Positions 1-64,000 of a stretch of DNA of 64,000 nt are shown here, in pieces (position 1 is the first letter of the stretch; each line of letters begins with the position of its first letter). This DNA comes from an uncultured bacterium. Lineage in GTDB: Bacteria; Bacillota; Clostridia; Oscillospirales; Oscillospiraceae. Where the stretch lies: assembly GCA_949840775.1 (NCBI GenBank), contig CATKXO010000008.1, forward strand, positions 1-64,000, given 5' to 3'. Below the pieces are notes generated by a model. That model did not search any database, was not told the DNA's origin, and was given only the letters and a program-made list of their open reading frames with translations. The translations under genes and the position numbers were made by a program.

Positions 1-127
1 CCTCTCCAATATTATGTATGGCACGGTAGCTGGCGTCGGCGTACTTGTCGATCTCGCAGTGGCCGATGCACCGGAAGCCGCCCGCACGGGTCAGCCCGGC
101 CCGAAAACCGCCGATCCCGGCGAACAT
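1..127 (-). CDS. DNA (cytosine-5-)-methyltransferase, N-terminal fragment cut by the window edge
   Basis: The reverse strand encodes the FAGIGGFR motif I of C5 cytosine methyltransferases (SAM binding), followed by a GHCEIDKYA stretch typical of the family. The gene runs off the left edge, so the catalytic PC motif is not visible. The first ATG (125-127) lies one base after the stop of the upstream gene, but family-like residues (RYFDM) continue upstream of it in the same frame back towards a TGA at 185-187, with no ATG, GTG or TTG between. Either translation starts late or the original start was lost. Such enzymes are common on integrative elements and phages. Confidence 0.7.
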   Translation of the reverse strand, partial: MFAGIGGFRAGLTRAGGFRCIGHCEIDKYADASYRAIHNIGE

Positions 128-128
128 G

Positions 129-398
129 TCAAAATAGCGGATCAGGTAGCTGCTCTTGCAGAGGCGGGATATTGGCCTCCTCCATCACCCCGCTGAAAAC
201 ACTGGGATGCAGGTAGAGGTCCTGCCGGTCCTTGGTAACTGTGTCGCAGACTCCATTGTGGCCAGGCTCGAGCGTCCAGCCCAGTTCTTGAAACAGATGG
301 CGGCTCTCCTCCTTGAATGCGTCCTTGTCAGCGTCACTTGACCGTTCAGAAACGTAAGCTTCAGTACGAATGCGAAAATATACTTTTCGGTATGCCAT
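129..398 (-). CDS. hypothetical 89-residue protein of mobile-element type, probably C-terminally truncated
   Basis: The start ATG at 398 is chosen because AGGAGG lies seven bases upstream; longer readings to 584 lack such a site. The protein begins MAYRKVYFRI and contains GVCDTVTKDRQDLYLHP. From memory this resembles a longer family of uncharacterised proteins carried on clostridial conjugative elements, which would continue well past the point where this one stops (IPPLQEQLPDPLF). Its stop overlaps the start region of the methyltransferase fragment, as if a deletion had joined the two genes. Function unknown. Confidence 0.5.
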   Translation of the reverse strand: MAYRKVYFRIRTEAYVSERSSDADKDAFKEESRHLFQELGWTLEPGHNGVCDTVTKDRQDLYLHPSVFSGVMEEANIPPLQEQLPDPLF

Positions 399-722
399 AT
401 TGGTTTTTCCTCCTGAATTTTCTGTGGTAATAATATCAATAGGAACAGATTTGAAAGCAAAAAAGCCGCCCTCGGCCCACTGGGTAGGCTGAAGCGGCTG
501 GTTTTCTTCTTTTGAGGCTGGTTGGGAACGCTCGGGAGTTCGAAACACCTCTTTTACGAAAAGCTCGATTTGCATCTTTTTCACGTTATTTCAAAATAAC
601 GCTTCCAATAATTTCAAGTCTCAACTTTTAATGCTTGTTCATGGCGATTTCCACTAAAAATGAGAAAAACACCGCATTTTTATGCGGTGTTTTTCGCCTG
701 CATCTTTTTTGGCGACACAGGT
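399..722. other. gene-free stretch between mobile-element remnant and tRNA-Pro
   Basis: Apart from the hairpin at 665-694 I see no gene or recognisable element. Reading frames cross 399-584 but have no ribosome site and low-complexity products. Confidence 0.5.
665..694 (-). terminator. intrinsic terminator of tRNA-Pro (bidirectional hairpin)
   Basis: A ten-base stem AACACCGCAT / ATGCGGTGTT with T runs on both sides lies 29 bases beyond the CCA end of the tRNA. Confidence 0.8.
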
Positions 723-799
723 TGGTCCGAGTGACTGGATTCGAACCAGCGGCCTCTTGAACCCCATTCAAGCGCGATACCAAACTTCGCCACACCCGG
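723..799 (-). tRNA. tRNA-Pro, anticodon GGG
   Basis: The reverse strand folds as a full cloverleaf: acceptor CCGGGTG / CACTCGG, D arm GCG...CGC, anticodon stem CTTGA / TCAAG around the loop ATGGGGT (anticodon GGG), T stem GCTGG / CCAGT with TTCGAAT loop, discriminator A and an encoded CCA. A GGG anticodon reads proline codons CCC and CCU. The 3' end faces the mobile-element remnant at 1-398, the orientation expected when a tRNA 3' end serves as an attachment site. Confidence 0.93.
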
Positions 800-932
800 A
801 AATAACTGCCAGACTTATCTCAGACAGCTTACACATGATACCACGGCAAACAGAAAAAAGCAATACCTTTTTTGAAAAAAATTATTTTTCCGAGGGCTGT
901 TTTTGTGTTCCTTTTGCCCAACACCAAATTTG

Positions 933-1745
933 CTATTCCAGCCAGCCCTCTCTGGGTGTAACGCCGGTGTGCGCTGCAATCTGACGGATAGCGCTGTCAG
1001 AAAGGGTGGCTTTCAGGGGGAGGTGGGCAATTTTCAGATAGATCTCCGCCGCCTTTTCTGCCGTTTCGATCAGGCCGAAGGTCTCGTCCAGGTCAGCGCC
1101 GGCGCCGTATATTCCATGCTGGGCCCACACCACCAGACGGGCAGTCTCCATTTTGTCCGCAGTGGCCCGGCCGATCTCATTGGTGCCGCACAGCATCCAG
1201 GGCAGCACATTGACCCCGTCCGGAAACACCATAACACACTCGGTACACATTTGCCACAGGGTTCTGGTAAAGGCTCGCTCGTCCAGGTCGTGGACATAGG
1301 TCATGGCCAGCAGATTGGAGGGATGGCAGTGCATCACCACCCGCTGGCGGGGATCAGCCCTGAGCCGGGCGGCGTGGCTCATCAGATGAGCGGGCAGTTC
1401 GCTGGTGAAGGACCCGCCATCGGAGAGGCCCCACAGCAGCCGGGCTGTATTTCCCCCCTGGACGATGCGGATGATTCCCAGATTTCTGGCCGGGTCATAG
1501 GGGATATTCTTAAAATACTTACCGGCCCCGGTGACCAGAAAACAGAGCCCCTCCAGTTCCGGGGCCTCAAAGCCGGTGGGGATATCCCGGATTGCGGCGC
1601 TGGTATCCAGATGCTGCGCCGCGTCAGCCTCGTCCAGCCGCAGGCTGATGTTGCCGCCGTTGCGCTCATCCCAGCCGTGGCTGTACATGTTGGCGGCGGT
1701 GCGGACCATTTCAATCAAAAAAGGGGCTTCCAAAATATCCTTCAT
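933..1745 (-). CDS. rhaD: rhamnulose-1-phosphate aldolase
   Basis: This 270-residue class II aldolase cleaves L-rhamnulose 1-phosphate to dihydroxyacetone phosphate and L-lactaldehyde, the last step of rhamnose breakdown. It has the family features NGGNISLRL near residue 30, the zinc-binding HCHP motif and a later QHGIYGAG histidine. Length matches the E. coli enzyme (about 274). The ATG at 1745 is preceded by GAGAGG; an in-frame reading upstream to 2102 has no family similarity and crosses the spo0A promoter. No rhamnose isomerase or kinase lies nearby, so it stands alone, divergent from spo0A. Confidence 0.88.
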   Translation of the reverse strand: MKDILEAPFLIEMVRTAANMYSHGWDERNGGNISLRLDEADAAQHLDTSAAIRDIPTGFEAPELEGLCFLVTGAGKYFKNIPYDPARNLGIIRIVQGGNTARLLWGLSDGGSFTSELPAHLMSHAARLRADPRQRVVMHCHPSNLLAMTYVHDLDERAFTRTLWQMCTECVMVFPDGVNVLPWMLCGTNEIGRATADKMETARLVVWAQHGIYGAGADLDETFGLIETAEKAAEIYLKIAHLPLKATLSDSAIRQIAAHTGVTPREGWLE

Positions 1746-1969
1746 ACCAATCTGCCTCTCTGGCGGAACGCGCCTGAATTGAAAAGCTCTCTTGTAACTA
1801 TAGCACAAACGCAGGGTTTCCGCAAGGGGAGAAGGCCGGTGGTTTCCTGCGTGAGGGCATAAAAACCAGGCGGGAGGGTTAGGCCCGCATTTTCTTTGTT
1901 TAGTGATTCTTATGAAGAAAAAAAGTCGAAAATGCTGATAAAATTTGCCATAAAATCTGAAAAAATGAC

Positions 1970-1998
1970 TTGCATAATCTGTCATAATGTGATAGATT
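1970..1998 (+). promoter_or_regulatory. putative sigma-A promoter of spo0A
   Basis: TTGCAT and TAGATT are separated by 17 bases, about 90 bases before spo0A. The 1746-2091 gap also holds two GTCGAAA stretches (near 1925 and 2010) that resemble 0A boxes (TGTCGAA) and could allow autoregulation. I see no gene in this gap. Confidence 0.5.
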
Positions 1999-2091
1999 GT
2001 AAGCGGCCGGTCGAAACGAACCGTGAATGCTCGAGTCGGGACCTTTTGCCGGTCATCATAGATTTTATGTATAGGAAAGGAAGATTGCAGT

Positions 2092-2856
2092 ATGGAAAGC
2101 ACGAAACGGATCGTGGTGGCCGATACAGGGACCGAGTACCGAAAAAACCTGGTCCGGGCGCTGTCGGAGGAACCGGATTTTCAAATCGTGGGCGAGACGG
2201 GCGACGGCTCTGAGCTGATGCGGATTGTACAGAAGAACCAGCCGGACGCCGTAATCATGGACATGGTGCTCACCGGCGGGATGGACGGCATGGATGTGCT
2301 GGACGCCCTGTCCCAGCTTCCGGAGCGGCCCAAGGTACTGATCCTGTCCAGCTACATCAAAGGCAATGTAGTGGACGCGGCGGCGGCCAGGGGGGCGGAC
2401 TTTTTCATCGCCAAGCCCTGCCGGATCACCGCAGTGGGGGAGCGCCTGCGGCAGGTGATGTCCCCCGGCGGCGCGGAGGAGCCTGAGACAGACCAGTATG
2501 CCGCCCTGGAGAGCCAGGTCACCGCCATCATCCACGACGTGGGCGTCCCCGCCCACATCAAGGGATACCAGTACCTGCGTGAGGCCATCATCATCGCAGT
2601 GAACGACATGGACGTAATCAACGCCGTGACCAAGGTGCTCTATCCCGAGGTGGCCAAGCGGTTCAACACCACCCCCAGCCGGGTGGAGCGGGCCATCCGC
2701 CACGCCATTGAGGTGGCCTGGGACCGGGGCGACCTGGAGACCCTTCAGAAATACTTCGGCTACACCGTCTCCAACGCCAAGGGCAAGCCCACCAACAGCG
2801 AATTTATCGCCATGATTGCCGACCGCATCCGCCTGGCCCGGCGGAAGGTGCTGTAA
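2092..2856 (+). CDS. spo0A: Spo0A, master response regulator of sporulation
   Basis: A 254-residue response regulator. The N-terminal receiver has D11, the phosphoacceptor D57 (VIMDMVL) and K108 (IAKPC). The C-terminal half (about 140-254) is the Spo0A-specific DNA-binding domain, with the [15 protein letters not shown] and YPEVAKRF segments that are almost invariant in spore formers. Phosphorylated Spo0A binds 0A boxes and switches cells into sporulation. AGGAAAGGA precedes the ATG. It lies next to a TSCPD gene instead of the usual neighbour spoIVB. Confidence 0.96.
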
Positions 2857-2969
2857 AGGTTGTGCCTGCCGCTGAAATTTGTTATAATTCCCATTGTACC
2901 GCCGGAGGAGGGCGAAGCGAGTCGAATCCTGTCGATGGCCGGTCAATTTTAGAGAAAGGCGGCGCTGCT

Positions 2970-3212
2970 ATGACAATACAATATACCCCGCGCGGCACCT
3001 GTTCCCGGCAGTTCCAGATTGAGGTGGAGGAGGGCGTCATCCAGTCCGTCCAGGTGGTGGGCGGCTGTGACGGCAACCTGAAGGGGCTGTCCTCCCTGCT
3101 CAAGGGCATGAAGGTAGAGGACGCCATCGGGCGGATGGAGGGCATCCGCTGCGGCGGCAAGCCCACCTCCTGCCCGGACCAGCTGGCCCAGGCGCTGAAA
3201 CAGGCTCTGTAA
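2970..3212 (+). CDS. TSCPD-domain small protein (TIGR03905 type)
   Basis: An 80-residue protein, almost all of it one TSCPD domain: FQIEVEEGVIQSVQVVGGC, the central LKGLSSLLKGM, and the ending CGGKPTSCPDQLAQAL. The domain also occurs at the C terminus of some adenosylcobalamin-dependent ribonucleotide reductases; stand-alone members have no proven role. Two conserved cysteines (GGC and TSCPD) could bind metal, which is inference. ATG at 2970 follows AGAGAAAGG. A terminator follows directly. Confidence 0.85.
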   Translation: MTIQYTPRGTCSRQFQIEVEEGVIQSVQVVGGCDGNLKGLSSLLKGMKVEDAIGRMEGIRCGGKPTSCPDQLAQALKQAL

Positions 3213-3230
3213 CGCAATCCCCCCGCTCCT

Positions 3231-3258
3231 AAGCCCCCCTTTCGCAGGGGGGGCTTTT
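3231..3258 (+). terminator. intrinsic terminator after the TSCPD gene
   Basis: Stem AAGCCCCCCT / AGGGGGGGCTT with a T run, 18 bases past the stop codon. Confidence 0.8.
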
Positions 3259-3285
3259 AGAGCGGAGACCTACAGGTTCTGTATA

Positions 3286-3406
3286 AAAAGCCTCCCTTCG
3301 CAAAGGGAGGGGGACCGCCGCCGAAGGCGGTGGTGGAGGGTTTTCTCTGGGGGAAACCCCCAGTCAGCCTGCGGCTGACAGCCCCCTTTGCGAAGGGGGC
3401 CTTTTT
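3286..3406. repeat. dispersed element with terminal inverted repeats, copy 1
   Basis: About 120 bp starting AAAAGCCTCCCTTCGCAAAG and ending with the near-complement GCGAAGGGGGCCTTTT; inside are a GC hairpin (ACCGCC...GGCGGTGGTGGAGGG) and a CCCCCAGTC segment. A second copy lies at 11004-11114. It has no coding capacity and looks like a MITE or BOX-type element. Confidence 0.75.
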
Positions 3407-3445
3407 TGCCTGCGGGCGGGACAGGGGATTCTTCCTCAAAAGGTC

Positions 3446-3474
3446 TTGCCTTTTGTCATCTTTTGCGGTAAAAT
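3446..3474 (+). promoter_or_regulatory. sigma-A promoter of the stalk-domain gene
   Basis: TTGCCT, 17 bases, TAAAAT. The expected start of transcription is near 3481, exactly where the tandem hairpin repeat begins. Confidence 0.65.
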
Positions 3475-3481
3475 AATTGCA

Positions 3482-3557
3482 GGACGTACGTCCTATCGTT
3501 TCCTTCTCAGGAAACGATAGGACGTACGTCCTATCGTTTCCTTCTCAGGAAACGATA
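3482..3557 (+). repeat. two perfect tandem copies of a 38-bp nested palindrome in the 5' UTR
   Basis: The 38-bp unit (3482-3519, 3520-3557) is repeated without a mismatch. Each unit holds a hairpin, CCTATCGTTTCC / GGAAACGATAGG with a TTCTCA loop. The unit junctions form the palindrome AGGACGTACGTCCT. It lies between the promoter and the ribosome site of the gene at 3591. Confidence 0.85.
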
Positions 3558-3590
3558 GGTGCGTTCAATTCGTACAAAGGAGACAGAGAC

Positions 3591-4385
3591 ATGAGAAAGA
3601 AAATCCTATCCCTTGCGCTGGCCCTAGCGATGTGCCTGGGGCTGACCATTCCCGTCTTTGCAGTAGAAAGCTGTACACAGGACTGCGGCGATGGCATTAC
3701 CGTTACCGCTTACTCAAACGGCTCAGTCATCTATACCGGAGCAGGAAAGCTTACGATGGACCACGTAAAATATGGCGACGAAACATTCCAGGGGGCAGCC
3801 TATGCGGCGGGTAATAGAGGCACTACGATCTCAATCAGTGTTGGGAAGGGACTTACCGTGACTGACGAGTTCAAAGAAGGCTGGAACGGGTTAGCCAGTG
3901 ATTATGGATGGTCCGTCTCGTACAACAATTCCATCACCCCCGCCCAGCCTCAGCAGCCCCAGCAGCCCACCGACGTGGTGGCCTCTCCCACCAACGACAA
4001 GCTGGAGGTGGACTATGTGCCTGCCGACCCCACGGTGTACAAAATCGACGACAGCAACTACTTCAAGATCCGCGACGTGGCCGCTCTGTTGAATGGGACA
4101 GAGAAGCAGTTTTCCGTGGGCTACGACGGCAACAAGAACGCCGTCACCCTCACCACCGGCCAGGGGTACGACAAGCAGCCCGGTGACCTGGCCGGTGCGG
4201 CCAAGGGCGGCGATCAGACCGCCATCCCGAGCAATGACGCCATCTATGTGGACGGCCAGAAGATGAACGTGAAGGTCTACAAAATCAACGGCAGCAACTA
4301 CTTCAAGCTCCGTGACCTGGGCAAGGCCCTGGACTTCCGCGTGGGCTGGTCCGCCGAACGAGGCATGTACATTGAGACCTACTGA
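3591..4385 (+). CDS. secreted stalk-domain (copper amine oxidase N-terminal-like) protein
   Basis: A 264-residue exported protein. Residues 1-24 are a clear signal peptide (MRKKI, a LALALAMCLGLTI core, FAVES). A short variable domain is followed by a PQQPQQP linker near 120 and then the paired YKIDDSNYFKIRDVAALL and YKINGSNYFKLRDLGKAL segments typical of stalk-domain proteins. These are found on clostridial cell surfaces; no enzymatic residues are evident. AAAGGAG at 3576 fixes the start. The long 5' UTR of tandem hairpins suggests post-transcriptional or DNA-level control. Confidence 0.8.
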   Translation: MRKKILSLALALAMCLGLTIPVFAVESCTQDCGDGITVTAYSNGSVIYTGAGKLTMDHVKYGDETFQGAAYAAGNRGTTISISVGKGLTVTDEFKEGWNGLASDYGWSVSYNNSITPAQPQQPQQPTDVVASPTNDKLEVDYVPADPTVYKIDDSNYFKIRDVAALLNGTEKQFSVGYDGNKNAVTLTTGQGYDKQPGDLAGAAKGGDQTAIPSNDAIYVDGQKMNVKVYKINGSNYFKLRDLGKALDFRVGWSAERGMYIETY

Positions 4386-4410
4386 TAAACCCTACAGCGA
4401 GTAAAACAGA

Positions 4411-4438
4411 AGCGGCTCCCCACCGGGAGCCGCTTTTT
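4411..4438. terminator. bidirectional terminator between convergent genes
   Basis: Stem AGCGGCTCCC / GGGAGCCGCT followed by TTTTTGTT serves the gene ending at 4385 and, on the other strand, the gene ending at 4440. Confidence 0.85.
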
Positions 4439-4439
4439 G

Positions 4440-4808
4440 TTATTTCTCAGGCACAATCTCAATCCAGTAGCCGTCGGGGTCGGAGATGAAGTAGATGCCC
4501 ATAGCCGGGTTCTCAAAGCAGATGCAGCCCATCTCCTTGTGTTTGGCGTACAGCGCGCCGTATTCATCGGTGCGGAAGGCCAGGTGGAACTCGCACTCCC
4601 CCAGGTTGTAGGGCTCTTTCCGGTCCCGGAGCCAGGTGAGCTCCAGCTGGAAGGGGGAGCCCCCCTCGTCCCTCAGGAAGGCCAGCTTGAAGGAGCCGTC
4701 CTCCGCCTCCTTCTCCCGCACCGGGGACAGGTTCAGCGCCTCCTTGTAGAAGGCCAGGGAGCGGTCCAGGTCCAGGACGTTGAAGTTGAAGTGGTAGAAT
4801 GTTGTCAT
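4440..4808 (-). CDS. VOC (glyoxalase-like) family protein
   Basis: A 122-residue single-domain vicinal-oxygen-chelate protein. It opens with FYHFNFNVLDLDRSLAFY, contains FQLELTWL and EFHLAFRT, and ends with ISDPDGYWIEIVPE, the arrangement of lactoylglutathione lyases (GloA). Metal-ligand candidates are H6, the central glutamate and the terminal glutamate. ATG at 4808 follows AAGGAG by eight bases. It begins 13 bases after the CLC gene and should be co-transcribed with it. Methylglyoxal detoxification is possible but not certain. Confidence 0.82.
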   Translation of the reverse strand: MTTFYHFNFNVLDLDRSLAFYKEALNLSPVREKEAEDGSFKLAFLRDEGGSPFQLELTWLRDRKEPYNLGECEFHLAFRTDEYGALYAKHKEMGCICFENPAMGIYFISDPDGYWIEIVPEK

Positions 4809-4820
4809 GGTAAGCACTCC

Positions 4821-6080
4821 TTAATGTGTTTTTTTGTCCACCCACTCGGGCTTGAACTTGGAATAGATGATCTTCTGCTCGCTGTACAGCCCGTAGTAAC
4901 CGGACAGCATGAAGGATACCCCGCAGCACAGGGCGTGGAGGGGCAGGCCCTGTCCGCCGAAGAGCTCAAAGGCCAGCAGGATAGAGGACAGCGGGCAGTT
5001 GGTGGCCCCACAGAAGGTGGCGGCCATCCCCAGCGCCCCGGCGAAGCCGTGGGGCAGGCCGATGAGGGGGCCCATCCAGGTGCCGAAGGCGCAGCCGGTG
5101 AACAGTACAGGGACAATCTCGCCCCCCCGGAACCCCGCCCCCAGGGTGAGGGCGGTGAACAGGATTTTCAGCAGGAACGCCTCCGGGATGGTCTCCCCGG
5201 CCAGCAGGGAGCGGATGACCGGGTCGCCGGCGCCGTTGTAGGTCTGATCCCCCACCAGCAAAGTGAGGAGCACCACCAGCGTCCCTCCCACCGCCGCCCG
5301 GAGCATGGGGTTGGGCAGGTACTTCTGGTAGAGCTTGGGAGCGACGTGCATGACCTGGCAGAAGAAGATGGACAGCACCGCACACAGCACCCCCATAACC
5401 GCCGCCTGGAGGATGGGCAGGGGCTCCAGCCCCAGGGCGTCGTGAATCGGGTAGCCGTGGATGTTGTGCAGGTCGAAGCCGTGGGCGGCCAGGGCGGCGG
5501 TGTAGGCGGACAGCAGGCAGGGCACCAGGGCGGCGTAGTACATCCGCCCCACCGTGACCACCTCCATGGCGAAGAGGGCGGCGGTGATGGGAGTGCCGAA
5601 CAGGGCGGAGAAGGCGGCGGCCATGCCGCACATGACGATAATCCGCTCGTCCTTCTCGTCCAGCCGCAGCTTGCGGCCTATGTAGGCGGACAGCGAACCG
5701 CCCAGCTGGAGGGCGGCCCCCTCCCGGCCCGCCGAGCCCCCCGCCAGGTGGGTGCAGATGGTGGACAGGAAGATCAGCGGGGCGGTGCGCAGCTTCAGCC
5801 GCTCCGCGTCCCGCACAGCCACCAGCACCCGGTTGGTGCCCCGGTCCTTCTCCATGCCGCACATGCGGTACAGCAGAATGATGGCCGGACCGGCCAGGGG
5901 CAGCAGCCAGATAACCTGGGGGTGTTCTCCCCGCAGCTCGGTGGCCATGTCGATGCCGATGTGGAAGGCCACCGCCACCAGCCCCACGATCACCCCCACC
6001 AGGCAGGAGTACAGCAGCCACTTGACAAAGGACAGTCCCGCGCTCAGGCTGGCCTTCGCCCGGTCAGACAGCTGGGGCAT
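4821..6080 (-). CDS. CLC family chloride channel / transporter
   Basis: A 419-residue polytopic membrane protein. It has the CLC gating motif GSAGREGA (118-122, gating glutamate E120) and the later GAGFRGGEIVPVLFTG segment, the counterpart of the GxFxP ion-binding loop. The N-terminal GSGIP serine motif is not recognisable, so the transported anion is open; fluoride-type CLC proteins also deviate there. No fluoride riboswitch is visible upstream. The protein lacks CBS domains. AAAGGAG lies nine bases before the ATG. Downstream gene: VOC protein. Confidence 0.82.
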   Translation of the reverse strand: MPQLSDRAKASLSAGLSFVKWLLYSCLVGVIVGLVAVAFHIGIDMATELRGEHPQVIWLLPLAGPAIILLYRMCGMEKDRGTNRVLVAVRDAERLKLRTAPLIFLSTICTHLAGGSAGREGAALQLGGSLSAYIGRKLRLDEKDERIIVMCGMAAAFSALFGTPITAALFAMEVVTVGRMYYAALVPCLLSAYTAALAAHGFDLHNIHGYPIHDALGLEPLPILQAAVMGVLCAVLSIFFCQVMHVAPKLYQKYLPNPMLRAAVGGTLVVLLTLLVGDQTYNGAGDPVIRSLLAGETIPEAFLLKILFTALTLGAGFRGGEIVPVLFTGCAFGTWMGPLIGLPHGFAGALGMAATFCGATNCPLSSILLAFELFGGQGLPLHALCCGVSFMLSGYYGLYSEQKIIYSKFKPEWVDKKTH

Positions 6081-6188
6081 AGAAATCCGCTCCTTTCAAC
6101 GGGAGATAAAGATTCTGTAAAGAGTATAGCACATTCCGGAAAAAAATGCACCAAAAATCTCTTTTCCCGTGAAAAGCACGCGCCCCCC

Positions 6189-6217
6189 TTGCAATGACCG
6201 GACTTTTGTGCTATGAT
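6189..6217 (+). promoter_or_regulatory. sigma-A promoter of the CBS-domain gene
   Basis: TTGCAA, 17 bases, TATGAT, 45 bases before the GTG start. Confidence 0.65.
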
Positions 6218-6262
6218 ACGGGGGTGTTAACCTGTTTTTTGACTTTAAAGGAGGTCATTTCC

Positions 6263-7165
6263 GTGGAGGACGGCCATTTATGGCTGGCACTTTTTACCAT
6301 CAGCCTGTGTATCAACATCGTTCAGCTACTCTGGCGGCCCATTTTGCTCCTGCTGCACCGGAAGGACCAGGTGTCGGAGGACAACATCATGGCCATGGTG
6401 GAGGAGGGCGAGGAGTCGGGCGCCATCCAGTCCAATGAGAAGGAGTTCATAGAGAACGTCTTCCAGTTTGACAGCACCACCGCCAAAGACGTGATGGTCC
6501 ACCGCACCGACATGGTCACGCTCTCCGCCGGCGCGGAGGAGGGGGAAATCCTGGACGCCATCCGCCAGTCGGGGCTGTCCCGGTTCCCGGTGTACGGCGA
6601 GGACGCCGACGACATCCTGGGGGTTCTGTCCACCCGGGACTACCTGCTCAACTTCCATCAGGAAAACCCCCTGCCCCTGAAGGACCTGCTCCGCCCGGCC
6701 TATTTCGTCCCGGAGACGGTGGCGGCGGATGTGCTCTTTCGTGACATGCAGGGCAAGAAGACCCATATGGCCCTGGTGGTGGACGAATACGGCGGCACCA
6801 GCGGCCTGGTCACCCTGGAGGACCTGCTGGAGGAGCTGGTGGGCAACATCTACGACGAGTTTGACCCCCAGGAGGAGCAGGAGATGATCCAGCTGGACGA
6901 TACCCGCTGGAGGGTGTCCGGCTCCGCCGACCTGGAGGAGCTGGCCGAGGCCATGGACTTTGAGCTCCCCGAGGACGAGGAGCGGGATTACGACACCCTG
7001 GGCGGGCTGGTCTTCTCCCAGCTGTCCGTCATCCCCGAGGACGGCAGCCGCCCCCTGGTGGAGGCCCTGGGCCTGCGCATCCAGGTGGAGGAGCTGTGCG
7101 ACCGCCGGGTGGAGTGGGCGCTGGTGGAGAAGCTGTCTCCCGAAGCGGGAAAAGAAGCGGACTGA
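6263..7165 (+). CDS. CBS-pair / CorC_HlyC domain protein (hemolysin C family)
   Basis: A 300-residue protein. One N-terminal membrane segment (about 7-30) precedes two CBS domains (about 80-205; VMVHRTDMVTL, then [26 protein letters not shown]) and a C-terminal CorC_HlyC transporter-associated domain (about 215-295; DLEELAEAMDFELPEDE). It lacks the four-helix CNNM domain of the related gene at 14624-15880. The GTG at 6263 is chosen over an upstream ATG because AAAGGAGG lies eight bases before it. Likely role: adenosine-nucleotide-sensing module linked to divalent-cation transport (family knowledge). Confidence 0.85.
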   Translation: MEDGHLWLALFTISLCINIVQLLWRPILLLLHRKDQVSEDNIMAMVEEGEESGAIQSNEKEFIENVFQFDSTTAKDVMVHRTDMVTLSAGAEEGEILDAIRQSGLSRFPVYGEDADDILGVLSTRDYLLNFHQENPLPLKDLLRPAYFVPETVAADVLFRDMQGKKTHMALVVDEYGGTSGLVTLEDLLEELVGNIYDEFDPQEEQEMIQLDDTRWRVSGSADLEELAEAMDFELPEDEERDYDTLGGLVFSQLSVIPEDGSRPLVEALGLRIQVEELCDRRVEWALVEKLSPEAGKEAD

Positions 7166-7173
7166 ATACATAG

Positions 7174-7202
7174 CACCCCCGGCCTTTTGGCCAGGGGTGT
7201 TC
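7174..7202 (+). terminator. terminator after the CBS-domain gene
   Basis: Stem CACCCCCGGCC / GGCCAGGGGTG with a TTTT loop; the T run after it is short, so strength is uncertain. Convergent genes end on both sides. Confidence 0.6.
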
Positions 7203-7208
7203 TGCGTC

Positions 7209-9698
7209 TTACGGGAGCAAAGCCCGGATGTTGACCTCGGTAAAGTCGTACCAGGGGGCGTCGGGTTTCTTCTCCTGCTCCCGGACGGCCCTGTTGTATT
7301 CCTCCCCGGTGGTGTTGTCTCCGTTCACCAGGAAGGTATCAAAGTCCGCTCCGCCGCCTGGGCCCATCGCCAGAAGCGTACACCCGAAATATGGCTGGCC
7401 GCTGTCACTGAAATAGAGGCGGGCTGTGCCCTCTTCGCTGCCGTTTTCCAGGGAGTAGTCAAAGCTGCCGTCGGTTTTCAGGTTCCAGAAGGTCCTCCAA
7501 TCGTGGGGGTAGCCGTAAACCTGCCCCTCCCTTTGGCGGAGGACCAGGTAGCCGGTCAGGTCATTGCCCACGTCGGCGGTGTGGACCACCACCTCCCGTA
7601 CCCCGTCGCCGTCCAGGTCGATCACGGTGAACTCCCCCATGGCGGCGTAGCTGCTGGAGGGGCTGAAGATGGCGGGAACGGAGCGGATATCCATGGCGGT
7701 GACGCTCCCGTCTTCACTGACGAACTGGAACTGCGCCTGTCCCAGCAGCACCTCCCGAAGGACGTCCTGCTGCTCCTTCGCCAGCTCTACGAGCTCAGGC
7801 GGGAGGTTGATGGGCTCCGCAGTTCTGGCAATGGGGGTGTACCGGCCGCTGGCCCGGTCTGTGGGAAGGAGGATATAGGTGTATCCGTCTTTTTCAAAAT
7901 CCCAGTACAGAACATAACCGCCGTCTCTGTCCGTTTCGCCCCCCGCCCACAGGGTGAACAGGACCGCGTTGGACGCCAGCTCCGGGATTTCCGGTCCGGG
8001 GTCGCCGGAGTCCAGCGGGACGCAGCCGGTCAGATACTCCCTGGCCCGCGCCAGCTTGTTCGCCTCACTGATGACGCCTCCGTTCGCCCACGTTCCGGTG
8101 CGGTAGCTGATGGCTTTCGTGTCCGTGATCTGGTTGAGGAAATTTTGATAGGGGTCCGCCCTGCGCTGCTGCCTGGCCAGCGCCATCAGCCGGGAGATGG
8201 TGTCGCCGGGGAGGGAGGCCAGAATCTCCACGGTGTTCTCCTCCCGCTTCGGATACCACTGGACCAGCAGACAGGTCGTGTTCCACGGGACCAGCCAGTA
8301 GCGGTGGGCGGTCTCCATATCCCGTTCGGCGGTGGGGTAGAGCACGAGGGGGTGTCCTGCGATGAGGTGCTGGTGCTCCAGCTCCTCCTGGGGGATGGGC
8401 TCCGGTGGATGGTTTGAGTCCAGGCTGAGTTCGTCCCAGCCGTAGCCCTCCAGATATGCCACCGGGGTCATTTTGGAGAGCAGTTCCCTGGCCTGGGCCA
8501 GCAATTCCGGGTCGGAGATTGGGGGAGGGGAGGACTGGCTGGAGATAGCAGGATTTCCAATCCCGATGAGCTGGGCCTCCCCAGTCTGGGCGAGAAACGC
8601 GTCAATCGCCTCTGACTTGGCCGGGGTGTCCCCCCGCCCGGCGAAGACGAACACTGCCGCCAACGCCACCACAGCGATTACCGCGAATAGGGCGGTCTTC
8701 ACCGTCTCAGGCTTCTTCACCAGGGCGGCCACCCGCTGCTGGATGGACTTCCTCCCGCCGGTCATGGCGGTGGAGCAGGACAGCAGGTCGGCGGGCCGCA
8801 GGGACCGGGCGGCCACCATGTCCACCAGCGTGCGGCCGTAGGGGATGCGCTCCGATTCTCCCAGGCGGGCCACCGCCCCCTCGTCGCAGGCCAGCTCGCC
8901 GTCCCCCTTGGACAGCCATACCGCCAGCCACACCAGGGGGTTGTACCAGTGCAGCGCCAGGGCCAGGCACCGCAGGGTGGACCAGATGTGGTCCTTGTGC
9001 CGGTAGTGGGTGAGCTCGTGGGCCAGAATGTGGCGCAGGGCGTCCGGGTCCTCTGCCGTTCCAGGGCTGAGGTAGACGGCGGGCCGGAGTACCCCGAACA
9101 GGCAGGGGGAGGACAGGTTGGCCGCCGTGTAGACGGGAATGGGGGTGTCCGCCCCCTCCAGCTCGTGGCGGTAATATCTCAGCCGCCCGGAGAAATAGCG
9201 GTTGGAGCTGAATATGGTCCAGGCTGTGCAGAGGGCTCCGATCACCCAGAGGGCCATCAGAAATTTGGGCAGGGTAGTGTAGAAGAAGTAGGTATCAATG
9301 CTGTCCTCTGAGAGGACAAAACACCGATGGACGCTCTCCATCTCCCTGCCGCCGATCTGGTGGATGTTGTACTCATAGGCGATCACATCCCCCGGTTTCA
9401 ATCCGGAATCTCTCATAGATTGCAGGCTCTCCTCCAGCAGGGGGCTGGAACGGATACGCAGGGCATACAGCTCCACGTCGGCCACCTCCGGGGCTAGGTT
9501 GGAGGCCAGCAGGGGCAGGGAATCGGAAGCCGGGGAGGGCAGCTCCACCTGGAAGGGCACCAGCAGCCGCAGCAGGACCACGCCCCACAGGGCGTACCGC
9601 AGCCGGGCGGACAGCCGGTTCCGGAACAGGAACCGCACCGCCAGCACAATCAGGATCAGGGCCGAGGAGGTCACGGCCCACTGGGTCAAAAGCTTCAT
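7209..9698 (-). CDS. BlaR1-type M56 metallopeptidase sensor
   Basis: An 829-residue membrane sensor-protease. Membrane segments lie near 8-25, 36-50 and 145-162. The zinc-peptidase motif HELTH is at 227-231, with ELACDEGAV further on. A membrane segment near 335-352 (TALFAVIAVVALAAVFVF) precedes a roughly 475-residue extracellular part that is not a penicillin-binding domain: I see no SxxK-SxN-KTG set. So the signal is unlikely to be a beta-lactam. Its start overlaps the stop of blaI by four bases, so the two are coupled. The family cleaves BlaI on activation. Confidence 0.85.
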   Translation of the reverse strand: MKLLTQWAVTSSALILIVLAVRFLFRNRLSARLRYALWGVVLLRLLVPFQVELPSPASDSLPLLASNLAPEVADVELYALRIRSSPLLEESLQSMRDSGLKPGDVIAYEYNIHQIGGREMESVHRCFVLSEDSIDTYFFYTTLPKFLMALWVIGALCTAWTIFSSNRYFSGRLRYYRHELEGADTPIPVYTAANLSSPCLFGVLRPAVYLSPGTAEDPDALRHILAHELTHYRHKDHIWSTLRCLALALHWYNPLVWLAVWLSKGDGELACDEGAVARLGESERIPYGRTLVDMVAARSLRPADLLSCSTAMTGGRKSIQQRVAALVKKPETVKTALFAVIAVVALAAVFVFAGRGDTPAKSEAIDAFLAQTGEAQLIGIGNPAISSQSSPPPISDPELLAQARELLSKMTPVAYLEGYGWDELSLDSNHPPEPIPQEELEHQHLIAGHPLVLYPTAERDMETAHRYWLVPWNTTCLLVQWYPKREENTVEILASLPGDTISRLMALARQQRRADPYQNFLNQITDTKAISYRTGTWANGGVISEANKLARAREYLTGCVPLDSGDPGPEIPELASNAVLFTLWAGGETDRDGGYVLYWDFEKDGYTYILLPTDRASGRYTPIARTAEPINLPPELVELAKEQQDVLREVLLGQAQFQFVSEDGSVTAMDIRSVPAIFSPSSSYAAMGEFTVIDLDGDGVREVVVHTADVGNDLTGYLVLRQREGQVYGYPHDWRTFWNLKTDGSFDYSLENGSEEGTARLYFSDSGQPYFGCTLLAMGPGGGADFDTFLVNGDNTTGEEYNRAVREQEKKPDAPWYDFTEVNIRALLP

Positions 9699-10075
9699 GA
9701 CTGTTCCTCCTCCGCCTTGCGCAGAATTTCGTAGAGCTCGTCAATCTCCGCCCTGGACAGGGCCTTGTCCTCCGCCAGGGCGGACACCATCAGCCCCACG
9801 CTGCCCCGGTAGACCTTATCCAGGAAGGAGCGGGTCTCCCCCCGGACGGCGTTCTCCCGCTGAACCGCCGGGGCATAGTGCTTTGTGCGGCCCTCCACGG
9901 TACACAGCACCAGCCCCTTGTCCTCCATCCGCCGCAGGGTGGTGATGGTGGTGCTCTTGGCCCAGCCCAGCCGGTCGTGGAGGGCGGCCACCAGCTCCAT
10001 CACCGTCTGGGGGGACCGTTCCCACAGGCAGTCCAGCACGTACCACTCGCTGTTGGTCAGGTTGATGTTGTCCAT
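9695..10075 (-). CDS. blaI: BlaI/MecI/CopY family repressor
   Basis: A 126-residue winged-helix repressor (LTNSEWYVLDCLW, AKSTTITTLRRMEDKGLV, HYAPAV). The C-terminal part carries the dimerisation helix cut by BlaR1-type proteases. AAAGGGG precedes the ATG. It is the first gene of a two-gene operon with the sensor protease, and dyads matching its expected operators lie upstream at 10178-10225. Confidence 0.93.
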   Translation of the reverse strand: MDNINLTNSEWYVLDCLWERSPQTVMELVAALHDRLGWAKSTTITTLRRMEDKGLVLCTVEGRTKHYAPAVQRENAVRGETRSFLDKVYRGSVGLMVSALAEDKALSRAEIDELYEILRKAEEEQS

Positions 10076-10100
10076 TGATTTTCCCCTTTCAGCTCCTGCC

Positions 10101-10167
10101 TGTGGAGCCCGCCCCCTTGGGCGGGCTGTTCCAGGGACATGACCCGCCGGAGGCGTCGGGTCCCACA
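10101..10167. repeat. REP-like two-armed palindromic element A
   Basis: TGTGG at one end and CCCACA at the other; left hairpin GCCCGCCCCCTTGGGCGGGC, right arm GACCCGCCGG...GGGTCCCACA. Confidence 0.65.
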
Positions 10168-10177
10168 GATTCCTTTG

Positions 10178-10225
10178 GTCTACTTTGTAGACCTATCATA
10201 TCACGGATGGTCTACAATGTCAACC
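10178..10225. promoter_or_regulatory. two BlaI-type operator dyads
   Basis: GTCTACTTTGTAGAC (10178-10192) is a perfect dyad, and GGTCTACAATGTCAACC (10209-10225) is a second, imperfect one with the TACA-NN-TGTA-like core known for BlaI/MecI. They lie between divergent blaI and the flavoprotein-rubredoxin gene and could control both. Confidence 0.65.
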
Positions 10226-10315
10226 AGAAAAATTTTCCGGATAGCCGGTGGACTTTTGGGAAAAACTGTGATAGACTGCTTGTATAGCACTTTAAACAAC
10301 AAAAAGGAGTTTTTT

Positions 10316-10936
10316 ATGGACAACAAGGTTATGTATTCCCTGAGCTACGGCCTGTTTGTACTCTCCGCTCGCCGGGGGGACAAGGACAACGGCTGCATCA
10401 CCAACACCGCCATCCAGGTGACCACCGAGCCCAACCGCATTGTGGTGGCCGTCAACAAGAGCAACTACACCCACGACATGGTGAAGGAGACGGGCCACTT
10501 CACCGTCTCCATCCTGTCGGAGGAGGCGAAGTTCGACCTGTTCCAGCGGTTCGGCTTCCAGTCAGGCCGGGATGTGGACAAGTTTGCTGGCTTTGAGGCC
10601 CACACCGGCAAGGACGGGGACGGCATCCCCTACGTCACCCAGGGGACCAACGCCTGGCTGAGTTGCAAGGTGGTGTCCGCCACCGACCTGGGCACCCACA
10701 CCCTCTTCCTGGCCGACGTGCTGGACGGCGGCGTCATCTCCTCCGTCCCCAGTGCCACCTACTCCTACTATCAGGCCCACATCAAGCCCAAGCCCGGCGC
10801 ATCTGTCGCCCCCAGTGAGAAAAAACGCTGGGTGTGCAAGGTCTGCGGATACGTCTACGAGGGGGACGAGCTGCCCGCCGATTATATCTGCCCTCTGTGC
10901 AAGCATCCCGCCTCCGACTTTGAGCCGCTGGCATAA
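10316..10936 (+). CDS. flavin reductase-rubredoxin fusion (high molecular weight rubredoxin)
   Basis: A 206-residue two-domain redox protein. Residues 1-155 form an FMN-binding flavin reductase-like domain ([20 protein letters not shown]-like [10 protein letters not shown]). Residues 170-206 form a rubredoxin with CKVCGY and CPLC iron ligands. This matches Hrb of Moorella, which passes NAD(P)H electrons to flavodiiron NO/O2 reductases; no flavodiiron protein lies in the window. AAAAAGGAG precedes the ATG. The BlaI dyads upstream suggest that the neighbouring repressor controls it. Confidence 0.88.
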
Positions 10937-10949
10937 AATTTCAAAAGAT

Positions 10950-10983
10950 CGCGCCAAGGAGGAAACCTTTGGCGCGGTTTTTG
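10950..10983 (+). terminator. terminator after the flavoprotein-rubredoxin gene
   Basis: Stem CGCGCCAAGG / CCTTTGGCGCG with a one-base bulge, then TTTTTTG. Confidence 0.8.
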
Positions 10984-11003
10984 CGTCTATTATAGGTGAG
11001 AGC

Positions 11004-11114
11004 AAAAGCCTCCCTTCGCAAAGGGAGGGGGACCGCCGGGCGAAGCCCGGTGGTGGAGGGTTTAAACCCCCACCGCCCTGCGGGCGGAGCCCCCTTTGCG
11101 AAGGGGGCCTTTTG
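11004..11114. repeat. dispersed element with terminal inverted repeats, copy 2
   Basis: Same ends as the copy at 3286-3406 (AAAAGCCTCCCTTCGCAAAG ... TGCGAAGGGGGCCTTTT). The inner hairpin differs (ACCGCCGGGCGAAGCCCGGTGG), so stems vary while pairing is kept. It ends 17 bases before the ribosome site of the sigma factor gene. Confidence 0.75.
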
Positions 11115-11146
11115 GGTGCGTAGATATAGAAAAGGAGGCCCCACCC

Positions 11147-11707
11147 ATGGAGGACGGCAAAATCATCGACCTGTACTGGGCCCGGTCCCAGCAGGCCATC
11201 GCGGAGAGCGAAGAGAAGTACGGTCCATACTGCCACACCATCGCCCGGCGCATTCTGGACCGGGAGGAGGACGCGGAGGAGTGCGTCAACGACACCTGGC
11301 TCCACGCCTGGAACGCCATGCCCCCTCAGCGGCCGGGGATTTTGTCCGCCTTTTTCGGCAAGCTGACCCGGAATCTGTCCCTGGACCGGTGGCGGCGGCT
11401 GAAGGCGGCCAAGCGGGGCGGCAATCAGGTGGAGGTGGCCCTCCACGAGCTGGAGGACTGCCTGCCCGACCATCACCGCCCCGATGAGACGCTGGAGGCC
11501 GGGGAGACAGCGGCCCTCATTTCCGCCTTCCTCCGCCGGTATCCGGAGGCGGACCGGGCCCTGTTTGTCCGCCGGTACTTCCACCTGGAGCCCCTGGAGG
11601 AGCTGGCGGACCGGTTTGGGCTGAGTGTGGGACAGGTGAAATCCCGGCTCCACCGGATGCGGGCAAAGCTGAGAATGGAGCTGGAGAAGGAGGGGGTGGC
11701 GGTATGA
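11147..11707 (+). CDS. ECF-type sigma factor
   Basis: A 186-residue sigma-70 family protein. Region 2 is near 25-90 (YCHTIARRILDREEDAEECV, NDTWLHAWNA) and region 4 near 125-180 (LEELADRFGLSVGQVKSRLHRMRAKL, a helix-turn-helix). AAAGGAGG lies eight bases before the ATG. The stop overlaps the next gene by four bases (ATGA), so sigma factor and membrane partner are translated together. Confidence 0.9.
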   Translation: MEDGKIIDLYWARSQQAIAESEEKYGPYCHTIARRILDREEDAEECVNDTWLHAWNAMPPQRPGILSAFFGKLTRNLSLDRWRRLKAAKRGGNQVEVALHELEDCLPDHHRPDETLEAGETAALISAFLRRYPEADRALFVRRYFHLEPLEELADRFGLSVGQVKSRLHRMRAKLRMELEKEGVAV

Positions 11708-12348
11708 CCACAGAGCATATTTTAAACGCAATCGGCCTGCTGGACGACGACCTGGTCCGGGAGGCGGAGGAGTACCGCCGTCCCAGGGCCCGGTTTGACT
11801 ACCGGCGGTGGGGGTCCCTGGCCGCCTGCTGTGCCCTGGTGATTGCCCTGGGCTGGGGGGCGCTCTGGCTGGGTACGGGCGGGGATATGTACAAGGGCCT
11901 GGAGTGGGACGGGTTCAGCGGCGGGGCCGCGGAGAACCGGCCCGCCGCCAGCGCCCCCGCCGCCGGCACTCCCAACGCGAACGCCCCGGCCGGGAGTATG
12001 GCTCCGTCAGACGAAATGGACAGCAGCCTGAACGAGGCGCCCAGCCCTGAGCCTGGCAACCCCAGCGGGTCCGGGCCTATGGAGCCCGTTGCCCCCGGCG
12101 GGGCGGAGGGGGAGTTCTGCCCCGCCATCATGGTGGACGGGGTGCTCTACCGGTCCACCGGAGAGGCCGTCCCCGGAGAGCCCGACACCGGCATCATCCG
12201 GACGGTGGTGTCCTACACCAGCGGTACCCCGGAGATGGACGGCCAGACCAACTTCTCTCAGGACCTGTCCGCCCAATATGCCGTGACCGGCATGGGTTTG
12301 GTGGTGCTGGTGGAGGAGGAGTGGGTCCTCTTTGAGCCCATCCCGTAA
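11704..12348 (+). CDS. putative anti-sigma or membrane partner of the preceding sigma factor
   Basis: A 214-residue protein with a charged N-terminal cytoplasmic part (1-37), one membrane helix (about 38-58, SLAACCALVIALGWGALWL), a low-complexity Ala/Pro/Gly/Asn linker (about 75-135) and a small extracellular domain (about 138-214). The gene arrangement points to an anti-sigma factor, though no zinc-finger HxxxCxxC motif is seen. GC content of the linker is very high. Function is inferred from position. Confidence 0.65.
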   Translation: MTTEHILNAIGLLDDDLVREAEEYRRPRARFDYRRWGSLAACCALVIALGWGALWLGTGGDMYKGLEWDGFSGGAAENRPAASAPAAGTPNANAPAGSMAPSDEMDSSLNEAPSPEPGNPSGSGPMEPVAPGGAEGEFCPAIMVDGVLYRSTGEAVPGEPDTGIIRTVVSYTSGTPEMDGQTNFSQDLSAQYAVTGMGLVVLVEEEWVLFEPIP

Positions 12349-12360
12349 CAGGAGACAGAC

Positions 12361-12391
12361 GGCCTCCGGCAAGAGCCGGGGGCCGTTTTTT
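12361..12391 (+). terminator. terminator after the first sigma/anti-sigma pair
   Basis: Stem GGCCTCCGGC / GCCGGGGGCC with AAGA loop region, then GTTTTTT. Confidence 0.8.
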
Positions 12392-12462
12392 CAAAAAATT
12401 TTGAAAAGTCTGTCACAATTCCCAGTCCGCAATCGTGTTCAGGGTGAAAGGAGGTCGAGGGT

Positions 12463-12945
12463 ATGACGGAATGGAACAGCGCGCAGCAGGCGGGGCGCTT
12501 CGTGGAGGCCTACGCGGATGCGGTCCTGCGGCTGTGCCTGACCTACTCTCTGACCAGGGAGGATGCCCAGGATATCTGCCAGGACATCTTTCTCTCGCTG
12601 CTGGAGGACAACCGGCAATTTGAGGACGGAGAGCACGAGAAGGCATTTGTCCTGCGCTGTGCAATCAACGCCTGCAAGGACCTTCTGAAAAGCGCCGGGC
12701 GGCGCAGAACCGTACCCATGGATCAGGCCGAGCTGGTCCCCGCTCCGGAGCGGGAGGACAGCCCCCTGCCCGACGCCATCCGCGCCTTGCCCAAGCACTA
12801 CGGCGCGGTGATTTACCTCTTTTACTACGAGGGCTACAGCCTGGACGAGATCGCCCGGCTGTGTGCCTGTACCCCGGCGGCGGCCCGGAAGCGGCTCAGC
12901 CGCGCCCGGAAGCTGCTGGCAAAAGGATTGGAGGTGGCCCGATGA
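12463..12945 (+). CDS. second ECF-type sigma factor
   Basis: A 160-residue sigma factor: region 2 near 15-75 (YADAVLRLCLTYSLTREDAQDICQ split over two helices) and region 4 near 105-155 (YEGYSLDEIARLC, AAARKRLSRARKLL). AAAGGAGG precedes the ATG. The stop overlaps the ATG of the next gene by four bases. Different subgroup from the sigma factor at 11147, judging by the region 2 sequence. Confidence 0.9.
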   Translation: MTEWNSAQQAGRFVEAYADAVLRLCLTYSLTREDAQDICQDIFLSLLEDNRQFEDGEHEKAFVLRCAINACKDLLKSAGRRRTVPMDQAELVPAPEREDSPLPDAIRALPKHYGAVIYLFYYEGYSLDEIARLCACTPAAARKRLSRARKLLAKGLEVAR

Positions 12946-14378
12946 ACATCAAGGAGAGCTTTGAGCGCGTGGGCTTCACCCCGGAGGAAAAAATGGACCT
13001 GACCGCCCGTCTGGAGCGGGCGGCGGAATTGGAGGAGAATATGACAAGCGCGACAAAACGGAAGATTAAACGGATCAGCGGCGGCATGATTTTCGGTGTG
13101 GCCGCGGCGGCTATCATGACGGTGGGGGCCCTGGCCGCGGTCATCAGTCCCGGCCTGCGCTCCTGGTTCGACACCACTACCCCCGGCGCGTCCTCCGCCC
13201 TGGAGGACGGCATCTACCGCCTGGACCGCTCCCTGACCCACGAGGGCTGGACCGTCACCCTGGACGAGTGTGTGGGGGACGACAGCAGCCTGTATGTCTG
13301 CGTGGACATCACCGCCCCGGAGGGCACCGTGTTCGCTCCCCAGGAGGACAGGGACCTGCATATCATGTACTATATAGGGAGTATGGGGATGAATCTTCAG
13401 GAGATTCCAGACGAGGACCCCACGGACAACAGGAAGTCCTTCATCCTCCAGAGCAGCTGGCAGGCGGAGAGCCTCCGGGGACAGGCGGCCACCATCAAGG
13501 TCGGCCCCATTGAGGAGCACTGGTGGACAGACGCCCTCACAGAGGGCGCTCAGTACCACAAGGAGGCCCTTTTGGATTACGAGTGGGTCTTTGAGGACGT
13601 GAAGCTGGACTTCCCCGACCAGACCGTCCGCCTGACCCCCAACGTGGAGGTGCCCTGGATCGACGGGACCACCACGGTGACCCGGCTGGAGGTCTCCCCC
13701 CTCAGCATCCTGGTGGAGCTGGAGGGCGGCTCCTGTGCCACGTACCGGAATATTGCCAACGGCGACCCCTACGCCTATGATGACGCAGTCCAGGACCAGG
13801 AGACACTGGTGTTTGACGGCGGGATCGTCATGACCTTCGGCACGCCCAGCAAGACCTGGCAGGATAAGGTGTGGGAGATGGAGAAATCCCTGGAGCTGGG
13901 AGCGGTTCTGAAGGACGGCACCAGAGTGGATGCCACTGCCAACGTGGGACAGCCCGGGGGGACCCGGGAGGGGATCGAAGGCCCCGAGACCCCCTTCTTT
14001 GCCACCTGCCGGCGGTATTCCCCGTCCGGCAACGGTCCTACCGGACTGGTGGACCCCACCCAGGTGGACCACGTGACCGTGTGCGGGGTGGACATCCCCC
14101 TGGTCCCCTCCGCCGCCCCGGCCCCCAAGCCGGCCCCCGCCCCCGCTGTCCCGGAAAAGGAGGATACCCCCCAGGAGGCGGCCCCCACTGTGGGGACCGT
14201 CACCGCCGGGAAGGGGCTGAACGTCCGCTCCGGTCCCGGCACCCAGCACAAGGTGGTGGACAGCCTCCGCAAGGGCGCGGAGGTCACCATCCTTGGAGAG
14301 GACAGCGGCTTCTATCAGGTGGATTACGCCAGCGGAAAGACCGGGTATGTGTCCAAAAGCTACGTCACAGTGAAGTAA
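12942..14378 (+). CDS. membrane anti-sigma-type protein with DUF4179-like and SH3 domains
   Basis: A 478-residue protein. A cytoplasmic N terminus (1-45, with a RLERAAELEENM coiled segment) leads to one membrane helix (about 48-68, GMIFGVAAAAIMTVGALAAV). The large extracellular region (about 85-375) has the look of DUF4179 anti-sigma proteins. After a Pro/Ala linker (about 390-412) comes a bacterial SH3 domain (about 418-478; GLNVRSGPGTQHKVV, GKTGYVSKSYVTV), which usually binds peptidoglycan. It may sense the cell wall for the upstream sigma factor; this is inference from domains and coupling. Confidence 0.78.
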   Translation: MNIKESFERVGFTPEEKMDLTARLERAAELEENMTSATKRKIKRISGGMIFGVAAAAIMTVGALAAVISPGLRSWFDTTTPGASSALEDGIYRLDRSLTHEGWTVTLDECVGDDSSLYVCVDITAPEGTVFAPQEDRDLHIMYYIGSMGMNLQEIPDEDPTDNRKSFILQSSWQAESLRGQAATIKVGPIEEHWWTDALTEGAQYHKEALLDYEWVFEDVKLDFPDQTVRLTPNVEVPWIDGTTTVTRLEVSPLSILVELEGGSCATYRNIANGDPYAYDDAVQDQETLVFDGGIVMTFGTPSKTWQDKVWEMEKSLELGAVLKDGTRVDATANVGQPGGTREGIEGPETPFFATCRRYSPSGNGPTGLVDPTQVDHVTVCGVDIPLVPSAAPAPKPAPAPAVPEKEDTPQEAAPTVGTVTAGKGLNVRSGPGTQHKVVDSLRKGAEVTILGEDSGFYQVDYASGKTGYVSKSYVTVK

Positions 14379-14381
14379 ACG

Positions 14382-14410
14382 AAAAGGGCCCCCGTCCGGG
14401 GCCCTTTCTT
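14382..14410 (+). terminator. terminator after the second sigma/anti-sigma pair
   Basis: Stem AAAGGGCCCC / GGGGCCCTTT followed by CTTTCT. Confidence 0.8.
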
Positions 14411-14414
14411 TCTA

Positions 14415-14442
14415 TTGACAAAACAAATGCGTATGGTATAAT
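14415..14442 (+). promoter_or_regulatory. consensus sigma-A promoter of a short RNA
   Basis: TTGACA, 16 bases, TATAAT (TGGTATAAT). No reading frame longer than seven codons with a start follows. Confidence 0.8.
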
Positions 14443-14448
14443 AATGAC

Positions 14449-14541
14449 GAAAGGGATACCGTGACAAGCGGTTAGTCCCCGTATGATTTAGCTAAGGAAT
14501 AGCCGCTTCATTTTGGGGATGAGGGCGGCTATTTCCTTTTG
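14449..14541 (+). ncRNA. short RNA, antitoxin-like, copy 1 of a two-member family
   Basis: From the perfect promoter to the hairpin AAGGAATAGCCGC / GCGGCTATTTCCTT plus TTTT the transcript would be about 90 nt. The segment TTTAGCTAAGGAATAGCCGC is matched by the locus at 60611-60724. A convergent promoter (14556-14584) would make an antisense transcript across it. From memory, this architecture resembles antisense RNAs of type I toxin loci in Firmicutes with small hydrophobic toxins; here no toxin frame is left. Confidence 0.55.
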
Positions 14542-14555
14542 AAGATCTGCCAGCT

Positions 14556-14584
14556 ATAGTATGATGGTGCGGTAATTTTGTCAA
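14556..14584 (-). promoter_or_regulatory. convergent sigma-A promoter facing the short RNA
   Basis: On the reverse strand: TTGACA (14579-14584), 17 bases, TACTAT (14556-14561). The RNA would cross 14549-14449 antisense to the RNA above. Near its start it reads ATC TTC AAA AGG AAA TAG, possibly the tail of a lost toxin frame. Confidence 0.65.
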
Positions 14585-14596
14585 ATCATGCTGAAA

Positions 14597-14618
14597 GCCC
14601 CCGGCTTACGCCGGGGGC
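14597..14618 (-). terminator. hairpin after the CNNM gene
   Basis: Perfect stem GCCCCCGGC / GCCGGGGGC just after the stop of the gene ending at 14624; a TTTCAG follows on the reverse strand. Confidence 0.7.
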
Positions 14619-14623
14619 CTGGT

Positions 14624-15880
14624 TTATTTTTCCGGTTCTCCTTCTATAACCCGCACCTGAATCTCCAGCACCCGGCGGTGCTCCACTTTGGTGACGGTAA
14701 CGTCCAAGCCCTCGGCCTGGAACTGGTCCCCCGCCTCAGGGACCCGGCCCACCTGCTCCAGCACCCAGCCGGAGACGGTGGCGGCGTCACAGGCGCCCTT
14801 CACCTGGAACAGGTCATACATATCGTCCAGGTCGGCGGAGCAGGCAATGAGGAAGCTGCCGTCAGGCTGCTTCTGGAAGGTCTCAATCACCTCGTCGTGC
14901 TCGTCCCAGATCTCGCCCACCAGCTCCTCCAGGATGTCCTCCAGGGTGACGATGCCCTGGGTGCCGCCGTACTCGTCCACCACCACCGCCATGTGGACCT
15001 TGTTCTTCTGCAAAATCCGCAGCAGCTCAAAGGCTTTTGTGTTGCCGGTGGTGTAGAATACCGGGGATTTCAGGTTGGCCACCATGGTCTCCCCCCGGTG
15101 GCGGGCGGCGTAGAAGTCCTTCTCGTGGACAAAGCCCACGATGTTGTCCACCGTCTCGTGGTAGATGGGGATGCGGGAGTAGCCTGTCTCAGCGAAGAGG
15201 GAGGCCAGCTCCTCCATGGTGCTCTCCTCGTCGGCGGCGGTGAGGTCCACCCGGGGGGTGAGCAGGTCGGACACCTCCAGGTCGTTGAAGGCGATGGCGT
15301 TGCGGATCAGGTCGCTCTCGTGCTCGTCCAGGCCGCCCTCGGTCTGAGCCTGGTCCACCATGCCCACCAGCTCCTCCTCGGTGATGCCGTCCTCCCCCTT
15401 GGCCCGGAAGACCTTGCTCATCAGCTTCTTCCACTGGCTGAACAGGTAGTTCAGGGGGGTGAGCACCACCATGAACAGCTTCAGCAGGGGCTGAGCGAAC
15501 ATGGCGAAGTCCTCGGGCCGCTCCTTGGACAGGCTCTTGGGGGTGATCTCACCGAAGACCAGGATGATTACCGTCAGGGCCACGGTGGATACGGTGGGGC
15601 CGTACTGGTGGAACCACCTGGTGCACAGCACCGTGGATATGGTGGTGGCGGTGATGTTGACGATGTTGTTGCCGATGAGGATGGTGGACAGCAGCTTGTC
15701 GTACTCCTCCGCCAGGGCCAGGGTCTTCTCCGCCCGGCGGCTGCCGTTTTCGGCCCGGTTTTTCAGGCGGATGCGGTTGAGAGAGGTGTAGGCGGTCTCG
15801 GTGGCCGAGAAGTAGGCCGAAAGGACCACCAGAATCAGCAGGGTAATCAGCATGGCGATACTGGTACTGTCTATTTCCAT
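14624..15880 (-). CDS. CNNM/HlyC family transporter-associated membrane protein
   Basis: A 418-residue protein with the DUF21/CNNM membrane domain (about 5-180; [29 protein letters not shown]), a CBS pair (about 205-330; [26 protein letters not shown]) and a C-terminal CorC_HlyC domain (about 345-418). Relatives export or sense Mg2+/Co2+. The CBS and C-terminal parts are clearly paralogous to the shorter protein at 6263-7165. A weak ribosome site (GGAG, 13 bases before ATG) suggests modest translation. Confidence 0.88.
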
Positions 15881-15914
15881 AGGGAAGGGATCACTCCATT
15901 TTTAATGTAATTTT

Positions 15915-15995
15915 TGCAGGGGCGGATATCATCCGCCCGCACGACACCCACCAATGTTACACGATAGAAGCGGGCGGGTAATACCCGCCCCTGCA
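15915..15995. repeat. REP-like two-armed palindromic element B
   Basis: Left arm TGCAGGGGCGGATATCATCC.., right arm ..GGTAATACCCGCCCCTGCA. Each arm is a hairpin, and the outer ten bases pair with each other. Confidence 0.8.
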
Positions 15996-16177
15996 CATTG
16001 CGCGGACGGTTAATATTCCCAAGAGACGGGTATATTTAAGTAGGGAGTATACCATACCTGTATTCCAAATGCAAATCTATTTTGCCCGCCGGAGGAAACC
16101 TTCACAAAATTTTAATGAGTTTTCCGTGTTCCGCCTCTCCGGGGCGGAAACGATATGAAATTTTTCCTGAAAACCTC

Positions 16178-16206
16178 TTGACGGCGGGGGACGGGCGTGG
16201 TATAGT
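16178..16206 (+). promoter_or_regulatory. sigma-A promoter of the rpmG-secE-nusG-rplK-rplA operon
   Basis: TTGACG, 17 bases, TATAGT. It lies 233 bases before rpmG, giving a long leader. Between element B and this promoter (15996-16177) I see nothing else. Confidence 0.7.
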
Positions 16207-16212
16207 AACACT

Positions 16213-16438
16213 TACCTGTGAAAAGGGGCTTTCTTTTCGTGCGCGGATACGGTGTCCGTCGCCCGGACCCCTCCACCTGATTCAGGCCACAGGGAGGCAG
16301 CAGCCGAACTTCCACCGTATCCTGTGGGCGTGTCATTGCGCCCTCCGGCGCTGGATCTCGGCTTAAGACGGGCCGTGTCCGGCGTTTTCTTTTGGAAAAG
16401 CCGAACCCCCGTCAAATAAAAAAGGAGGTGCCGAACAA
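16213..16438 (+). promoter_or_regulatory. long structured leader of the rpmG operon
   Basis: GGATACGGTG (near 16237) can pair with CCACCGTATCC (near 16312), enclosing smaller CCTCC/GGAGG pairing; a CG-rich stem lies near 16365-16380. I recognise no known riboswitch or ribosomal leader family. Confidence 0.4.
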
Positions 16439-16606
16439 ATGGCAGCAAAGGCCGGCGCTCGCATCAAGATCACCCTGCGGTGCTCTGAGTGCAAGCAGAG
16501 AAACTACAACACCTTTAAGAACAAGAAGAATACCCCCGACCGTCTGGAGTTGAACAAATACTGCCCCTTCTGCAGGAAGCACACCGTTCACAATGAGACG
16601 AAGTGA
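16439..16606 (+). CDS. rpmG: 50S ribosomal protein L33
   Basis: A 55-residue protein beginning [15 protein letters not shown] and ending HTVHNETK. It keeps four cysteines in two CxxC pairs (CSEC, CPFC), so it is the zinc-containing form; L33 sits near the ribosomal E site. AAAAGGAGG precedes the ATG. It is the first gene of the operon with secE, the usual Firmicutes order. Confidence 0.95.
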
Positions 16607-16623
16607 TGAAAGAAGGGTAAGTA

Positions 16624-16893
16624 ATGGCTGAGAACGAAAAGCAGGCCGTCCAGGCCAAGAAGGACAAAAAGTCCGACAAGAACGCCAAGCCCGGCATCTT
16701 TGCCCGCGCGGGCAAGTGGCTCCGGGACATGAAGAGCGAGCTGAAGAAGGTCCAGTGGCCCACCAGGAAGCAGACCATCAACAACACGCTGATCGTTATC
16801 GCCTGCGTGATCGTGGTTGGCGTCTTCATCGCCCTGTTCGACTTTGTGGCCAACGAGGCGATCAGTCTGCTCATCGGCGCCTTTAAAGGGTGA
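16624..16893 (+). CDS. secE: preprotein translocase subunit SecE
   Basis: An 89-residue SecE of the short Gram-positive form. A basic N-terminal region (about 1-28, rich in KKDKKSDK) is followed by the amphipathic WLRDMKSELKKVQWPTRKQT segment (conserved W-P) and one membrane helix (about 55-80). SecE clamps the SecY channel. It begins 17 bases after rpmG and ends six bases before the nusG start. Confidence 0.95.
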   Translation: MAENEKQAVQAKKDKKSDKNAKPGIFARAGKWLRDMKSELKKVQWPTRKQTINNTLIVIACVIVVGVFIALFDFVANEAISLLIGAFKG

Positions 16894-16898
16894 CGCGG

Positions 16899-17423
16899 AT
16901 GGCGGATAACGCAAACTGGTATGTGGTGCACACCTACTCCGGCTATGAGAACACGGTGAAGGCCACCATCGAAAAGTATGTTGAAAACCGCAATATGCAC
17001 GAGCTGATCCACGAGATCAGCATTCCCCTGGAGACAGTCACCGAAATCACCGACAACGGCCCCAAGGAAGTGGAGCGCAAGGTGTTCCCCGGCTATGTCC
17101 TGGTGAAGATGGTGATGAACGACGAGACTTGGCACGTGGTGCGCAACATCCGGGGCGTGACCGGCTTCCTGGGCGAGGGCAATAAGGCTATCCCCCTGAG
17201 CGAGGCCGATGTGGCCGCCCTGGGCGTGGAGAAGCGGGAGGTCGTGGTCAGCTATGAGCTGGGCGACACCGTACGCATCACTGACGGCGCCCTGGAGTCC
17301 TTCCTGGGCACTGTGGACGAGATTGACCTGGACAACGGCAAGGTCCGGGTGGTGGTGTCCATGTTTGGACGGGAAACCCCCGTGGAGCTGGAGCTGGACC
17401 AGGTGGAACCGGCAAATTCCTGA
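16899..17423 (+). CDS. nusG: transcription termination/antitermination factor NusG
   Basis: A 174-residue NusG. NGN domain about 1-115 (NWYVVHTYSGYENTVKATIE, VFPGYVLVKMVM, VRNIRGVTGFLG) and KOW domain about 120-174 (GDTVRITDGALESFLGTVDEI). It binds RNA polymerase and controls pausing and Rho- or ribosome coupling. ATG 16899 is preferred over GTG 16890, which overlaps the secE stop, because AAAGGG lies eight bases before the ATG. Confidence 0.96.
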   Translation: MADNANWYVVHTYSGYENTVKATIEKYVENRNMHELIHEISIPLETVTEITDNGPKEVERKVFPGYVLVKMVMNDETWHVVRNIRGVTGFLGEGNKAIPLSEADVAALGVEKREVVVSYELGDTVRITDGALESFLGTVDEIDLDNGKVRVVVSMFGRETPVELELDQVEPANS

Positions 17424-17432
17424 TTGCTCTTG

Positions 17433-17505
17433 TGTAGGGGCGCACATTGTGCGCCCGCACGTCAGCAAGGCAAAGCATAACGGGCGCGCAATGCGCGCCC
17501 CTACA
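17433..17505. repeat. REP-like two-armed palindromic element C, inside an operon
   Basis: TGTAGGGGCGCACATTGTGC.. and ..GCAATGCGCGCCCCTACA. It starts ten bases after the nusG stop, within the nusG-rplK gap. Confidence 0.85.
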
Positions 17506-17581
17506 GACGAAGCAATGACCAAGTGGGAGGAGCGAAACGCTCCGCCAAACTACCACATTTTTCAAATGGAGGTGCTCTTTC

Positions 17582-18007
17582 GTGGCACAGAAAGTAACTG
17601 GATACGTAAAATTGCAGATTCCCGCCGGCAAGGCGACTCCCGCCCCCCCGGTAGGCCCCGCCCTGGGCCAGCATGGCGTGAATATCGCCGCCTTTACCAA
17701 GGAGTTCAACGAGCGGACCAAGAACGACGTGGGCCTGATTATCCCCGTCATCATCACCGTCTATGCCGACCGCTCCTTCACCTTTATCACCAAGACGCCC
17801 CCCGCCCCTGTGCTGATTAAGAAGGCCTGCGGCATCGACAAGGCCTCCGGTGTGCCCAACAAGAACAAGGTGGCCACCATCAGCAAGGAGGACGTGCGCA
17901 AGATCGCTGAGACCAAGATGCCCGACCTCAACGCCGCCTCCATCGAGGCCGCCATGAGCATGATCGCCGGTACCGCCCGCTCCATGGGTATCCTGGTGGG
18001 CGAGTAA
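17582..18007 (+). CDS. rplK: 50S ribosomal protein L11
   Basis: A 141-residue L11 with the N-terminal [20 protein letters not shown] and [10 protein letters not shown] segments and the C-terminal rRNA-binding domain (AGTARSMGI). L11 forms the GTPase-associated stalk base and is needed for the RelA stringent response. It starts with GTG after ATGGAGG. The nusG-rplK distance is 158 bases because a REP-like element lies between. Confidence 0.97.
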
Positions 18008-18020
18008 GGAGGGGACAAGA

Positions 18021-18713
18021 ATGTTTAGAGGAAAGAAATATCAGGACAGTGTCAAGAAGATTGACAAGAACATGCTGTACGATACCGCTGACGCCATGAA
18101 GCTGGTGGTGGACACCGCCACCGCCAAGTTTGACGAGACCGTGGAGCTCCACGTGAAGCTGGGCGTTGACTCCCGCCACGCCGACCAGCAGGTCCGCGGC
18201 GCCATCGTGCTGCCCCACGGCACCGGCAAGACCCAGCGGGTGCTGGTGTTTGCCAAGGCCGCCAAGGCCGATGAGGCCAAGGCCGCCGGCGCCGACTTCG
18301 TGGGTGAGATGGACTTGGTGGAGAAGATCCAGAAGGAGAACTGGTTCGACTTCGACGTGGTGGTCGCCACCCCCGATATGATGGGCGTTGTGGGCCGTCT
18401 GGGTAAGGTGCTGGGCCCCAAGGGCCTGATGCCCTCCCCCAAGGCCGGCACCGTCACCATGGACGTGACCAAGGCCGTCAACGAGATTAAGGCCGGTAAA
18501 GTCGAATACCGCCTGGACAAGACCAATATCATCCACTGCCCCATCGGCAAGGTGTCCTTTGGCCCCGAGAAGCTCAGCGAGAACTTTGCCGCTCTCATGG
18601 GCGCCGTCATCAAGGCCAAGCCCGCCGCCGCCAAGGGCCAGTATATCAGGAGCTGCACTGTGGCTGCCACCATGGGCCCCGGCGTCAAGGTCAACGGCGC
18701 CAAGCTGGTGTAA
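18021..18713 (+). CDS. rplA: 50S ribosomal protein L1
   Basis: A 230-residue L1 with the [16 protein letters not shown] segment and the [15 protein letters not shown]-terminal strand. L1 shapes the mobile L1 stalk and in many bacteria represses its own operon. A terminator follows at once, and the usual next genes rplJ, rplL and rpoBC are absent here; a restriction-modification island comes instead. Confidence 0.97.
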
Positions 18714-18740
18714 TTTTTGTAATTTGATACTTTGACATAG

Positions 18741-18771
18741 AAATCCCCGACCGCAAGGCCGGGGATTTTTA
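18741..18771 (+). terminator. terminator after rplA
   Basis: Stem AAATCCCCGACC / GGCCGGGGATTT with a GCAA tetraloop, then TTTTT. Confidence 0.9.
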
Positions 18772-18850
18772 TGGTTTTTCCAAAGACTGGCAGCACCTTA
18801 GAACCACTGCAAGAAGATGGATGGGTCATCTATGGACCGGTGGCGGTTTA

Positions 18851-18899
18851 CATAGAAGTGCGTATTTTTGCTCGCTTTTTTGTTATGGACACTTCTATG
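18851..18899. repeat. inverted repeat at the border of the restriction island
   Basis: CATAGAAGTG (18851-18860) and CACTTCTATG (18890-18899) are exact complements around a T-rich 29-base spacer, 20 bases from the end of hsdR. It may terminate hsdR transcripts or mark an insertion edge. Confidence 0.4.
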
Positions 18900-18918
18900 C
18901 CATATACCACTGCATGCG

Positions 18919-21900
18919 TTAATATTCCTCTTGTTCTACAATAATTTTGAACACTCGCTCCACTTCATCCTTGGATTTCAGAAGCTTCAGAAGCTCGCGC
19001 TTGATACGCCGTTCCTTAACCGGGTCATTACGGAATCGATCCATTTTCGAGCGCATAACAGCAGTATGCAGAGCCTCAGCAAGATCAGCATCACATCCGG
19101 TATTGTCATACAGTGCTCTCATAGCCGCACTATGACGTACCTTTTCAGGATAGCTTTCGTTCTCCTCGGGCTTTGTCACATTGCGGGCCAGCTCAATGTA
19201 TTTCTCTAATAACTGAGAATATGCAATAACACCTTGCTTGCGTTCCAATATTATCTGCTCCAGCACAGCGGACATCTTCTCATAATATTTAGGGTTCAGA
19301 ACAATTCTTTCAACAACCTTCTTGCGGATATTATTCTCAATAGCTTCTGCTGCACTTTCCTGCTCCTTGGGCTTACTGTAATCCCCTTCCATCTTATCAC
19401 GCTGGGCCAGAATAAAATCCAGAAGAGTGAAATCATCGAAAGCACTAATGATTCGAGCATCCTCGGCCGCGATATAGTTATCAATCAAATAACGCATACC
19501 TGGTTCGTATGCCTTCAAATCGATAAAATCACCGCTGGAACGACCGATGGTAGCTTTCAGCGCCACATAGAAATTGACAGATTTATCATATTTCTTCCGC
19601 TGCGCTGGGGTGTAGCCAATCTCACCCATCATAGGTTTCACTTCTGCATATGCGCGGATGAGCGAATCTGTCAGCCGATACAGCCGCTCACGCATCCGAG
19701 CGTATGCCTCATCGTTATCAATATCAATTCCATGTTCCCCACAGAAATGGTGCAGATAATCGAGTTCTTCTTTCGGATATTGCACGCCTTTGCACAACTC
19801 GTCCAGTTCATCCAGAATCTTTTCAAATTGCTTTTGTGCCTCGGCTTGACGGTTTTTTAACAGGCCCTCGACATCCTCATCCGCATAACGTTCAAAAGCC
19901 CCGGAGGTATATTTCTCCATCGCCTTAGACAAATCGCCAAAGAGCTGCTTGTAGTCAACAATGTAACCGAAATCTTTGTCTTCACCATCCAAACGGTTTA
20001 CGCGGCAGATTGCTTGGAACAAGCCATGATCGTGCATCGTTTTGTCGATGTACAAATATGTGCAGGGTGGCGCGTCGAAGCCAGTCAACAGCTTGTCTAC
20101 CACAATCAGCAGCTTCATGTTATAAGGTTCTTCGATGAATTTCTTTTTTGCTGTTGCTTCAAATTCCTCAACCCGCTTGACAATACCGCTTTTATCAGCT
20201 GTGCCGGCAGGATCAATGCCAATCATCTGAAGGTAAATACGGTATTTTTCGTATGCATCGGTTTCTTCATCATCGCTGACCGTTTCGGTACGTAAAGCTC
20301 CAATGCTGGGTTCGTAAGAGGAAATGACAGCACACTTGCGGAAATTCTTCTGCTGGAACAGTTCATAATACTTGCAGGCGGTCAAAATATCATCCGCAAC
20401 AAGAATTGCATTGCCGCTTCCGTCGGCAAGGCGGGCCTTGGTCTCAAAATCGAAAATGATGTCACAGACAATTTTCTCCAAACGGGAACGGGAGCTATAT
20501 ACCGTCTGCATATTGCCCCAAATCTGCTTTAATCGAGCTTTTGCTCTCGGCATCAGGCCACGGGTCTTAGCATCAAACCACGCGTCAATCTTTGCCTGAG
20601 ACATAATCTCCTGCGGAACATCGCGGTATTCATAGCGTAGATCCAGCACAATGCCATCCGCTACCCCCTCATCAAATTTGTAGGTATGGATATATTGGCC
20701 AAACACTTTAATGCTGGAAGATTTATCGGATTTTAGCAGCGGCGTACCCGTGAAGCCCACAAAGATGGCATCGGGCATTATGGTTTTCATAGCTAAGTAC
20801 AGCTTGCCGGATTGCGTACGGTGGCACTCGTCCACAAATACGAAAATATCGTCTTTGGCGCTGAAATTAACAGGTAGAGAGGCCTTCAGCTCCTCAATGT
20901 ACCGATCATAATCTTTTGGCGTGGCTTCACCGCCACGCTTACCAAACTTATGCACCAGGGAGCACAGCAGCCTGTCTTCATGGGAGTTCAAGCGCGCCAG
21001 TAAATCAGTACTGCTCTTAGTGCGGATGATCGTTTCATTGACACCTTTGTAGTTCCGCTCAATCTGCTCATCCAGTTCATCCCGGTCAGTAACAATCAGC
21101 ACGCGGGCTGTGGGGATATTGGAGAGCAACCATTTGGACAGCCAGATCATAGTCAGGGACTTGCCGCTGCCCTGGGTGTGCCAGATGATGCCGCCCTTAC
21201 CGGAAGCGAGCCGTTTCTGCGCTCTCATTATGCCGTAGTACTGATTGTATCGGCAAACCTTCTTCCGGCCCCTGTCAAAAATCATGAAGTTGTGGATTAA
21301 ATTCAGGAACCGGGCCTTGTAGAACACAGCGAAAAGGGCGCTGTCTAATTTATTGGGGATGGTATCGCAAATCTCCTCGATATGAATATCTATCTCATGC
21401 CGCTCCTCGGGAGATTCCGTAAATCCGTCCTTTTTCCATTCCAGGTAATACTTCTCGGGGGTCTTAATGGTTCCGTAGCGCAAGCCTTCGCTGTCATTGC
21501 CTGCCATACAAAATTGGATGGTGGTAAAAAACGGCTCGATAAACATTTCGCGTTGGTTGGTCAGATTTTGACGGATGCCGTTGGATACGGATACCGTACT
21601 TTTCTTCAGCTCGATCACTGCCACAGCAATACCGTTCAAATAAATGACCAAGTCGGGACGCTTTTCGTTATTGGCGACTACGGTGACCTCTTCCGCTATG
21701 TCGAAGAGATTTTCGCCGGGAGTATTCCAGTCAACGAAATACACTGTAGTTTCGTTTTCGTCAGCACTTTCTTTTACTTTGGCGCCATATTTCAGCAAGC
21801 GATAGACCTCACGATTGGCGCTATACAACCCGGCCTGTAGATTGGACGCGGCTTTGACAAGCTCTGTTACGGCATGGGTGGCGATTGTAGCAGAATAGCC

Positions 21901-22053
21901 GTGGTTGGTCAGCCATGCTGTCAGTTTTTCTTCGTCAATATTGCGGTTTTCCCGACTTTTCAGATTGCCAATATAATTGTATCTCAGCCTGCTGCGAAAA
22001 AATTCAATGACCCGCTTTTGCGTGACAATTTCAGGCTTTCCAACACGGTCCAT
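18919..22053 (-). CDS. hsdR: type I restriction enzyme, R subunit (HsdR)
   Basis: A full-length 1044-residue HsdR. The PD-ExK nuclease site is visible: D134 in RPDLVIYLNG, E148 and K150 in VIELKKS. The SF2 motor follows with Walker A HTQGSGKS (292-299), DECHRTQ and FTGTPLL. It cuts unmodified DNA after ATP-driven translocation. The ATG shares one base with the hsdS stop (TAATG). Codon use is far more AT-rich than in neighbours. Confidence 0.95.
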   Translation of the reverse strand: MDRVGKPEIVTQKRVIEFFRSRLRYNYIGNLKSRENRNIDEEKLTAWLTNHGYSATIATHAVTELVKAASNLQAGLYSANREVYRLLKYGAKVKESADENETTVYFVDWNTPGENLFDIAEEVTVVANNEKRPDLVIYLNGIAVAVIELKKSTVSVSNGIRQNLTNQREMFIEPFFTTIQFCMAGNDSEGLRYGTIKTPEKYYLEWKKDGFTESPEERHEIDIHIEEICDTIPNKLDSALFAVFYKARFLNLIHNFMIFDRGRKKVCRYNQYYGIMRAQKRLASGKGGIIWHTQGSGKSLTMIWLSKWLLSNIPTARVLIVTDRDELDEQIERNYKGVNETIIRTKSSTDLLARLNSHEDRLLCSLVHKFGKRGGEATPKDYDRYIEELKASLPVNFSAKDDIFVFVDECHRTQSGKLYLAMKTIMPDAIFVGFTGTPLLKSDKSSSIKVFGQYIHTYKFDEGVADGIVLDLRYEYRDVPQEIMSQAKIDAWFDAKTRGLMPRAKARLKQIWGNMQTVYSSRSRLEKIVCDIIFDFETKARLADGSGNAILVADDILTACKYYELFQQKNFRKCAVISSYEPSIGALRTETVSDDEETDAYEKYRIYLQMIGIDPAGTADKSGIVKRVEEFEATAKKKFIEEPYNMKLLIVVDKLLTGFDAPPCTYLYIDKTMHDHGLFQAICRVNRLDGEDKDFGYIVDYKQLFGDLSKAMEKYTSGAFERYADEDVEGLLKNRQAEAQKQFEKILDELDELCKGVQYPKEELDYLHHFCGEHGIDIDNDEAYARMRERLYRLTDSLIRAYAEVKPMMGEIGYTPAQRKKYDKSVNFYVALKATIGRSSGDFIDLKAYEPGMRYLIDNYIAAEDARIISAFDDFTLLDFILAQRDKMEGDYSKPKEQESAAEAIENNIRKKVVERIVLNPKYYEKMSAVLEQIILERKQGVIAYSQLLEKYIELARNVTKPEENESYPEKVRHSAAMRALYDNTGCDADLAEALHTAVMRSKMDRFRNDPVKERRIKRELLKLLKSKDEVERVFKIIVEQEEY

Positions 22054-23303
22054 TACACATCCTCCTTATCTATCAGTCTAATTCGGCCGGTGAGCAGTTC
22101 GCTCATCATGCCGCGCATAATATCTCGATACTTACAAAGCTTTCCTTCCAAATCCAATATTTCATTTTCCATATCCCGTATCACTGCACAGATAGCATTT
22201 TGTTCCTTTGGTGAAGGAAACAAGAATCTCATATTCAGGATATCTGCCGGCCTCAAATTATTGATGCTCGATCCGGAAAAAAGAATAGAGATTTGATTCC
22301 AATACGCATCAGAGTTCATCAAATTGAAGATATAGTACATATTGGTGTCAGAATCCTTTTTCCTGACACAGCTCATAAATGCACCAAATGTATAGTCGCA
22401 AACAAGTGGGCTTCCGAAATAACAACTTTTTCCAACGAGTGTTCGACTTCCATTTGCCATGCATACCATAATATCGTCCATACATAGATGCTGCGATGTT
22501 TTTACTTTGTTCCGATGAACATATTGAACGTCGTGACTCACAAAACGGGCATTCTTTATATTGTTGGCTCTTAATAACCTGATTGTTTCTGCTGTTTCGA
22601 ATTGGCTTATATCGGCTGTTCCATCATAACTGACACAGCGAATACATTCCAAGAACTTGCCCAATGCATAATCTTTCCACTCACCAGTAAAACCCGGTAA
22701 TCTTTGCTTGCTGGTCAGCAAAGCCTGCATTGTGCCTTGCTTGATGGACTTCTTCTTGGCAATCAGCTTTTCCAGATTGGCAATCAGGGTATCAATATCA
22801 GATAGAGCAGCGGCAATGGCCTCCTGTTCCGGTTTTGATGGAACAGGAATCTCGATCGCAGAGAGCTGTTTACCATTGGTCAAAGCTCGGGTTGTGTAAG
22901 TACACCCGGTAATAATCGCCTCCCGTACTGCTTCTGTGGAAAAACAGTATTTGCAATATTCCGGGGTGAACATATCATTCTTCGGTCTGCCACGCAGGAC
23001 GAACCCACTGAATACGCCGTTTTCAACAGGCTCCAGTAAGACAGAGGAGATACCAACCTCATCCGGAGTCTCTGATGTTCTTGTAAAAAACACATCATTT
23101 TCACGGACATCGAAACGGTGAATCTCATCAGGGGTTAGGCAGACCCGGCCACGAATATCTGCCTTTTTCAATCCGCGTTTTTTATATACATCAGTATAGT
23201 TAATTATAGGTGTTCCATAGCCAAAAAACTTTTTTCCCTTATTCAGACCATTCTTGAAATCAAGAAAATCGCCTATTGTTGCTGTATCCCACGGTTTTAC
23301 CAC
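22053..23303 (-). CDS. hsdS: type I restriction enzyme, specificity subunit (HsdS)
   Basis: A 416-residue HsdS with two target recognition domains (about 1-150 and 205-360) and two conserved coiled regions (about 155-200: PEQEAIAAALSDIDTLI and LEKLIAKKKSIKQGTMQALL; about 365-410: ICAVIRDMENEILDLE, RDIMRGMMSELLTGRIRL). Each target domain reads half of a bipartite site that cannot be predicted here. The start overlaps hsdM by seven bases. No invertase or second hsdS lies nearby, so phase variation is not indicated. Confidence 0.93.
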   Translation of the reverse strand: MVKPWDTATIGDFLDFKNGLNKGKKFFGYGTPIINYTDVYKKRGLKKADIRGRVCLTPDEIHRFDVRENDVFFTRTSETPDEVGISSVLLEPVENGVFSGFVLRGRPKNDMFTPEYCKYCFSTEAVREAIITGCTYTTRALTNGKQLSAIEIPVPSKPEQEAIAAALSDIDTLIANLEKLIAKKKSIKQGTMQALLTSKQRLPGFTGEWKDYALGKFLECIRCVSYDGTADISQFETAETIRLLRANNIKNARFVSHDVQYVHRNKVKTSQHLCMDDIMVCMANGSRTLVGKSCYFGSPLVCDYTFGAFMSCVRKKDSDTNMYYIFNLMNSDAYWNQISILFSGSSINNLRPADILNMRFLFPSPKEQNAICAVIRDMENEILDLEGKLCKYRDIMRGMMSELLTGRIRLIDKEDV

Positions 23304-25933
23304 TGGAATCCCATCCTTTCCAGATGAGACTTCACCTTTGCCTCATAATCATCCACTAGAGCGGTCAATGCAGGAAGGGTATCCTCATAGCGCTCCGCCA
23401 GTTCAATGACTCTGCCGGTAATATTATGAGAGATTGCTGTATAGAGGGCATTTATGCCATGATAAATGGAAGAATACCACTTTTTATTGATTAAGAGCTC
23501 TTTAATCTCCTCCACGGTCAAAACAGTATACTTATTCTTGACCAGTTGCTCCAGCGCAGCCTTCAACGCCCTAACCAGCTTGATCTGTTCGTCATTCTTG
23601 ATGATAAGAGTATAGAGGGACATAAGTTGCTCATAATCTTCGGCATACATTTCCGGAATTGGGGAGGCCGCCCGGAGTTCGGCAATCCGTACCTTGATAC
23701 TCTTGGCGGTCACATTACCCTTATCATTCCGGGCAAGGGCACACAACGGGTGGACCTCCAGGTACTCGTCCATATCCTTTTTCTTCATGGGCAGGGCGTT
23801 GAACAATGTGGTCAGCGCCCTGATTTCCTCGGAGGGAACCTTGCTTCTGATTTCATCAATGGCGGCGTTTAGTGCCTTTACAGGGACTTTCCCCTTTTCG
23901 TCGATCAGTTCCGCAAGGGCAGAATCCTCCTCGGCGCCTTCCAGCAGTTCATCAATCTGCGCCTGGGTATCGGCAATAATCCCTTCAGCGTCATCAATCG
24001 CCTTGGCTTCTTCCGCAAAATAGGTATCGATGATCATGCGCTTAGGAATCAGTTTTCCATCCCAGCTTTTCACCTTATCGGTGACCTCGGTAAAGGTCTG
24101 GCCATCAACGGTCTTGGTCTTGACCACATATTCATAGCTCAGTTCCCGACCCGCCTCATAACCATCGTGAATCAGCAGATATACATCATCGGACATAACT
24201 TCCAACCAGTATTCCAAAAGCACCTGGTATACATCATATTTGTCGATCAGCTCAATGCCTTCAAAGTGGATCAAAATATGTTCCGCCAGCCGGACAATCA
24301 GCTTTTTTGTATCTACATAGGCATTAATACTGCGCAGATCTTCATCCACTGCGCTGCGCCATGCCATGAAGGCAGTATCTACCTTGTCTGCATAGGAAGA
24401 AAATTCATCATCCTGATGGATAAGAGAGCGCACCTCATCATTGGGGACATTCAGTTGATAGAAGCCTTCCCTCAGCGGAGAAAACAGCTTGTCCTTCAAT
24501 CGTCCGAATACAGACCAATATTGCTCCATGCCATCAACATCGCAAGCAGGAATGCCGCCTTTCAAATGTGCTTCAATGCTTTGCTGGTCTTCGCCAATGT
24601 CGGAATCAATATAGCGGGAGATGTTCAGATTATAGTCGTTTTTGTCTATAATCTCGCTCATGGGTACAAATCGAGCATAGTGCGGATCGTCAGTGATCTG
24701 TTGGTTAAAAGTAGTAACGATTTTATAGATATCCCGCTCGCGCAGACGGTTCATGTTTCCGTCTTTTACAAAATCGTGGCTTGCATCAATCATTAAAATG
24801 CCGGTGCGCTTGTCGGCATCTTCTTTGTCAATAATAATGATACAGGCATGGATACCGGTTCCATAGAACAAGTTTGCAGGCAGACCGATGATCCCCTTGA
24901 TGTATCCGGTCTTAATCAGATTTTCACGGATGGTACCCTCTGCGTTACCGCGGAACAAAACACCGTGGGGCAGAATGACCGCCGCCTTGCCATTGTGCTT
25001 CAAGGATTTCAGAATGTGCATCAGCCAAGCATAGTCGCCATTCTTCTCTGGGGGTCTTTCGCCGCGGCCACCAAATCTGCCATATTCTTTTGCACCGTCT
25101 GTCCAGTTTTTAATAGAGAACGGCGGATTTGCTACGATATATTTGAATCTGCGCAGCACAGTTTCATCTGATCCCTCTTCAAAATACTGAGGATCAGAAA
25201 AAGTGTTGCCGGACATGATGGTAATGGTGGCCCAGCCATGCAGAACGGCATTCATTTTTGCAAGGCTAGCCGTAGTGGTGTCCTTTTCCTGACCGTAACC
25301 GGACAGAGCGATGGGAGCTTCATTTAATGCCCGAATCAGCAGCGAACCAGATCCACATGCCGGGTCATAAATCGTAGCGGCGGGATTATACTCCTCTGCA
25401 ATACCGATGACCTTTGCCAAAACACGGGATACTTCAGCAGGGGTATAGAACTGGCCCTTACTCTTACCGCTCTCGGTTGCAAATTTACGCATCAAATATT
25501 CATAAGCGTCACCAATTAGGTCATCGCCTTCAGCCTGGTTCTTGGAGAAGTCCAGTTCGGGGCGGCGAAAGATTTCAATCAGTTTACTCAGCTTTTCCAC
25601 CATTTCTTCGCCCTTACCCAGCTTATCGGGATCATTGAAAGAAATCTTATCAATAACGCCACGGAGACCATTGGCCTCAGCCAGTTTAGCAATAACTTTA
25701 TTAATGCCGTCACCGATTTCCTTCTTGCCGATTAGCTTAACCATATCAGCAAAGCTGCCGCCTTCAGGAATTTCGATGTCGGCATAGTCCTGTCCGATAA
25801 ATTTATCGGAAACATACTTCACAAACAGAAGAGTGAGAATATAGTCTTTATATTGTGAGGCATCCATACCGCCTCTCAATGCATCACAGCTCGCCCAGAG
25901 GGAACTGTATAATTCACTTTTTTTAACAGCCAT
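23297..25933 (-). CDS. hsdM: type I restriction enzyme, methyltransferase subunit (HsdM), long form
   Basis: An 878-residue N6-adenine methyltransferase. SAM motif I DPACGSG is at 190-196 and the catalytic NPPF at 269-272; QFYTPAEV precedes them. The common HsdM is about 500 residues; this one has about 380 extra C-terminal residues with coiled-coil-like stretches (EAKAIDDAEGIIADTQAQIDE region). AGGAG precedes the ATG. Second gene of the xre-hsdM-hsdS-hsdR operon. Confidence 0.93.
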   Translation of the reverse strand: MAVKKSELYSSLWASCDALRGGMDASQYKDYILTLLFVKYVSDKFIGQDYADIEIPEGGSFADMVKLIGKKEIGDGINKVIAKLAEANGLRGVIDKISFNDPDKLGKGEEMVEKLSKLIEIFRRPELDFSKNQAEGDDLIGDAYEYLMRKFATESGKSKGQFYTPAEVSRVLAKVIGIAEEYNPAATIYDPACGSGSLLIRALNEAPIALSGYGQEKDTTTASLAKMNAVLHGWATITIMSGNTFSDPQYFEEGSDETVLRRFKYIVANPPFSIKNWTDGAKEYGRFGGRGERPPEKNGDYAWLMHILKSLKHNGKAAVILPHGVLFRGNAEGTIRENLIKTGYIKGIIGLPANLFYGTGIHACIIIIDKEDADKRTGILMIDASHDFVKDGNMNRLRERDIYKIVTTFNQQITDDPHYARFVPMSEIIDKNDYNLNISRYIDSDIGEDQQSIEAHLKGGIPACDVDGMEQYWSVFGRLKDKLFSPLREGFYQLNVPNDEVRSLIHQDDEFSSYADKVDTAFMAWRSAVDEDLRSINAYVDTKKLIVRLAEHILIHFEGIELIDKYDVYQVLLEYWLEVMSDDVYLLIHDGYEAGRELSYEYVVKTKTVDGQTFTEVTDKVKSWDGKLIPKRMIIDTYFAEEAKAIDDAEGIIADTQAQIDELLEGAEEDSALAELIDEKGKVPVKALNAAIDEIRSKVPSEEIRALTTLFNALPMKKKDMDEYLEVHPLCALARNDKGNVTAKSIKVRIAELRAASPIPEMYAEDYEQLMSLYTLIIKNDEQIKLVRALKAALEQLVKNKYTVLTVEEIKELLINKKWYSSIYHGINALYTAISHNITGRVIELAERYEDTLPALTALVDDYEAKVKSHLERMGFQW

Positions 25934-25956
25934 TTCTATTACTCCTATCTATGAGA

Positions 25957-26166
25957 TCATTTTGGATTTGGAACAAATTCCAGAATATCATTCGGTGTGC
26001 ATCCCATAGCAACACAAATACTCTCGACCTTGTCCAGGGCAATATACTGGCCGTTTTTTAGCTTTGTAATAATGTTTGCGGAGATATGAGCCTTTTTCAT
26101 TAGCTGGGCATTCGAAATATCCCGTTCTATCATCATGTGCAACAATCTTTTATAGCTAACCGCCAT
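25957..26166 (-). CDS. XRE-family regulator, controller-like, of the restriction operon
   Basis: A 69-residue single helix-turn-helix protein (ISNAQLMKKAHISANIITKLKNG as the DNA-binding unit split over two helices, then LDKVESICVAMGCTPNDILEFV). This is the Cro/cI type used as controller proteins in restriction-modification operons. It is the first gene, 23 bases before hsdM. It may delay restriction until methylation is established; that role is inference. Confidence 0.85.
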   Translation of the reverse strand: MAVSYKRLLHMMIERDISNAQLMKKAHISANIITKLKNGQYIALDKVESICVAMGCTPNDILEFVPNPK

Positions 26167-26193
26167 GCCGCCACCTCCACATATAGATATTTT

Positions 26194-26222
26194 ATTTTAT
26201 CACAGTTCCATGAAAAAAACAA
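26194..26222 (-). promoter_or_regulatory. sigma-A promoter of the restriction operon
   Basis: On the reverse strand TTGTTT (26217-26222), 17 bases, TAAAAT (26194-26199), shortly before the xre start. Confidence 0.65.
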
Positions 26223-26356
26223 TAATTCGAAAAGTATAGCAGTCCTCTCTCCGGGCCAAAATTTGGGAATCAATTTTCGCTAAAAACTGTTGGATATCAT
26301 CCTTCGCAATTATCATACTGCCTCTATCTATTCTATGGGTAGGGTGCTGTTCACAG

Positions 26357-26392
26357 CAAGGTGCCCCGGATTCAAAAATCCGAGGCACCTTG
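26357..26392 (-). terminator. long hairpin downstream of the dha operon
   Basis: Stem CAAGGTGCCCCGGAT / ATCCGAGGCACCTTG with one mismatch, about 110 bases after the VOC stop. The rest of 26223-26499 holds no gene that I can support. Confidence 0.55.
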
Positions 26393-26499
26393 CGATTGCG
26401 TATGTTTTCACGAGAAGACGATTCCCGGGCATGGTCTTTGATACGTTCTCCTCCGCTGACTCCATCCGGTCGTCTCTGCATTTCTCACGCGGAATCGTT

Positions 26500-26823
26500 T
26501 TACGCCTCCTGATACAGCTCCAGAATGGCGCCGTCCTTCCAGACAAAGGCCAGCCGGTCGCCCTTCTCGTTGGCTTCCATAGGGCCGCAGATTACGCTGT
26601 CGGCATCGGCGATGTACTTCTCCAGGTCGTCCACCTTGTAGGCCACATGGGGATGGCGGTGAATCTCCTCGGGGAAGGGGGTGCCCTCCTCAAATTTCAG
26701 GTACTCAATCTTGTAGTCGTAGTCGTCCACCTGGCTGACCCAGAACTTGGCCCCCTCGTTATAGACCATGTTGGGCTTGCGGTTGGTGATGGGAATCCCG
26801 ATGTGCATATACTCAGCGGACAT
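26500..26823 (-). CDS. VOC-like small protein of the dha operon
   Basis: A 107-residue protein resembling half-size vicinal-oxygen-chelate proteins (MHIGIPITNRKPNMVY, HPHVAYKVDDLEKYI, FVWKDGAILELYQ). The HRHPHVAYKV histidines and the terminal ELY glutamate could bind metal. AGGAGG precedes the ATG, 11 bases after the aldolase gene. It may isomerise or lactonise a sugar phosphate of this pathway; no direct evidence. Confidence 0.7.
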   Translation of the reverse strand: MSAEYMHIGIPITNRKPNMVYNEGAKFWVSQVDDYDYKIEYLKFEEGTPFPEEIHRHPHVAYKVDDLEKYIADADSVICGPMEANEKGDRLAFVWKDGAILELYQEA

Positions 26824-26834
26824 AGCGGTTCCTC

Positions 26835-27719
26835 CTATTTCTGATTTTTAATTTCCTGATAGACCTCATAGGCCTGCTGAGGGGTATAGCCCTCGTGGAC
26901 CACCTTGCCGATGGCCTGGGCCATGCCGGCGGGGCAGTCGGACTGGAAGATATTCCTCCCCATGTCCACCCCGTGGGCCCCCTCCTGAATGGCCTTCCAG
27001 GCCATCTCCAGGGCCTCCGGCTCGGGCAGCTTTTTGCCCCCGGCGATGACGATGGGGACGGGACAGGCGGCGGCCACCCGCTCAAAGCCCTCGCAGTAGT
27101 AGCTCTTGACAACGTTGGCCCCGTTCTCCGCCAGCACTCTCGTGGCCAGCAGGAAGAACTTCTCCGTCCGCTCCATCTCCTTGCCCACGGCCACCACCCC
27201 CAGGGTGGGCATCCCATACCGGGCCCCGGCGTCGGCGGTGCGGGCCAGCAGCTCCAGGGAGCGGCTCTCGCCGGGGGAGCCGATGAAGGTCTGCACCGCC
27301 ACACAGTCGGCGCCCATCCGCAGGGCGTTCTCCATGTCGCTGGCAAAGCCGCCGCCGTTGGACATATCGTCGTAGAGGACGGTGGAGTCGTAGGTCACCC
27401 GGAGACACCGCCCCACCCGGGCGGCGGGGGAGATGCAGGAGCGGAAGGTGCCCCGGGTGCCCATCAGCACATCCACATAGGGAATTAGAGGCGGAATCAC
27501 CAGGTCAATCCGTTCCAGCCCGGCGGTGGGCCCCATGATGTAGCCGTGGTCAAAGGCCAGCATGACGGTATTTCCCGACTTGGGGTGGAACATCCGGGCC
27601 AGCCGGGTCTTCATGCCCCAGTCGCAGTGGGCGGCCCCCTTCACATAAAAGCCCTCCTGGGCGGCGGGGATGTCCAGATGGTAATTATGGGCCGCCTTAT
27701 TTCCAATGTTGTCAGCCAT
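26835..27719 (-). CDS. class I aldolase of the LsrF / FbaB (DeoC-like) family
   Basis: A 294-residue TIM-barrel aldolase or thiolase. It contains VMLAFDHGYIMGPTAGLER, a KSYYCEGFE Schiff-base lysine segment and PIVIAGGKKLPE, as in LsrF (phospho-AI-2 thiolase) and archaeal-type fructose-bisphosphate aldolases. The substrate cannot be told from sequence alone. It starts three bases after dhaK and precedes a VOC gene. SorC control and a ribose-type importer next door recall the lsr system, but lsrK and lsrG are missing. Confidence 0.82.
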   Translation of the reverse strand: MADNIGNKAAHNYHLDIPAAQEGFYVKGAAHCDWGMKTRLARMFHPKSGNTVMLAFDHGYIMGPTAGLERIDLVIPPLIPYVDVLMGTRGTFRSCISPAARVGRCLRVTYDSTVLYDDMSNGGGFASDMENALRMGADCVAVQTFIGSPGESRSLELLARTADAGARYGMPTLGVVAVGKEMERTEKFFLLATRVLAENGANVVKSYYCEGFERVAAACPVPIVIAGGKKLPEPEALEMAWKAIQEGAHGVDMGRNIFQSDCPAGMAQAIGKVVHEGYTPQQAYEVYQEIKNQK

Positions 27720-27722
27720 GGC

Positions 27723-28721
27723 TTACTCCTTGCTGTAGGCGGGGGTGTGGCAGGGGGTGTTCCACAGGCGAATAAATTCTTCGTCCCACTTGGCGATGTT
27801 CATCTGGAAGCCGCCGGCCTCCTGTACGGTGAGAATCTCGCCCACCATACTGGCCACAACCTCCACGTCCATGGCCTTCAGGAACTCCACGGTATCCTTG
27901 AACAGCACCAGCAGCTCCATCATAGTGGTGGCGCCGCAGCCGTTGATCATGACGAATGCTTTGTCCCCGGCCTTCAGCTCCAGGTTTTTGCACAGAGCTC
28001 CGGCCACGGTGGACACGGTGTCTTTGGCGGACATCATGGGCACCCGGACGCCGCCCCCCTCGCCATGCTGGCCGGCGCCAATTTCCATCAGGTTGGTCTC
28101 CCCCAGGTCACCGAAGGACATGCCGTTCTGGGGGTGGGTGGCGTCGGTGGACTTCACCGTGACGGAGGCCATGCTGTCGGCGTACCGCTGGGCGATGGCG
28201 GTCACCTCGTCCAGGCTCTTGCCCTCCCGGGCGGCGGCTGCTGCAATGTGGTACAGGGCGACGGCTCCGGCCAGGCCCCGCTTGTTGTCCTCACCGTTGG
28301 GGTCGTACTGAATCTCCTCTCCGGTGACCACCTGGCGGACGTTGAGCCCCGCCTTCTGGGCCAGCTTCATGGCCTGCTTGCCGGCCAGCTGGTCGCCGGC
28401 GTAGTTCAGGGTGAGCAGCAGCACCCCGTGGCCCTTGTCGGCCAGCTTCATGGCGTCAAACACCAGCTGGCCGTTGGGAGCGGCAAAGATGTCGCCCACC
28501 GCCTGGATATCCAGCATCCCCTTGCCCACAAAGCCGGCCTGGGCGGGCTCGTGGCCCGAGCCGCCGTAGGTGACAATGGTCACCCGGTCGGCGGAAGCAA
28601 GGTCCTTGCTGATGACCAGGTGGCCGTCCACGTCCAGAATGTCGGGGTAGGCCAGCCCCAGGCCGGTGAGCTCCTCGTCGGTGATGGTCTCCGGGGCGTT
28701 GATAAATTTCTTCATTTTCAT
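27723..28721 (-). CDS. dhaK: dihydroxyacetone kinase-type subunit DhaK
   Basis: A 332-residue DhaK domain protein. It has the substrate-site GGSGHEP motif, NYAGDQL (catalytic Asp of the family) and GAGQHGEGG, whose histidine forms a hemiaminal with the substrate carbonyl. The E. coli protein is 356 residues. GAGGAGG lies before the ATG. DhaK binds the ketose and DhaL supplies the nucleotide. The neighbouring aldolase suggests that the substrate may be another short ketose or deoxysugar instead of dihydroxyacetone. Confidence 0.88.
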   Translation of the reverse strand: MKMKKFINAPETITDEELTGLGLAYPDILDVDGHLVISKDLASADRVTIVTYGGSGHEPAQAGFVGKGMLDIQAVGDIFAAPNGQLVFDAMKLADKGHGVLLLTLNYAGDQLAGKQAMKLAQKAGLNVRQVVTGEEIQYDPNGEDNKRGLAGAVALYHIAAAAAREGKSLDEVTAIAQRYADSMASVTVKSTDATHPQNGMSFGDLGETNLMEIGAGQHGEGGGVRVPMMSAKDTVSTVAGALCKNLELKAGDKAFVMINGCGATTMMELLVLFKDTVEFLKAMDVEVVASMVGEILTVQEAGGFQMNIAKWDEEFIRLWNTPCHTPAYSKE

Positions 28722-28747
28722 GGTGTTGCCTCCTCAAAATTGTGGTG

Positions 28748-29356
28748 TCAGGGCTGTGCCAGACCCTGGAAAAAGTAGGACATGGACATGGCCCCGGCGT
28801 CCGGGGTGCCGATGGTCTTCTCTCCGTAGCTCCTGGCCCGCCCGAATTTGGATACAAATTGCTTGCTGGCCTCCGCTCCGTCCGCCGCAGCCCTGGCGGC
28901 AGCGGCAAACAGCTCGTTCTCGTCGCCGTCGGCATAGGCGGCAATGGCCTGGCTGGCGGGAATCAGGGCGTCCATCATGGTCTTGTCCCCCACCTTGGCC
29001 CCGGACATGTCGCTCAGCTCCTCCAGGGCCCTGGCAAAGACGGCCTGAATGCCCGCCACGCCGATCTCCTCCCCCTCCGGGGCCGCCTCCTGCATCCCGT
29101 CCAGCCAGGTGTTCCACAGGGGGACGGCGCTGCCGCCGTTCAGGGTCATCACCGCCATGGCCGCGTCGTCCAGCATGGACTGGATGCCTCCCGCCGACTG
29201 CTCCACCGCGTGGGCAATGGCCCTGGCAATTTTCGACATGGTCAGGCCGTGGTCGGCGTCCCCAAAGTGGGAGTCGATCTCTGTCAGCTCCGCCTCCGCC
29301 GCTGTGACGGCCTCGCATCCATGTTTCAGCCGGGCGGCAAATTCAGCTTTTGTCAT
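28748..29356 (-). CDS. dhaL: dihydroxyacetone kinase-type subunit DhaL
   Basis: A 202-residue nucleotide-binding DhaL. The Mg-ADP/ATP site DSHFGDADHG is near 28-37 and GDKTMMDALIPA lies further on. It is the first gene of the operon dhaL-dhaK-aldolase-VOC. No dhaM PTS subunit follows, so phosphate comes either from a DhaM elsewhere or directly from ATP, as in ATP-dependent members of the family. GGAGGAGG precedes the ATG. Confidence 0.88.
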   Translation of the reverse strand: MTKAEFAARLKHGCEAVTAAEAELTEIDSHFGDADHGLTMSKIARAIAHAVEQSAGGIQSMLDDAAMAVMTLNGGSAVPLWNTWLDGMQEAAPEGEEIGVAGIQAVFARALEELSDMSGAKVGDKTMMDALIPASQAIAAYADGDENELFAAAARAAADGAEASKQFVSKFGRARSYGEKTIGTPDAGAMSMSYFFQGLAQP

Positions 29357-29418
29357 TCGCGTTCACCTCCTCCCCTGTGTCGCCTGTAACATTTTTTACT
29401 GATCCCGTTATCCTCGAC

Positions 29419-29431
29419 TTACATATGTTAC
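29419..29431. promoter_or_regulatory. SorC-type operator in the dhaL promoter region
   Basis: TTACATATGTTAC lies just downstream of the dhaL -10 box and is identical to the site at 30546-30558 upstream of the SorC gene. Further TGTTACAT and TGTAACA half-sites lie near 29457 and 29385. Confidence 0.7.
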
Positions 29432-29443
29432 ATCTGTGTGTTT

Positions 29444-29472
29444 ATCATACCACCCTTTGTTACATGAGTCAA
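29444..29472 (-). promoter_or_regulatory. sigma-A promoter of the dhaL operon
   Basis: On the reverse strand TTGACT (29467-29472), 17 bases, TATGAT (29444-29449). The operator lies at about +6 to +18, which fits repression. Confidence 0.75.
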
Positions 29473-29540
29473 TTCAAAATTTTATTTCCACAAGGCCGAC
29501 AGAAATATATGTGGAAAATTGGCAAACCTGCACAAAAACA

Positions 29541-29574
29541 GACCTCCCAGACGGCCGGCGCCGTCTGGGAGGTT
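29541..29574 (-). terminator. terminator of the SorC gene
   Basis: Perfect 16-base dyad ACCTCCCAGACGGCCG / CGGCCGTCTGGGAGGT-like, followed on the reverse strand by CTGTTTTTG. Confidence 0.85.
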
Positions 29575-29585
29575 ACAAATATTAC

Positions 29586-30518
29586 TTATTGCTCCAGCAA
29601 TGTCTTAATCAGTTCCGACCGGGCCACGATGTGGGTAAAAAAGCCGGACTTTAGCGCGCCACGCAGAGCCTTGGCGCTGGTGTTGGCAGAGCAGACGCCG
29701 ATGATGTTGGGACAGCGCTTCAAGATATCAATGGGGATTTGAATGGCAAAGTCCTGCTCCGACTGGATGACAAAGCCGTCCTCGTTGAAGTAGTAGATCA
29801 GCATCCGCCCGCAGGCCCGCTGCTGCTGAAGCAGACTGCCGTATCGGACCAGCGAGGCGAAGTCGGGGCTGGAGGGGTAGTCCCCGATGTTGACCAGCGC
29901 CGTGTCCAGCTGCTCCCATTGATGATGGATTTGCCGGTAGACCTCCGTGGAGCACAGCACCTGCTTCTCCTCCAGGTTGTCCGGCAGGGCCGGGAGGTAG
30001 AGAAAATGGGGGGTGGCCCCCATCTGCTGGGCCATCAGGCGGACATTTTCGTTGGACTGGTAGTTGCGGGCGGGGATACTGGCGTTGCCCACCAGAGGGC
30101 AGATGTCGGTGATGGTGCTGTTGGGCTGGGGATTCTCCTCCAGCCAGGACACCAGCTGGCCGATGAGATAGCCCCAGCCCACCCCCAGCCGGCGGACGCC
30201 CAGCTGCCGCAGCAGCTCCACCGCCCCCTGGGACAGCAGACGGTTTGTGGCATCGTCATTCGTCCCCTCCGCCACCAGGATGCCCCCCCGGATGGAGCTG
30301 GATAATTTCAGCCGCTCCAGCAATTTGGTTTCCCGGGTCCCCGGCTCATGGATTGTGATCTCCACAATGCCCAGCTCCCGCGCCTCTGACAGCATTCGGC
30401 TGATCAGCGGGCGGGATACCCCCAGCTCCCGGGCAATATCGCTCTGCTTCTGGTCCTCAATGTAGTACCGATGCGCCACATGAGCCAGCCTTTTTTGTTT
30501 CTCCAGGTTAGTGTCCAC
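29586..30518 (-). CDS. SorC-family sugar-responsive transcription regulator
   Basis: A 310-residue regulator. The N-terminal helix-turn-helix is near 15-55 (YYIEDQKQSDIARELGVSRP). The C-terminal sugar-phosphate-binding domain covers 60-310 (GVRRLGVGWG, NIGVGGD-equivalent positions changed to ALVNIGDYPSS). LsrR and the deoxyribonucleoside regulator DeoR of Bacillus belong here. It starts with GTG after GGGGGATC. Identical operators before this gene and before dhaL indicate autoregulation and control of the dha operon. The inducer is probably a phosphorylated sugar made by DhaKL. Confidence 0.88.
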   Translation of the reverse strand: MDTNLEKQKRLAHVAHRYYIEDQKQSDIARELGVSRPLISRMLSEARELGIVEITIHEPGTRETKLLERLKLSSSIRGGILVAEGTNDDATNRLLSQGAVELLRQLGVRRLGVGWGYLIGQLVSWLEENPQPNSTITDICPLVGNASIPARNYQSNENVRLMAQQMGATPHFLYLPALPDNLEEKQVLCSTEVYRQIHHQWEQLDTALVNIGDYPSSPDFASLVRYGSLLQQQRACGRMLIYYFNEDGFVIQSEQDFAIQIPIDILKRCPNIIGVCSANTSAKALRGALKSGFFTHIVARSELIKTLLEQ

Positions 30519-30545
30519 AAAACGATCCCCCGTATTTACACCGTG

Positions 30546-30558
30546 TTACATATGTTAC
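30546..30558. promoter_or_regulatory. SorC-type operator upstream of its own gene
   Basis: TTACATATGTTAC, exact copy of 29419-29431, placed between the -10 box and the start codon. Confidence 0.7.
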
Positions 30559-30565
30559 TCCCTCA

Positions 30566-30594
30566 TTTATACCACAAATCGGGGGCAGAGGCAA
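30566..30594 (-). promoter_or_regulatory. sigma-A promoter of the SorC gene
   Basis: On the reverse strand TTGCCT (30589-30594), 17 bases, TATAAA (30566-30571). Confidence 0.65.
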
Positions 30595-30675
30595 GTAAAA
30601 AGTATTTCCTCCGATTTTAAGAAGCATTTTTCAAAAGTGAATAAGAAACCCCCTCTAAGTCAAAAGACTCCCCCC

Positions 30676-30704
30676 TTGGATTTGCCGGATGTCTTTGCTA
30701 AACT
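30676..30704 (+). promoter_or_regulatory. probable promoter of the ABC importer operon
   Basis: TTGGAT, 17 bases, TAAACT, about 80 bases before the ATPase gene. I see no copy of the SorC operator here, so the importer may be controlled by the YesN-type regulator instead. Confidence 0.5.
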
Positions 30705-30785
30705 GTTATTAGTGATAAAAAGAAAAGAATAAGCAGCTCTAAATTCATCGATTTGCAAAATAAATAGGAGGCCGGTGATCAAAAA

Positions 30786-32291
30786 ATGAGCGAAACCATT
30801 GTATCCATGCGGGGGATCTGCAAGAGCTTTCCCGGCGTCAAGGCCCTGGACCATGTGGACTTTGACCTGCGCTCCGGGGAGGTCATGGCCCTGCTGGGGG
30901 AGAACGGCGCAGGCAAAAGCACGCTGATGAAGGTGCTCAGCGGCGTGTACCAGCGGGACGAGGGCACCCTGGAAATTTTCGGGAAGCAGTACGGCGATCT
31001 GAACCCCAAGCTGGCCCAGGAGGTGGGCGTGGCCATCATTCACCAGGAGCTGAACATGTGCAAGCACCTGTCTGTGGCGGAAAATATGTTTTTAGGCAGG
31101 GAAAAGCGCAGGGGCATCAGGCTTGACAACGCCAGTATGGAAGCGGAGGCAAAGAGCATCCTGAACGAGCTGAAAATTGATTTGGACCCCAAACAGGTGG
31201 TGGGAGAGCTGCCTGTGTCCAAGCAGCAGATGGTGGAAATTGCCAAGGCCCTGTCCACCAATGCCAGGGTGCTGATTATGGACGAACCCACCTCCGCCCT
31301 CACCGCCCGGGAGATTGACGACCTGTTCCGCATCATCCAGGAGCTGAAGGCCAAGGGCTGCGGCATCGTGTATATCTCCCACCGGCTGGAGGAGCTGCAG
31401 CACATCGTGGACCGGGTGACCATCATGCGGGATGGCCAGTACATCACCAGTATGGACTTCAAGGATGTCACCCTGGACGAGATCATCGCCTACATGGTGG
31501 GCCGGGAGATCAAGGAGAAGTTCCCCCGGGTGGCCTGCGAGAAGGGCAAAAAGGTCTTCGAGGTAAGGGGGCTCAACGCCGGGCGCATGGTGCGGGACAT
31601 CGACTTCTCCCTGTATGAGGGGGAGATCGTGGGCTTCGCCGGGCTGATGGGCGCCGGGCGCACCGAGACCACCCGGGCCATTTTCGGCGTGGACCCCAAG
31701 GAGGGCGGGCAGATCATCCTGGACGGCAGAGAGGTGGCCATCAGGAACCCCAAGGACGCCATCCAGGCGGGCATTGTTTTGGCCCCGGAGGACCGGAAGA
31801 AGGACGGACTTTGTACCAAGCTGTCCATCCGCCACAACATCGCCCTGCCCAACCTGGACTTTCTGTGCAATCGGTTCGGCATGATCCGGTGGGGCAAAGA
31901 GGCCGAAACCTGCGATAAAACGGTGCAGAACCTGAAAATCAAGACCCCCAATGTGGAGATCAACGCGGCCAACCTCTCCGGAGGCAACCAGCAGAAGGTG
32001 GTGGTGGGCAAGTGGCTGGCCCGAAACTCCCGGGTCGTTATTTTCGACGAGCCCACCCGGGGCATCGACGTGGCGGCCAAGGTGGAGATTTACCACCTGA
32101 TGAACGACCTGAAAAAGCAGGGGATCGCCGTCATGTTCGTCTCCTCGGAGATGCCGGAGGTCATGGGCATTGCCGACCGCATCATCGTCATGTGCGACGG
32201 ACGGATTACCGGCGAGCTCATGGCGGAGGACGCCACCCAGGAGAAGATTCTCTCCCTGGCTACCCAGTTTGAGAAGAAAATTGCTGTTTAA
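30786..32291 (+). CDS. ribose-type sugar ABC transporter, double ATPase (RbsA-like)
   Basis: A 501-residue tandem ABC ATPase. The first domain is complete: Walker A GENGAGKST (38-46, K44), signature LPVSKQQ, Walker B VLIMDEPTSAL. The second has the degenerate GLMGAGRTE P-loop usual for RbsA but keeps NLSGGNQQK and VIFDEPTRGID. It energises sugar uptake with the permease and binding protein that follow. AGGAGG lies 14 bases before the ATG, a long spacing. A double ABC paralogue without any P-loop lies downstream at 37976. Confidence 0.93.
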   Translation: MSETIVSMRGICKSFPGVKALDHVDFDLRSGEVMALLGENGAGKSTLMKVLSGVYQRDEGTLEIFGKQYGDLNPKLAQEVGVAIIHQELNMCKHLSVAENMFLGREKRRGIRLDNASMEAEAKSILNELKIDLDPKQVVGELPVSKQQMVEIAKALSTNARVLIMDEPTSALTAREIDDLFRIIQELKAKGCGIVYISHRLEELQHIVDRVTIMRDGQYITSMDFKDVTLDEIIAYMVGREIKEKFPRVACEKGKKVFEVRGLNAGRMVRDIDFSLYEGEIVGFAGLMGAGRTETTRAIFGVDPKEGGQIILDGREVAIRNPKDAIQAGIVLAPEDRKKDGLCTKLSIRHNIALPNLDFLCNRFGMIRWGKEAETCDKTVQNLKIKTPNVEINAANLSGGNQQKVVVGKWLARNSRVVIFDEPTRGIDVAAKVEIYHLMNDLKKQGIAVMFVSSEMPEVMGIADRIIVMCDGRITGELMAEDATQEKILSLATQFEKKIAV

Positions 32292-32305
32292 GGAGGGCGG
32301 AAACA

Positions 32306-33340
32306 ATGAACACGAAACCGAATCCCATAAAGCGCATCCTAAATACCCGGGGCATGGGCGGGGCGCTGACGGCCTTTGCCGGGCTGATTGTCATCTACAT
32401 CGCCTTCGGCATCATCAACCCCACTGTGTTCTCCGGGCAGAACATCATGAACCTGCTGCGGTCCATGTCCAAGTACCTGCTCATCGGCATCGGGCAGAGC
32501 TATATTCTGATTACCGGCAACATCGACCTGTCCATCGGCTCGGTGGCGGGCATGAGCGCCATGATTTCCGCCACCCTGATGACCATGGGGGTCCACCCCA
32601 TTGCCGCAATCCTGATTACGCTGGCCTGCTGCCTGGTCATCGGCGTGCTCAACGGCCTGCTGGTGGGCAAATGGCAGCTGCCCCCCTTCATCGCCACCTT
32701 GGGCACTATGTTTGTGGCCCGGGGCGTGGCCTACATCGTCAACGGCAACCGCAACACCGACGCCATTGCCTCCGGCATCGGCAAGGAGGCGGCCGACACC
32801 TTCGGCAATTTCTTCTACTACGGCTCCACACTGGGCATCTACAACACCTTCTGGATTGCCATCGCCCTGTTTGTGGTATTTTTCTTCCTGCTGTCCGGGA
32901 CCAGGACGGGCCGCCATATCTACGCCATCGGCTCCAACGTGGACGCGGCCAAGCTGTCCGGCGTCTCTGTGCTGGCCACCACCACCAAAGCCTATTTGGT
33001 CAGCGCCTTCTGCTCCTGCGTGGTGGGCCTGATCCTGTGCGGGCAGGCCGGCATGGGCAATATGGAGGCCGGCAACATGTATGAGATGTACGGCGTGGCC
33101 GCTGGCGTCATCGGCGGCGTGTCTCCCCTGGGCGGCACCGGTATCCTGCTGGGCACCCTGGCCGGCGCGGCGGTGTGGCAGACCCTGGAGAACGGCCTGA
33201 ACATGATCGGTGCCCAGGTGGGCATCCAGCGGCTGGTCATCGGCATCATTGTGGTGGTGGCTGTGTTCCTGGACGTGGTGGTCCGCAACGGTGCCCACAA
33301 GAAAAAGCCCGCCAAGACCGGCGCGGCCAAGACGAATTAG
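32306..33340 (+). CDS. ribose-type sugar ABC transporter permease (RbsC-like)
   Basis: A 344-residue permease with about ten membrane segments and the family sequence GNIDLSIGSVAGMSAM near 70-90, plus GVSPLGGTGILLGTL near 270. It should form a homodimer carrying sugar through the membrane. It starts 14 bases after the ATPase gene with AGGAGGG, and a lysine-rich tail (HKKKPAK) ends it. Confidence 0.93.
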   Translation: MNTKPNPIKRILNTRGMGGALTAFAGLIVIYIAFGIINPTVFSGQNIMNLLRSMSKYLLIGIGQSYILITGNIDLSIGSVAGMSAMISATLMTMGVHPIAAILITLACCLVIGVLNGLLVGKWQLPPFIATLGTMFVARGVAYIVNGNRNTDAIASGIGKEAADTFGNFFYYGSTLGIYNTFWIAIALFVVFFFLLSGTRTGRHIYAIGSNVDAAKLSGVSVLATTTKAYLVSAFCSCVVGLILCGQAGMGNMEAGNMYEMYGVAAGVIGGVSPLGGTGILLGTLAGAAVWQTLENGLNMIGAQVGIQRLVIGIIVVVAVFLDVVVRNGAHKKKPAKTGAAKTN

Positions 33341-33383
33341 ACACCGGCAGGTGCTAATTATAAAAAACAAGGAGGATTCGAAA

Positions 33384-35165
33384 ATGAAAAAACTCACAGC
33401 AGTTCTGTGCGCCGCCTGTCTGATGGTTACAGCTATGACGGGCTGTGCCAAGAAGAACGACCCCGGCCAGAGCGGAAGCTCTGACACCATGATCGCCCTG
33501 ATTACCATGGACTCCATCGATCAGCACTGGATTGCCCTGAACGAGGGCGCCCAGAAGGCGGCCAAGGAGCTGGGTGTCAATGTCCAGTTCATGTCCCCCA
33601 ACACCAAGGACGACGCCCAGCAGATTGAGTGCGTCAACAACGCCGTCAGCGCGGGCGCCAAGGCCATCATCGTGGCCGCCAACGGCCCGGACGCCATTTC
33701 CTCCGCCCTGAAGGAGGCCAAGGACAAGGGCGTGAAGATCGTCTACGTGGACTCCCCCGCCAACGTGGACGCCGAGGCCACCTTCTCTACCGACAACAAG
33801 GCCGCCGGCAAGACCGCCGGTGAGGAGATGCTCAAGGCGCTGAACGCCAAGGGCGTCAAGAGCGGCAAGGTGGGCATCATCAACGTAAACGCCGCCACCG
33901 ACTCCTGTGTGGCCCGGGAAGAGGGCTTCCGCTCCGCCTTTGAGGGCAGCGGCTTCGAGCTGCTGGAGACCCAGTACGGCGAGGGCGACGCCGCCAAGTC
34001 CCAGTCCATCGCGGAGAACTACATCACCCAGGGCGTAGTGGGCATCTTCGGCTGCAACGAGGGCTCCACCACCGGCGCGGGCAACGCCATCAAGGCCACC
34101 GGCAAGGCCGACATCGTTGGCGTGGGCTTCGATAAATCCGACGCCATCCTGGGCCTGATTGACGACGGCTATCTGCTGGCCACCATGGCTCAGAACCCCG
34201 ATGTCATGGGCTACGAGGGCGTGAAGGCCGCGGTCAAGGCCATCAACGGCGAGAGCCTGGGCGGCGCGGTCACCGACACCGGCGTGTCCGTCCTCACCAA
34301 GGAGGGCGGCTCCGCCGCCCCCGCCGGCACCACCGCCAGCCAGGAGTGGAAAATCGCCCTGATTACCATGGACTCCATCGACCAGCACTGGGTCACCCTG
34401 AACGAGGGCGCCCAGGCCAAGGCCAAGGAGCTGGGGGTCACCGTCACCTTCATGTCTCCCAACACCAAGGACGACGCCCAGCAGATCGAGTGCGTCAACA
34501 ACGCGGTGGCCGGCGGCTACAACGCCATTATGGTGGCTGCCAACGGCCCGGACGCCATCTCCTCCGCCCTGAAAGAGGCCCAGTCCAAGGGCGTGAAGAT
34601 CGTCTATGTGGACTCCCCCGCCAACGTGGACGCCGAAGCCACCTTCTCCACCGACAACAAGGCCGCCGGCAAGACCGCTGGCGAGGAGATGCTCAAGGCG
34701 CTGGACGCCAAGGGCGTCAAGAGCGGCAAGGTGGGTATCATCAACGTGAACGCCGCCACCGACTCCTGCGTGGCCCGTGAGGAGGGCTTCCGCTCCGCCT
34801 TTGAGGGCTCTGGCTTCGAGCTGCTGGAGACCCAGTACGGCGAGGGTGACGCCGCCAAGTCCCAGTCCATTGCCGAGAACTACATCACCCAGGGCGTGGT
34901 AGGCATCTTCGGCTGCAACGAGGGTTCCACCACCGGCGCGGGCAACGCCATCAAGGCCACCGGCAAGGCCGATATCATCGGCGTGGGCTTCGACAAGTCC
35001 GATGCCATCCAGGGCCTGATTGGCGACGGCTATCTGCTGGCCACCATGGCCCAGAACCCCGATGTCATGGGCTCCAGCGGCGTAGAGGCCTGTGTCCAGG
35101 CGCTGGAGGGCGCCGCCCTGAACGGTGCGGTCACCGACACCGGCGTGTCTGTGCTCACCAAGTAA
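33384..35165 (+). CDS. sugar-binding lipoprotein with two tandem, nearly identical binding domains
   Basis: A 593-residue lipoprotein. The signal ends in the lipobox MTGC (Cys near 20). Two complete type 1 periplasmic-binding domains follow (about 35-322 and 322-593), each starting IALITMDSIDQHW and ending GAVTDTGVSVLTK, repeating every 287 residues, with only scattered differences. A short EGGSAAPAGTTASQEW linker joins them. Normal RbsB proteins have one domain. Two linked sites may raise capture efficiency or let one protein serve both permease halves. Third gene of the importer operon. Confidence 0.93.
   Translation: MKKLTAVLCAACLMVTAMTGCAKKNDPGQSGSSDTMIALITMDSIDQHWIALNEGAQKAAKELGVNVQFMSPNTKDDAQQIECVNNAVSAGAKAIIVAANGPDAISSALKEAKDKGVKIVYVDSPANVDAEATFSTDNKAAGKTAGEEMLKALNAKGVKSGKVGIINVNAATDSCVAREEGFRSAFEGSGFELLETQYGEGDAAKSQSIAENYITQGVVGIFGCNEGSTTGAGNAIKATGKADIVGVGFDKSDAILGLIDDGYLLATMAQNPDVMGYEGVKAAVKAINGESLGGAVTDTGVSVLTKEGGSAAPAGTTASQEWKIALITMDSIDQHWVTLNEGAQAKAKELGVTVTFMSPNTKDDAQQIECVNNAVAGGYNAIMVAANGPDAISSALKEAQSKGVKIVYVDSPANVDAEATFSTDNKAAGKTAGEEMLKALDAKGVKSGKVGIINVNAATDSCVAREEGFRSAFEGSGFELLETQYGEGDAAKSQSIAENYITQGVVGIFGCNEGSTTGAGNAIKATGKADIIGVGFDKSDAIQGLIGDGYLLATMAQNPDVMGSSGVEACVQALEGAALNGAVTDTGVSVLTK
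33489..35162 (+). repeat. 861-bp in-frame tandem duplication within the binding-protein gene
   Basis: Position 33492 corresponds to 34353 and the register is kept to the end of the gene. Long stretches are identical at DNA level (for example around 33720-34130 against 34581-34990), which points to recent duplication or gene conversion. Confidence 0.9.
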
Positions 35166-35182
35166 TTTCATAGCAAAAAAAG

Positions 35183-35216
35183 CAACAGGAACGCCGGTTT
35201 TCCGGCGTTCCTGTTG
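35183..35216. terminator. hairpin after the binding-protein gene
   Basis: Perfect 15-base stem CAACAGGAACGCCGG / CCGGCGTTCCTGTTG with TTTT loop. The T run lies on the reverse-strand side, so on the forward strand it may attenuate or stabilise the mRNA end more than terminate it. Confidence 0.6.
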
Positions 35217-35242
35217 AAATTATCAAGACATCGTGATAAAGT
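35214..35242 (+). promoter_or_regulatory. possible promoter of the two-component operon
   Basis: TTGAAA, 17 bases, TAAAGT. The -35 box overlaps the foot of the preceding hairpin. Confidence 0.5.
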
Positions 35243-35318
35243 AGTGTAAGCCCATCAGCAAAATCCGGTCAGATACCCAGATAATTCCGAGGCAGTTCGG
35301 TTGGGAGTGAGACAGCTT

Positions 35319-36896
35319 ATGTGGAAGGTTATTATCGCGGATGATGAAAAGTTGATCTGCCGGCTGATCGAGACGCTGATCGACTGGGAAACGCTGGACA
35401 TGGAGATCGTGGGCAAGGCGGAGAACGGGCTGGAGGCCCTCCGGATGGTGGAGGAGCTCCATCCCCACCTGCTGATTACCGACATCCGTATGCCGGGCTG
35501 TGACGGCCTGGAGCTGATCCGTCAGGCCCGGGAGCTCAGCCCGGACATTGAGATTGTCATTATCAGCGGCTACGCACACTTTGAATATGCCAAAACCGCC
35601 ATCGCCTACGGCGTGGGCAGCTATATCCTAAAGCCCGTCAACCAGGCGGAGCTGAACAAGACTCTGCAAAAAATTGTGCTCCGGTTGGAGGAGCGGGGCA
35701 AACGGGAGCGGACGGAGGAAGACCGGGAGAGCGGCCAGTCCGCGCCCCAGCGGCGCAGGGAGGAGCTGCTCCGGGACCTGTTGGAAGGAAAAAGGGAGTT
35801 TACCGAGGAAGAGCTGGCCGAAAGTTATCAGTTTCACATCTGCGGATGTCAGCTCCAGACCTTTTTCCTCAAGCTGGACTTGGACGGGGAGGAGTTGAGC
35901 AATCCGGCCCGGACCATCATCCGTCAGAAGGCGGAGGAGATGTTCCAGGCCACTGTACTGCCTTCCTGTACCGAAGGCGCGCTGTTTCTCCGGAACTTCG
36001 CGGGCTACGGCCTGCTCAGCTACCCGCCCGGGGAGCAGGACCGGGTGCGCCACAGCCTGCGGGAGCTGCTCAAGCAGCTGGAGGCCAACAAAAGCCTGTT
36101 TGGAAAAGTGGAGTTCACCATCGGCCTGGGCCGGCCCATTCAAGAGGTCCGGGAGCTGGCCGGCTCCATGAATACCGCCCGGCTGGCGGCGGAGGAGCGG
36201 CTGATCGAGGGCCGGGGCCGGATGCTGGAGGATGTGCCGCCCGATTCCAGCCTGCCCAAGCAGGCAATCCTGAACCGCTACACCAAGCTGGTGGACCACG
36301 GGATCGACATCATCGACGGGGACACCCTGCGCCTGGCCCGGGAGAGCCTGCGGGCCGGGGTGCTGGCTGTGTCCAGAGTACGCGGGCGGGAGATTTTTGA
36401 GCTGGTGCTGGATGCGGGAAAAATTTTTTCTCTTCGGGCGGGCAGCAGCGATGAGGCAGCCCAGGCATTTCAGCAGCGCTGCGGCCAGTGCGGGCGGACA
36501 GAGCTGCTGTTCCGGGAGCTGGAACAGCTCCACACCCAAGTGCTCCGGGAGCTGAAGGAGCGGCAGGAGAACGAAACCACCCGCCCCATCCGCATGGCAA
36601 AGCAGTTTGTTCAGGAAAACTACGGGCGGAACATCACCTTGGAGGATGTGTGCGGGGCCGTCGGCTTCAGCTCCACCTACTTCAGCGCCCTGTTCAAAAA
36701 AGAGACCGGGGAGGGCTTTTCCAAGTACCTGACCCAGGTGCGGATCGACCGGGCCAAGGAGCTGCTGCGGGAGACCGGACTGTCCGTGGCGGAGGTGTGC
36801 GAGGCGGTGGGCTACAGCGACCGGAAGCACTTCACCCAGACCTTTCACAAGATGACCGGCGTAAATCCGGCGGAGTTCCGCCGGCTCTACGGCTGA
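35319..36896 (+). CDS. YesN-type response regulator with AraC DNA-binding domain
   Basis: A 525-residue regulator. The receiver (1-120) has D8/D9 and phosphoacceptor D55 (LLITDIRMPG) and ends KPVNQAEL. A long middle region (about 130-415) links to two AraC helix-turn-helix units (about 425-525; ITLEDVCGAVGFSSTYFSALFKK, SVAEVCEAVGYSDRKHFTQTF split). This class activates sugar transporter genes in Firmicutes. ATG 35319 follows GGGAGTG. Next gene: its kinase, 12 bases away. Confidence 0.93.
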   Translation: MWKVIIADDEKLICRLIETLIDWETLDMEIVGKAENGLEALRMVEELHPHLLITDIRMPGCDGLELIRQARELSPDIEIVIISGYAHFEYAKTAIAYGVGSYILKPVNQAELNKTLQKIVLRLEERGKRERTEEDRESGQSAPQRRREELLRDLLEGKREFTEEELAESYQFHICGCQLQTFFLKLDLDGEELSNPARTIIRQKAEEMFQATVLPSCTEGALFLRNFAGYGLLSYPPGEQDRVRHSLRELLKQLEANKSLFGKVEFTIGLGRPIQEVRELAGSMNTARLAAEERLIEGRGRMLEDVPPDSSLPKQAILNRYTKLVDHGIDIIDGDTLRLARESLRAGVLAVSRVRGREIFELVLDAGKIFSLRAGSSDEAAQAFQQRCGQCGRTELLFRELEQLHTQVLRELKERQENETTRPIRMAKQFVQENYGRNITLEDVCGAVGFSSTYFSALFKKETGEGFSKYLTQVRIDRAKELLRETGLSVAEVCEAVGYSDRKHFTQTFHKMTGVNPAEFRRLYG

Positions 36897-36908
36897 CAGG
36901 AGAGGGCA

Positions 36909-37967
36909 ATGAAAAACGACAGGTTGCGATATTTGTCCCACCGGCTCCTGGCCGCGGGCCTGACGGCCGTCCTGCTCCATCTCTGCCTGCTGCTCTTCCT
37001 CTGCGCGGCGGCGAAGGACCTGGGCGGGCGCTGGTGGGAGCTGGCCGCCATGGGGGCGGCGGGACTGCTCCTTTTGGTGTGTTGGACCACAGTGTGGATC
37101 ATCCGGCCGTTTCTCCGGCTGGAAAAGGAGACCCGGCTGTTTTTGGAGGGGCACGCTCCGAATGGCCTGCTGCGGGAGGAACATGTCTTCTTTACCCCCG
37201 CCGGCCGTCAGACCTGGGAGTGCCTGCAGGGGCTGCTGGACTCCTCAGAGCTGATGAAGATGAACAAGCGGCAGGCCCAGTACCTGGCCCTGCAAAACCA
37301 GATCAACCCCCATTTCCTCTACAACACCCTGGAGAGCATCCGAAGCGAGGCCCTGATTGCGGGACTGACCGGTCTGGCGGAGATGACGGAGGCCTTAGCC
37401 AGCTTCTTCCGCTATACCATCAGCAAAGTGGAGAATCTGGTGTCGGTGGAGGAGGAGCTGCAAAACTGCGAGACCTATTTCAAGATTCAACAGTACCGCT
37501 TTGCGGAGCGCCTCCAGCTCACCGTCGAATGTGACAGCGCAGAGCGGGAGGAAATTTACAACTGCCGCCTGCCCAAGCTGAGTATGCAGCCCATTTTGGA
37601 AAACAGCATCATCCATGGCACCGAGTGTAAAATCGGCACCGGGCACCTGAAAATCCATCTGGAGCGGACGGGCAAGCTGCTGCTCATCCGAATCTCCGAC
37701 GACGGGGTGGGGATGGATGAGCAGACCCTGGCCAGAATGAATGGACAGCTGCAAAAAAAAGTCCGGGCCGCCGCGTCTCAGGACGGCCAGACCCAGGGCG
37801 GCATTGCCCTGCGCAACGTGAACAACCGGATCCAGCTGCTGTTTGGAGAGGAATACGGCCTGCGGGTGTTTTCCATGCCCGGGGTGGGAACCGATGTGGA
37901 GATTCTGCTGCCGGCTATCACCAGCGACAGGGATGTCCCCAATAAGGAGGCGCTGCGCTCCCTGTAG
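36909..37967 (+). CDS. YesM/LytS-type histidine kinase lacking an extracellular sensor domain
   Basis: A 352-residue kinase. Two membrane helices (about 11-35 and 44-66) are separated by only about eight residues, where YesM kinases usually carry a 200-300 residue extracellular domain. A short linker leads to the His_kinase domain with H135 in NQINPHFLYNTLE and to an ATPase domain (about 240-340; SMQPILENSIIHG, DDGVGM, GIALRNVNNRI). Its signal must come through the membrane or a partner; the dead ABC protein encoded next is the best candidate (inference). Confidence 0.9.
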   Translation: MKNDRLRYLSHRLLAAGLTAVLLHLCLLLFLCAAAKDLGGRWWELAAMGAAGLLLLVCWTTVWIIRPFLRLEKETRLFLEGHAPNGLLREEHVFFTPAGRQTWECLQGLLDSSELMKMNKRQAQYLALQNQINPHFLYNTLESIRSEALIAGLTGLAEMTEALASFFRYTISKVENLVSVEEELQNCETYFKIQQYRFAERLQLTVECDSAEREEIYNCRLPKLSMQPILENSIIHGTECKIGTGHLKIHLERTGKLLLIRISDDGVGMDEQTLARMNGQLQKKVRAAASQDGQTQGGIALRNVNNRIQLLFGEEYGLRVFSMPGVGTDVEILLPAITSDRDVPNKEALRSL

Positions 37968-37975
37968 GAGGGTAT

Positions 37976-39505
37976 ATGCGAAACGAGATACTGCGAATGG
38001 ATCAGGTGACCTATGAGACCCAGGGCGTCACCCAGCTGGACAATTTCAGCCTGTCGGTGTGGGAGGGGGAAATTTTGGGGCTGGTCCCCGTGAACAACTG
38101 GGGGGTAGAGGCCCTGCTCTCTCTGCTGACCCAAAACCTTCCCCTGCGGTATGGATATGTTCATTACAACGAAAGGCTGGTAAATGACTGGCACAGCCAC
38201 CGCAGAGGGGGAAACCGGGTCAGCGTGATTCGGAATGAGAGCTGTCTGGCCAAGGACCTGACGGTGGCTGACAACATCTTTGTCCTGCGTCCGGGGTTCA
38301 AAAAATGGCACATCCGCCCCCGTATCCTCCGGGAGCAGCTGACCCCCTTTATCCAGGAGGTGGGTGTCCCCATCCGGGCGGACGCCTATATCGACAGCCT
38401 GACCACCTTTCAGCGGTTTGTGGTGGAGCTGCTAAAGGCGGTAGTGGCAGGCAGCCGGCTGATCGTGCTGGAAAACGCGGATGCCTTCATCAGTGAGAGC
38501 GAGCTGGCCAAGCTCCAGGAGATTTTACTGCACTACGCCGGTAAGGGCATCTCCTTTCTCTACCTCTCCGCCCATTTTGAGGAAACCCTGCGCTTCTGTC
38601 ACCGGACGGCCCTGATGTCCAATGGACGCATCTTAAAATGCTTTGACCTGAAAAGCGGCAGCGCGGATATCCTGTCCCTGCCCTGTGTGGGGGACTACGA
38701 CCGCTGGATCCGGGCCCATCTGGAGGAGCCGGTCCGGGAGCAGGCAGACAGGCCCATGCTGGAGCTGCGCGCCCTGTGCTGCGGGAACCTCCAGGATGTA
38801 GACCTGCGGGTAAATGCCGGGGAGTGTATCGTGGTGCAGGATACGGACGGCTGCGCTCTGAGCGACTTTCTCGCCGTTTTAGCGCGCGGGCAGCCGGAAA
38901 GCGGGCAGCTTTTGGTGGGGGGAAGGCCCCTGCGCTCCGGTCTGGACCGGAGCATTGCCATTGTCCAGGAGCGGCCTACAGAAACCATGCTGTTTTACAG
39001 CATGAGCTATATGGACAATCTGTGCTTCAATATGGATCACCGTTTCCCGAAAATCTGGCTGTCAAAGGGGATTCGCAGGAGCATCCGGGAGGAGTATGCC
39101 CCCCTTCTGGGGGCGGAAGTCTTTGACAGACGAATCAATGAACTGACCAACCGGCAGAAATATGATCTGGTGTATACCAGGCTGCTGCTTCAGCGGCCCA
39201 AGGTGGTGTTCTGCATCCATCCCTTCAAGAAGGCGGAGGTATCTATCCGAAGCCATCTGTGGGAGCTGATAGAGCGGCTTTTGGAGCGGGATATTGCGGT
39301 GGTAATCCTTGCGGTAAACCTGGCCGACTCGCTGGCCCTTGCGGACCGGCTGGTCCGCCTGCGGAAGGGGGCGGTCCACGAGGTCTACCGGCGTGAGGAC
39401 TTCACACGGCTGCCCGCCAATACTCCGTGGCTGTATCTCTACCGGGAAAAATATTCAAATATGGAAAGAAAGGTCGATATGTATGAAACGTTCCGAAATC
39501 AATAA
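37976..39505 (+). CDS. double ABC ATPase-like protein with both nucleotide sites lost (pseudo-ATPase)
   Basis: A 509-residue homologue of RbsA-type double ATPases. The first half has GLVPVNNWGVEALL (about 35-48) in place of GxNGAGKST, SLTTFQ in place of the signature, VLENAD in place of DEPT, but keeps the H-loop histidine (H200, YLSAHFEE). The second half has VVQDTDGCALSDFL (286-299) and FCIHPF (412-417) at the Walker sites. It cannot bind ATP normally. The reading frame is intact and has AGGAGG, and it lies eight bases after the kinase gene, so it is a working gene. A signalling or transporter-contact role is inferred. Confidence 0.85.
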   Translation: MRNEILRMDQVTYETQGVTQLDNFSLSVWEGEILGLVPVNNWGVEALLSLLTQNLPLRYGYVHYNERLVNDWHSHRRGGNRVSVIRNESCLAKDLTVADNIFVLRPGFKKWHIRPRILREQLTPFIQEVGVPIRADAYIDSLTTFQRFVVELLKAVVAGSRLIVLENADAFISESELAKLQEILLHYAGKGISFLYLSAHFEETLRFCHRTALMSNGRILKCFDLKSGSADILSLPCVGDYDRWIRAHLEEPVREQADRPMLELRALCCGNLQDVDLRVNAGECIVVQDTDGCALSDFLAVLARGQPESGQLLVGGRPLRSGLDRSIAIVQERPTETMLFYSMSYMDNLCFNMDHRFPKIWLSKGIRRSIREEYAPLLGAEVFDRRINELTNRQKYDLVYTRLLLQRPKVVFCIHPFKKAEVSIRSHLWELIERLLERDIAVVILAVNLADSLALADRLVRLRKGAVHEVYRREDFTRLPANTPWLYLYREKYSNMERKVDMYETFRNQ

Positions 39506-40169
39506 GGCGCTCAAGGAGCTGGAGGCCATGTGTGTCCAATACCGCTTTGCCCTGCCGCCCTTCTGCCATTTCACTCCGGAGCAGTGGAAGGAACTGGGAC
39601 ACGAGTACGACGAGGTCCGGGACTGTATGCTGGGCTGGGACATCACCGACTACGGCAAGGGGGACTTTGACCGCTTCGGCTTTTCCCTGATCACCATCCG
39701 CAACGGCAACCGGGCCATGGCGGACAAGTACCCCAAGGTGTACGCCGAGAAGCTGCTCTATCTGAAGGAGGGCCAGTATGCCCCCAACCACTTCCACTGG
39801 TATAAGACCGAGGACATTATCAACCGGGGCGGCGGGAACGTGCTCATCCGGGTGTACAACTCCCTGCCCGACGAGGAGATTGACTACAGCTCCGACGTGA
39901 CCGTCCATACCGATGGGCGCACCTACACCGTCCCCGCAGGAACCCAGGTGCGGCTCACGCCCGGGGAGAGCATCCACATCCAGCAGAGGCTGTACCACGA
40001 CTTCTCCGTGGAGGAGGGGTCCGGCCCTGTCCTGCTGGGCGAGGTGAGCCAGTGCAACGACGACAACACGGATAACCGCTTCAACCCGCCTGTGGGCCGC
40101 TTCCCCGCCATTGAGGAGGACGAGCCCCCCTATCGTTTACTGTGCAACGAGTACCCGCCGGCCCAATGA
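39483..40169 (+). CDS. D-lyxose isomerase (D-lyxose ketol-isomerase family)
   Basis: A 228-residue cupin enzyme converting D-lyxose and D-xylulose (and D-mannose and fructose) in known members. The metal-site motif PNHFHWYKTEDIINRGGGN is present, with H103, H105 and E110, and a later histidine in QQRLYHDFS. The start codon lies 23 bases inside the preceding pseudo-ATPase gene, with AAAGG as ribosome site, so the two are coupled. It gives the best hint at the sugar imported by this cluster: a lyxose- or mannose-like aldose. Confidence 0.88.
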   Translation: MKRSEINKALKELEAMCVQYRFALPPFCHFTPEQWKELGHEYDEVRDCMLGWDITDYGKGDFDRFGFSLITIRNGNRAMADKYPKVYAEKLLYLKEGQYAPNHFHWYKTEDIINRGGGNVLIRVYNSLPDEEIDYSSDVTVHTDGRTYTVPAGTQVRLTPGESIHIQQRLYHDFSVEEGSGPVLLGEVSQCNDDNTDNRFNPPVGRFPAIEEDEPPYRLLCNEYPPAQ

Positions 40170-40228
40170 TTGCCCGCAATACTGCGACCGCACCCGAAGC
40201 AAAGACTGCAAAGCTGGGGGGGGGGAAT

Positions 40229-41467
40229 TTACGCCTGCTCCAGCTGCTGAAATACCTTTTTGGACCTCAATGCCACCAGGCCAGACAGAACCGCCGCCCC
40301 CAGCAGGACGGTCCAGGGGGGCAGGGCGTCGAAGAGGAGGCCGTACCCCAGCTGTCCCAGGGGTGAGGCGCAGTTGGCCACCGCCTGGATGCAGGCGATC
40401 ACCTTGCCCAGTAGCTGGCCGGGCACCTGGGCCTGGACCAGGGTGAGGAGGACCACGGTGAACAGCATGGCGGCGGCCATGGCCAGCATGGACATGACTG
40501 TTATCAGCCAGTAGCTGGCAAGGACGGGCATACCGGGCAGGACAGACAGCCCCATCGCCCCCGCCGCCCCGGCGCAGAAGAGCAGACAGACGGAGCTGTG
40601 CCGGGGTTTCAGCCGTGTGCCCAGGAGGCCCGCAAGAAGGCCGCCCAAAAGGCCGCCCAGACTCATGACTGCCTGGGTCAGGCCCAGGGCAGCGTCGCTC
40701 CTATGCAGCACCTGGGCCACAATGGCGGGGATGCCCACAATCATCACCGCCGACAAAATCAGGTTGAAGGCGGACAGCACCAGCGTCACCGATAAAAACA
40801 CGGGCCGCTCCCGGGAGATGTACCGCCAGCTCTCCCCCAGGTCCTTCCCCACGGTGGCCAGCACCCCGGCGTCACGGGGCCGCCTCTCGTGGGGGATGCG
40901 GATGAAAATTTCCATGACAGCCGAGCAGAAGAAGCACACCCCGCCGATGGTCAGGATGGGCCCCAGTCCCCACAGGCCGAAGATGACGCCCCCCAGAGCG
41001 GGCCCCAGGAGGTTGGCCAGGGTGGAGATCATGTTGATGACCGCGTTGCCCTGGGTGAGCCTGTCGGGGGCCAGGAGCAGGGGCAGGCTGGCCTGGACCG
41101 CCGGCTGGTAGGCCCCGGCGATGGCGTAGAGGAGCATCAGCGTGACGATGACCAGGGGGACCAGAGGGGCCCTGCCCCACAGCAGGACGTAGCACGCCGT
41201 CAGCCCTGCGGTGAGGAAGTCCAGCCCCGCCATGATGCGGCCCTTGTGGACCCGGTCCGCCGCCGTCCCGCCGATGGGGCCCATCAGGATCATGGGCAGG
41301 AAGGAGCAGGCGTTCACCGCCCCAAACAGGGCGATAGAGCCCGTCTCCCGCAGCAGGTACAGGGGCAGGGCGAAGTGGAGGATGGCGTTGCCGAACAGAG
41401 AGATGATCTGCCCGATGAGCACCAGGGTGAAATCCCGGGTGAACAGGGCGCTTTTTTGTGTTTCCAT
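40229..41467 (-). CDS. MFS efflux transporter
   Basis: A 412-residue major facilitator with about 12 membrane segments (GQIISLFGNAILHFALPLYLL, GPIGGTAADRVHKGRIM with the loop 2-3 motif, GLTQAVMSLGGLLGGLLAGL). Members of this group export drugs, including macrolides. AAGGAG precedes ATG 41467. A TetR-type operator lies in its promoter region, and the TetR gene is upstream in the same direction. Confidence 0.87.
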   Translation of the reverse strand: METQKSALFTRDFTLVLIGQIISLFGNAILHFALPLYLLRETGSIALFGAVNACSFLPMILMGPIGGTAADRVHKGRIMAGLDFLTAGLTACYVLLWGRAPLVPLVIVTLMLLYAIAGAYQPAVQASLPLLLAPDRLTQGNAVINMISTLANLLGPALGGVIFGLWGLGPILTIGGVCFFCSAVMEIFIRIPHERRPRDAGVLATVGKDLGESWRYISRERPVFLSVTLVLSAFNLILSAVMIVGIPAIVAQVLHRSDAALGLTQAVMSLGGLLGGLLAGLLGTRLKPRHSSVCLLFCAGAAGAMGLSVLPGMPVLASYWLITVMSMLAMAAAMLFTVVLLTLVQAQVPGQLLGKVIACIQAVANCASPLGQLGYGLLFDALPPWTVLLGAAVLSGLVALRSKKVFQQLEQA

Positions 41468-41487
41468 AAGGTACTCCTTCCTTATTA

Positions 41488-41504
41488 AAACCGACCGTCG
41501 GTTT
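41488..41504. promoter_or_regulatory. TetR-type operator before the MFS gene
   Basis: AAACCGACCGTCGGTTT, a 17-base palindrome. It shares the core GACCG-N-CGGT with the site before the TetR gene (42246-42266). Confidence 0.75.
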
Positions 41505-41518
41505 GTATATAGGGTTAA

Positions 41519-41589
41519 TGTAGGGGCGGGTATTACCCGCCCGCTCTGACGAAATACGCTCATTCGGGCGGATGATATCCGCCCCTACA
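41519..41589. repeat. REP-like two-armed palindromic element D
   Basis: TGTAGGGGCGGGTATTACCC.. and ..GGATGATATCCGCCCCTACA, in the gap between tetR stop and MFS promoter. Confidence 0.85.
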
Positions 41590-41591
41590 GG

Positions 41592-42227
41592 TCATGTCCT
41601 GCAAAGGGCCACTATAGCGTCGATGATATCCTCGTCCAGCAGCTCAAAGCCGTACTGCCGGGTGAACTGGTTATAGAAATCGCACCGGGCCCGGACCTGC
41701 TCAGGGGTGCTGGGGCGGAGGACGGGGTGGAGCCACAGGTCGGACAGGAGCAGAAGCACCTCGGCCAGCTGCTCCGGGTAGTCGGCGTGAATGGAGCCGT
41801 CGGCGATGCCCTCCCGCAGGATGGGCAGGGCGTAGTGGGGGGCGGCCTCCTCCAAAATGCTCTGCATCTGAAGGGCCATGAACCTGGGGTTCTCGATGAG
41901 GAAGGGCAGCATGTGAACGATGCCGCCCTGGAAGGACAGGAGCACAGCGGAGCGGCACATCTCCCGCAGCTTCTCTGCCCCGGTGAGGCCCTTCCTGTCC
42001 CGGATTTCCGCCAGGATGGCGGTGTTGTGCTCCCCCATCCGGTCCGCCACGGCGATGAGAATAGCCTCCTTGGAGGCGAAGTGGTGGTAGATGGCCCCCT
42101 TGGACAGATGGGTGGCGTCGATGATGTCCTGGAGGGTAGTTTTGTCGTAGCCCTTTTGGAGAAAGAGCTTGGCCGCGGTGTCTAGAATGAGCTGTACGGT
42201 CTGTTCGGGGTGCTTGTTCCGGGCCAT
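41592..42227 (-). CDS. TetR-family repressor
   Basis: A 211-residue repressor with the N-terminal helix-turn-helix (ILDTAAKLFLQKGYDKTTLQ, IIDATHLSKGAIYHHFASKE) and a ligand-binding C-terminal domain. AAGGAGGG precedes ATG 42227. Operators of the same core sequence stand before its own gene and before the MFS transporter, so it should repress both until an effector binds. Confidence 0.92.
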   Translation of the reverse strand: MARNKHPEQTVQLILDTAAKLFLQKGYDKTTLQDIIDATHLSKGAIYHHFASKEAILIAVADRMGEHNTAILAEIRDRKGLTGAEKLREMCRSAVLLSFQGGIVHMLPFLIENPRFMALQMQSILEEAAPHYALPILREGIADGSIHADYPEQLAEVLLLLSDLWLHPVLRPSTPEQVRARCDFYNQFTRQYGFELLDEDIIDAIVALCRT

Positions 42228-42245
42228 GGGGGACCCTCCTTCCAG

Positions 42246-42266
42246 ATACAGACCGGCGGTCTGTAT
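42246..42266. promoter_or_regulatory. TetR-type operator before its own gene
   Basis: ATACAGACCGGCGGTCTGTAT, written here as two halves: ATACAGACC, spacer GGC, GGTCTGTAT. A perfect palindrome 19 bases before the start codon. Confidence 0.8.
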
Positions 42267-42292
42267 TATTTTAGCATGGGAAATAACGGTTG

Positions 42293-42772
42293 TCAAGAGA
42301 ATGCGGGATAGGACCCGGTGTAGATATGATATATTTGTGCGGCCATATAGTCTTCCAATGATTTTTCATCTTCCGAGAGCAGAGCGCCTGCTTCACAGTA
42401 TCGGGACAATACATCCAAATGGTCGGGCCGCTGTTCAAATGCCCGCAGGCTGTTGCAGTGTTTTTTGACTGCCTCATAGCCCATCTCCATTGTATTGTAA
42501 GCATATATATCACACATAAACGGGTAATCGAGCGCGGTCAGGAGGAGAGCGCCGGTGGTCATGTGCTCCAAGATTTCGTCCGGGACCTGACATGCCTTCG
42601 TGCGGGCGATTACACCGCCCAGGTCGAGCCACTCCTGGGTGCCCGGCAAAATGGGATACTCATAGGGGGTGTCGATGGTGTAGGGCGACACGGGAGGCTT
42701 GGAAGCGGCCACCGCCCACAGGGCCAGGACGCTGACCGCAAGAAACACGGCTGTGGAAATTTTGTTGCGCAT
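42293..42772 (-). CDS. hypothetical exported or membrane-anchored protein
   Basis: A 159-residue protein with an N-terminal hydrophobic segment (about 6-23, STAVFLAVSVLALWAVA) that may be a signal anchor. The rest is soluble and acidic, with LPGTQEWLDLGG and two cysteines near 60 and 85. AAAGGAG fixes ATG 42772. It starts 26 bases after the DUF815 gene and is likely co-transcribed. I do not recognise the family. Confidence 0.6.
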   Translation of the reverse strand: MRNKISTAVFLAVSVLALWAVAASKPPVSPYTIDTPYEYPILPGTQEWLDLGGVIARTKACQVPDEILEHMTTGALLLTALDYPFMCDIYAYNTMEMGYEAVKKHCNSLRAFEQRPDHLDVLSRYCEAGALLSEDEKSLEDYMAAQIYHIYTGSYPAFS

Positions 42773-42797
42773 GTGGCGCTCCTTTTCTCCAGCGGGC

Positions 42798-43997
42798 TTA
42801 TACATTCAGGCTGGCTACAAATTGCCTTGCCACCCGGGGGGTGCGGCCAGCGTGGCGGATTTCCCAGGTCATGGCCTGGGCGTGGAGGCGGTCGGCGGGG
42901 ATGTCGATTCCTGCCTGGGCGGCCAGATGGTCCACCAGGGCCAAGTAGTCCGCCTTGTTCATGGTCAGGTAGGGGATGCGCAGGCCGAAGCGCTCGGCCA
43001 GGGCGGTCTTTTCCGAGATGGTCTCAAAGGTGTCCACCTCGTCCCCCGCCCGGTCGGAGAAGGTCTGGCGCACCAGGTGCCGCCGGTTGGAGGTGGCGCA
43101 GATGCACACGTTGACGGGCCGCTTCTCCAGGGTGCCCTCCAGAATGGTCTTGAGGGTGGAGTAGGTCTTGTCGTCCTGGTCGAAGGCCAGGTCGTCGATG
43201 AACAGGATAAACTTCTGCCGCCGGCTGGCCAGGGAGCGGATGAGGTCGGGCATGCCGGTAAGGTTCTCCTTCTCCACCTCGATGAGGCGCAGGTCCTCCA
43301 TGTCGGGGAGGTAGAGCATGGACTTCACCGTGGCCGACTTGCCGGTGCCCCCGTCGCCGAAGAGCAGGACGTTGTTGGCCTGCCGCCCCGCCATCATCAG
43401 GCGGGTGTTCTGCTCCACCTGGCCCCGCTGGTGCTCGTAGCCCAGCAGGTCCTCGGGCCGGGGACAGTCCGGGTCGGCCACCGGGATCAGCATACCGTCC
43501 TCCCACAGGAAGGCCCGGTATTTGGCAAACTCCCCCGCCCCGTGGTCCCGGTAGAATTGGGTAACGCTGTCAAAGTTGAAGGGGGCCGCCGCCCGCCACC
43601 GGGGCAGGCCGGCCAGCACCGGGGCAAACTCGTTGCCCAGCAGGGGCTTCATGGCGTCGATGAAGCGGTCGCAGTCGGTTTCGGCCAGCAGGACCAGGGT
43701 GTCGATGTCCCGCCGGGCGGCGTTCTCCAGGGCGGGGTCGGACTTCCCCTGGTCGATGAGCCGGGAGTAGGGGGTCTCGTTGTACCGAAGCCAGTCCCAC
43801 AGCCAGTCGCCCAGGCCCTCGTAGCCGTCTGAGCGCAGGACGTGGAACCGGGAGACGTATTCCTCCAGGGCCTCCTCCCCGTTTTTCTGATACAGGGCGT
43901 CCAGCATCATCCAAATGCCGCCAAGGACGGTGGTGTTGGTTACCTCCCGATAGGCGGATATCCCCCGCAGGGCGGCACGTAAGGCGTTCAGTTCCAT
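42798..43997 (-). CDS. DUF815-family AAA+ ATPase
   Basis: A 399-residue protein. An N-terminal helical region (1-190) is followed by an AAA-type ATPase: Walker A GDGGTGKSAT (214-223), Walker B FILFIDDLAF, sensor-like ICATSNRRHL. The family is widespread in Clostridia without a proven function. GGGAGAG precedes ATG 43997; reading further upstream crosses a repeat element. A small exported protein is encoded next. Confidence 0.85.
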   Translation of the reverse strand: MELNALRAALRGISAYREVTNTTVLGGIWMMLDALYQKNGEEALEEYVSRFHVLRSDGYEGLGDWLWDWLRYNETPYSRLIDQGKSDPALENAARRDIDTLVLLAETDCDRFIDAMKPLLGNEFAPVLAGLPRWRAAAPFNFDSVTQFYRDHGAGEFAKYRAFLWEDGMLIPVADPDCPRPEDLLGYEHQRGQVEQNTRLMMAGRQANNVLLFGDGGTGKSATVKSMLYLPDMEDLRLIEVEKENLTGMPDLIRSLASRRQKFILFIDDLAFDQDDKTYSTLKTILEGTLEKRPVNVCICATSNRRHLVRQTFSDRAGDEVDTFETISEKTALAERFGLRIPYLTMNKADYLALVDHLAAQAGIDIPADRLHAQAMTWEIRHAGRTPRVARQFVASLNV

Positions 43998-44098
43998 GAT
44001 AATCTCTCCCATTTGAGTTTTTTCCATTTTACCGGGAGATTGCGGCCTTGTCAACATGGAAAGGACATGATACAATGAGGAAACTTCGTAATAATTGA

Positions 44099-44204
44099 CG
44101 GGCGCACACTGTGCGCCCCTACACACCCCGCCTGTAGGGGCGGACATTGTCCGCCCGCAAAAACCAGATGCGACACAGACGGGCGGATGATATCCGCCCC
44201 TACA
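44099..44204. repeat. REP-like element E: solo arm plus full element
   Basis: 44099-44123 is a single right arm (GGGCGCACACTGTGCGCCCC, then TACA); 44133-44204 is a complete element with TGTAGGGGCGGACATTGTCC.. and ..GATGATATCCGCCCCTACA. Confidence 0.85.
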
Positions 44205-44235
44205 GGCGATTTTTAACCGGGCGAGGAGAAACCCT

Positions 44236-45207
44236 ATGGTCACCATCGGAGGAATTACAATCGAGACGCCCCTGGCCCTGGGCCCCATGGCCGGGGTGAC
44301 GGACCTGGCCTTCCGCACCATCTGCCGGGAGCAGGGGGCGGGGCTGACCTGCACCGAGATGGTCAGTGCCAAGGCCCTGTGTTACCAGGACAGGAAGTCC
44401 ATTCCCCTGCTCCAGATGGGGGAGAACGAGACCCCCGCCGCCGCCCAGATCTTCGGCAGCGACCCGGTGTGCATGGAGGAGGGGGCCGCCATTGCGCATG
44501 AGGTGTCCGGGGCGGACATCATCGACATCAACATGGGCTGTCCCGTCCCCAAGGTGGCCAATTCCGGGGACGGCTCCGGGCTGATGAGAAACCCGGACCT
44601 GGCCGTTAAGGTTGCGGAGGCGGTCATCCGGGGGGCCAGGTGTCCTGTGACGGTAAAATTCCGCCTGGGCTGGGACAAGGGGTCCATCAACTGTGTGGAG
44701 TTTGCCAGAGCCATGGAGGAGGCCGGGGTGGCGGCGGTGGCCGTCCACGGGCGGACTAAAGTACAGATGTACTCCGGCACCGCCAACTGGGACTGGATTC
44801 GGGAGGTCAAAAAGGCGGTGAAGATACCCGTCATCGCCAACGGGGACGTGTTCAAGGGAACCGACGCCCCCCGCATTCTCAAATACACCGGGGCGGATAT
44901 GGCCATGATTGGCCGAGGGGTGTTCGGCAACCCCTGGATTTTCACCCAGTGCAAAGCGGCACTCAACGGGGAGCCCATCCCGGAGCTGCCCCCGCTGGCG
45001 GAGCGGTGCGACACCGCCGTCCGTCAGTTCGAGATGGCCGCGAAAAACAAGGGGGAGAAGATCGCCTGCCTGGAGGCCAGAAAGCAGTACGCTTGGTATC
45101 TCAAGGGCGTCCCCCATGCGGGGTATTACAAGGAGCAGATCGTCCGCATCACCACCCTGGAGGACGTGTACCGGGTGACGGCGGGGATCAAACGGGATTT
45201 GTGTTAG
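44236..45207 (+). CDS. dusB: tRNA-dihydrouridine synthase
   Basis: A 323-residue FMN enzyme reducing uridines in tRNA D loops. LGPMAGVTDLAFR starts the barrel, MGCPVPKVANSGDGSGLM holds the catalytic cysteine, and VHGRTKVQMYSG and GDVFKG bind substrate and FMN phosphate. ATG 44236 follows CGAGGAG. It begins just after a REP-like element and is followed 18 bases later by a sigma factor gene. Confidence 0.94.
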   Translation: MVTIGGITIETPLALGPMAGVTDLAFRTICREQGAGLTCTEMVSAKALCYQDRKSIPLLQMGENETPAAAQIFGSDPVCMEEGAAIAHEVSGADIIDINMGCPVPKVANSGDGSGLMRNPDLAVKVAEAVIRGARCPVTVKFRLGWDKGSINCVEFARAMEEAGVAAVAVHGRTKVQMYSGTANWDWIREVKKAVKIPVIANGDVFKGTDAPRILKYTGADMAMIGRGVFGNPWIFTQCKAALNGEPIPELPPLAERCDTAVRQFEMAAKNKGEKIACLEARKQYAWYLKGVPHAGYYKEQIVRITTLEDVYRVTAGIKRDLC

Positions 45208-45224
45208 AAAAGGGGTGAAACGCC

Positions 45225-45854
45225 GTGACCGACCGGGAGCTGGTGGAGAAAGCGAAAACCGGCGACCAGGGGGCCTTTGAGCAGCTGGTGCTGGACAATC
45301 AGAATAAGGTATACGCCCTGGCCCTGCGCATGGTGAACGACCGGGAGGAGGCGGCGGACCTGGCCCAGGAGGCCTTTGTCAAAGCCTGGCAGGGGATGAA
45401 ATCCTTCCAGGGGGAGAGCAGCTTTGCCACCTGGATTTACCGGCTCACCGCCAACCTGTGCATCGACTGGCTGCGCAGGCAGAAGCGGCGGGAAGGGGTG
45501 GAGCCTGCCGTCTCCCTGGACGATGAGAGCAGCGGCTGGGCGGAGCCCGCCGACCGGGACAGCGACCCCCAGCTGGTGCTGGAGAAGTCGGAGCGGGGCA
45601 GGGCGCTGGCCCGGGGGCTGGACCGGCTCCCGGAGTGGCAGCGGCAGGCCCTGGTGCTCCGGGAGCTGTCCGGCCTGAGCTACCAGGAGATCGGCCAGGC
45701 CCTGGACATCGACCTGGGGACGGTGAAGTCCCGCATCGCCCGGGCCCGGCTGTCCCTACGAAAAATTTTAATGGAGGACGGGAACTTTTTTGGATATGAG
45801 CCGTCTAAACCATCGAAGGATCAAACAGGAGGGGGTGAGGCCCATGGACTGTGA
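45225..45854 (+). CDS. third ECF-type sigma factor (SigW-like)
   Basis: A 209-residue sigma factor: region 2 near 10-85 (NREEAADLAQEAFVKAW-like DREEAADLAQEAFVKAWQ, FATWIYRLTANLCIDWLRR) and region 4 near 125-185 (LSGLSYQEIGQALDIDLGTVKSRIARARLSL). It starts with GTG after AGGGGTG. Its stop overlaps the anti-sigma start by 11 bases. SigW-type factors respond to envelope stress; that role here is inferred. Confidence 0.92.
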   Translation: MTDRELVEKAKTGDQGAFEQLVLDNQNKVYALALRMVNDREEAADLAQEAFVKAWQGMKSFQGESSFATWIYRLTANLCIDWLRRQKRREGVEPAVSLDDESSGWAEPADRDSDPQLVLEKSERGRALARGLDRLPEWQRQALVLRELSGLSYQEIGQALDIDLGTVKSRIARARLSLRKILMEDGNFFGYEPSKPSKDQTGGGEAHGL

Positions 45855-46653
45855 CAAATATTTGGAGCTGCTCTCCGCCCGGCTGGACGGAGCCCTGACC
45901 GAGGGGGAGGAGCGGGCGCTGGAGGCACATCTGTCCGCCTGCCCGGACTGCCGGGCAGCGGGAGCGCAGCTGGCTGCGCTCCAAGGGGCTTTCCCTGAGC
46001 TGGAGGACATTGAGGCCCCCGAGGGCTTTGCCCGGGGCGTGATGGACCGCGTTCGGGAGCTGGAGACGGAGAAGAAAGTGGTCCCCCTGTTCAGGCGTCC
46101 CCAGTTCCGGGCCCTGGCCGGGCTGGCCGCCTGTCTTGTGCTGGCCGTCGGGCTGTACGGCGCGTCGGTGCGCCAGGATCAGGAAAATATGATGCTGACA
46201 ACCAGAAGCTTCAGCCAGGACGTTGTGGAGGATTTTTCAGATGTCTCCTCCCTGGAGGCTCTGCCTGGGGACGGGGCCGGTCCCAGGGTGAACGCCGCCC
46301 TGGCCGGTCCGGAGGACGCCCCCCAGATCGCCGCCTACGCCGCGCCGCCGGCGGATACGTCCGCCGGGACGGCGGGGATGGAGAAGGCCGCGCCCAACTG
46401 CTACGGCGCGGACAGCCTGACCGGCGATTGGGACTATGCAGAGGTCGTCCTGACCCTGGATCGGATGCCCGAGGGGGGCTGGGAGCTGATTCCCCCGGAG
46501 ACCCCCGTTTCGCCGGTTGGCCTGACGGTCTCGGGGGAGCTGATGGAGCAGATCGAACAGATGGCCCTTGAGCAGGGGATCGGTGTGTCCAGAGTTGTTG
46601 GGCCGGAGGCCAACGACCACTGTTTGATTGTTATTTTGGACGAGGAAACATAA
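45844..46653 (+). CDS. zinc-finger anti-sigma factor
   Basis: A 269-residue membrane protein. The N-terminal zf-HC2 domain has C3, H30 and the CPDC pair (HLSACPDC), the zinc-binding set of ZAS anti-sigma factors. One membrane helix lies near 96-112 (ALAGLAACLVLAVGLYGAS). The extracellular region (115-269) has no domain that I know; its last part (about 198-265) looks folded. AGGAGGGGG before the ATG lies within the sigma gene, so production is coupled. Confidence 0.88.
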   Translation: MDCDKYLELLSARLDGALTEGEERALEAHLSACPDCRAAGAQLAALQGAFPELEDIEAPEGFARGVMDRVRELETEKKVVPLFRRPQFRALAGLAACLVLAVGLYGASVRQDQENMMLTTRSFSQDVVEDFSDVSSLEALPGDGAGPRVNAALAGPEDAPQIAAYAAPPADTSAGTAGMEKAAPNCYGADSLTGDWDYAEVVLTLDRMPEGGWELIPPETPVSPVGLTVSGELMEQIEQMALEQGIGVSRVVGPEANDHCLIVILDEET

Positions 46654-46659
46654 ATGGAA

Positions 46660-46743
46660 TGTAGGGGCCGCCGCCCTCGGCGGCTCACTTTTTTCATTGG
46701 CTGTATCAGTCATTTGCGGGCCGCCCAGGGGGGCGGCCCCTAC
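46660..46743. repeat. REP-like two-armed palindromic element F
   Basis: TGTAGGGGCCGCCGCCCTCGG.. cut short here, and ..GGGGGGCGGCCCCTAC at the other end. It begins seven bases after the anti-sigma stop. Confidence 0.75.
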
Positions 46744-46778
46744 TTTTTTCCTGAAACCAAAATCCCTCAAAAAAACAG

Positions 46779-46807
46779 TTGTCATAGAGCAAGATTTAGT
46801 GTATAAT
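46779..46807 (+). promoter_or_regulatory. sigma-A promoter of the EF-G paralogue
   Basis: TTGTCA, 17 bases, TATAAT, 74 bases before the ATG. Confidence 0.75.
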
Positions 46808-46880
46808 GACAAACAGCGTGTAACGCCCATGACCGGAATTTGTCCGGGGCGATACCAAACGATAAGGAGTGGAACCAATT

Positions 46881-48953
46881 ATGAGCTATTCTGTACAAAA
46901 CATCCGCAACGTGGCCCTGATCGGGCATGGCGGCAGCGGCAAGACCGCCCTGGCCGAGAGCCTGCTGTACATGACCAAGGCCATCGACCGCATGGGCAGG
47001 GCCACCGACGGCAACACCGTGTGCGACTACGACCCCGAGGAGGTCAAGCGCCAGATTTCCATCTCCCTGGCCGTGGCCCCCATCGAGTTCAAGGGCTGCA
47101 AGATCAACGTGCTGGACACCCCGGGCGGCTTTGACTTCTCCGGCGAGGTGATGGAGGCCCTCCGGGCCGCCGACGCCGCCATTATCGTCTGCTCCGCCAA
47201 GGACGGCATTTCCGTGGGCCTGGAGAAGGCCTGGAAGTACTGCGAGGAGCGGAACATGCCCCGCTTCATCTATATCTCCAAGACCGACGAGGACAACTCC
47301 GATTACAATGCCACCTTTGAGGCCCTGCGGGAGAAGTACGGCAACAAGATCGCCCCCCTGGTGGTCCCCATCTGGGACGACAACAAGAAGGTCACCGGCA
47401 TCATCGACGTGCTGAACAAGCGGGCCTATGAGATGCAGAAGCTCCAGCGGGTGGAGATTCAGCTGCCCGAGAGCAAGGCCGGCGTTATCGACGAGTTCAA
47501 CGACGCCCTGAAGGAGTCGGTGGCCGAGACCAGCGAGGAGTTCATGGAGAAGTTCTTCGGCGGTGAGGATTTTACTTACGCCGAGATGATCCAGGGCCTG
47601 CGCCAGGGGGTGCGGGAGCTGTCTCTCTTCCCTGTGCTGTGTGGCTCCGCCGTCAGCTGCATGGGCTCCCTGATGCTGATGGACTACATCGTGGAGCTGC
47701 TGCCCACCCCCATGGAGGGCAACTACCACAAGGCCACCCTTCAGGACGGCGGGACCGAGGAGTTCGTGGTCTCCCCCGGCGGCGTGCCCACCGCCTTCGT
47801 GTTCAAGACCGTCTCTGACCAGTACGGCAAGTACTCCTTTATTAAGGTCATGTCGGGCCACATCACCTCCGACCTCACCCTGGTCAACTCCCGCACCGGT
47901 GCCACGGAGAAGCTGGGCCGGCTGTACGTGATGAAGGGCAAGAAGGCCGAGGAGGTCAAGGACCTGGGCTGCGGCGACATCGGCGCCATCGGCAAAATGG
48001 ACAAGGTGAAGACCGGCGACACCCTGTGCGACAGCCGCAAGGTGGTGGCCCTGAAGCAGATCCCCTTTGCCGAGCCCTGCTACTCCGTGGCCATCGCCCC
48101 CAAGACCCGGGGCCAGGAGGACAAGGTGGCCCAGGGCCTGAACCGCCTCAACGAGGAGGACCCCTCCTTCACCTTGGTGAACAACGGCGAGACCCACCAG
48201 ATGGTGCTCACCGGCGCCGGCGACATCCAGGTGGACGTGCTGGTGGCCAAGCTGAAAAGCCGCTTCAACGTGGAGGCCGTCCTCAGCGAGACCCGGGTGC
48301 CCTACCGGGAGAAGATTCGCAAGACCGTCCAGAAGCAGGGGCGGCATAAGAAGCAGACCGGCGGCTCCGGTCAGTTCGGTGACGTGTGGATTCGCTTTGA
48401 GCCCAACCTGGAGGAGGAGCAGATGGTCTTCGCCGAGGAGGTCTTCGGCGGCTCGGTGCCCAAGAACTTCTTCCCCGCGGTGGAGAAGGGTCTGCGTGAA
48501 GCCTGCGTCCACGGCCCCCTGGCCGGCTACCCCGTGGTCAACCTGAAAGCCGTCCTCTACGACGGAAGCTATCACCCGGTGGACTCCTCTGAAATTGCCT
48601 TCAAGACTGCCGCCCAGCTGGCCTATAAGGCGGCCATGCCCGAGGCCAACCCTGTGCTGCTGGAGCCCGTGGGCGAGCTGAAAGTCACTGTGCCCGACAG
48701 CTACATGGGCGATGTCATTGGTGACCTGAACAAGCGCCGGGGCCGCGTGATGGGCATGAACCCCACCGGCGACGGCGACCAGATCATCGAGGCCGAGGTG
48801 CCCATGGCCGAGATGACCTCTTACGCCATCGACCTGCGGGCCATGACCCAGAGCCGTGGGTCCTACACCTTCCACTTCGTTCGCTACGAGGACTGCCCCC
48901 CCGCCGCCCAGGAGAAGGCCATCGCCGCCGCCAAGGCTATGGCCGAGGAATAA
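46881..48953 (+). CDS. elongation factor G-like GTPase (EF-G paralogue)
   Basis: A 690-residue translational GTPase with all EF-G domains. The P-loop is GHGGSGKT (15-22). G3 reads DTPGGFDF (79-86) where EF-G has DTPGHVDF, so the catalytic histidine is replaced by glycine, and G4 reads SKTD (133-136) in place of NKMD. Domain IV keeps KTGGSGQFGDVWI. This set marks the EF-G-like paralogue, not the housekeeping factor, which normally sits beside rpsL-rpsG-tuf. AAGGAG precedes the ATG. Its exact role is unknown. Confidence 0.88.
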   Translation: MSYSVQNIRNVALIGHGGSGKTALAESLLYMTKAIDRMGRATDGNTVCDYDPEEVKRQISISLAVAPIEFKGCKINVLDTPGGFDFSGEVMEALRAADAAIIVCSAKDGISVGLEKAWKYCEERNMPRFIYISKTDEDNSDYNATFEALREKYGNKIAPLVVPIWDDNKKVTGIIDVLNKRAYEMQKLQRVEIQLPESKAGVIDEFNDALKESVAETSEEFMEKFFGGEDFTYAEMIQGLRQGVRELSLFPVLCGSAVSCMGSLMLMDYIVELLPTPMEGNYHKATLQDGGTEEFVVSPGGVPTAFVFKTVSDQYGKYSFIKVMSGHITSDLTLVNSRTGATEKLGRLYVMKGKKAEEVKDLGCGDIGAIGKMDKVKTGDTLCDSRKVVALKQIPFAEPCYSVAIAPKTRGQEDKVAQGLNRLNEEDPSFTLVNNGETHQMVLTGAGDIQVDVLVAKLKSRFNVEAVLSETRVPYREKIRKTVQKQGRHKKQTGGSGQFGDVWIRFEPNLEEEQMVFAEEVFGGSVPKNFFPAVEKGLREACVHGPLAGYPVVNLKAVLYDGSYHPVDSSEIAFKTAAQLAYKAAMPEANPVLLEPVGELKVTVPDSYMGDVIGDLNKRRGRVMGMNPTGDGDQIIEAEVPMAEMTSYAIDLRAMTQSRGSYTFHFVRYEDCPPAAQEKAIAAAKAMAEE

Positions 48954-48964
48954 ACCGCATAAAA

Positions 48965-48994
48965 AAATCCGCTCCAAATGGAGCGGATTTTTTA
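48965..48994. terminator. bidirectional terminator after the EF-G paralogue
   Basis: Stem AAATCCGCTCC / GGAGCGGATTT with A and T runs on both sides, shared by convergent genes. Confidence 0.88.
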
Positions 48995-49246
48995 TCCAAA
49001 ATTGTGCCGGTTCCCGCAGTCGAGGCCAATCAGCTCCAATTCATGAACAATGGCCTCAATTTGATGGAAGCAGTCCTTGTCGTTCAGGGATTCATCCCTG
49101 AGGATTTCCTGAATTTTAACCAGAGCGTGGTACGCTGCGGCCTCCACAATCTCATTGGCGCTGAAGCTGAGGCCGGGAAAGGTTACCTCAATTTTGGCGG
49201 GGCGGTTTTGCAGCATGTGGGTCAGAATCTCCGTGTACTGGTCCAT
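48992..49246 (-). CDS. hypothetical 84-residue protein
   Basis: The ATG at 49246 follows GAGGTG; the reading could extend to 49306 but has no ribosome site there. The protein (MDQYTEILTHML, FPGLSFSANEIVEAAAYHALVKIQ, CFHQIEAIVHELELIGL) is mostly helical with no motif that I recognise. It diverges from the XRE gene at 49363, which may regulate it. Confidence 0.6.
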   Translation of the reverse strand: MDQYTEILTHMLQNRPAKIEVTFPGLSFSANEIVEAAAYHALVKIQEILRDESLNDKDCFHQIEAIVHELELIGLDCGNRHNFG

Positions 49247-49362
49247 ATTTTTCACCTCGCTAACTATTGTAACTTTAATTTCCACTATGTTAAGGTGAAT
49301 TTCCACTATTTTATTTTGTTATTTCATCTCCAAGACCATCATATAATAAATATGGTGATTGG

Positions 49363-49590
49363 ATGGATAAACTTCAAATTGAAAAATATGAGGCGTTTGG
49401 CTTAAATGTGTACTATTACCGCCGAAAACGCAAATTGACACAAGAACAGTTGGCAGAAATGGTTGCAATCGAGCCAAACCATATGAGCAACATTGAGTTG
49501 GCAAAAGCTGGTGCGTCTCTGGACGTGGTATTTCGTCTCGCGGATGCGCTGGAGGTGCCTGTCCACAAGCTGTTTGAGTTCCGGGACTGA
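49363..49590 (+). CDS. XRE-family helix-turn-helix protein
   Basis: A 75-residue single-domain regulator: LNVYYYRRKRKLTQEQLAEM, EPNHMSNIELAKAGASLDVVF, LADALEVPVHKLFEF. A TATAAT box about 20 bases before the ATG and no clear GGAGG suggest a very short leader. Codon use is more AT-rich than the surrounding genes. Target unknown; the divergent gene and the downstream toxin-antitoxin pair are candidates. Confidence 0.88.
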   Translation: MDKLQIEKYEAFGLNVYYYRRKRKLTQEQLAEMVAIEPNHMSNIELAKAGASLDVVFRLADALEVPVHKLFEFRD

Positions 49591-49777
49591 AAAGTGCGGA
49601 CTTGATTTCAATCATGGGTGTACAATTTTGTGCAACTTTTCTTTTGTTCGCTGGTGACAGTGGGGAATAATTTTATGGCGGTATACGGACTTCGGGTCTT
49701 GCAAATTGGGGATATTGATGATATAATTTGTGCTGTAGAGAAATAGTAGTGTATTATGATTGAAAGGGGGCGGAATC

Positions 49778-49963
49778 ATGACTGGAGAAAAAGGTAGTAG
49801 TATGAGAAAGTTGAATTTTGACAAACTGTCCTTTTCCGGCGATACGATTTCAACACGAGAGGCATTGCGCGACGTGACCCCTGTTGATTGGCCGCAGTCT
49901 GTTTATGACGGGGCGGTAAAAGTGGTTGTGGATCACCTTCACGAAAAGGAAAAAGAGACATAG
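49778..49963 (+). CDS. putative antitoxin upstream of a PemK/MazF-like toxin
   Basis: A 61-residue acidic-basic mixed protein (MTGEKGSSMRKLNFDKLSF, TPVDWPQSVYDGAVKVVVDHL). GGGGGCGG precedes ATG 49778. It ends 13 bases before the toxin-like gene. No DNA-binding domain is evident. Its position, size and partner suggest an antitoxin; this is inference. Confidence 0.6.
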   Translation: MTGEKGSSMRKLNFDKLSFSGDTISTREALRDVTPVDWPQSVYDGAVKVVVDHLHEKEKET

Positions 49964-49976
49964 GAGACGGTTGGGG

Positions 49977-50411
49977 ATGTGCAAAAGAGGAGACATTATT
50001 CTTGTCCGGAATTATCAGGATGGAGACAGACAGCTTGGGCAGCACTCTTTTGTTGTCTTGGATGATGAGGGCGGCAGTGTTCGGGGTGTAGCCTATGACT
50101 TGATTGCGCTTGTCATGTCTTCTTTTAAGACAGAGGAACAGCGTGAGAAAAAGTTGAGGTATGCAGGTAATTTTGAGATTTCCGCAACGGATGAACAGAT
50201 GACGATTGCCGCGCATGGGAGAGACGGCTACATAAAAGCGGAACAATTTTACTATTTTCAGAAAGAGAATTTAGATTATGTGCAGATTGGCTCTTTGACT
50301 ATAGACGCGTGGGATGCCTTGCTTGATTTTATTGAAACCTTTGCTGGGAAGGGCATTCAGATCAAGCAAATTACAGACAATTTATCTCAAGACGGAGGCC
50401 CGGACGTTTAA
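49977..50411 (+). CDS. PemK/MazF-like toxin family protein
   Basis: A 144-residue protein with the N-terminal MCKRGDIILVRNY strand and HSFVVLDDEGG of the PemK/MazF fold, followed by a longer insertion (LIALVMSSFKTEEQREKKLRY) and QFYYFQKENLDYVQIGSL. MazF-type toxins cut mRNA. Whether the catalytic Arg and Thr/Ser pair is kept cannot be settled by eye. ATG 49977 follows AGGAGA. The stop codon lies inside the loop of the terminator. Confidence 0.75.
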   Translation: MCKRGDIILVRNYQDGDRQLGQHSFVVLDDEGGSVRGVAYDLIALVMSSFKTEEQREKKLRYAGNFEISATDEQMTIAAHGRDGYIKAEQFYYFQKENLDYVQIGSLTIDAWDALLDFIETFAGKGIQIKQITDNLSQDGGPDV

Positions 50412-50425
50412 CGTCCGGGCTTTTT
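50398..50425 (+). terminator. terminator overlapping the toxin stop codon
   Basis: Stem GCCCGGACGT / ACGTCCGGGC with TTA of the stop codon in the loop, then TTTTT. Confidence 0.9.
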
Positions 50426-50511
50426 CCATAAATTCCTTCTGATATCTTTACCCAGGTGGCAGTTTGTGGTATACTAGCTCTAATTGAGTATCAGAACGAG
50501 GAGGCTATACT

Positions 50512-51054
50512 ATGGATTTGAGCGAAAAAATGGTGAGCAGTCAGACGCTTTTCGAGGGCAAGATTATCAAGGTGACTCTGGACCAGGCCAGGCTGCCCGA
50601 CGGCACCCTGGCAGCCCGTGAGGTGGTCTACCACCCCGGCGGGGTGGCGGTGCTGGCCCTGGACGAGGACAAGACGGTCTATCTGGTGAAGCAGTACCGC
50701 TATCCCATCCAGCAGCTGCTGCTGGAGCTGCCCGCAGGCAAGCTGGACCACGGCGACGGGGAGGACCGCCTGCTGGGGGCCCAGCGGGAGCTGAGCGAGG
50801 AGACCGGCCTGGAGGCGGCGGAGTGGACCTATTTGGGATACACCCTGGCCTCCCCCGGCTTCTGCGACGAGGCGCTGCACATGTATCTGGCCCGTGGGCT
50901 CACCCGGAAGGGGCAGCACCTGGACGAGGACGAGTTTTTGGACGTAGTCACCATGCCCTTCGACGAGCTGGTGCGGCAGGTGATGGACGGCACCATCACC
51001 GACGGCAAGACCGTGTCCACAACGCTGAAGGTAAAGGTTTTATTGGGACTGTAA
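50512..51054 (+). CDS. NUDIX hydrolase, ADP-ribose pyrophosphatase type
   Basis: A 180-residue hydrolase with the Nudix box GKLDHGDGED...RELSEETGLEA (about 75-100) and the preceding ELPAG, as in ADP-ribose diphosphatases (NudF type). It splits ADP-ribose to AMP and ribose 5-phosphate. GAGGAGG precedes the ATG; a TATACT box near 50470 may be its promoter. The walR gene starts 13 bases later, so it heads that operon. Confidence 0.9.
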   Translation: MDLSEKMVSSQTLFEGKIIKVTLDQARLPDGTLAAREVVYHPGGVAVLALDEDKTVYLVKQYRYPIQQLLLELPAGKLDHGDGEDRLLGAQRELSEETGLEAAEWTYLGYTLASPGFCDEALHMYLARGLTRKGQHLDEDEFLDVVTMPFDELVRQVMDGTITDGKTVSTTLKVKVLLGL

Positions 51055-51067
51055 AGGAGGCCGTTCA

Positions 51068-51775
51068 ATGGGAAAAACCGTTTTGATCGTAGAGGATGAG
51101 CAGAGCATTGTGGACATTTTGTCCTTTAATTTGACTAAGGAGGGCTACGACACCCTGGAGGCCCTGGACGGCCCCACGGGCTTGCAGCTGGCCCTGGAGC
51201 AGAACCCGGATTTGGTGCTGCTGGACCTGATGCTCCCCGGCATGAGCGGCTTTGACGTGTGCCAAAAGCTCCGCCAGGCAGGGTCGCTGGTGCCCATCGT
51301 GATGCTCACTGCCCGGGAGGAGGAGGACGACAAGGTCCGGGGGCTGGAACTGGGGGCCGACGACTACATCACCAAGCCCTTTAAGAACCGGGAGCTGATG
51401 GCCCGGGTGAAGGCCAACATCCGCCGGGTGGGCATGGCCCCCGCCGCTGTCCCCGCTCCCCAGCCGGAGGCCGGCGCCCCTCTGGGGGAGCGGGTCCAGG
51501 TGGACGAGGAGCGTGCCACCATCTTCAAGGACGGCGCCCCTCTGGACCTGACCCAGCGGGAGTACGACCTGATCCGCTTTTTGGCCGCCCGGCCGGGAAA
51601 AATCTTCTCTCGGGAGGCCCTGATGGAGCACGTGTGGAATTACGAGGGCTATGTGGGCGATGTCCGGGCAGTGGACGTGGCCATCCGCCGCCTGCGGGAG
51701 AAGATCGAGGACGACCCCGCCAACCCCGCATTTATCAAGACCAAGCGGGGGATGGGGTACTACTTCGGGGAGTGA
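51068..51775 (+). CDS. walR: response regulator WalR (YycF, OmpR family)
   Basis: A 235-residue regulator. Receiver 1-120 with D9/D10, phosphoacceptor D53 (VLLDLMLPG) and K102 region (YITKPF). Winged-helix domain about 140-235 (LTQREYDLIRFLA, VDVAIRRLREKIEDDP, RGMGYYFGE). Identity as WalR rests on the downstream kinase with PAS and HAMP and on yycH/yycI. In Firmicutes it controls cell-wall hydrolases and is usually essential. AAAGGAGG precedes the ATG. Confidence 0.92.
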   Translation: MGKTVLIVEDEQSIVDILSFNLTKEGYDTLEALDGPTGLQLALEQNPDLVLLDLMLPGMSGFDVCQKLRQAGSLVPIVMLTAREEEDDKVRGLELGADDYITKPFKNRELMARVKANIRRVGMAPAAVPAPQPEAGAPLGERVQVDEERATIFKDGAPLDLTQREYDLIRFLAARPGKIFSREALMEHVWNYEGYVGDVRAVDVAIRRLREKIEDDPANPAFIKTKRGMGYYFGE

Positions 51776-51779
51776 GCTT

Positions 51780-51846
51780 TGTGGGGCCCGCCGCCCTCGG
51801 CGGGCCATATTTCCGGGGTGACCCGGCCAGGGGGCCGGGTCCCACA
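51780..51846. repeat. REP-like two-armed palindromic element G, between walR and walK
   Basis: TGTGGGGCCCGCCGCCC.. and ..GGGGCCGGGTCCCACA; each arm is a hairpin. It starts five bases after the walR stop. Confidence 0.75.
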
Positions 51847-51877
51847 GCTATCAATCAGATGAGAGGAGGTCCCGCCT

Positions 51878-53656
51878 GTGCTGCGCAGCCTGCATATGAA
51901 GCTGGTCATGATTATGATCCTGCTCATCCTGTCCCTGATGATGGTGGTGGGGGCTTTCCTCATCAACTCAGTGACCGCATTCTATCTGGAGGACTTCTAC
52001 AGTCAGATGGCGGATGTCTTTGGAGACCCGCTGCTCCTCCACGACCTGCGGACCCCCTCGGAGGAGGAGGAGGACGGGGCGGCCCAGCTGTCCCTGGTGC
52101 TGGACGCCTACGCCGGCGAGCTGGGGGTGGACAACCGCAACCGCAAGCTGTACATCCTGGACGGCAGCGGCCTGTGCCGGGAGTCCCCCGGCGGGGAGAC
52201 GGCCCAGCTGGAGTATACGGAAAACCTGACCTTTGCCCTGACCACCGGCCTGGAGACCGGCGAGACAGGGGACAAGAGCAACCTGGCCCTGGATTACATG
52301 GACGTGGCCATCCCCATCCACCGGGGAGAGGAGGACTATGTCATCTATATCCTGGACAATAAGTCCACCTCCAACGACCTGACCGACCAGATGCTTGTCC
52401 TCATCATCGAGGCCCTGATCTTCGGCCTGGTGATTTCCATTCTGCTGTCCTTCCTGCTGTCCAAGACCCTGGTCACCCCCATCCAGAGCCTGACCGAGGG
52501 GGCCATGCGGGTGGCGGAGCGGGACTTCTCAAAAAAAATTAAGGTGCCCTCCCAGGATGAGATCGGCGTATTGACAGACACCTTCAACGACATGGCGGGC
52601 CAGCTTCAGGACACCCTGCGCCAGGTGGAGAACGAGCGCAATAAGCTGGATACCCTGTTCCTCCACATGACCGACGGGGTGGTGGCCTTTTCCCGGGCGG
52701 GGCTGGTTATCCACTCCAACCCCGCCGCCAACCGGATGCTCCGCCGGGCCATCCGTCCGGAGACCACCTATGAGGAGCTGTTCGGCGGCGTGGCCTCCCT
52801 GGAGCAGGTGCTGGATGCCCCCGACCATTTGGAGGGGGAGCTCCAGGTGCGGGACAGCTTCCTCCAGCTGCTTATGGCCCCCTTTGACCGGGGCCGGGCC
52901 GGGGGCGGCGCCTTGGCGGTGCTCCACGACGTGACCGAGCAGCGAAAGAATGAGGAGATGCGCCGGGAGTTTGTGGCCAATGTGTCCCACGAGCTGCGCA
53001 CTCCCCTGACCAACATCCGCTCCTATGCCGAGACCCTCATTGACAACGCCGGGGAGATGCCCCCCAATATGGAGAAAAAATTTCTGGGCGTTATCCTCAA
53101 CGAGAGCGACCGGATGACCCACATCGTCCAGGACCTGCTCACGCTGTCCCGGTTCGACTCGGAGCGGGATGAGCTGAAGCTGTCCCGGTTCCCCTTCGGG
53201 GAGGCGGTGCGGGATATCTACAATGCGGTCTATATGGACGCCCAGAAGCACAACCACACCCTGACCCTGGACCTGGAGCCTGATATTCCGGAGATTCTGG
53301 CCGACCGGGAGCGGGTGCTCCAGGTGATTATGAATATCGTGTCCAACTCCATCAAATACACCCCCGACGGGGGGCATATCGACATCTATGCCGGCTGCAA
53401 GCGGGACCGGGTGTGGATGATTGTGGACGACGACGGCATCGGCATCCCGGAGGAGGACCGCCCCCGCATCTTTGAGCGGTTCTACCGGGTGGACAAGGCC
53501 CGCTCCCGCCAGTCCGGGGGCACCGGCCTGGGGCTGTCCATCGCCAAGGAGATTGTGGAGCGCCACCGGGGACGGATCACGCTGCTGGACAAGAAGGGAC
53601 CGGGGCTGGCCATCCGGTTGGACTTGAATATCGAGGGACCGGGCGATGGAAAATAA
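51878..53656 (+). CDS. walK: sensor histidine kinase WalK (YycG)
   Basis: A 592-residue kinase. Membrane helix 1 is about 10-30, an extracellular domain about 31-165, helix 2 about 170-195. HAMP (about 195-248), PAS (about 260-350), HisKA with H371 (NVSHELRTPL) and an ATPase domain (NIVSNSIKYTPDGG, GTGLGLSIAKEIV) follow. It senses the cell wall through lipid II or muropeptides in known species. It starts with GTG after AGAGGAGG. The walR-walK gap carries a REP-like element. The stop overlaps yycH by 11 bases. Confidence 0.93.
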   Translation: MLRSLHMKLVMIMILLILSLMMVVGAFLINSVTAFYLEDFYSQMADVFGDPLLLHDLRTPSEEEEDGAAQLSLVLDAYAGELGVDNRNRKLYILDGSGLCRESPGGETAQLEYTENLTFALTTGLETGETGDKSNLALDYMDVAIPIHRGEEDYVIYILDNKSTSNDLTDQMLVLIIEALIFGLVISILLSFLLSKTLVTPIQSLTEGAMRVAERDFSKKIKVPSQDEIGVLTDTFNDMAGQLQDTLRQVENERNKLDTLFLHMTDGVVAFSRAGLVIHSNPAANRMLRRAIRPETTYEELFGGVASLEQVLDAPDHLEGELQVRDSFLQLLMAPFDRGRAGGGALAVLHDVTEQRKNEEMRREFVANVSHELRTPLTNIRSYAETLIDNAGEMPPNMEKKFLGVILNESDRMTHIVQDLLTLSRFDSERDELKLSRFPFGEAVRDIYNAVYMDAQKHNHTLTLDLEPDIPEILADRERVLQVIMNIVSNSIKYTPDGGHIDIYAGCKRDRVWMIVDDDGIGIPEEDRPRIFERFYRVDKARSRQSGGTGLGLSIAKEIVERHRGRITLLDKKGPGLAIRLDLNIEGPGDGK

Positions 53657-54998
53657 CAGAAAAGCAAGGGCGGTGGAGCTGGGGAAGGATGTGCTCATCC
53701 TCCTGCTCACCATTTCCGCCCTGTGGCTGGCCGCCCAGACGCCCCTGGCTGCCCCCCTGCAGGGGCTGTTCCGGGAGGAGGGGCGGCAGACCGTCAGCCT
53801 CCCCGGCCAGGGCGTGAACCGGGTGGAGGGGGCGCTCCCTATGGCCATGGTGGCCAATCTGCCCGGTGGGACGGGTCTGCCTCTGGCCGTACCGGATGCG
53901 GCAGAGGGGGTGCGCTGCGGAATCCAGTATGACCAGGCCGCCTGCCAGGAGCTGTTTCAGCAGGTGGCCGGCCCGCTGGTGGAAGCCCTGTCCAGTGCAG
54001 GAAAGCCGGAGGAGGTGGGGCGCCAGGAGTGGGAACGGGCATTGACCGGAACCCTGGGCGTCTATATGGACTTTCAGGGGCAGATTCCCATGCCGGTGCT
54101 GGTGGGATGGCTGTCTGGGGAGCGCACCCAGCTCACCGCTACCGTCCGCCGGTTGGCCCTCACCGTGAGGGAGGACGGGGTGGACCTGTATTATCGGGAC
54201 GAGGAGACCGGCAGTTGCTACCGCTGCCGGTCTGAGGTGGCCGATCCCTTCCCCCTGGCTGAAGCCCTGTCCGGATTGACAGGCAACGGGGCCTTTTATG
54301 CCTTTGAGTCGGAGCTGTATCAGGACCTGGACCCGGATACTCTCATTTTCCCCGGAACGCCCGCCCCGGCGGTGTACGCCGCCGCCAATCCCATGAGCGC
54401 CGGGCAGGAGACCCTACAGGCCCTGGTCCAGGACCTGGGCTTTTCCCTGAACTCCACCAGCTTTTACTCCACCGATGAGCAGGTGGCCCGCAGCGGAGAC
54501 GATAGCGTGCGCCTGTCTGACCGGGGGGTGGCCCAGTATCAGTACGAGGGGCGCCGGGGGGGCGGCCTGTTCCCTGTTTTGAACCAGGGGGAGGCCGGGG
54601 CCCTCTTTGACAGTGTGGAGACCTGCCGCCAGCTTGCTCTGTCCGCCATAGGAAGCCGGTGCGGCGAGGCCCGGCTCTATCTTGAGTCCGTTCAGACCCG
54701 GCAGGAGGGCTGGGAGATTCAGTTTGGCTACAGCCTCAACGGCGTCCCCGTCCTCACCGAGGGGGGAAGCGCCGCCCGCTTTGTGGTGGAGGGGGGAGAG
54801 ATTGTCCAGTTCTCTCTGTACCTGCGCAGCTACACCAACAGCGGAGCCCTCTCTCTGGTCCTGCCCCCCAGGCAGGGGGCGGCTGTCCTGCTGGCCAAGG
54901 GGCTGGAGGGACAGGAGCTGGCCCTCACCTACTCCGACGGCGGTGACGGGCTGACCGCCGGCTGGTCGGCCCGGGATTCCCGCCGGAAGGAGGGCTGA
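53646..54998 (+). CDS. yycH: YycH-like regulator of WalK
   Basis: A 450-residue protein with one N-terminal membrane helix (about 14-32, DVLILLLTISALWLAAQ) and a large extracellular part. The latter half (SFSLNSTSFYSTDEQVARSGDDSVRLSDRGV) resembles YycH. YycH and YycI form a complex that adjusts WalK activity. Similarity is low by eye, so the call relies on position after walK as well. Confidence 0.82.
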   Translation: MENNRKARAVELGKDVLILLLTISALWLAAQTPLAAPLQGLFREEGRQTVSLPGQGVNRVEGALPMAMVANLPGGTGLPLAVPDAAEGVRCGIQYDQAACQELFQQVAGPLVEALSSAGKPEEVGRQEWERALTGTLGVYMDFQGQIPMPVLVGWLSGERTQLTATVRRLALTVREDGVDLYYRDEETGSCYRCRSEVADPFPLAEALSGLTGNGAFYAFESELYQDLDPDTLIFPGTPAPAVYAAANPMSAGQETLQALVQDLGFSLNSTSFYSTDEQVARSGDDSVRLSDRGVAQYQYEGRRGGGLFPVLNQGEAGALFDSVETCRQLALSAIGSRCGEARLYLESVQTRQEGWEIQFGYSLNGVPVLTEGGSAARFVVEGGEIVQFSLYLRSYTNSGALSLVLPPRQGAAVLLAKGLEGQELALTYSDGGDGLTAGWSARDSRRKEG

Positions 54999-55001
54999 GC
55001 G

Positions 55002-55817
55002 ATGCCCTGGAGCAAAATGAAAAATATTATCCTGGCCATTCTGGCCGTCACCAATCTGGCCCTTCTGGTGCTGGTGGGCGGACGGGCCATCCAGGGCAGC
55101 CGCCTGCTCAGCCAGGCCAGGGAGGACTCCCTCCAGTTCCTGCGGAACCGGGGGGTGGAGGTGGACGAGAGCATCGTCCCCCAGTCTATGGAGCTGGAGC
55201 CCCAGATTGTGGAGCGGGACCTGGAGGGGGAGGAGCGGGCGGCGGCCGCCCTGCTGGGCAGGCCGGTGGCCGCCGAGTCCCGGGGGGGCGAGGTGTACCG
55301 CTACTTTAATGAGAAGGGGTCCGTCCAGTTTCACAGCGACGGCACCATCTCCGCCCAGCTGGAGGGGGGTGCCTTTCCCCTGGGCAGTGACCGGGCAGCG
55401 GACTGCGCGGCGCTGATGAAGCGGATGGGCTTTCAGGGGACGGTCCTGAAGGAGGAGGGGGAAGAGCTCACCTTCCGTCAGACCTGGAAGGGCATCCCCC
55501 TGTTTACCCAGCAGGTGACCCTGGTCTGCCGGGGACAGGAGCTGAGCGCCATCACCGCCGGGCGGCAGCTGGCGGGCAAGCCCCAGGCGGACCCGGCCCG
55601 AAAGACCGGGTCTGTTGCCACCGCATTGATTAACTTTTTCAACGGGGTGGGCGCCCTGGGCGACGTGTGCAACCGGATCGACGCCATTGAGCCGGGCTAT
55701 GCCGCCTCCGCCTCCCTGTCTGGTCCCATCGTCCTCACTCCGGTGTGGCGGGTGACCACCGACACCGGGGCCTATCAGCTGGATACCGTCACCGGGACGG
55801 TGACAAGGGTGTCCTAA
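55002..55817 (+). CDS. yycI: YycI-like two-component system regulatory protein
   Basis: A 271-residue protein with an N-terminal membrane helix (about 7-27) and an extracellular YycI-type domain (ESRGGEVYRYFNEKGSVQF, FRQTWKGIPLFTQQVTL, LTPVWRVTTDTGAYQLDTVTG). It begins three bases after yycH. Bacillus carries the same order walRK-yycH-yycI, though there a hydrolase-like yycJ follows; here murI follows instead. Confidence 0.86.
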   Translation: MPWSKMKNIILAILAVTNLALLVLVGGRAIQGSRLLSQAREDSLQFLRNRGVEVDESIVPQSMELEPQIVERDLEGEERAAAALLGRPVAAESRGGEVYRYFNEKGSVQFHSDGTISAQLEGGAFPLGSDRAADCAALMKRMGFQGTVLKEEGEELTFRQTWKGIPLFTQQVTLVCRGQELSAITAGRQLAGKPQADPARKTGSVATALINFFNGVGALGDVCNRIDAIEPGYAASASLSGPIVLTPVWRVTTDTGAYQLDTVTGTVTRVS

Positions 55818-55845
55818 GACGGAGAGATACCGCATAGATGTATGT

Positions 55846-55908
55846 TGCAGGGCGCGACGGTCCGGTGCGCCATAAATTGAGCGGCGTGTCCAGTGGTCAT
55901 GCCCTGCA
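55846..55908. repeat. degenerate REP-like element H
   Basis: TGCAGGGCGCGACGG... and ...GGTCATGCCCTGCA. The ends pair, but the inner hairpins are eroded. Confidence 0.5.
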
Positions 55909-55931
55909 AATTCTTGGTTTGGGAGGAACCC

Positions 55932-56750
55932 ATGTCAGATCAACACAGCCCCGTGGGCATTTTGGACTCCGGTATCGGGGGCTTCAGCGTGGTCAAACAG
56001 GTGCAGAAGCTGCTGCCGAAGGAGGAACTGCTCTACTTCGGTGACGGGGCCCACATCCCCTACGGCAACCACCCCCAGGAGCTCATTGTGGACATGGCCC
56101 GGTATATGTTCCGCTTTATGGAGGCGCGGGGGGTGAAGGCCCTGCTGGTGGCCTGCAACACCATCTCCTGCGTGCTGGACCGGTGTGCAGGGGCGCTGTC
56201 CTGCCCGGTGTTCAGCGCCGTCCAGGCGGGGGCGGATGCCGCCGCCCGGCTGGACGCGGACAAAATCGGGGTCATTTCCACCGTCTTTACCCATAATTCC
56301 CGCATCTATCCGAAGAAAATTCAGGCCCAGAGCCCCCGAAAGGTGGTGGTGCTCAGCTGTGGCTGTCCCGACCTGGCCGGGCTGGTGGAGCACAGCCTGG
56401 GGGACCCGGCGGGCATGGCCCGGGTGGAGGAGAACCTCCGCCTTGAGCTGGACCACATGGTGCTGGAGGACAGGGTGGACTGCTGTGTGCTGGGTTGTAC
56501 CCACTACCCCCTGGTGGCGGACAGCATCCGCAGGCTGTACCCCGGCCTGCCCCTCATCGACCCGGCGGAGGAAATGGCCCGGTCCCTGAAAGCCTGTCTG
56601 GAGGAGGCGGGGCTGTTAAACCCCCGGACGGTCCCCGGTTCCCTGACCGTCTACACCACCGGCGGCGTGGCCGAGTACGCCCTCCGGGCCCGGCAGGTGG
56701 GGCTGGAGCGGGTGGCCGGCGTGGAATTTTACCCGCCCATGGAGCTGTAG
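55932..56750 (+). CDS. murI: glutamate racemase
   Basis: A 272-residue racemase making D-glutamate for peptidoglycan. The pattern GILDSGIGGFSVV, catalytic ACNT (first cysteine) and GCTHYPL (second cysteine) is complete, with YFGDGAHIPYG for substrate binding. ATG 55932 follows GGGAGGAA; an earlier in-frame ATG at 55893 lies within a repeat element and has no ribosome site. Location after the walRK operon links it to cell-wall control. Its stop codon is part of a REP-like arm. Confidence 0.94.
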   Translation: MSDQHSPVGILDSGIGGFSVVKQVQKLLPKEELLYFGDGAHIPYGNHPQELIVDMARYMFRFMEARGVKALLVACNTISCVLDRCAGALSCPVFSAVQAGADAAARLDADKIGVISTVFTHNSRIYPKKIQAQSPRKVVVLSCGCPDLAGLVEHSLGDPAGMARVEENLRLELDHMVLEDRVDCCVLGCTHYPLVADSIRRLYPGLPLIDPAEEMARSLKACLEEAGLLNPRTVPGSLTVYTTGGVAEYALRARQVGLERVAGVEFYPPMEL

Positions 56751-56776
56751 GGGGCGGCGCCCTCGCTGCCCCGCAT
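56747..56776. repeat. solo REP-like arm overlapping the murI stop codon
   Basis: CTGTAGGGGGCGGCGCCCTCG then CTGCCCCGCA, shown here in two parts; the TAG of murI is inside the TGTAGGGG end. Confidence 0.55.
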
Positions 56777-56799
56777 TTCAAAAGACAGGAGGACTGAAC

Positions 56800-57828
56800 A
56801 TGAGCCTGCCGCCCATCAAAAAGGGGATCAATTTTTCCGGGATCGAGCTGTATGAAGTTCTGCTGAAGGTGGATTTTGACGCCCTGGTGGAGTTTCTCAA
56901 CAGCCGCGGCGGCCTGAACGGGGTGGAGGAGTACGGCCGGACGGCCTTGATGGAGCTGACCATCGGCCGGGTCCGGGATACGGTGAAGTCCTGGGACAGG
57001 CAGGAGGGCGGGCTCTACGCCCAGGAGGGCCGGAACGAGCTGATGAAGGCCTTTTTCCGCCGGTGCCGGGATTTTTCCATAGAAGAGCTGCTCCGAATAG
57101 AAAACGAGTTTGCCAAACAGCTGGTGGAGCTGGGCTGTGACATCAACCAGCGGGACCGCTACGGCTTCACCGCCCTGCGCTACGCTGTACAGGATAAAAA
57201 TTACGAGATGGCGGAGTATCTGCTGGCTTGTCCCGGGGTGGAGTTCCAGGACGTGACCCCCAGCATGGACGACCGGATGGACAGCATTCTGGTCCGGGGC
57301 GGCTGTGATATCTTCACACCCCGAACCAGTATGCTCCAGGGTTGCAAGCGGCCCTTCCTGGAGGGATGGCTGAACTGGCACCAGGGGAAGGGGGACATCG
57401 TGCCCTGGATGCCGGGCTGGAGGGACTTCTCTCAGACCCTGGCCGCCATTCAGGAGCTTTACCCCGACCGCCTGCCGGAGATTCCGCCCTTCTATCTGGA
57501 CACGGTGGAGTATGACTTCCTCTTTCAGGATTTTACCGACTACAACACCAAGCCCTTCGCCAGCAAGAAGGCCATGACGGCGTTCATCAAAGGGCTGGGG
57601 AAGGGGCTGGACAGCCGGGACGAGAGGGGGAGGAACCTGCTGTCCTGCTGCGCCCTGATCTTCCGGCACTACAGCGGGGACAAGCACTTTCAGGCCGATG
57701 CCCGCCGGGCGGCAAAGCGGGCGGGGGAGCTGCTTGCCATGGGAATCTCCCTGACCCAGCCCGATTTTGCCGGGAAGACTCCGGCGGACCACCTGAGAGA
57801 GGCGGGACTGACCGGCTTGCAGCCCTAG
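56800..57828 (+). CDS. ankyrin-repeat protein
   Basis: A 342-residue soluble protein. Ankyrin-like units are seen near 40-55 (EEYGRTALMEL), 105-150 (LVELGCDINQRDRYGFTALRYAVQDKNYEMAEYLL) and 265-342 (DSRDERGRNLLSCC, AGELLAMGISLTQPDFAGKTPADHL). No signal peptide or enzymatic motif. AGGAGG precedes the ATG. Such proteins bind other proteins; the partner is unknown. Confidence 0.82.
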   Translation: MSLPPIKKGINFSGIELYEVLLKVDFDALVEFLNSRGGLNGVEEYGRTALMELTIGRVRDTVKSWDRQEGGLYAQEGRNELMKAFFRRCRDFSIEELLRIENEFAKQLVELGCDINQRDRYGFTALRYAVQDKNYEMAEYLLACPGVEFQDVTPSMDDRMDSILVRGGCDIFTPRTSMLQGCKRPFLEGWLNWHQGKGDIVPWMPGWRDFSQTLAAIQELYPDRLPEIPPFYLDTVEYDFLFQDFTDYNTKPFASKKAMTAFIKGLGKGLDSRDERGRNLLSCCALIFRHYSGDKHFQADARRAAKRAGELLAMGISLTQPDFAGKTPADHLREAGLTGLQP

Positions 57829-57845
57829 CGGGGTGTGAGGACGCC

Positions 57846-57924
57846 TGTAGGGCGGGACAACCCGGCCCGCCGTTTTGATTGATGTACCGTGGTTGTGCGG
57901 CGCGCCGAGTCGTCGCGTCCTACA
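57846..57924. repeat. REP-like two-armed palindromic element I
   Basis: TGTAGGGCGGGACAACCC.. and ..GTCGTCGCGTCCTACA; arms are shorter and less regular than in other copies. Confidence 0.6.
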
Positions 57925-57945
57925 AAAGAGAAACGAGGAACTCCC

Positions 57946-59061
57946 ATGTCAGAATTGCAATTTGCCATCCCCACCCTCTTTGGACTGGAGGGAATCTGCG
58001 CCGACGAGGTCCGGCGGCTGGAGCTGCCCCAGGTGCGAGCGGAAAACGGCCGGGTGCTGTGCGCCGGGTCGGACAAGGACCTGCCCCGGCTCAATCTGAA
58101 TATCCGCACCGGGGAGCGGGTGCTGCTGGTGCTGGGGACCTTCCCGGCCCAAGATTTCGACGCCCTCTTCGAGGGGACAAAGGCCCTGCCCTGGGAGCGG
58201 TTTATCCCCAGGGAGGGACAGTTCCCCGTGAAGGGACACTGCCTCAACTCCGCCCTCCACTCGGTGCCCGCCTGCCAGGCCATTGTGAAGAAGGCCATCG
58301 CCGCCCGGCTGGGGGGCAAGTACGGCCTGAACACCCTCCCGGAGACGGGGCCGCTGTATCAGGTGCAGTTTTCTGTTATGAACGACGAGGCCGCCCTGAT
58401 GCTGGACACCTCCGGCCCCGGCCTGCATAAGCGGGGCTACCGGGCCCAGGGGGTGGCCGCCCCTCTGCGGGAGACCCTGGCAGCGGGGCTGGTGCTGCTG
58501 TCCCGGTACAGGGGCCGAGACCCTCTGTGCGACCCCTTCTGCGGCTCGGGCACCATCCCCATCGAGGCGGCCCTCATTGCCAAAAACCGGGCCCCCGGCC
58601 TGAACCGGTCCTTTTCCGCCCAGAAGTGGGGCTGGCTGGACAAGCAATTCTGGATGTCCGCCGCCGATGAGGCGATAGACCAGGAATTTGACGGGGATTA
58701 CGAAATCTGGGGCGGGGATATCGACCCCGAGGCTGTGGCCCTGGCCCGGCACAACGCGGAATTGGCCGAGGTGGACGAGATCGTCCGCTTCGACGTGGAC
58801 GACGCCACCCGGTTCCACTGGGGCGGGTTGTACGGCAGGGTGGTCACCAATCCCCCCTACGGCGAGCGGGTGATGGAGCGGAAGGAGGCCGAGGAGCTGT
58901 ACCGGGCCTTCGGCAGGGCCTGGGACAAGCTGTCCGAGGGCTGGAGGCTCTACCTGCTGTCCTCCCACACCGAGTTTGAGCGGACCTTCGGCAAAAAGGC
59001 GGACAAAAAGCGGAAGCTGTACAACGGGATGCTGAAGTGTGATCTGTTTATGTATCTGTGA
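57946..59061 (+). CDS. THUMP-domain RNA methyltransferase (RlmL / YpsC type)
   Basis: A 371-residue SAM-dependent RNA methyltransferase. A THUMP domain (about 50-150, RLNLNIRTGERVLLVLG) precedes the methylase domain: motif I DPFCGSGTIPIEAAL and motif IV NPPYGER, typical of guanine N2-methylation of 23S rRNA (G2445-like). ATG 57946 follows ACGAGGAA. A lipid-kinase gene follows 49 bases later. Confidence 0.9.
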   Translation: MSELQFAIPTLFGLEGICADEVRRLELPQVRAENGRVLCAGSDKDLPRLNLNIRTGERVLLVLGTFPAQDFDALFEGTKALPWERFIPREGQFPVKGHCLNSALHSVPACQAIVKKAIAARLGGKYGLNTLPETGPLYQVQFSVMNDEAALMLDTSGPGLHKRGYRAQGVAAPLRETLAAGLVLLSRYRGRDPLCDPFCGSGTIPIEAALIAKNRAPGLNRSFSAQKWGWLDKQFWMSAADEAIDQEFDGDYEIWGGDIDPEAVALARHNAELAEVDEIVRFDVDDATRFHWGGLYGRVVTNPPYGERVMERKEAEELYRAFGRAWDKLSEGWRLYLLSSHTEFERTFGKKADKKRKLYNGMLKCDLFMYL

Positions 59062-59093
59062 CGGCCCGCGGACGCACAATGTGCGCCCCTACA
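59061..59093. repeat. solo REP-like arm J
   Basis: CGGACGCACAATGTGCGCCCC then TACA, given here in parts; it overlaps the base after the methyltransferase stop. Confidence 0.65.
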
Positions 59094-59110
59094 AAAGTGA
59101 GGTGCCCACC

Positions 59111-60040
59111 ATGCGCCATCTGTTCATCATCAACCCCGCCGCCGGGAAGAAGGGAGCAACAGCCCGTTTGGAGGGGCTGTTGGACAGGCTGTCCTTTCCC
59201 CATGAGGTGGTCTACACCGAGAAGGAGGGGGACGCCCGCCGGTTTACCCAGGAGGCGGTCCGGGGCGGAGAGCCGGTGCGCATCTACGCCTGCGGTGGCG
59301 ACGGCACCCTGAACGAGGTGGTCAACGGGGCGGCGGGCCACGGCCACGCGGCCATTACCAACGTCCCCAAGGGGACGGGGAACGACTTCCTGAAAATTTT
59401 CGGGCCCGACTACCGGACGCTGTTCTACGACCTGGAGGGGCTGGCCGTGGGGCCTCAGACGGCCTTCGACCTCATTGACTGCAACGGGCACCTGGGTATC
59501 GACGTGGTGTGCGCCGGGGTGGACGCCCGCATCGCCGCCGGCGTCCACCGGTATAAGGACTGGTGGTTTGTGTCCGGGATCGGGGCGTATATCCTGGCGC
59601 TGATGGAAAACGTCTTTTTTAAGGGAATCGCCCGGCCTGTGACGGTGCGGATGGGGGAGGTCCGGTGGGAGGACCGGCCCGCGTCCCTGCTGTGTGTCTG
59701 CAATGGCCGGTACTACGGCGGCGGCTTTATGCCCGTGGGGGAGGCCATGCCCGACGACGGCGTATTGGACATGCTGCTGGTGCGGAAGGTGGGGCTGTTC
59801 ACCTTCCTGCGGCTGGTGGGGAAGTACGCTAAGGGGCTTTATAAGCAGTACCCGGAGCTGATTCTGGACTACCACGGCCGGGAGGCGTCTTTCTCCGCGA
59901 AGGAGCCCATGACCGTGGTGGTGGACGGGGAGGTCATGCGGAACACCGCATTTACCGTACGGCTGTCGGAGAAGAAGGTGAACTTCTTTTACCCCGCCGG
60001 GGCCGGCTATCAGGTCTCCAGTGCCGATAAAACCTCTTGA
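59111..60040 (+). CDS. diacylglycerol / lipid kinase family protein (YegS/DgkB type)
   Basis: A 309-residue lipid kinase. It shows the ATP-site INPAAGKKG, the GGDGTLNEVVNG loop, and VPKGTGNDF of the DAGK catalytic domain. In Gram-positive bacteria DgkB recycles diacylglycerol released during lipoteichoic acid synthesis. GAGGTG precedes ATG 59111. It overlaps the convergent DUF6809 gene by 31 bases at its end. Confidence 0.9.
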   Translation: MRHLFIINPAAGKKGATARLEGLLDRLSFPHEVVYTEKEGDARRFTQEAVRGGEPVRIYACGGDGTLNEVVNGAAGHGHAAITNVPKGTGNDFLKIFGPDYRTLFYDLEGLAVGPQTAFDLIDCNGHLGIDVVCAGVDARIAAGVHRYKDWWFVSGIGAYILALMENVFFKGIARPVTVRMGEVRWEDRPASLLCVCNGRYYGGGFMPVGEAMPDDGVLDMLLVRKVGLFTFLRLVGKYAKGLYKQYPELILDYHGREASFSAKEPMTVVVDGEVMRNTAFTVRLSEKKVNFFYPAGAGYQVSSADKTS

Positions 60041-60273
60041 CGCAGACCCAGGCCGAAGAGATAATAGGCTTGGACCAGCCGGGCCATGTAGCGGGAGTGA
60101 ATTTCTTCAAAGCGGCTGGATGTCTCATAGCCCAGCCGGTCCTCCAGCTCCTGTTCCGCCTCCCGATAAGCCCGCTCCGCCTCCCGATACTCCGGGAGAG
60201 TCTTGCAAAAGGCGGCGACCTGCTCGGGGATGCAGGGGTTGTCAAGGAATAGGGTGTTGAGTATAGTATTCAT
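60010..60273 (-). CDS. DUF6809-type small helical protein
   Basis: An 87-residue protein, nearly all helical and rich in Glu/Arg (EYREAERAYREAEQELEDRLGYE, FEEIHSRYMARLVQAYYLFGLGLRQ). AAGGAGG precedes ATG 60273. Similar small proteins are common in Clostridia next to mobile or phage genes; their function is unknown. Divergent from the regulator at 60373, with palindromes covering the shared promoter region. Confidence 0.72.
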   Translation of the reverse strand: MNTILNTLFLDNPCIPEQVAAFCKTLPEYREAERAYREAEQELEDRLGYETSSRFEEIHSRYMARLVQAYYLFGLGLRQEVLSALET

Positions 60274-60302
60274 TGTGTTTCCTCCTTATATGAGCATTAT
60301 AG

Positions 60303-60356
60303 CATACTGATTTCAGTATGTATATTGACAAAATAAACAAATGATATCAGTATGAT
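60303..60356. promoter_or_regulatory. repeated operator-like palindromes between divergent small genes
   Basis: CATACTGATTTCAGTATG (60303-60320) is a perfect dyad over the reverse-strand TATAAT box; a second TCAGTATG half-site lies at 60349-60355 near the forward gene. Probably the binding sites of the ribbon-helix-helix protein. Confidence 0.6.
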
Positions 60357-60372
60357 TTGTGGGGTAATCGTG

Positions 60373-60579
60373 ATGGGCAAAACATCTAGTAAGGTCAAGG
60401 ATAGATATAACGCGAAAGCATACGATACAATTTTAACACGGCTTCCTAAGGGGCAGAAGGCGCAGATTCAGGCTCATGCAGCTGCTCAAGGGGAAAGTGT
60501 CAACGGTTTTGTAAGCCGGGCAATTGCCGAAACAATGGAGAGGGACAAAGAAAAAACCGCCCCGGACGGGACGGCTTGA
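60373..60579 (+). CDS. ribbon-helix-helix (Arc-type) DNA-binding protein
   Basis: A 68-residue protein. The pattern RYNAKAYDTILTRLPKGQKA and QAHAAAQGESVNGFVSRAI is that of Arc/MetJ-like ribbon-helix-helix repressors. ATG 60373 is preferred because an upstream ATG lies in the operator region; the ribosome site is weak. Its last codons overlap the promoter of the short RNA at 60576. Likely represses itself and the divergent DUF6809 gene. Confidence 0.8.
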   Translation: MGKTSSKVKDRYNAKAYDTILTRLPKGQKAQIQAHAAAQGESVNGFVSRAIAETMERDKEKTAPDGTA

Positions 60580-60604
60580 CAAGAGAGCCAGGAGCGGTTA
60601 TAAT
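60576..60604 (+). promoter_or_regulatory. perfect sigma-A promoter of a short RNA
   Basis: TTGACA, 17 bases, TATAAT. The -35 box includes the stop codon of the regulator gene. Confidence 0.85.
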
Positions 60605-60610
60605 AAAGAC

Positions 60611-60724
60611 TAGAGGGCGGTCAGCCAGTTGCAGCTGGTTGACGGTCAATCTTCAGACAAGTTTATAGCTTGAGAAATTGCCGTCTTCTTAACTGTGTTC
60701 TAGGGGGCGGCTACTTCTTTAGGT
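60611..60724 (+). ncRNA. short RNA, antitoxin-like, copy 2 of a two-member family
   Basis: A hairpin GTCAGCCAG / CTGGTTGAC (60620-60645) is followed by TTATAGCTTGAGAAATTGCCG and, after a loop, GGGGGCGGCTACTTCTTT. This second part lines up with the RNA at 14449-14541. No convincing protein is encoded on either strand. On the reverse strand a possible lost toxin tail (AAG AAG TAG) abuts REP-like element K. Confidence 0.5.
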
Positions 60725-60746
60725 GCCGTCCGATGGTGATTCCTAA

Positions 60747-60828
60747 AGTAGGGGCCGCCCCCCTGGGCGGCCCGAAACCAGGGGAGGCGCTGCATTTTGG
60801 CGGGCCGCCGAGGGCGGCGGCCCCTACA
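60747..60828. repeat. REP-like two-armed palindromic element K
   Basis: AGTAGGGGCCGCCCCCCTGG.. and ..GGGCGGCGGCCCCTACA. It lies where the reverse-strand toxin of the short RNA locus would be. Confidence 0.75.
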
Positions 60829-60933
60829 TTAAATCTGCGTAAAGGACACTCCCGAATTTAGCACTCCACCCACCCGTTTGTGAACGAAATGTAAATCCTT
60901 TCAAATCAACCCCCATTTTTTTTAAATTGGGGG

Positions 60934-60962
60934 TTGATTTTTTTGCCGGAAGCGGTTATTAT
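60934..60962 (+). promoter_or_regulatory. sigma-A promoter of groES-groEL
   Basis: TTGATT, 17 bases, TATTAT, 12 bases before the CIRCE element. Confidence 0.7.
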
Positions 60963-60973
60963 CTTAAACAGAG

Positions 60974-61000
60974 TTAGCACTCAAAAGAATTAAGTGCTAA
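60974..61000. promoter_or_regulatory. CIRCE element (HrcA operator)
   Basis: TTAGCACTC, nine bases, AAGTGCTAA: the consensus with one change in the right half (GAGTGCTAA). HrcA represses the chaperonin operon at normal temperature. Confidence 0.93.
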
Positions 61001-61015
61001 ACGCGAGATTGTTAG

Positions 61016-61336
<321 letters not shown>

Positions 61337-61341
61337 AGGCG

Positions 61342-61498
61342 TGTAGGGGCGGCCTGTGGCCGCCCGCGACCCGCCTAATTCGTAGGGGCGGATAATATCC
61401 GCCCGCAACCCCTGGCACGTGGCAGAACGGGCGGATGATATCCGCCCCTACAGCCCATCTGGCACAACTAAATCGGGCGGCCACAGGCCGCCCCTACA
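61342..61498. repeat. nested REP-like elements L between groES and groEL
   Basis: Outer arms GGGGCGGCCTGTGGCCGCCC (61346-61365) and GGGCGGCCACAGGCCGCCCC (61475-61494) are exact complements. Within lies a second element (61382-61452) with arms TAGGGGCGGATAATATCC.. and ..GGATGATATCCGCCCCTA. Confidence 0.85.
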
Positions 61499-61517
61499 AC
61501 ACAAATTTTGGAGGTAA

Positions 61518-63149
<1,632 letters not shown>

Positions 63150-63163
63150 GCCATAACAAGTGC

Positions 63164-63193
63164 AAAGCCCGGAGCGCAAGCTCCGGGCTTTTC
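63164..63193 (+). terminator. terminator of groES-groEL
   Basis: Stem AAGCCCGGAGC / GCTCCGGGCTT with a GCAA tetraloop, then TTTT. Confidence 0.9.
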
Positions 63194-63198
63194 CGATA

Positions 63199-63321
63199 TT
63201 AAGCGGCGGTGGCAGCCAGCTCCTCACGGGCCTCCCGCTCGTTGTCGGCGGAGAAGCAAAACCGCCCCGCCCAGTCGTAGACCTCTACGTGTCCCCTTAC
63301 CCAAACAATGCTGTAATCCAT
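63199..63321 (-). CDS. hypothetical 40-residue protein
   Basis: ATG GAT TAC AGC at 63321 follows AAAGGAG at good spacing. The product MDYSIVWVRGHVEVYDWAGR with the tail EREAREELAATAA is short but has a plausible beta-hairpin plus helix pattern and typical codon use. It is divergent from the small gene at 63416. Function unknown. Confidence 0.6.
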   Translation of the reverse strand: MDYSIVWVRGHVEVYDWAGRFCFSADNEREAREELAATAA

Positions 63322-63415
63322 AGCGTCTTGCTCCTTTCTTGTATTGTGACCTCAGTATACAAGAGGAACAGTCCCATAAACCGGACTTTTATCCGGGCCG
63401 AAGGAGGGAATTTTA

Positions 63416-63577
63416 TTGGATACCATCGTTTACACCGTCCGGGCGATCAATGGCGATTACGCCGACCTGGTCACTGACGGCGGTGGGGAGCACTCCATCA
63501 CCATGTTTCTGCTCCCCGAGGGCACCACTGTGGGCAGCAGGCTCAAGCTGGAGAACTTTCAGTGGGAGCTGGTATGA
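63416..63577 (+). CDS. small DUF3006-like protein
   Basis: A 53-residue protein starting at TTG 63416, preceded by AAGGAGGG. The pattern INGDYADLVTDGG, LLPEGTTVGSRLKL matches the short beta-rich DUF3006-type proteins from memory. No catalytic residues. Function unknown. Confidence 0.6.
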   Translation: MDTIVYTVRAINGDYADLVTDGGGEHSITMFLLPEGTTVGSRLKLENFQWELV

Positions 63578-63582
63578 AAGCC

Positions 63583-63611
63583 TTGCGTCCTACAGAGCCC
63601 TGTGCTATACT
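63583..63611 (+). promoter_or_regulatory. promoter of the last gene
   Basis: TTGCGT, 17 bases, TATACT, about 40 bases before the ATG. Confidence 0.65.
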
Positions 63612-63650
63612 GAGGAAGAAAATTCCTTGGAAAAGAAAGGGAGAGACGCC

Positions 63651-64000
63651 ATGGGAATCTTTGATTATTTCAGTACCTTGATTGTTCTGGCCCCTGTCAT
63701 CATCATTGGGGTGCTGTTTGTTGTGAAACGGGGCAAATATAAGAACAAATCCAATGCCGGGGCGTTTTTCTTTGAGGACGGCAGCCTGGTGCTGAACACG
63801 GGAATCCCATACCCCATTCCCTTTGAGAATATCGACCGCGTGGAGCTGTCCTACAGCCCCTGGGAGCTGGAGCACAGGCTCTCCTACAGCCTGGGGGTAA
63901 AGGTGTTTAAAAAGGACGGCAAAAAGAAATGGGTGTTCTACAAGGGCTACAAAACAGCCAAGCTGGCTACTCCCTATGACATGGAGGCCGCCCTGAAAGC
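63651..64000 (+). CDS. membrane-anchored hypothetical protein, cut by the window edge
   Basis: At least 116 residues, open at the right edge. One membrane helix (about 8-25, TLIVLAPVIIIGVLFVV) is followed by a basic stretch and a cytoplasmic beta-rich domain (FFFEDGSLVLNTGIPYPIPFENIDRVELSYSP split by loops) that looks like a PH-like bacterial domain. AAAGGGAG precedes ATG 63651. Family not recognised. Confidence 0.65.
   Translation, partial: MGIFDYFSTLIVLAPVIIIGVLFVVKRGKYKNKSNAGAFFFEDGSLVLNTGIPYPIPFENIDRVELSYSPWELEHRLSYSLGVKVFKKDGKKKWVFYKGYKTAKLATPYDMEAALK

Follow-up and report, generated by a model that had tools for sequence, protein, structure and literature searches.

Among the proteins that link transport to two-component signalling, PhoU is not an ABC protein, and UhpC is a relative of a transporter. 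Within the sections of the published accounts cited here, the intramembrane-sensing kinase of the BceAB–BceS/BceR system is fed by an ABC transporter and the two-component genes lie beside the transporter genes (PMC10314905); in PstSCAB–PhoU–PhoR, the importer signals to the kinase via an extra linker protein (PMC6978683); in UhpC–UhpB–UhpA, UhpC is the signalling partner of the kinase (PMC4790336); and in CuaDSR and XylFII–LytS, a sugar-responsive kinase and a regulator act with a third protein that comes from an ABC importer (PMC10384115). Judging from these sections, importer-to-kinase signalling and three-component systems with a binding protein are already known. Fused double ABC proteins with a degenerate site, namely RbsA and NupO, appear in the cited part of a further report, in which the second ATP site of B. 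subtilis RbsA is described as degenerate (PMC11466899).

The locus considered here lies in a 64,000-nucleotide stretch of DNA (the whole of which is hereafter called the window) and resembles these systems in part. As in BceAB–BceS, its kinase has two membrane helices with almost no outer loop and is encoded beside transporter genes, so that the parallel drawn in a preliminary description of this DNA appears fair as an idea; however, in the cited account of BceAB–BceS, it is the transporter's own active ATPase that takes part, with the permease BceB, whereas here a BPD_transp_2 RbsC-type permease and a binding protein are accompanied by an extra dead double ATPase encoded behind the kinase. 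In comparison with PhoU, the would-be linker appears to be an ABC ATPase fold without activity. UhpC is, according to its cited account, an integral membrane protein, whereas the protein considered here is related to a cytosolic motor subunit. The third protein of CuaDSR and XylFII–LytS, as far as the cited section describes it, is an outer binding protein that reads the kinase ectodomain, whereas in the present system no ectodomain is recognisable in the kinase and a cytosolic ATPase relative takes the place of the binding protein. Finally, RbsA is described in the cited part of its report as having one working composite site and driving transport, whereas the family described below, for which the name pseudo-RbsA is used, has none in canonical form. 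Among the papers listed in searches of open-licence PMC, none described an RbsA relative without catalytic function as the partner of a two-component system. The explanation towards which we lean, taken as a whole, is that pseudo-RbsA is not a motor but a signalling subunit that replaces the missing sensor of the kinase, is bound to the kinase and responds to the importer.

On the plus strand of the window, the importer is encoded by genes for an RbsA-type ATPase (30786..32291), an RbsC-type permease (32306..33340) and a substrate-binding protein with two RbsB-type domains fused in tandem (33384..35165), the halves of which are 88% alike as protein and 89% alike as DNA. At other loci of the family, the binding protein is either fused (~590–627 aa) or single (~296–340 aa). 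The importer genes are separated from the regulatory genes by a 15-bp stem (35183..35216, plus strand), in which a T-run is present on the minus strand alone, followed by a promoter-like match (35214–35242); both are consensus matches only, and a separate promoter for the regulatory genes may lie in the 35183–35242 region. There follow, on the same strand, the genes of a YesN-type response regulator with a receiver and an AraC-type DNA-binding domain (35319..36896), a YesM-type histidine kinase of 352 aa, the partner of pseudo-RbsA (36909..37967), pseudo-RbsA itself, a fused double ABC domain protein of 509 aa without a canonical ATP site (37976..39505), and a D-lyxose/D-mannose isomerase (39483..40169), spaced by 12 nt, 8 nt and a 23-nt overlap, respectively. 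The pseudo-RbsA gene starts with ATG, and its AGGAGGG ribosome site overlaps the stop codon of the kinase gene. The preliminary description had pointed to an open 509-codon frame with a ribosome site, to its position between a sensor kinase and a sugar isomerase, and to an active RbsA-type importer upstream; the first two were found as described, and the importer ATPase of the window has intact catalytic motifs, which is consistent with the third. Divergent from the operon, on the minus strand (27723–30518), lie DhaK- and DhaL-like genes and a SorC-type regulator gene, named from the look of their translations alone.

The fold and length of RbsA, which the preliminary description had ascribed to the protein, were borne out by profile and structure prediction. 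The window pseudo-RbsA has the fused double ABC fold of ~500 aa of RbsA-type importer ATPases; the AraG, xylose and RbsA models of NCBIfam match it over the full length with E-values of 6e-34 to 1e-31, far below the cut-offs, and its AlphaFold model has a pLDDT of 90.5 and a pTM of 0.85. Its identity to the RbsA of the window is 21% over 492 columns. In structure comparison with Foldseek and VIA-align, the best full-length matches were fused ATPases of the DppD and OppD types; the matches listed included no RbsA-type structure, which does not imply absence from the databases, and a PDB sequence search with the window RbsA gave no RbsA-type structure in the best 60 of 92 matches.

Alignment to RbsA confirmed the replacements of the catalytic motifs quoted earlier. 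In the first nucleotide-binding domain (NBD1), Walker A GENGAGKST is replaced by PVNNWGVEA (residues 37–46, 38084..38113, plus strand) and Walker B MDEPT by LENAD (residues 162–170, 38459..38485, plus strand); the signature LSGGNQQ is replaced by LTNRQKY, and Walker B of NBD2, FDEPT, by CIHPF (FCIHPF, 39209..39226, plus strand). The window copy has neither the Walker A Lys nor the Walker B Asp-Glu. The first H-loop histidine, which was said to remain, does not: RbsA YISHRLEE aligns with YLSAHFEE, with Ala in the H-loop column and His one residue later. The canonical ATP site, composed of Walker A and B of NBD1, the LSGG of NBD2, the Q-loop and the H-loop, is absent from the window protein by this alignment. 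The claim that both ATP sites had been lost holds in that no canonical site is left, but not in its count, because ordinary RbsA has just one canonical site (its NBD2 Walker A carries Arg in all 58 sequences compared); thus, the loss concerns a single working site, and the other, already degenerate by nature, was eroded further.

A profile of eight orthologues, run against one genome per species of GTDB r220, yielded 71 loci, of which L108, L109, L111 and L112 were left out (21–23% matches, ordinary RbsA or short), and the other 67, mostly from Clostridia, were treated as family loci. Their record labels include Lachnospiraceae, Oscillospiraceae, Christensenella, Thermoanaerobacterales, Clostridium and others, with Halanaerobiales once (L107, doubtful). 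Since near copies are included (L042/L043, L091/L094 and L103/L106), counts of loci are not counts of independent events, and Fisher values calculated from them exaggerate the certainty. Among whole genomes sampled, the family was present in 4 of 394 from the order (E ≤ 2e-204), in 13 of 391 from the class and in 7 of 398 from the phylum (E ≤ 4e-163), of which five lie outside the class; the following eight matches in the phylum sample (E ≥ 2e-70) were RbsA with intact motifs. The E cuts applied to the class sample (1e-80 and 1e-90) were picked after earlier searches were seen. A mobile-element or phage gene was considered and rejected: a scan of viral_contigs gave a single 15-residue match (L041), and a scan of the same set with a second family alignment gave none. 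On plasmids, 2050 records were matched, all at <60% identity (25–27% among the ten matches listed), and were taken as ordinary RbsA relatives.

The motif losses extend to the whole family. In 68 family sequences (a count that omits L057, L083 and L096, both pieces of L101, and L089), the second LSGG and the H-loop His were each found in 0/68, compared with 58/58 RbsA sequences in each case, and the column next to the H-loop position holds His in 66 of the 68. The Walker A Lys of site 1 is kept in 19 sequences, three of which also keep Ser/Thr, and the first Walker B Asp-Glu in nine; the full-length copy of L089 follows the same pattern. Relatives that might have kept their P-loops therefore have no working site in any of the 68 cases, and the usual hydrolysis mechanism is ruled out for all of them on sequence grounds, while nucleotide binding would be possible in the subset that keeps parts of site 1. 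The recurrence of identical replacements across the whole family is more than chance. Pfam ABC_tran is still matched by 53 of the 53 members scanned, and automatic annotation would probably list the family as sugar ABC transporter ATP-binding proteins. The same matches are what could be said for a normal RbsA that still works via an unusual site, an explanation to which we attach a negligible probability in view of the 0/68 counts for the second LSGG and the H-loop and of the window copy, with its Walker A Lys and Walker B Asp-Glu gone.

In a quick tree of 78 sequences with SH-aLRT support, the 34 family sequences and the 18 cognate RbsA sequences were each split off by a branch with support of 100; the 26 other RbsA sequences came from 30 control loci filtered by length and a GKST or GKT motif. 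A recent copy of the cognate RbsA was rejected in view of these two separate clades. L104 and L107, in which GKT is kept in the first half, form the deepest branches and look like earlier stages of the family. The membership of L107 (73–1551, Halanaerobiales-labelled) is doubtful, because it keeps this motif, lies at a contig end and falls on the RbsA side under midpoint rooting.

According to dN/dS (NG86) between the window copy and its two nearest relatives, pseudo-RbsA (0.23 and 0.16) evolves like the signalling genes (kinase, 0.24 and 0.18; regulator, 0.21 and 0.22) and unlike the importer (RbsA, 0.09 and 0.06). A further twelve close pairs from other parts of the family gave 0.05–0.15, and a thirteenth was saturated, so that pseudo-RbsA spans 0.05–0.23 over 15 pairs and the family is under purifying selection. 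The mean –ln identity over 43 loci was 0.84 for pseudo-RbsA, 0.83 for the regulator, 0.64 for the kinase and 0.26–0.36 for the importer genes. Frequent stop codons or relaxed selection in relatives, the outcomes that would have told against a maintained protein, were not seen: three copies in all have broken frames, namely L057 (the same as G003), G025, which is among relatives outside the 67 loci, and L101, the pseudo-RbsA of which is in two pieces; in L075, pseudo-RbsA stops ~45 residues early. An RbsA duplicate decaying towards loss would account for the missing catalytic motifs and for the three broken copies, but the family forms its own clade (support 100) that is not nested in cognate RbsA, its dN/dS resembles that of the kinase and the regulator, and it occurs outside the class of the window as well. 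A decaying pseudogene was rejected on dN/dS, clade and spread, and the probability left to this explanation is very small.

A kinase gene ends within 400 nt upstream of pseudo-RbsA in 63 of the 67 loci, with a gap of –41 to 333 nt that is exactly –4 nt in 36 of the 63. The four loci without a countable upstream kinase are the damaged L057, in which the kinase is present but run into the pseudo-RbsA gene, and the contig-end loci L083, L096 and L107, in which pseudo-RbsA starts 434, 9 and 73 nt from the contig end, respectively. The regulator adjoins the kinase in 61 of the 63, the exceptions being L089 and L104 (the latter near the end of its contig). An upstream position of the cognate RbsA was seen in 33 of the 67 loci (in L089, as a fragment) and a downstream one in 16; in 18 loci, it was not found in the fetched stretch, which is often cut off by contig ends. 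In the class sample, 12 of the 13 family genes stand behind a kinase, and in the five new members from the phylum sample, the order is regulator–kinase–pseudo-RbsA–RbsA in all. No partner-type kinase was found by 46 loci with RbsA-like best matches or by eight further ones, within flanks of up to 1.5 kb. HAMP or Cache kinases were seen one or two genes from ordinary RbsA in G000 and G082 (L212 and L213), two hand-picked cases in which both genes had turned up in searches. The earlier picture of a pseudo-ATPase that is kept by selection and linked to both a kinase and a ribose-type importer agrees with the family-wide motif loss, the purifying selection and the shared neighbours.

Two loci bear on a signalling role in opposite directions. 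In G785, the exception in the class sample, pseudo-RbsA lies beside an ileS-like gene (L209, 8115–9569), and the regulator–kinase–RbsABC genes are together elsewhere (L208); that the unlinked gene was kept with them counts for such a role. In L089, an intact pseudo-RbsA gene is found with a truncated kinase, the sole one among the 63, with an RbsA fragment and with no close RbsC found, which counts against it. The L089 stretch (7825–10524), in which the N-terminal piece of RbsA is followed by the truncated kinase and the intact pseudo-RbsA, represents a deletion or an assembly join.

The window kinase contains the His_kinase (PF06580) and HATPase_c domains and, with its receiver and AraC-type domain regulator, is of the YesMN type. 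An extracytoplasmic Cache sensor domain is usual in YesM kinases. Neither HAMP nor dCache_1 was found in the four partner kinases scanned in Pfam, whereas three others, taken from the 60 weaker kinase matches described below, had HAMP in 3/3 and dCache_1 in 2/3. The membrane part of the window kinase is a two-helix hairpin with an outer loop of 14 residues by hydropathy versus 4 by AlphaFold (helices 9–37 and 42–79 with 4 residues between them, pLDDT 80.9); by hydropathy, 56 of 64 partner kinases have two membrane segments 2–19 residues apart, and the remaining eight have one or no segment above the threshold. Among 71 matches to the window kinase listed from 99 related genomes, the 11 best (E ≤ 5e-86) are all linked to pseudo-RbsA; the other 60 (E ≥ 2.6e-43) have open frames of 407–995 aa and align from residue 35–121 onward, mainly over the cytoplasmic half. 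These sequences set the partner kinases apart as a short class of their own, anchored by a membrane hairpin; since no outer sensor is recognisable, this class needs another input. This need, and the fact that the tight gene coupling is to the kinase and not to RbsA or RbsC, argue against pseudo-RbsA as a competitive brake that would keep RbsA off RbsC and slow transport without playing any role in signalling; its homology to RbsA and its conserved docking region would suit such a brake, which we regard as quite improbable.

RbsC of the importer clade (E ≤ 1e-90) was found in 14 of the 391 class genomes, including 13 of the 13 with the family (the lone extra is G726); this co-occurrence is not independent of linkage, because the genes are adjacent in most of those genomes. 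Among 99 relatives, RbsC (E ≤ 1e-60) was found in 10 genomes, the family in 10 and both in eight, and this looser link to the importer counts against a signalling subunit that depends on it. G013 and G053 have RbsC at 55–56% and the lyxose isomerase without the regulator–kinase–pseudo-RbsA triplet and likely represent a state without the sensing module; G001 (a 4.8-kb contig in an 85% complete genome) and the damaged G003 have the family without RbsC. Of nine genomes that were searched because their loci had no cognate RbsA in view or looked odd, six hold RbsC of the same clade (78–84%) on another contig, and in L110, the best RbsC match in the genome is 34%.

These data bear on a rival explanation in which pseudo-RbsA replaces RbsA on the RbsC dimer, so that part of the importers would no longer transport but serve as a receptor (binding protein–RbsC2–pseudo-RbsA) read by the kinase. 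The importer clade in 13/13 family genomes of the class sample fits it, as does G003 (L057), with its damaged triplet and no close RbsC found; the genome of L089 gave no close RbsC either, and the regulatory genes are damaged in both. Against it stand L058 and L061, the triplets of which are importer-free in the fetched stretch, with a close RbsC on another contig; this absence is no mere contig break, because other genes occupy the upstream stretch. Taking these points together with the conservation and correlation data given below, we consider the RbsC-docked receptor rather unlikely, although the strongest of the rivals.

A lyxose/mannose isomerase gene lies near 18 of the 67 family loci, and ROK kinases, phosphomannose isomerase, a GH92 protein, an FGGY kinase and a GH3 protein were seen at family loci chosen by eye; the substrate would be mannose-, fructose- or lyxose-like. 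In L110 (7879–10452), a distant member with its kinase and regulator lies beside a GH3 gene and a different RbsA–RbsC importer, which suggests re-use of the module for another sugar.

In ABC proteins, the coupling helix of the permease is received just past the Q-loop. Among 14 preset segments of pseudo-RbsA (overall mean 2.25 bits; L057, L083, L096, both L101 pieces, L104 and L107 omitted), the most conserved were residues 91–108, just past the ex-Q-loop of NBD1 (3.20 bits; 38246..38299, plus strand), in the region where ABC proteins have their docking groove, and their counterpart in NBD2, residues 339–353 (3.05 bits; 38990..39034, plus strand). Residues 409–420 around the ex-Walker B of NBD2, in their new form, follow closely (3.02 bits); conservation is thus not restricted to the docking stretches, which counts against a docked signalling subunit. 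Residues 91–108 are also among the most RbsA-like parts (shared probability of 0.35 versus 0.18 overall), as expected of a protein docked on RbsC, whereas the NBD2 stretch 339–353 is conserved in the family yet unlike RbsA (shared 0.21), which speaks against docking on RbsC. Residues conserved in the family and absent from RbsA, such as His200, Cys208, Cys284, Cys350 and Trp485, could instead belong to a cytosolic ligand sensor, in which a sugar phosphate or nucleotide bound to the ABC fold would control the kinase regardless of transport; the subset with a kept Walker A Lys or Walker B Asp-Glu would also suit it, but the close co-occurrence with one importer clade does not, nor was a ligand pocket identified, and we hold such a sensor to be improbable.

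Partial correlations of distances over 43 loci were 0.52 for pseudo-RbsA and the kinase, 0.26 for pseudo-RbsA and the regulator, 0.05 for pseudo-RbsA and RbsA, and –0.06 for pseudo-RbsA and RbsC, while that of the kinase and RbsC was 0.26. In clade 1 alone (30 loci), the values shift, with 0.37 for pseudo-RbsA and the binding protein and –0.26 for pseudo-RbsA and RbsC; correlations with RbsC that are close to zero or negative are a further point against the RbsC-docked receptor. Joint exchange or adjacency of neighbouring genes may be the source of such correlations. In residue covariation over 62 kinase–pseudo-RbsA pairs (effective number, 40), the top pairs crowd into a few clade-marking columns, for example, kinase 238. 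Taken at face value, the correlations favour a putative chain of binding protein–RbsC–kinase–pseudo-RbsA, and docking of pseudo-RbsA on the kinase is favoured over docking on the permease.

We conclude that the two-component system encoded here is coupled to a transporter and has in pseudo-RbsA a conserved third component. As a signalling subunit, it would stand in for the missing sensor of the kinase by binding the kinase dimer, most likely via two conserved docking grooves, with one in each ABC half; a single fused double ABC protein would thus sit under two kinase subunits as RbsA does under two RbsC. Binding protein loaded with sugar and the importer would alter the state of the kinase–pseudo-RbsA complex, either through membrane contact between RbsC and the kinase hairpin or through exchange of pseudo-RbsA between RbsC and the kinase; the kinase would then drive the YesN-type regulator, and the importer and sugar genes would be switched on. 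More tentatively, the kinase dimer might mimic the permease dimer, the grooves of pseudo-RbsA docking on the membrane-proximal helices of two kinase subunits. On that reading, a dead ABC motor could conceivably be the co-receptor of a sensor-less histidine kinase, in a new class of complex, although we would not give this even odds.

Family loci were found in named strains and not just in metagenomes, so that the system is directly testable. The annotation of a widespread family as sugar ABC ATP-binding proteins would be corrected. If the proposed role is true, the known means by which importers signal to two-component systems would come to include a pseudo-ATPase, and the signal input of a class of kinases without an outer sensor would be explained.
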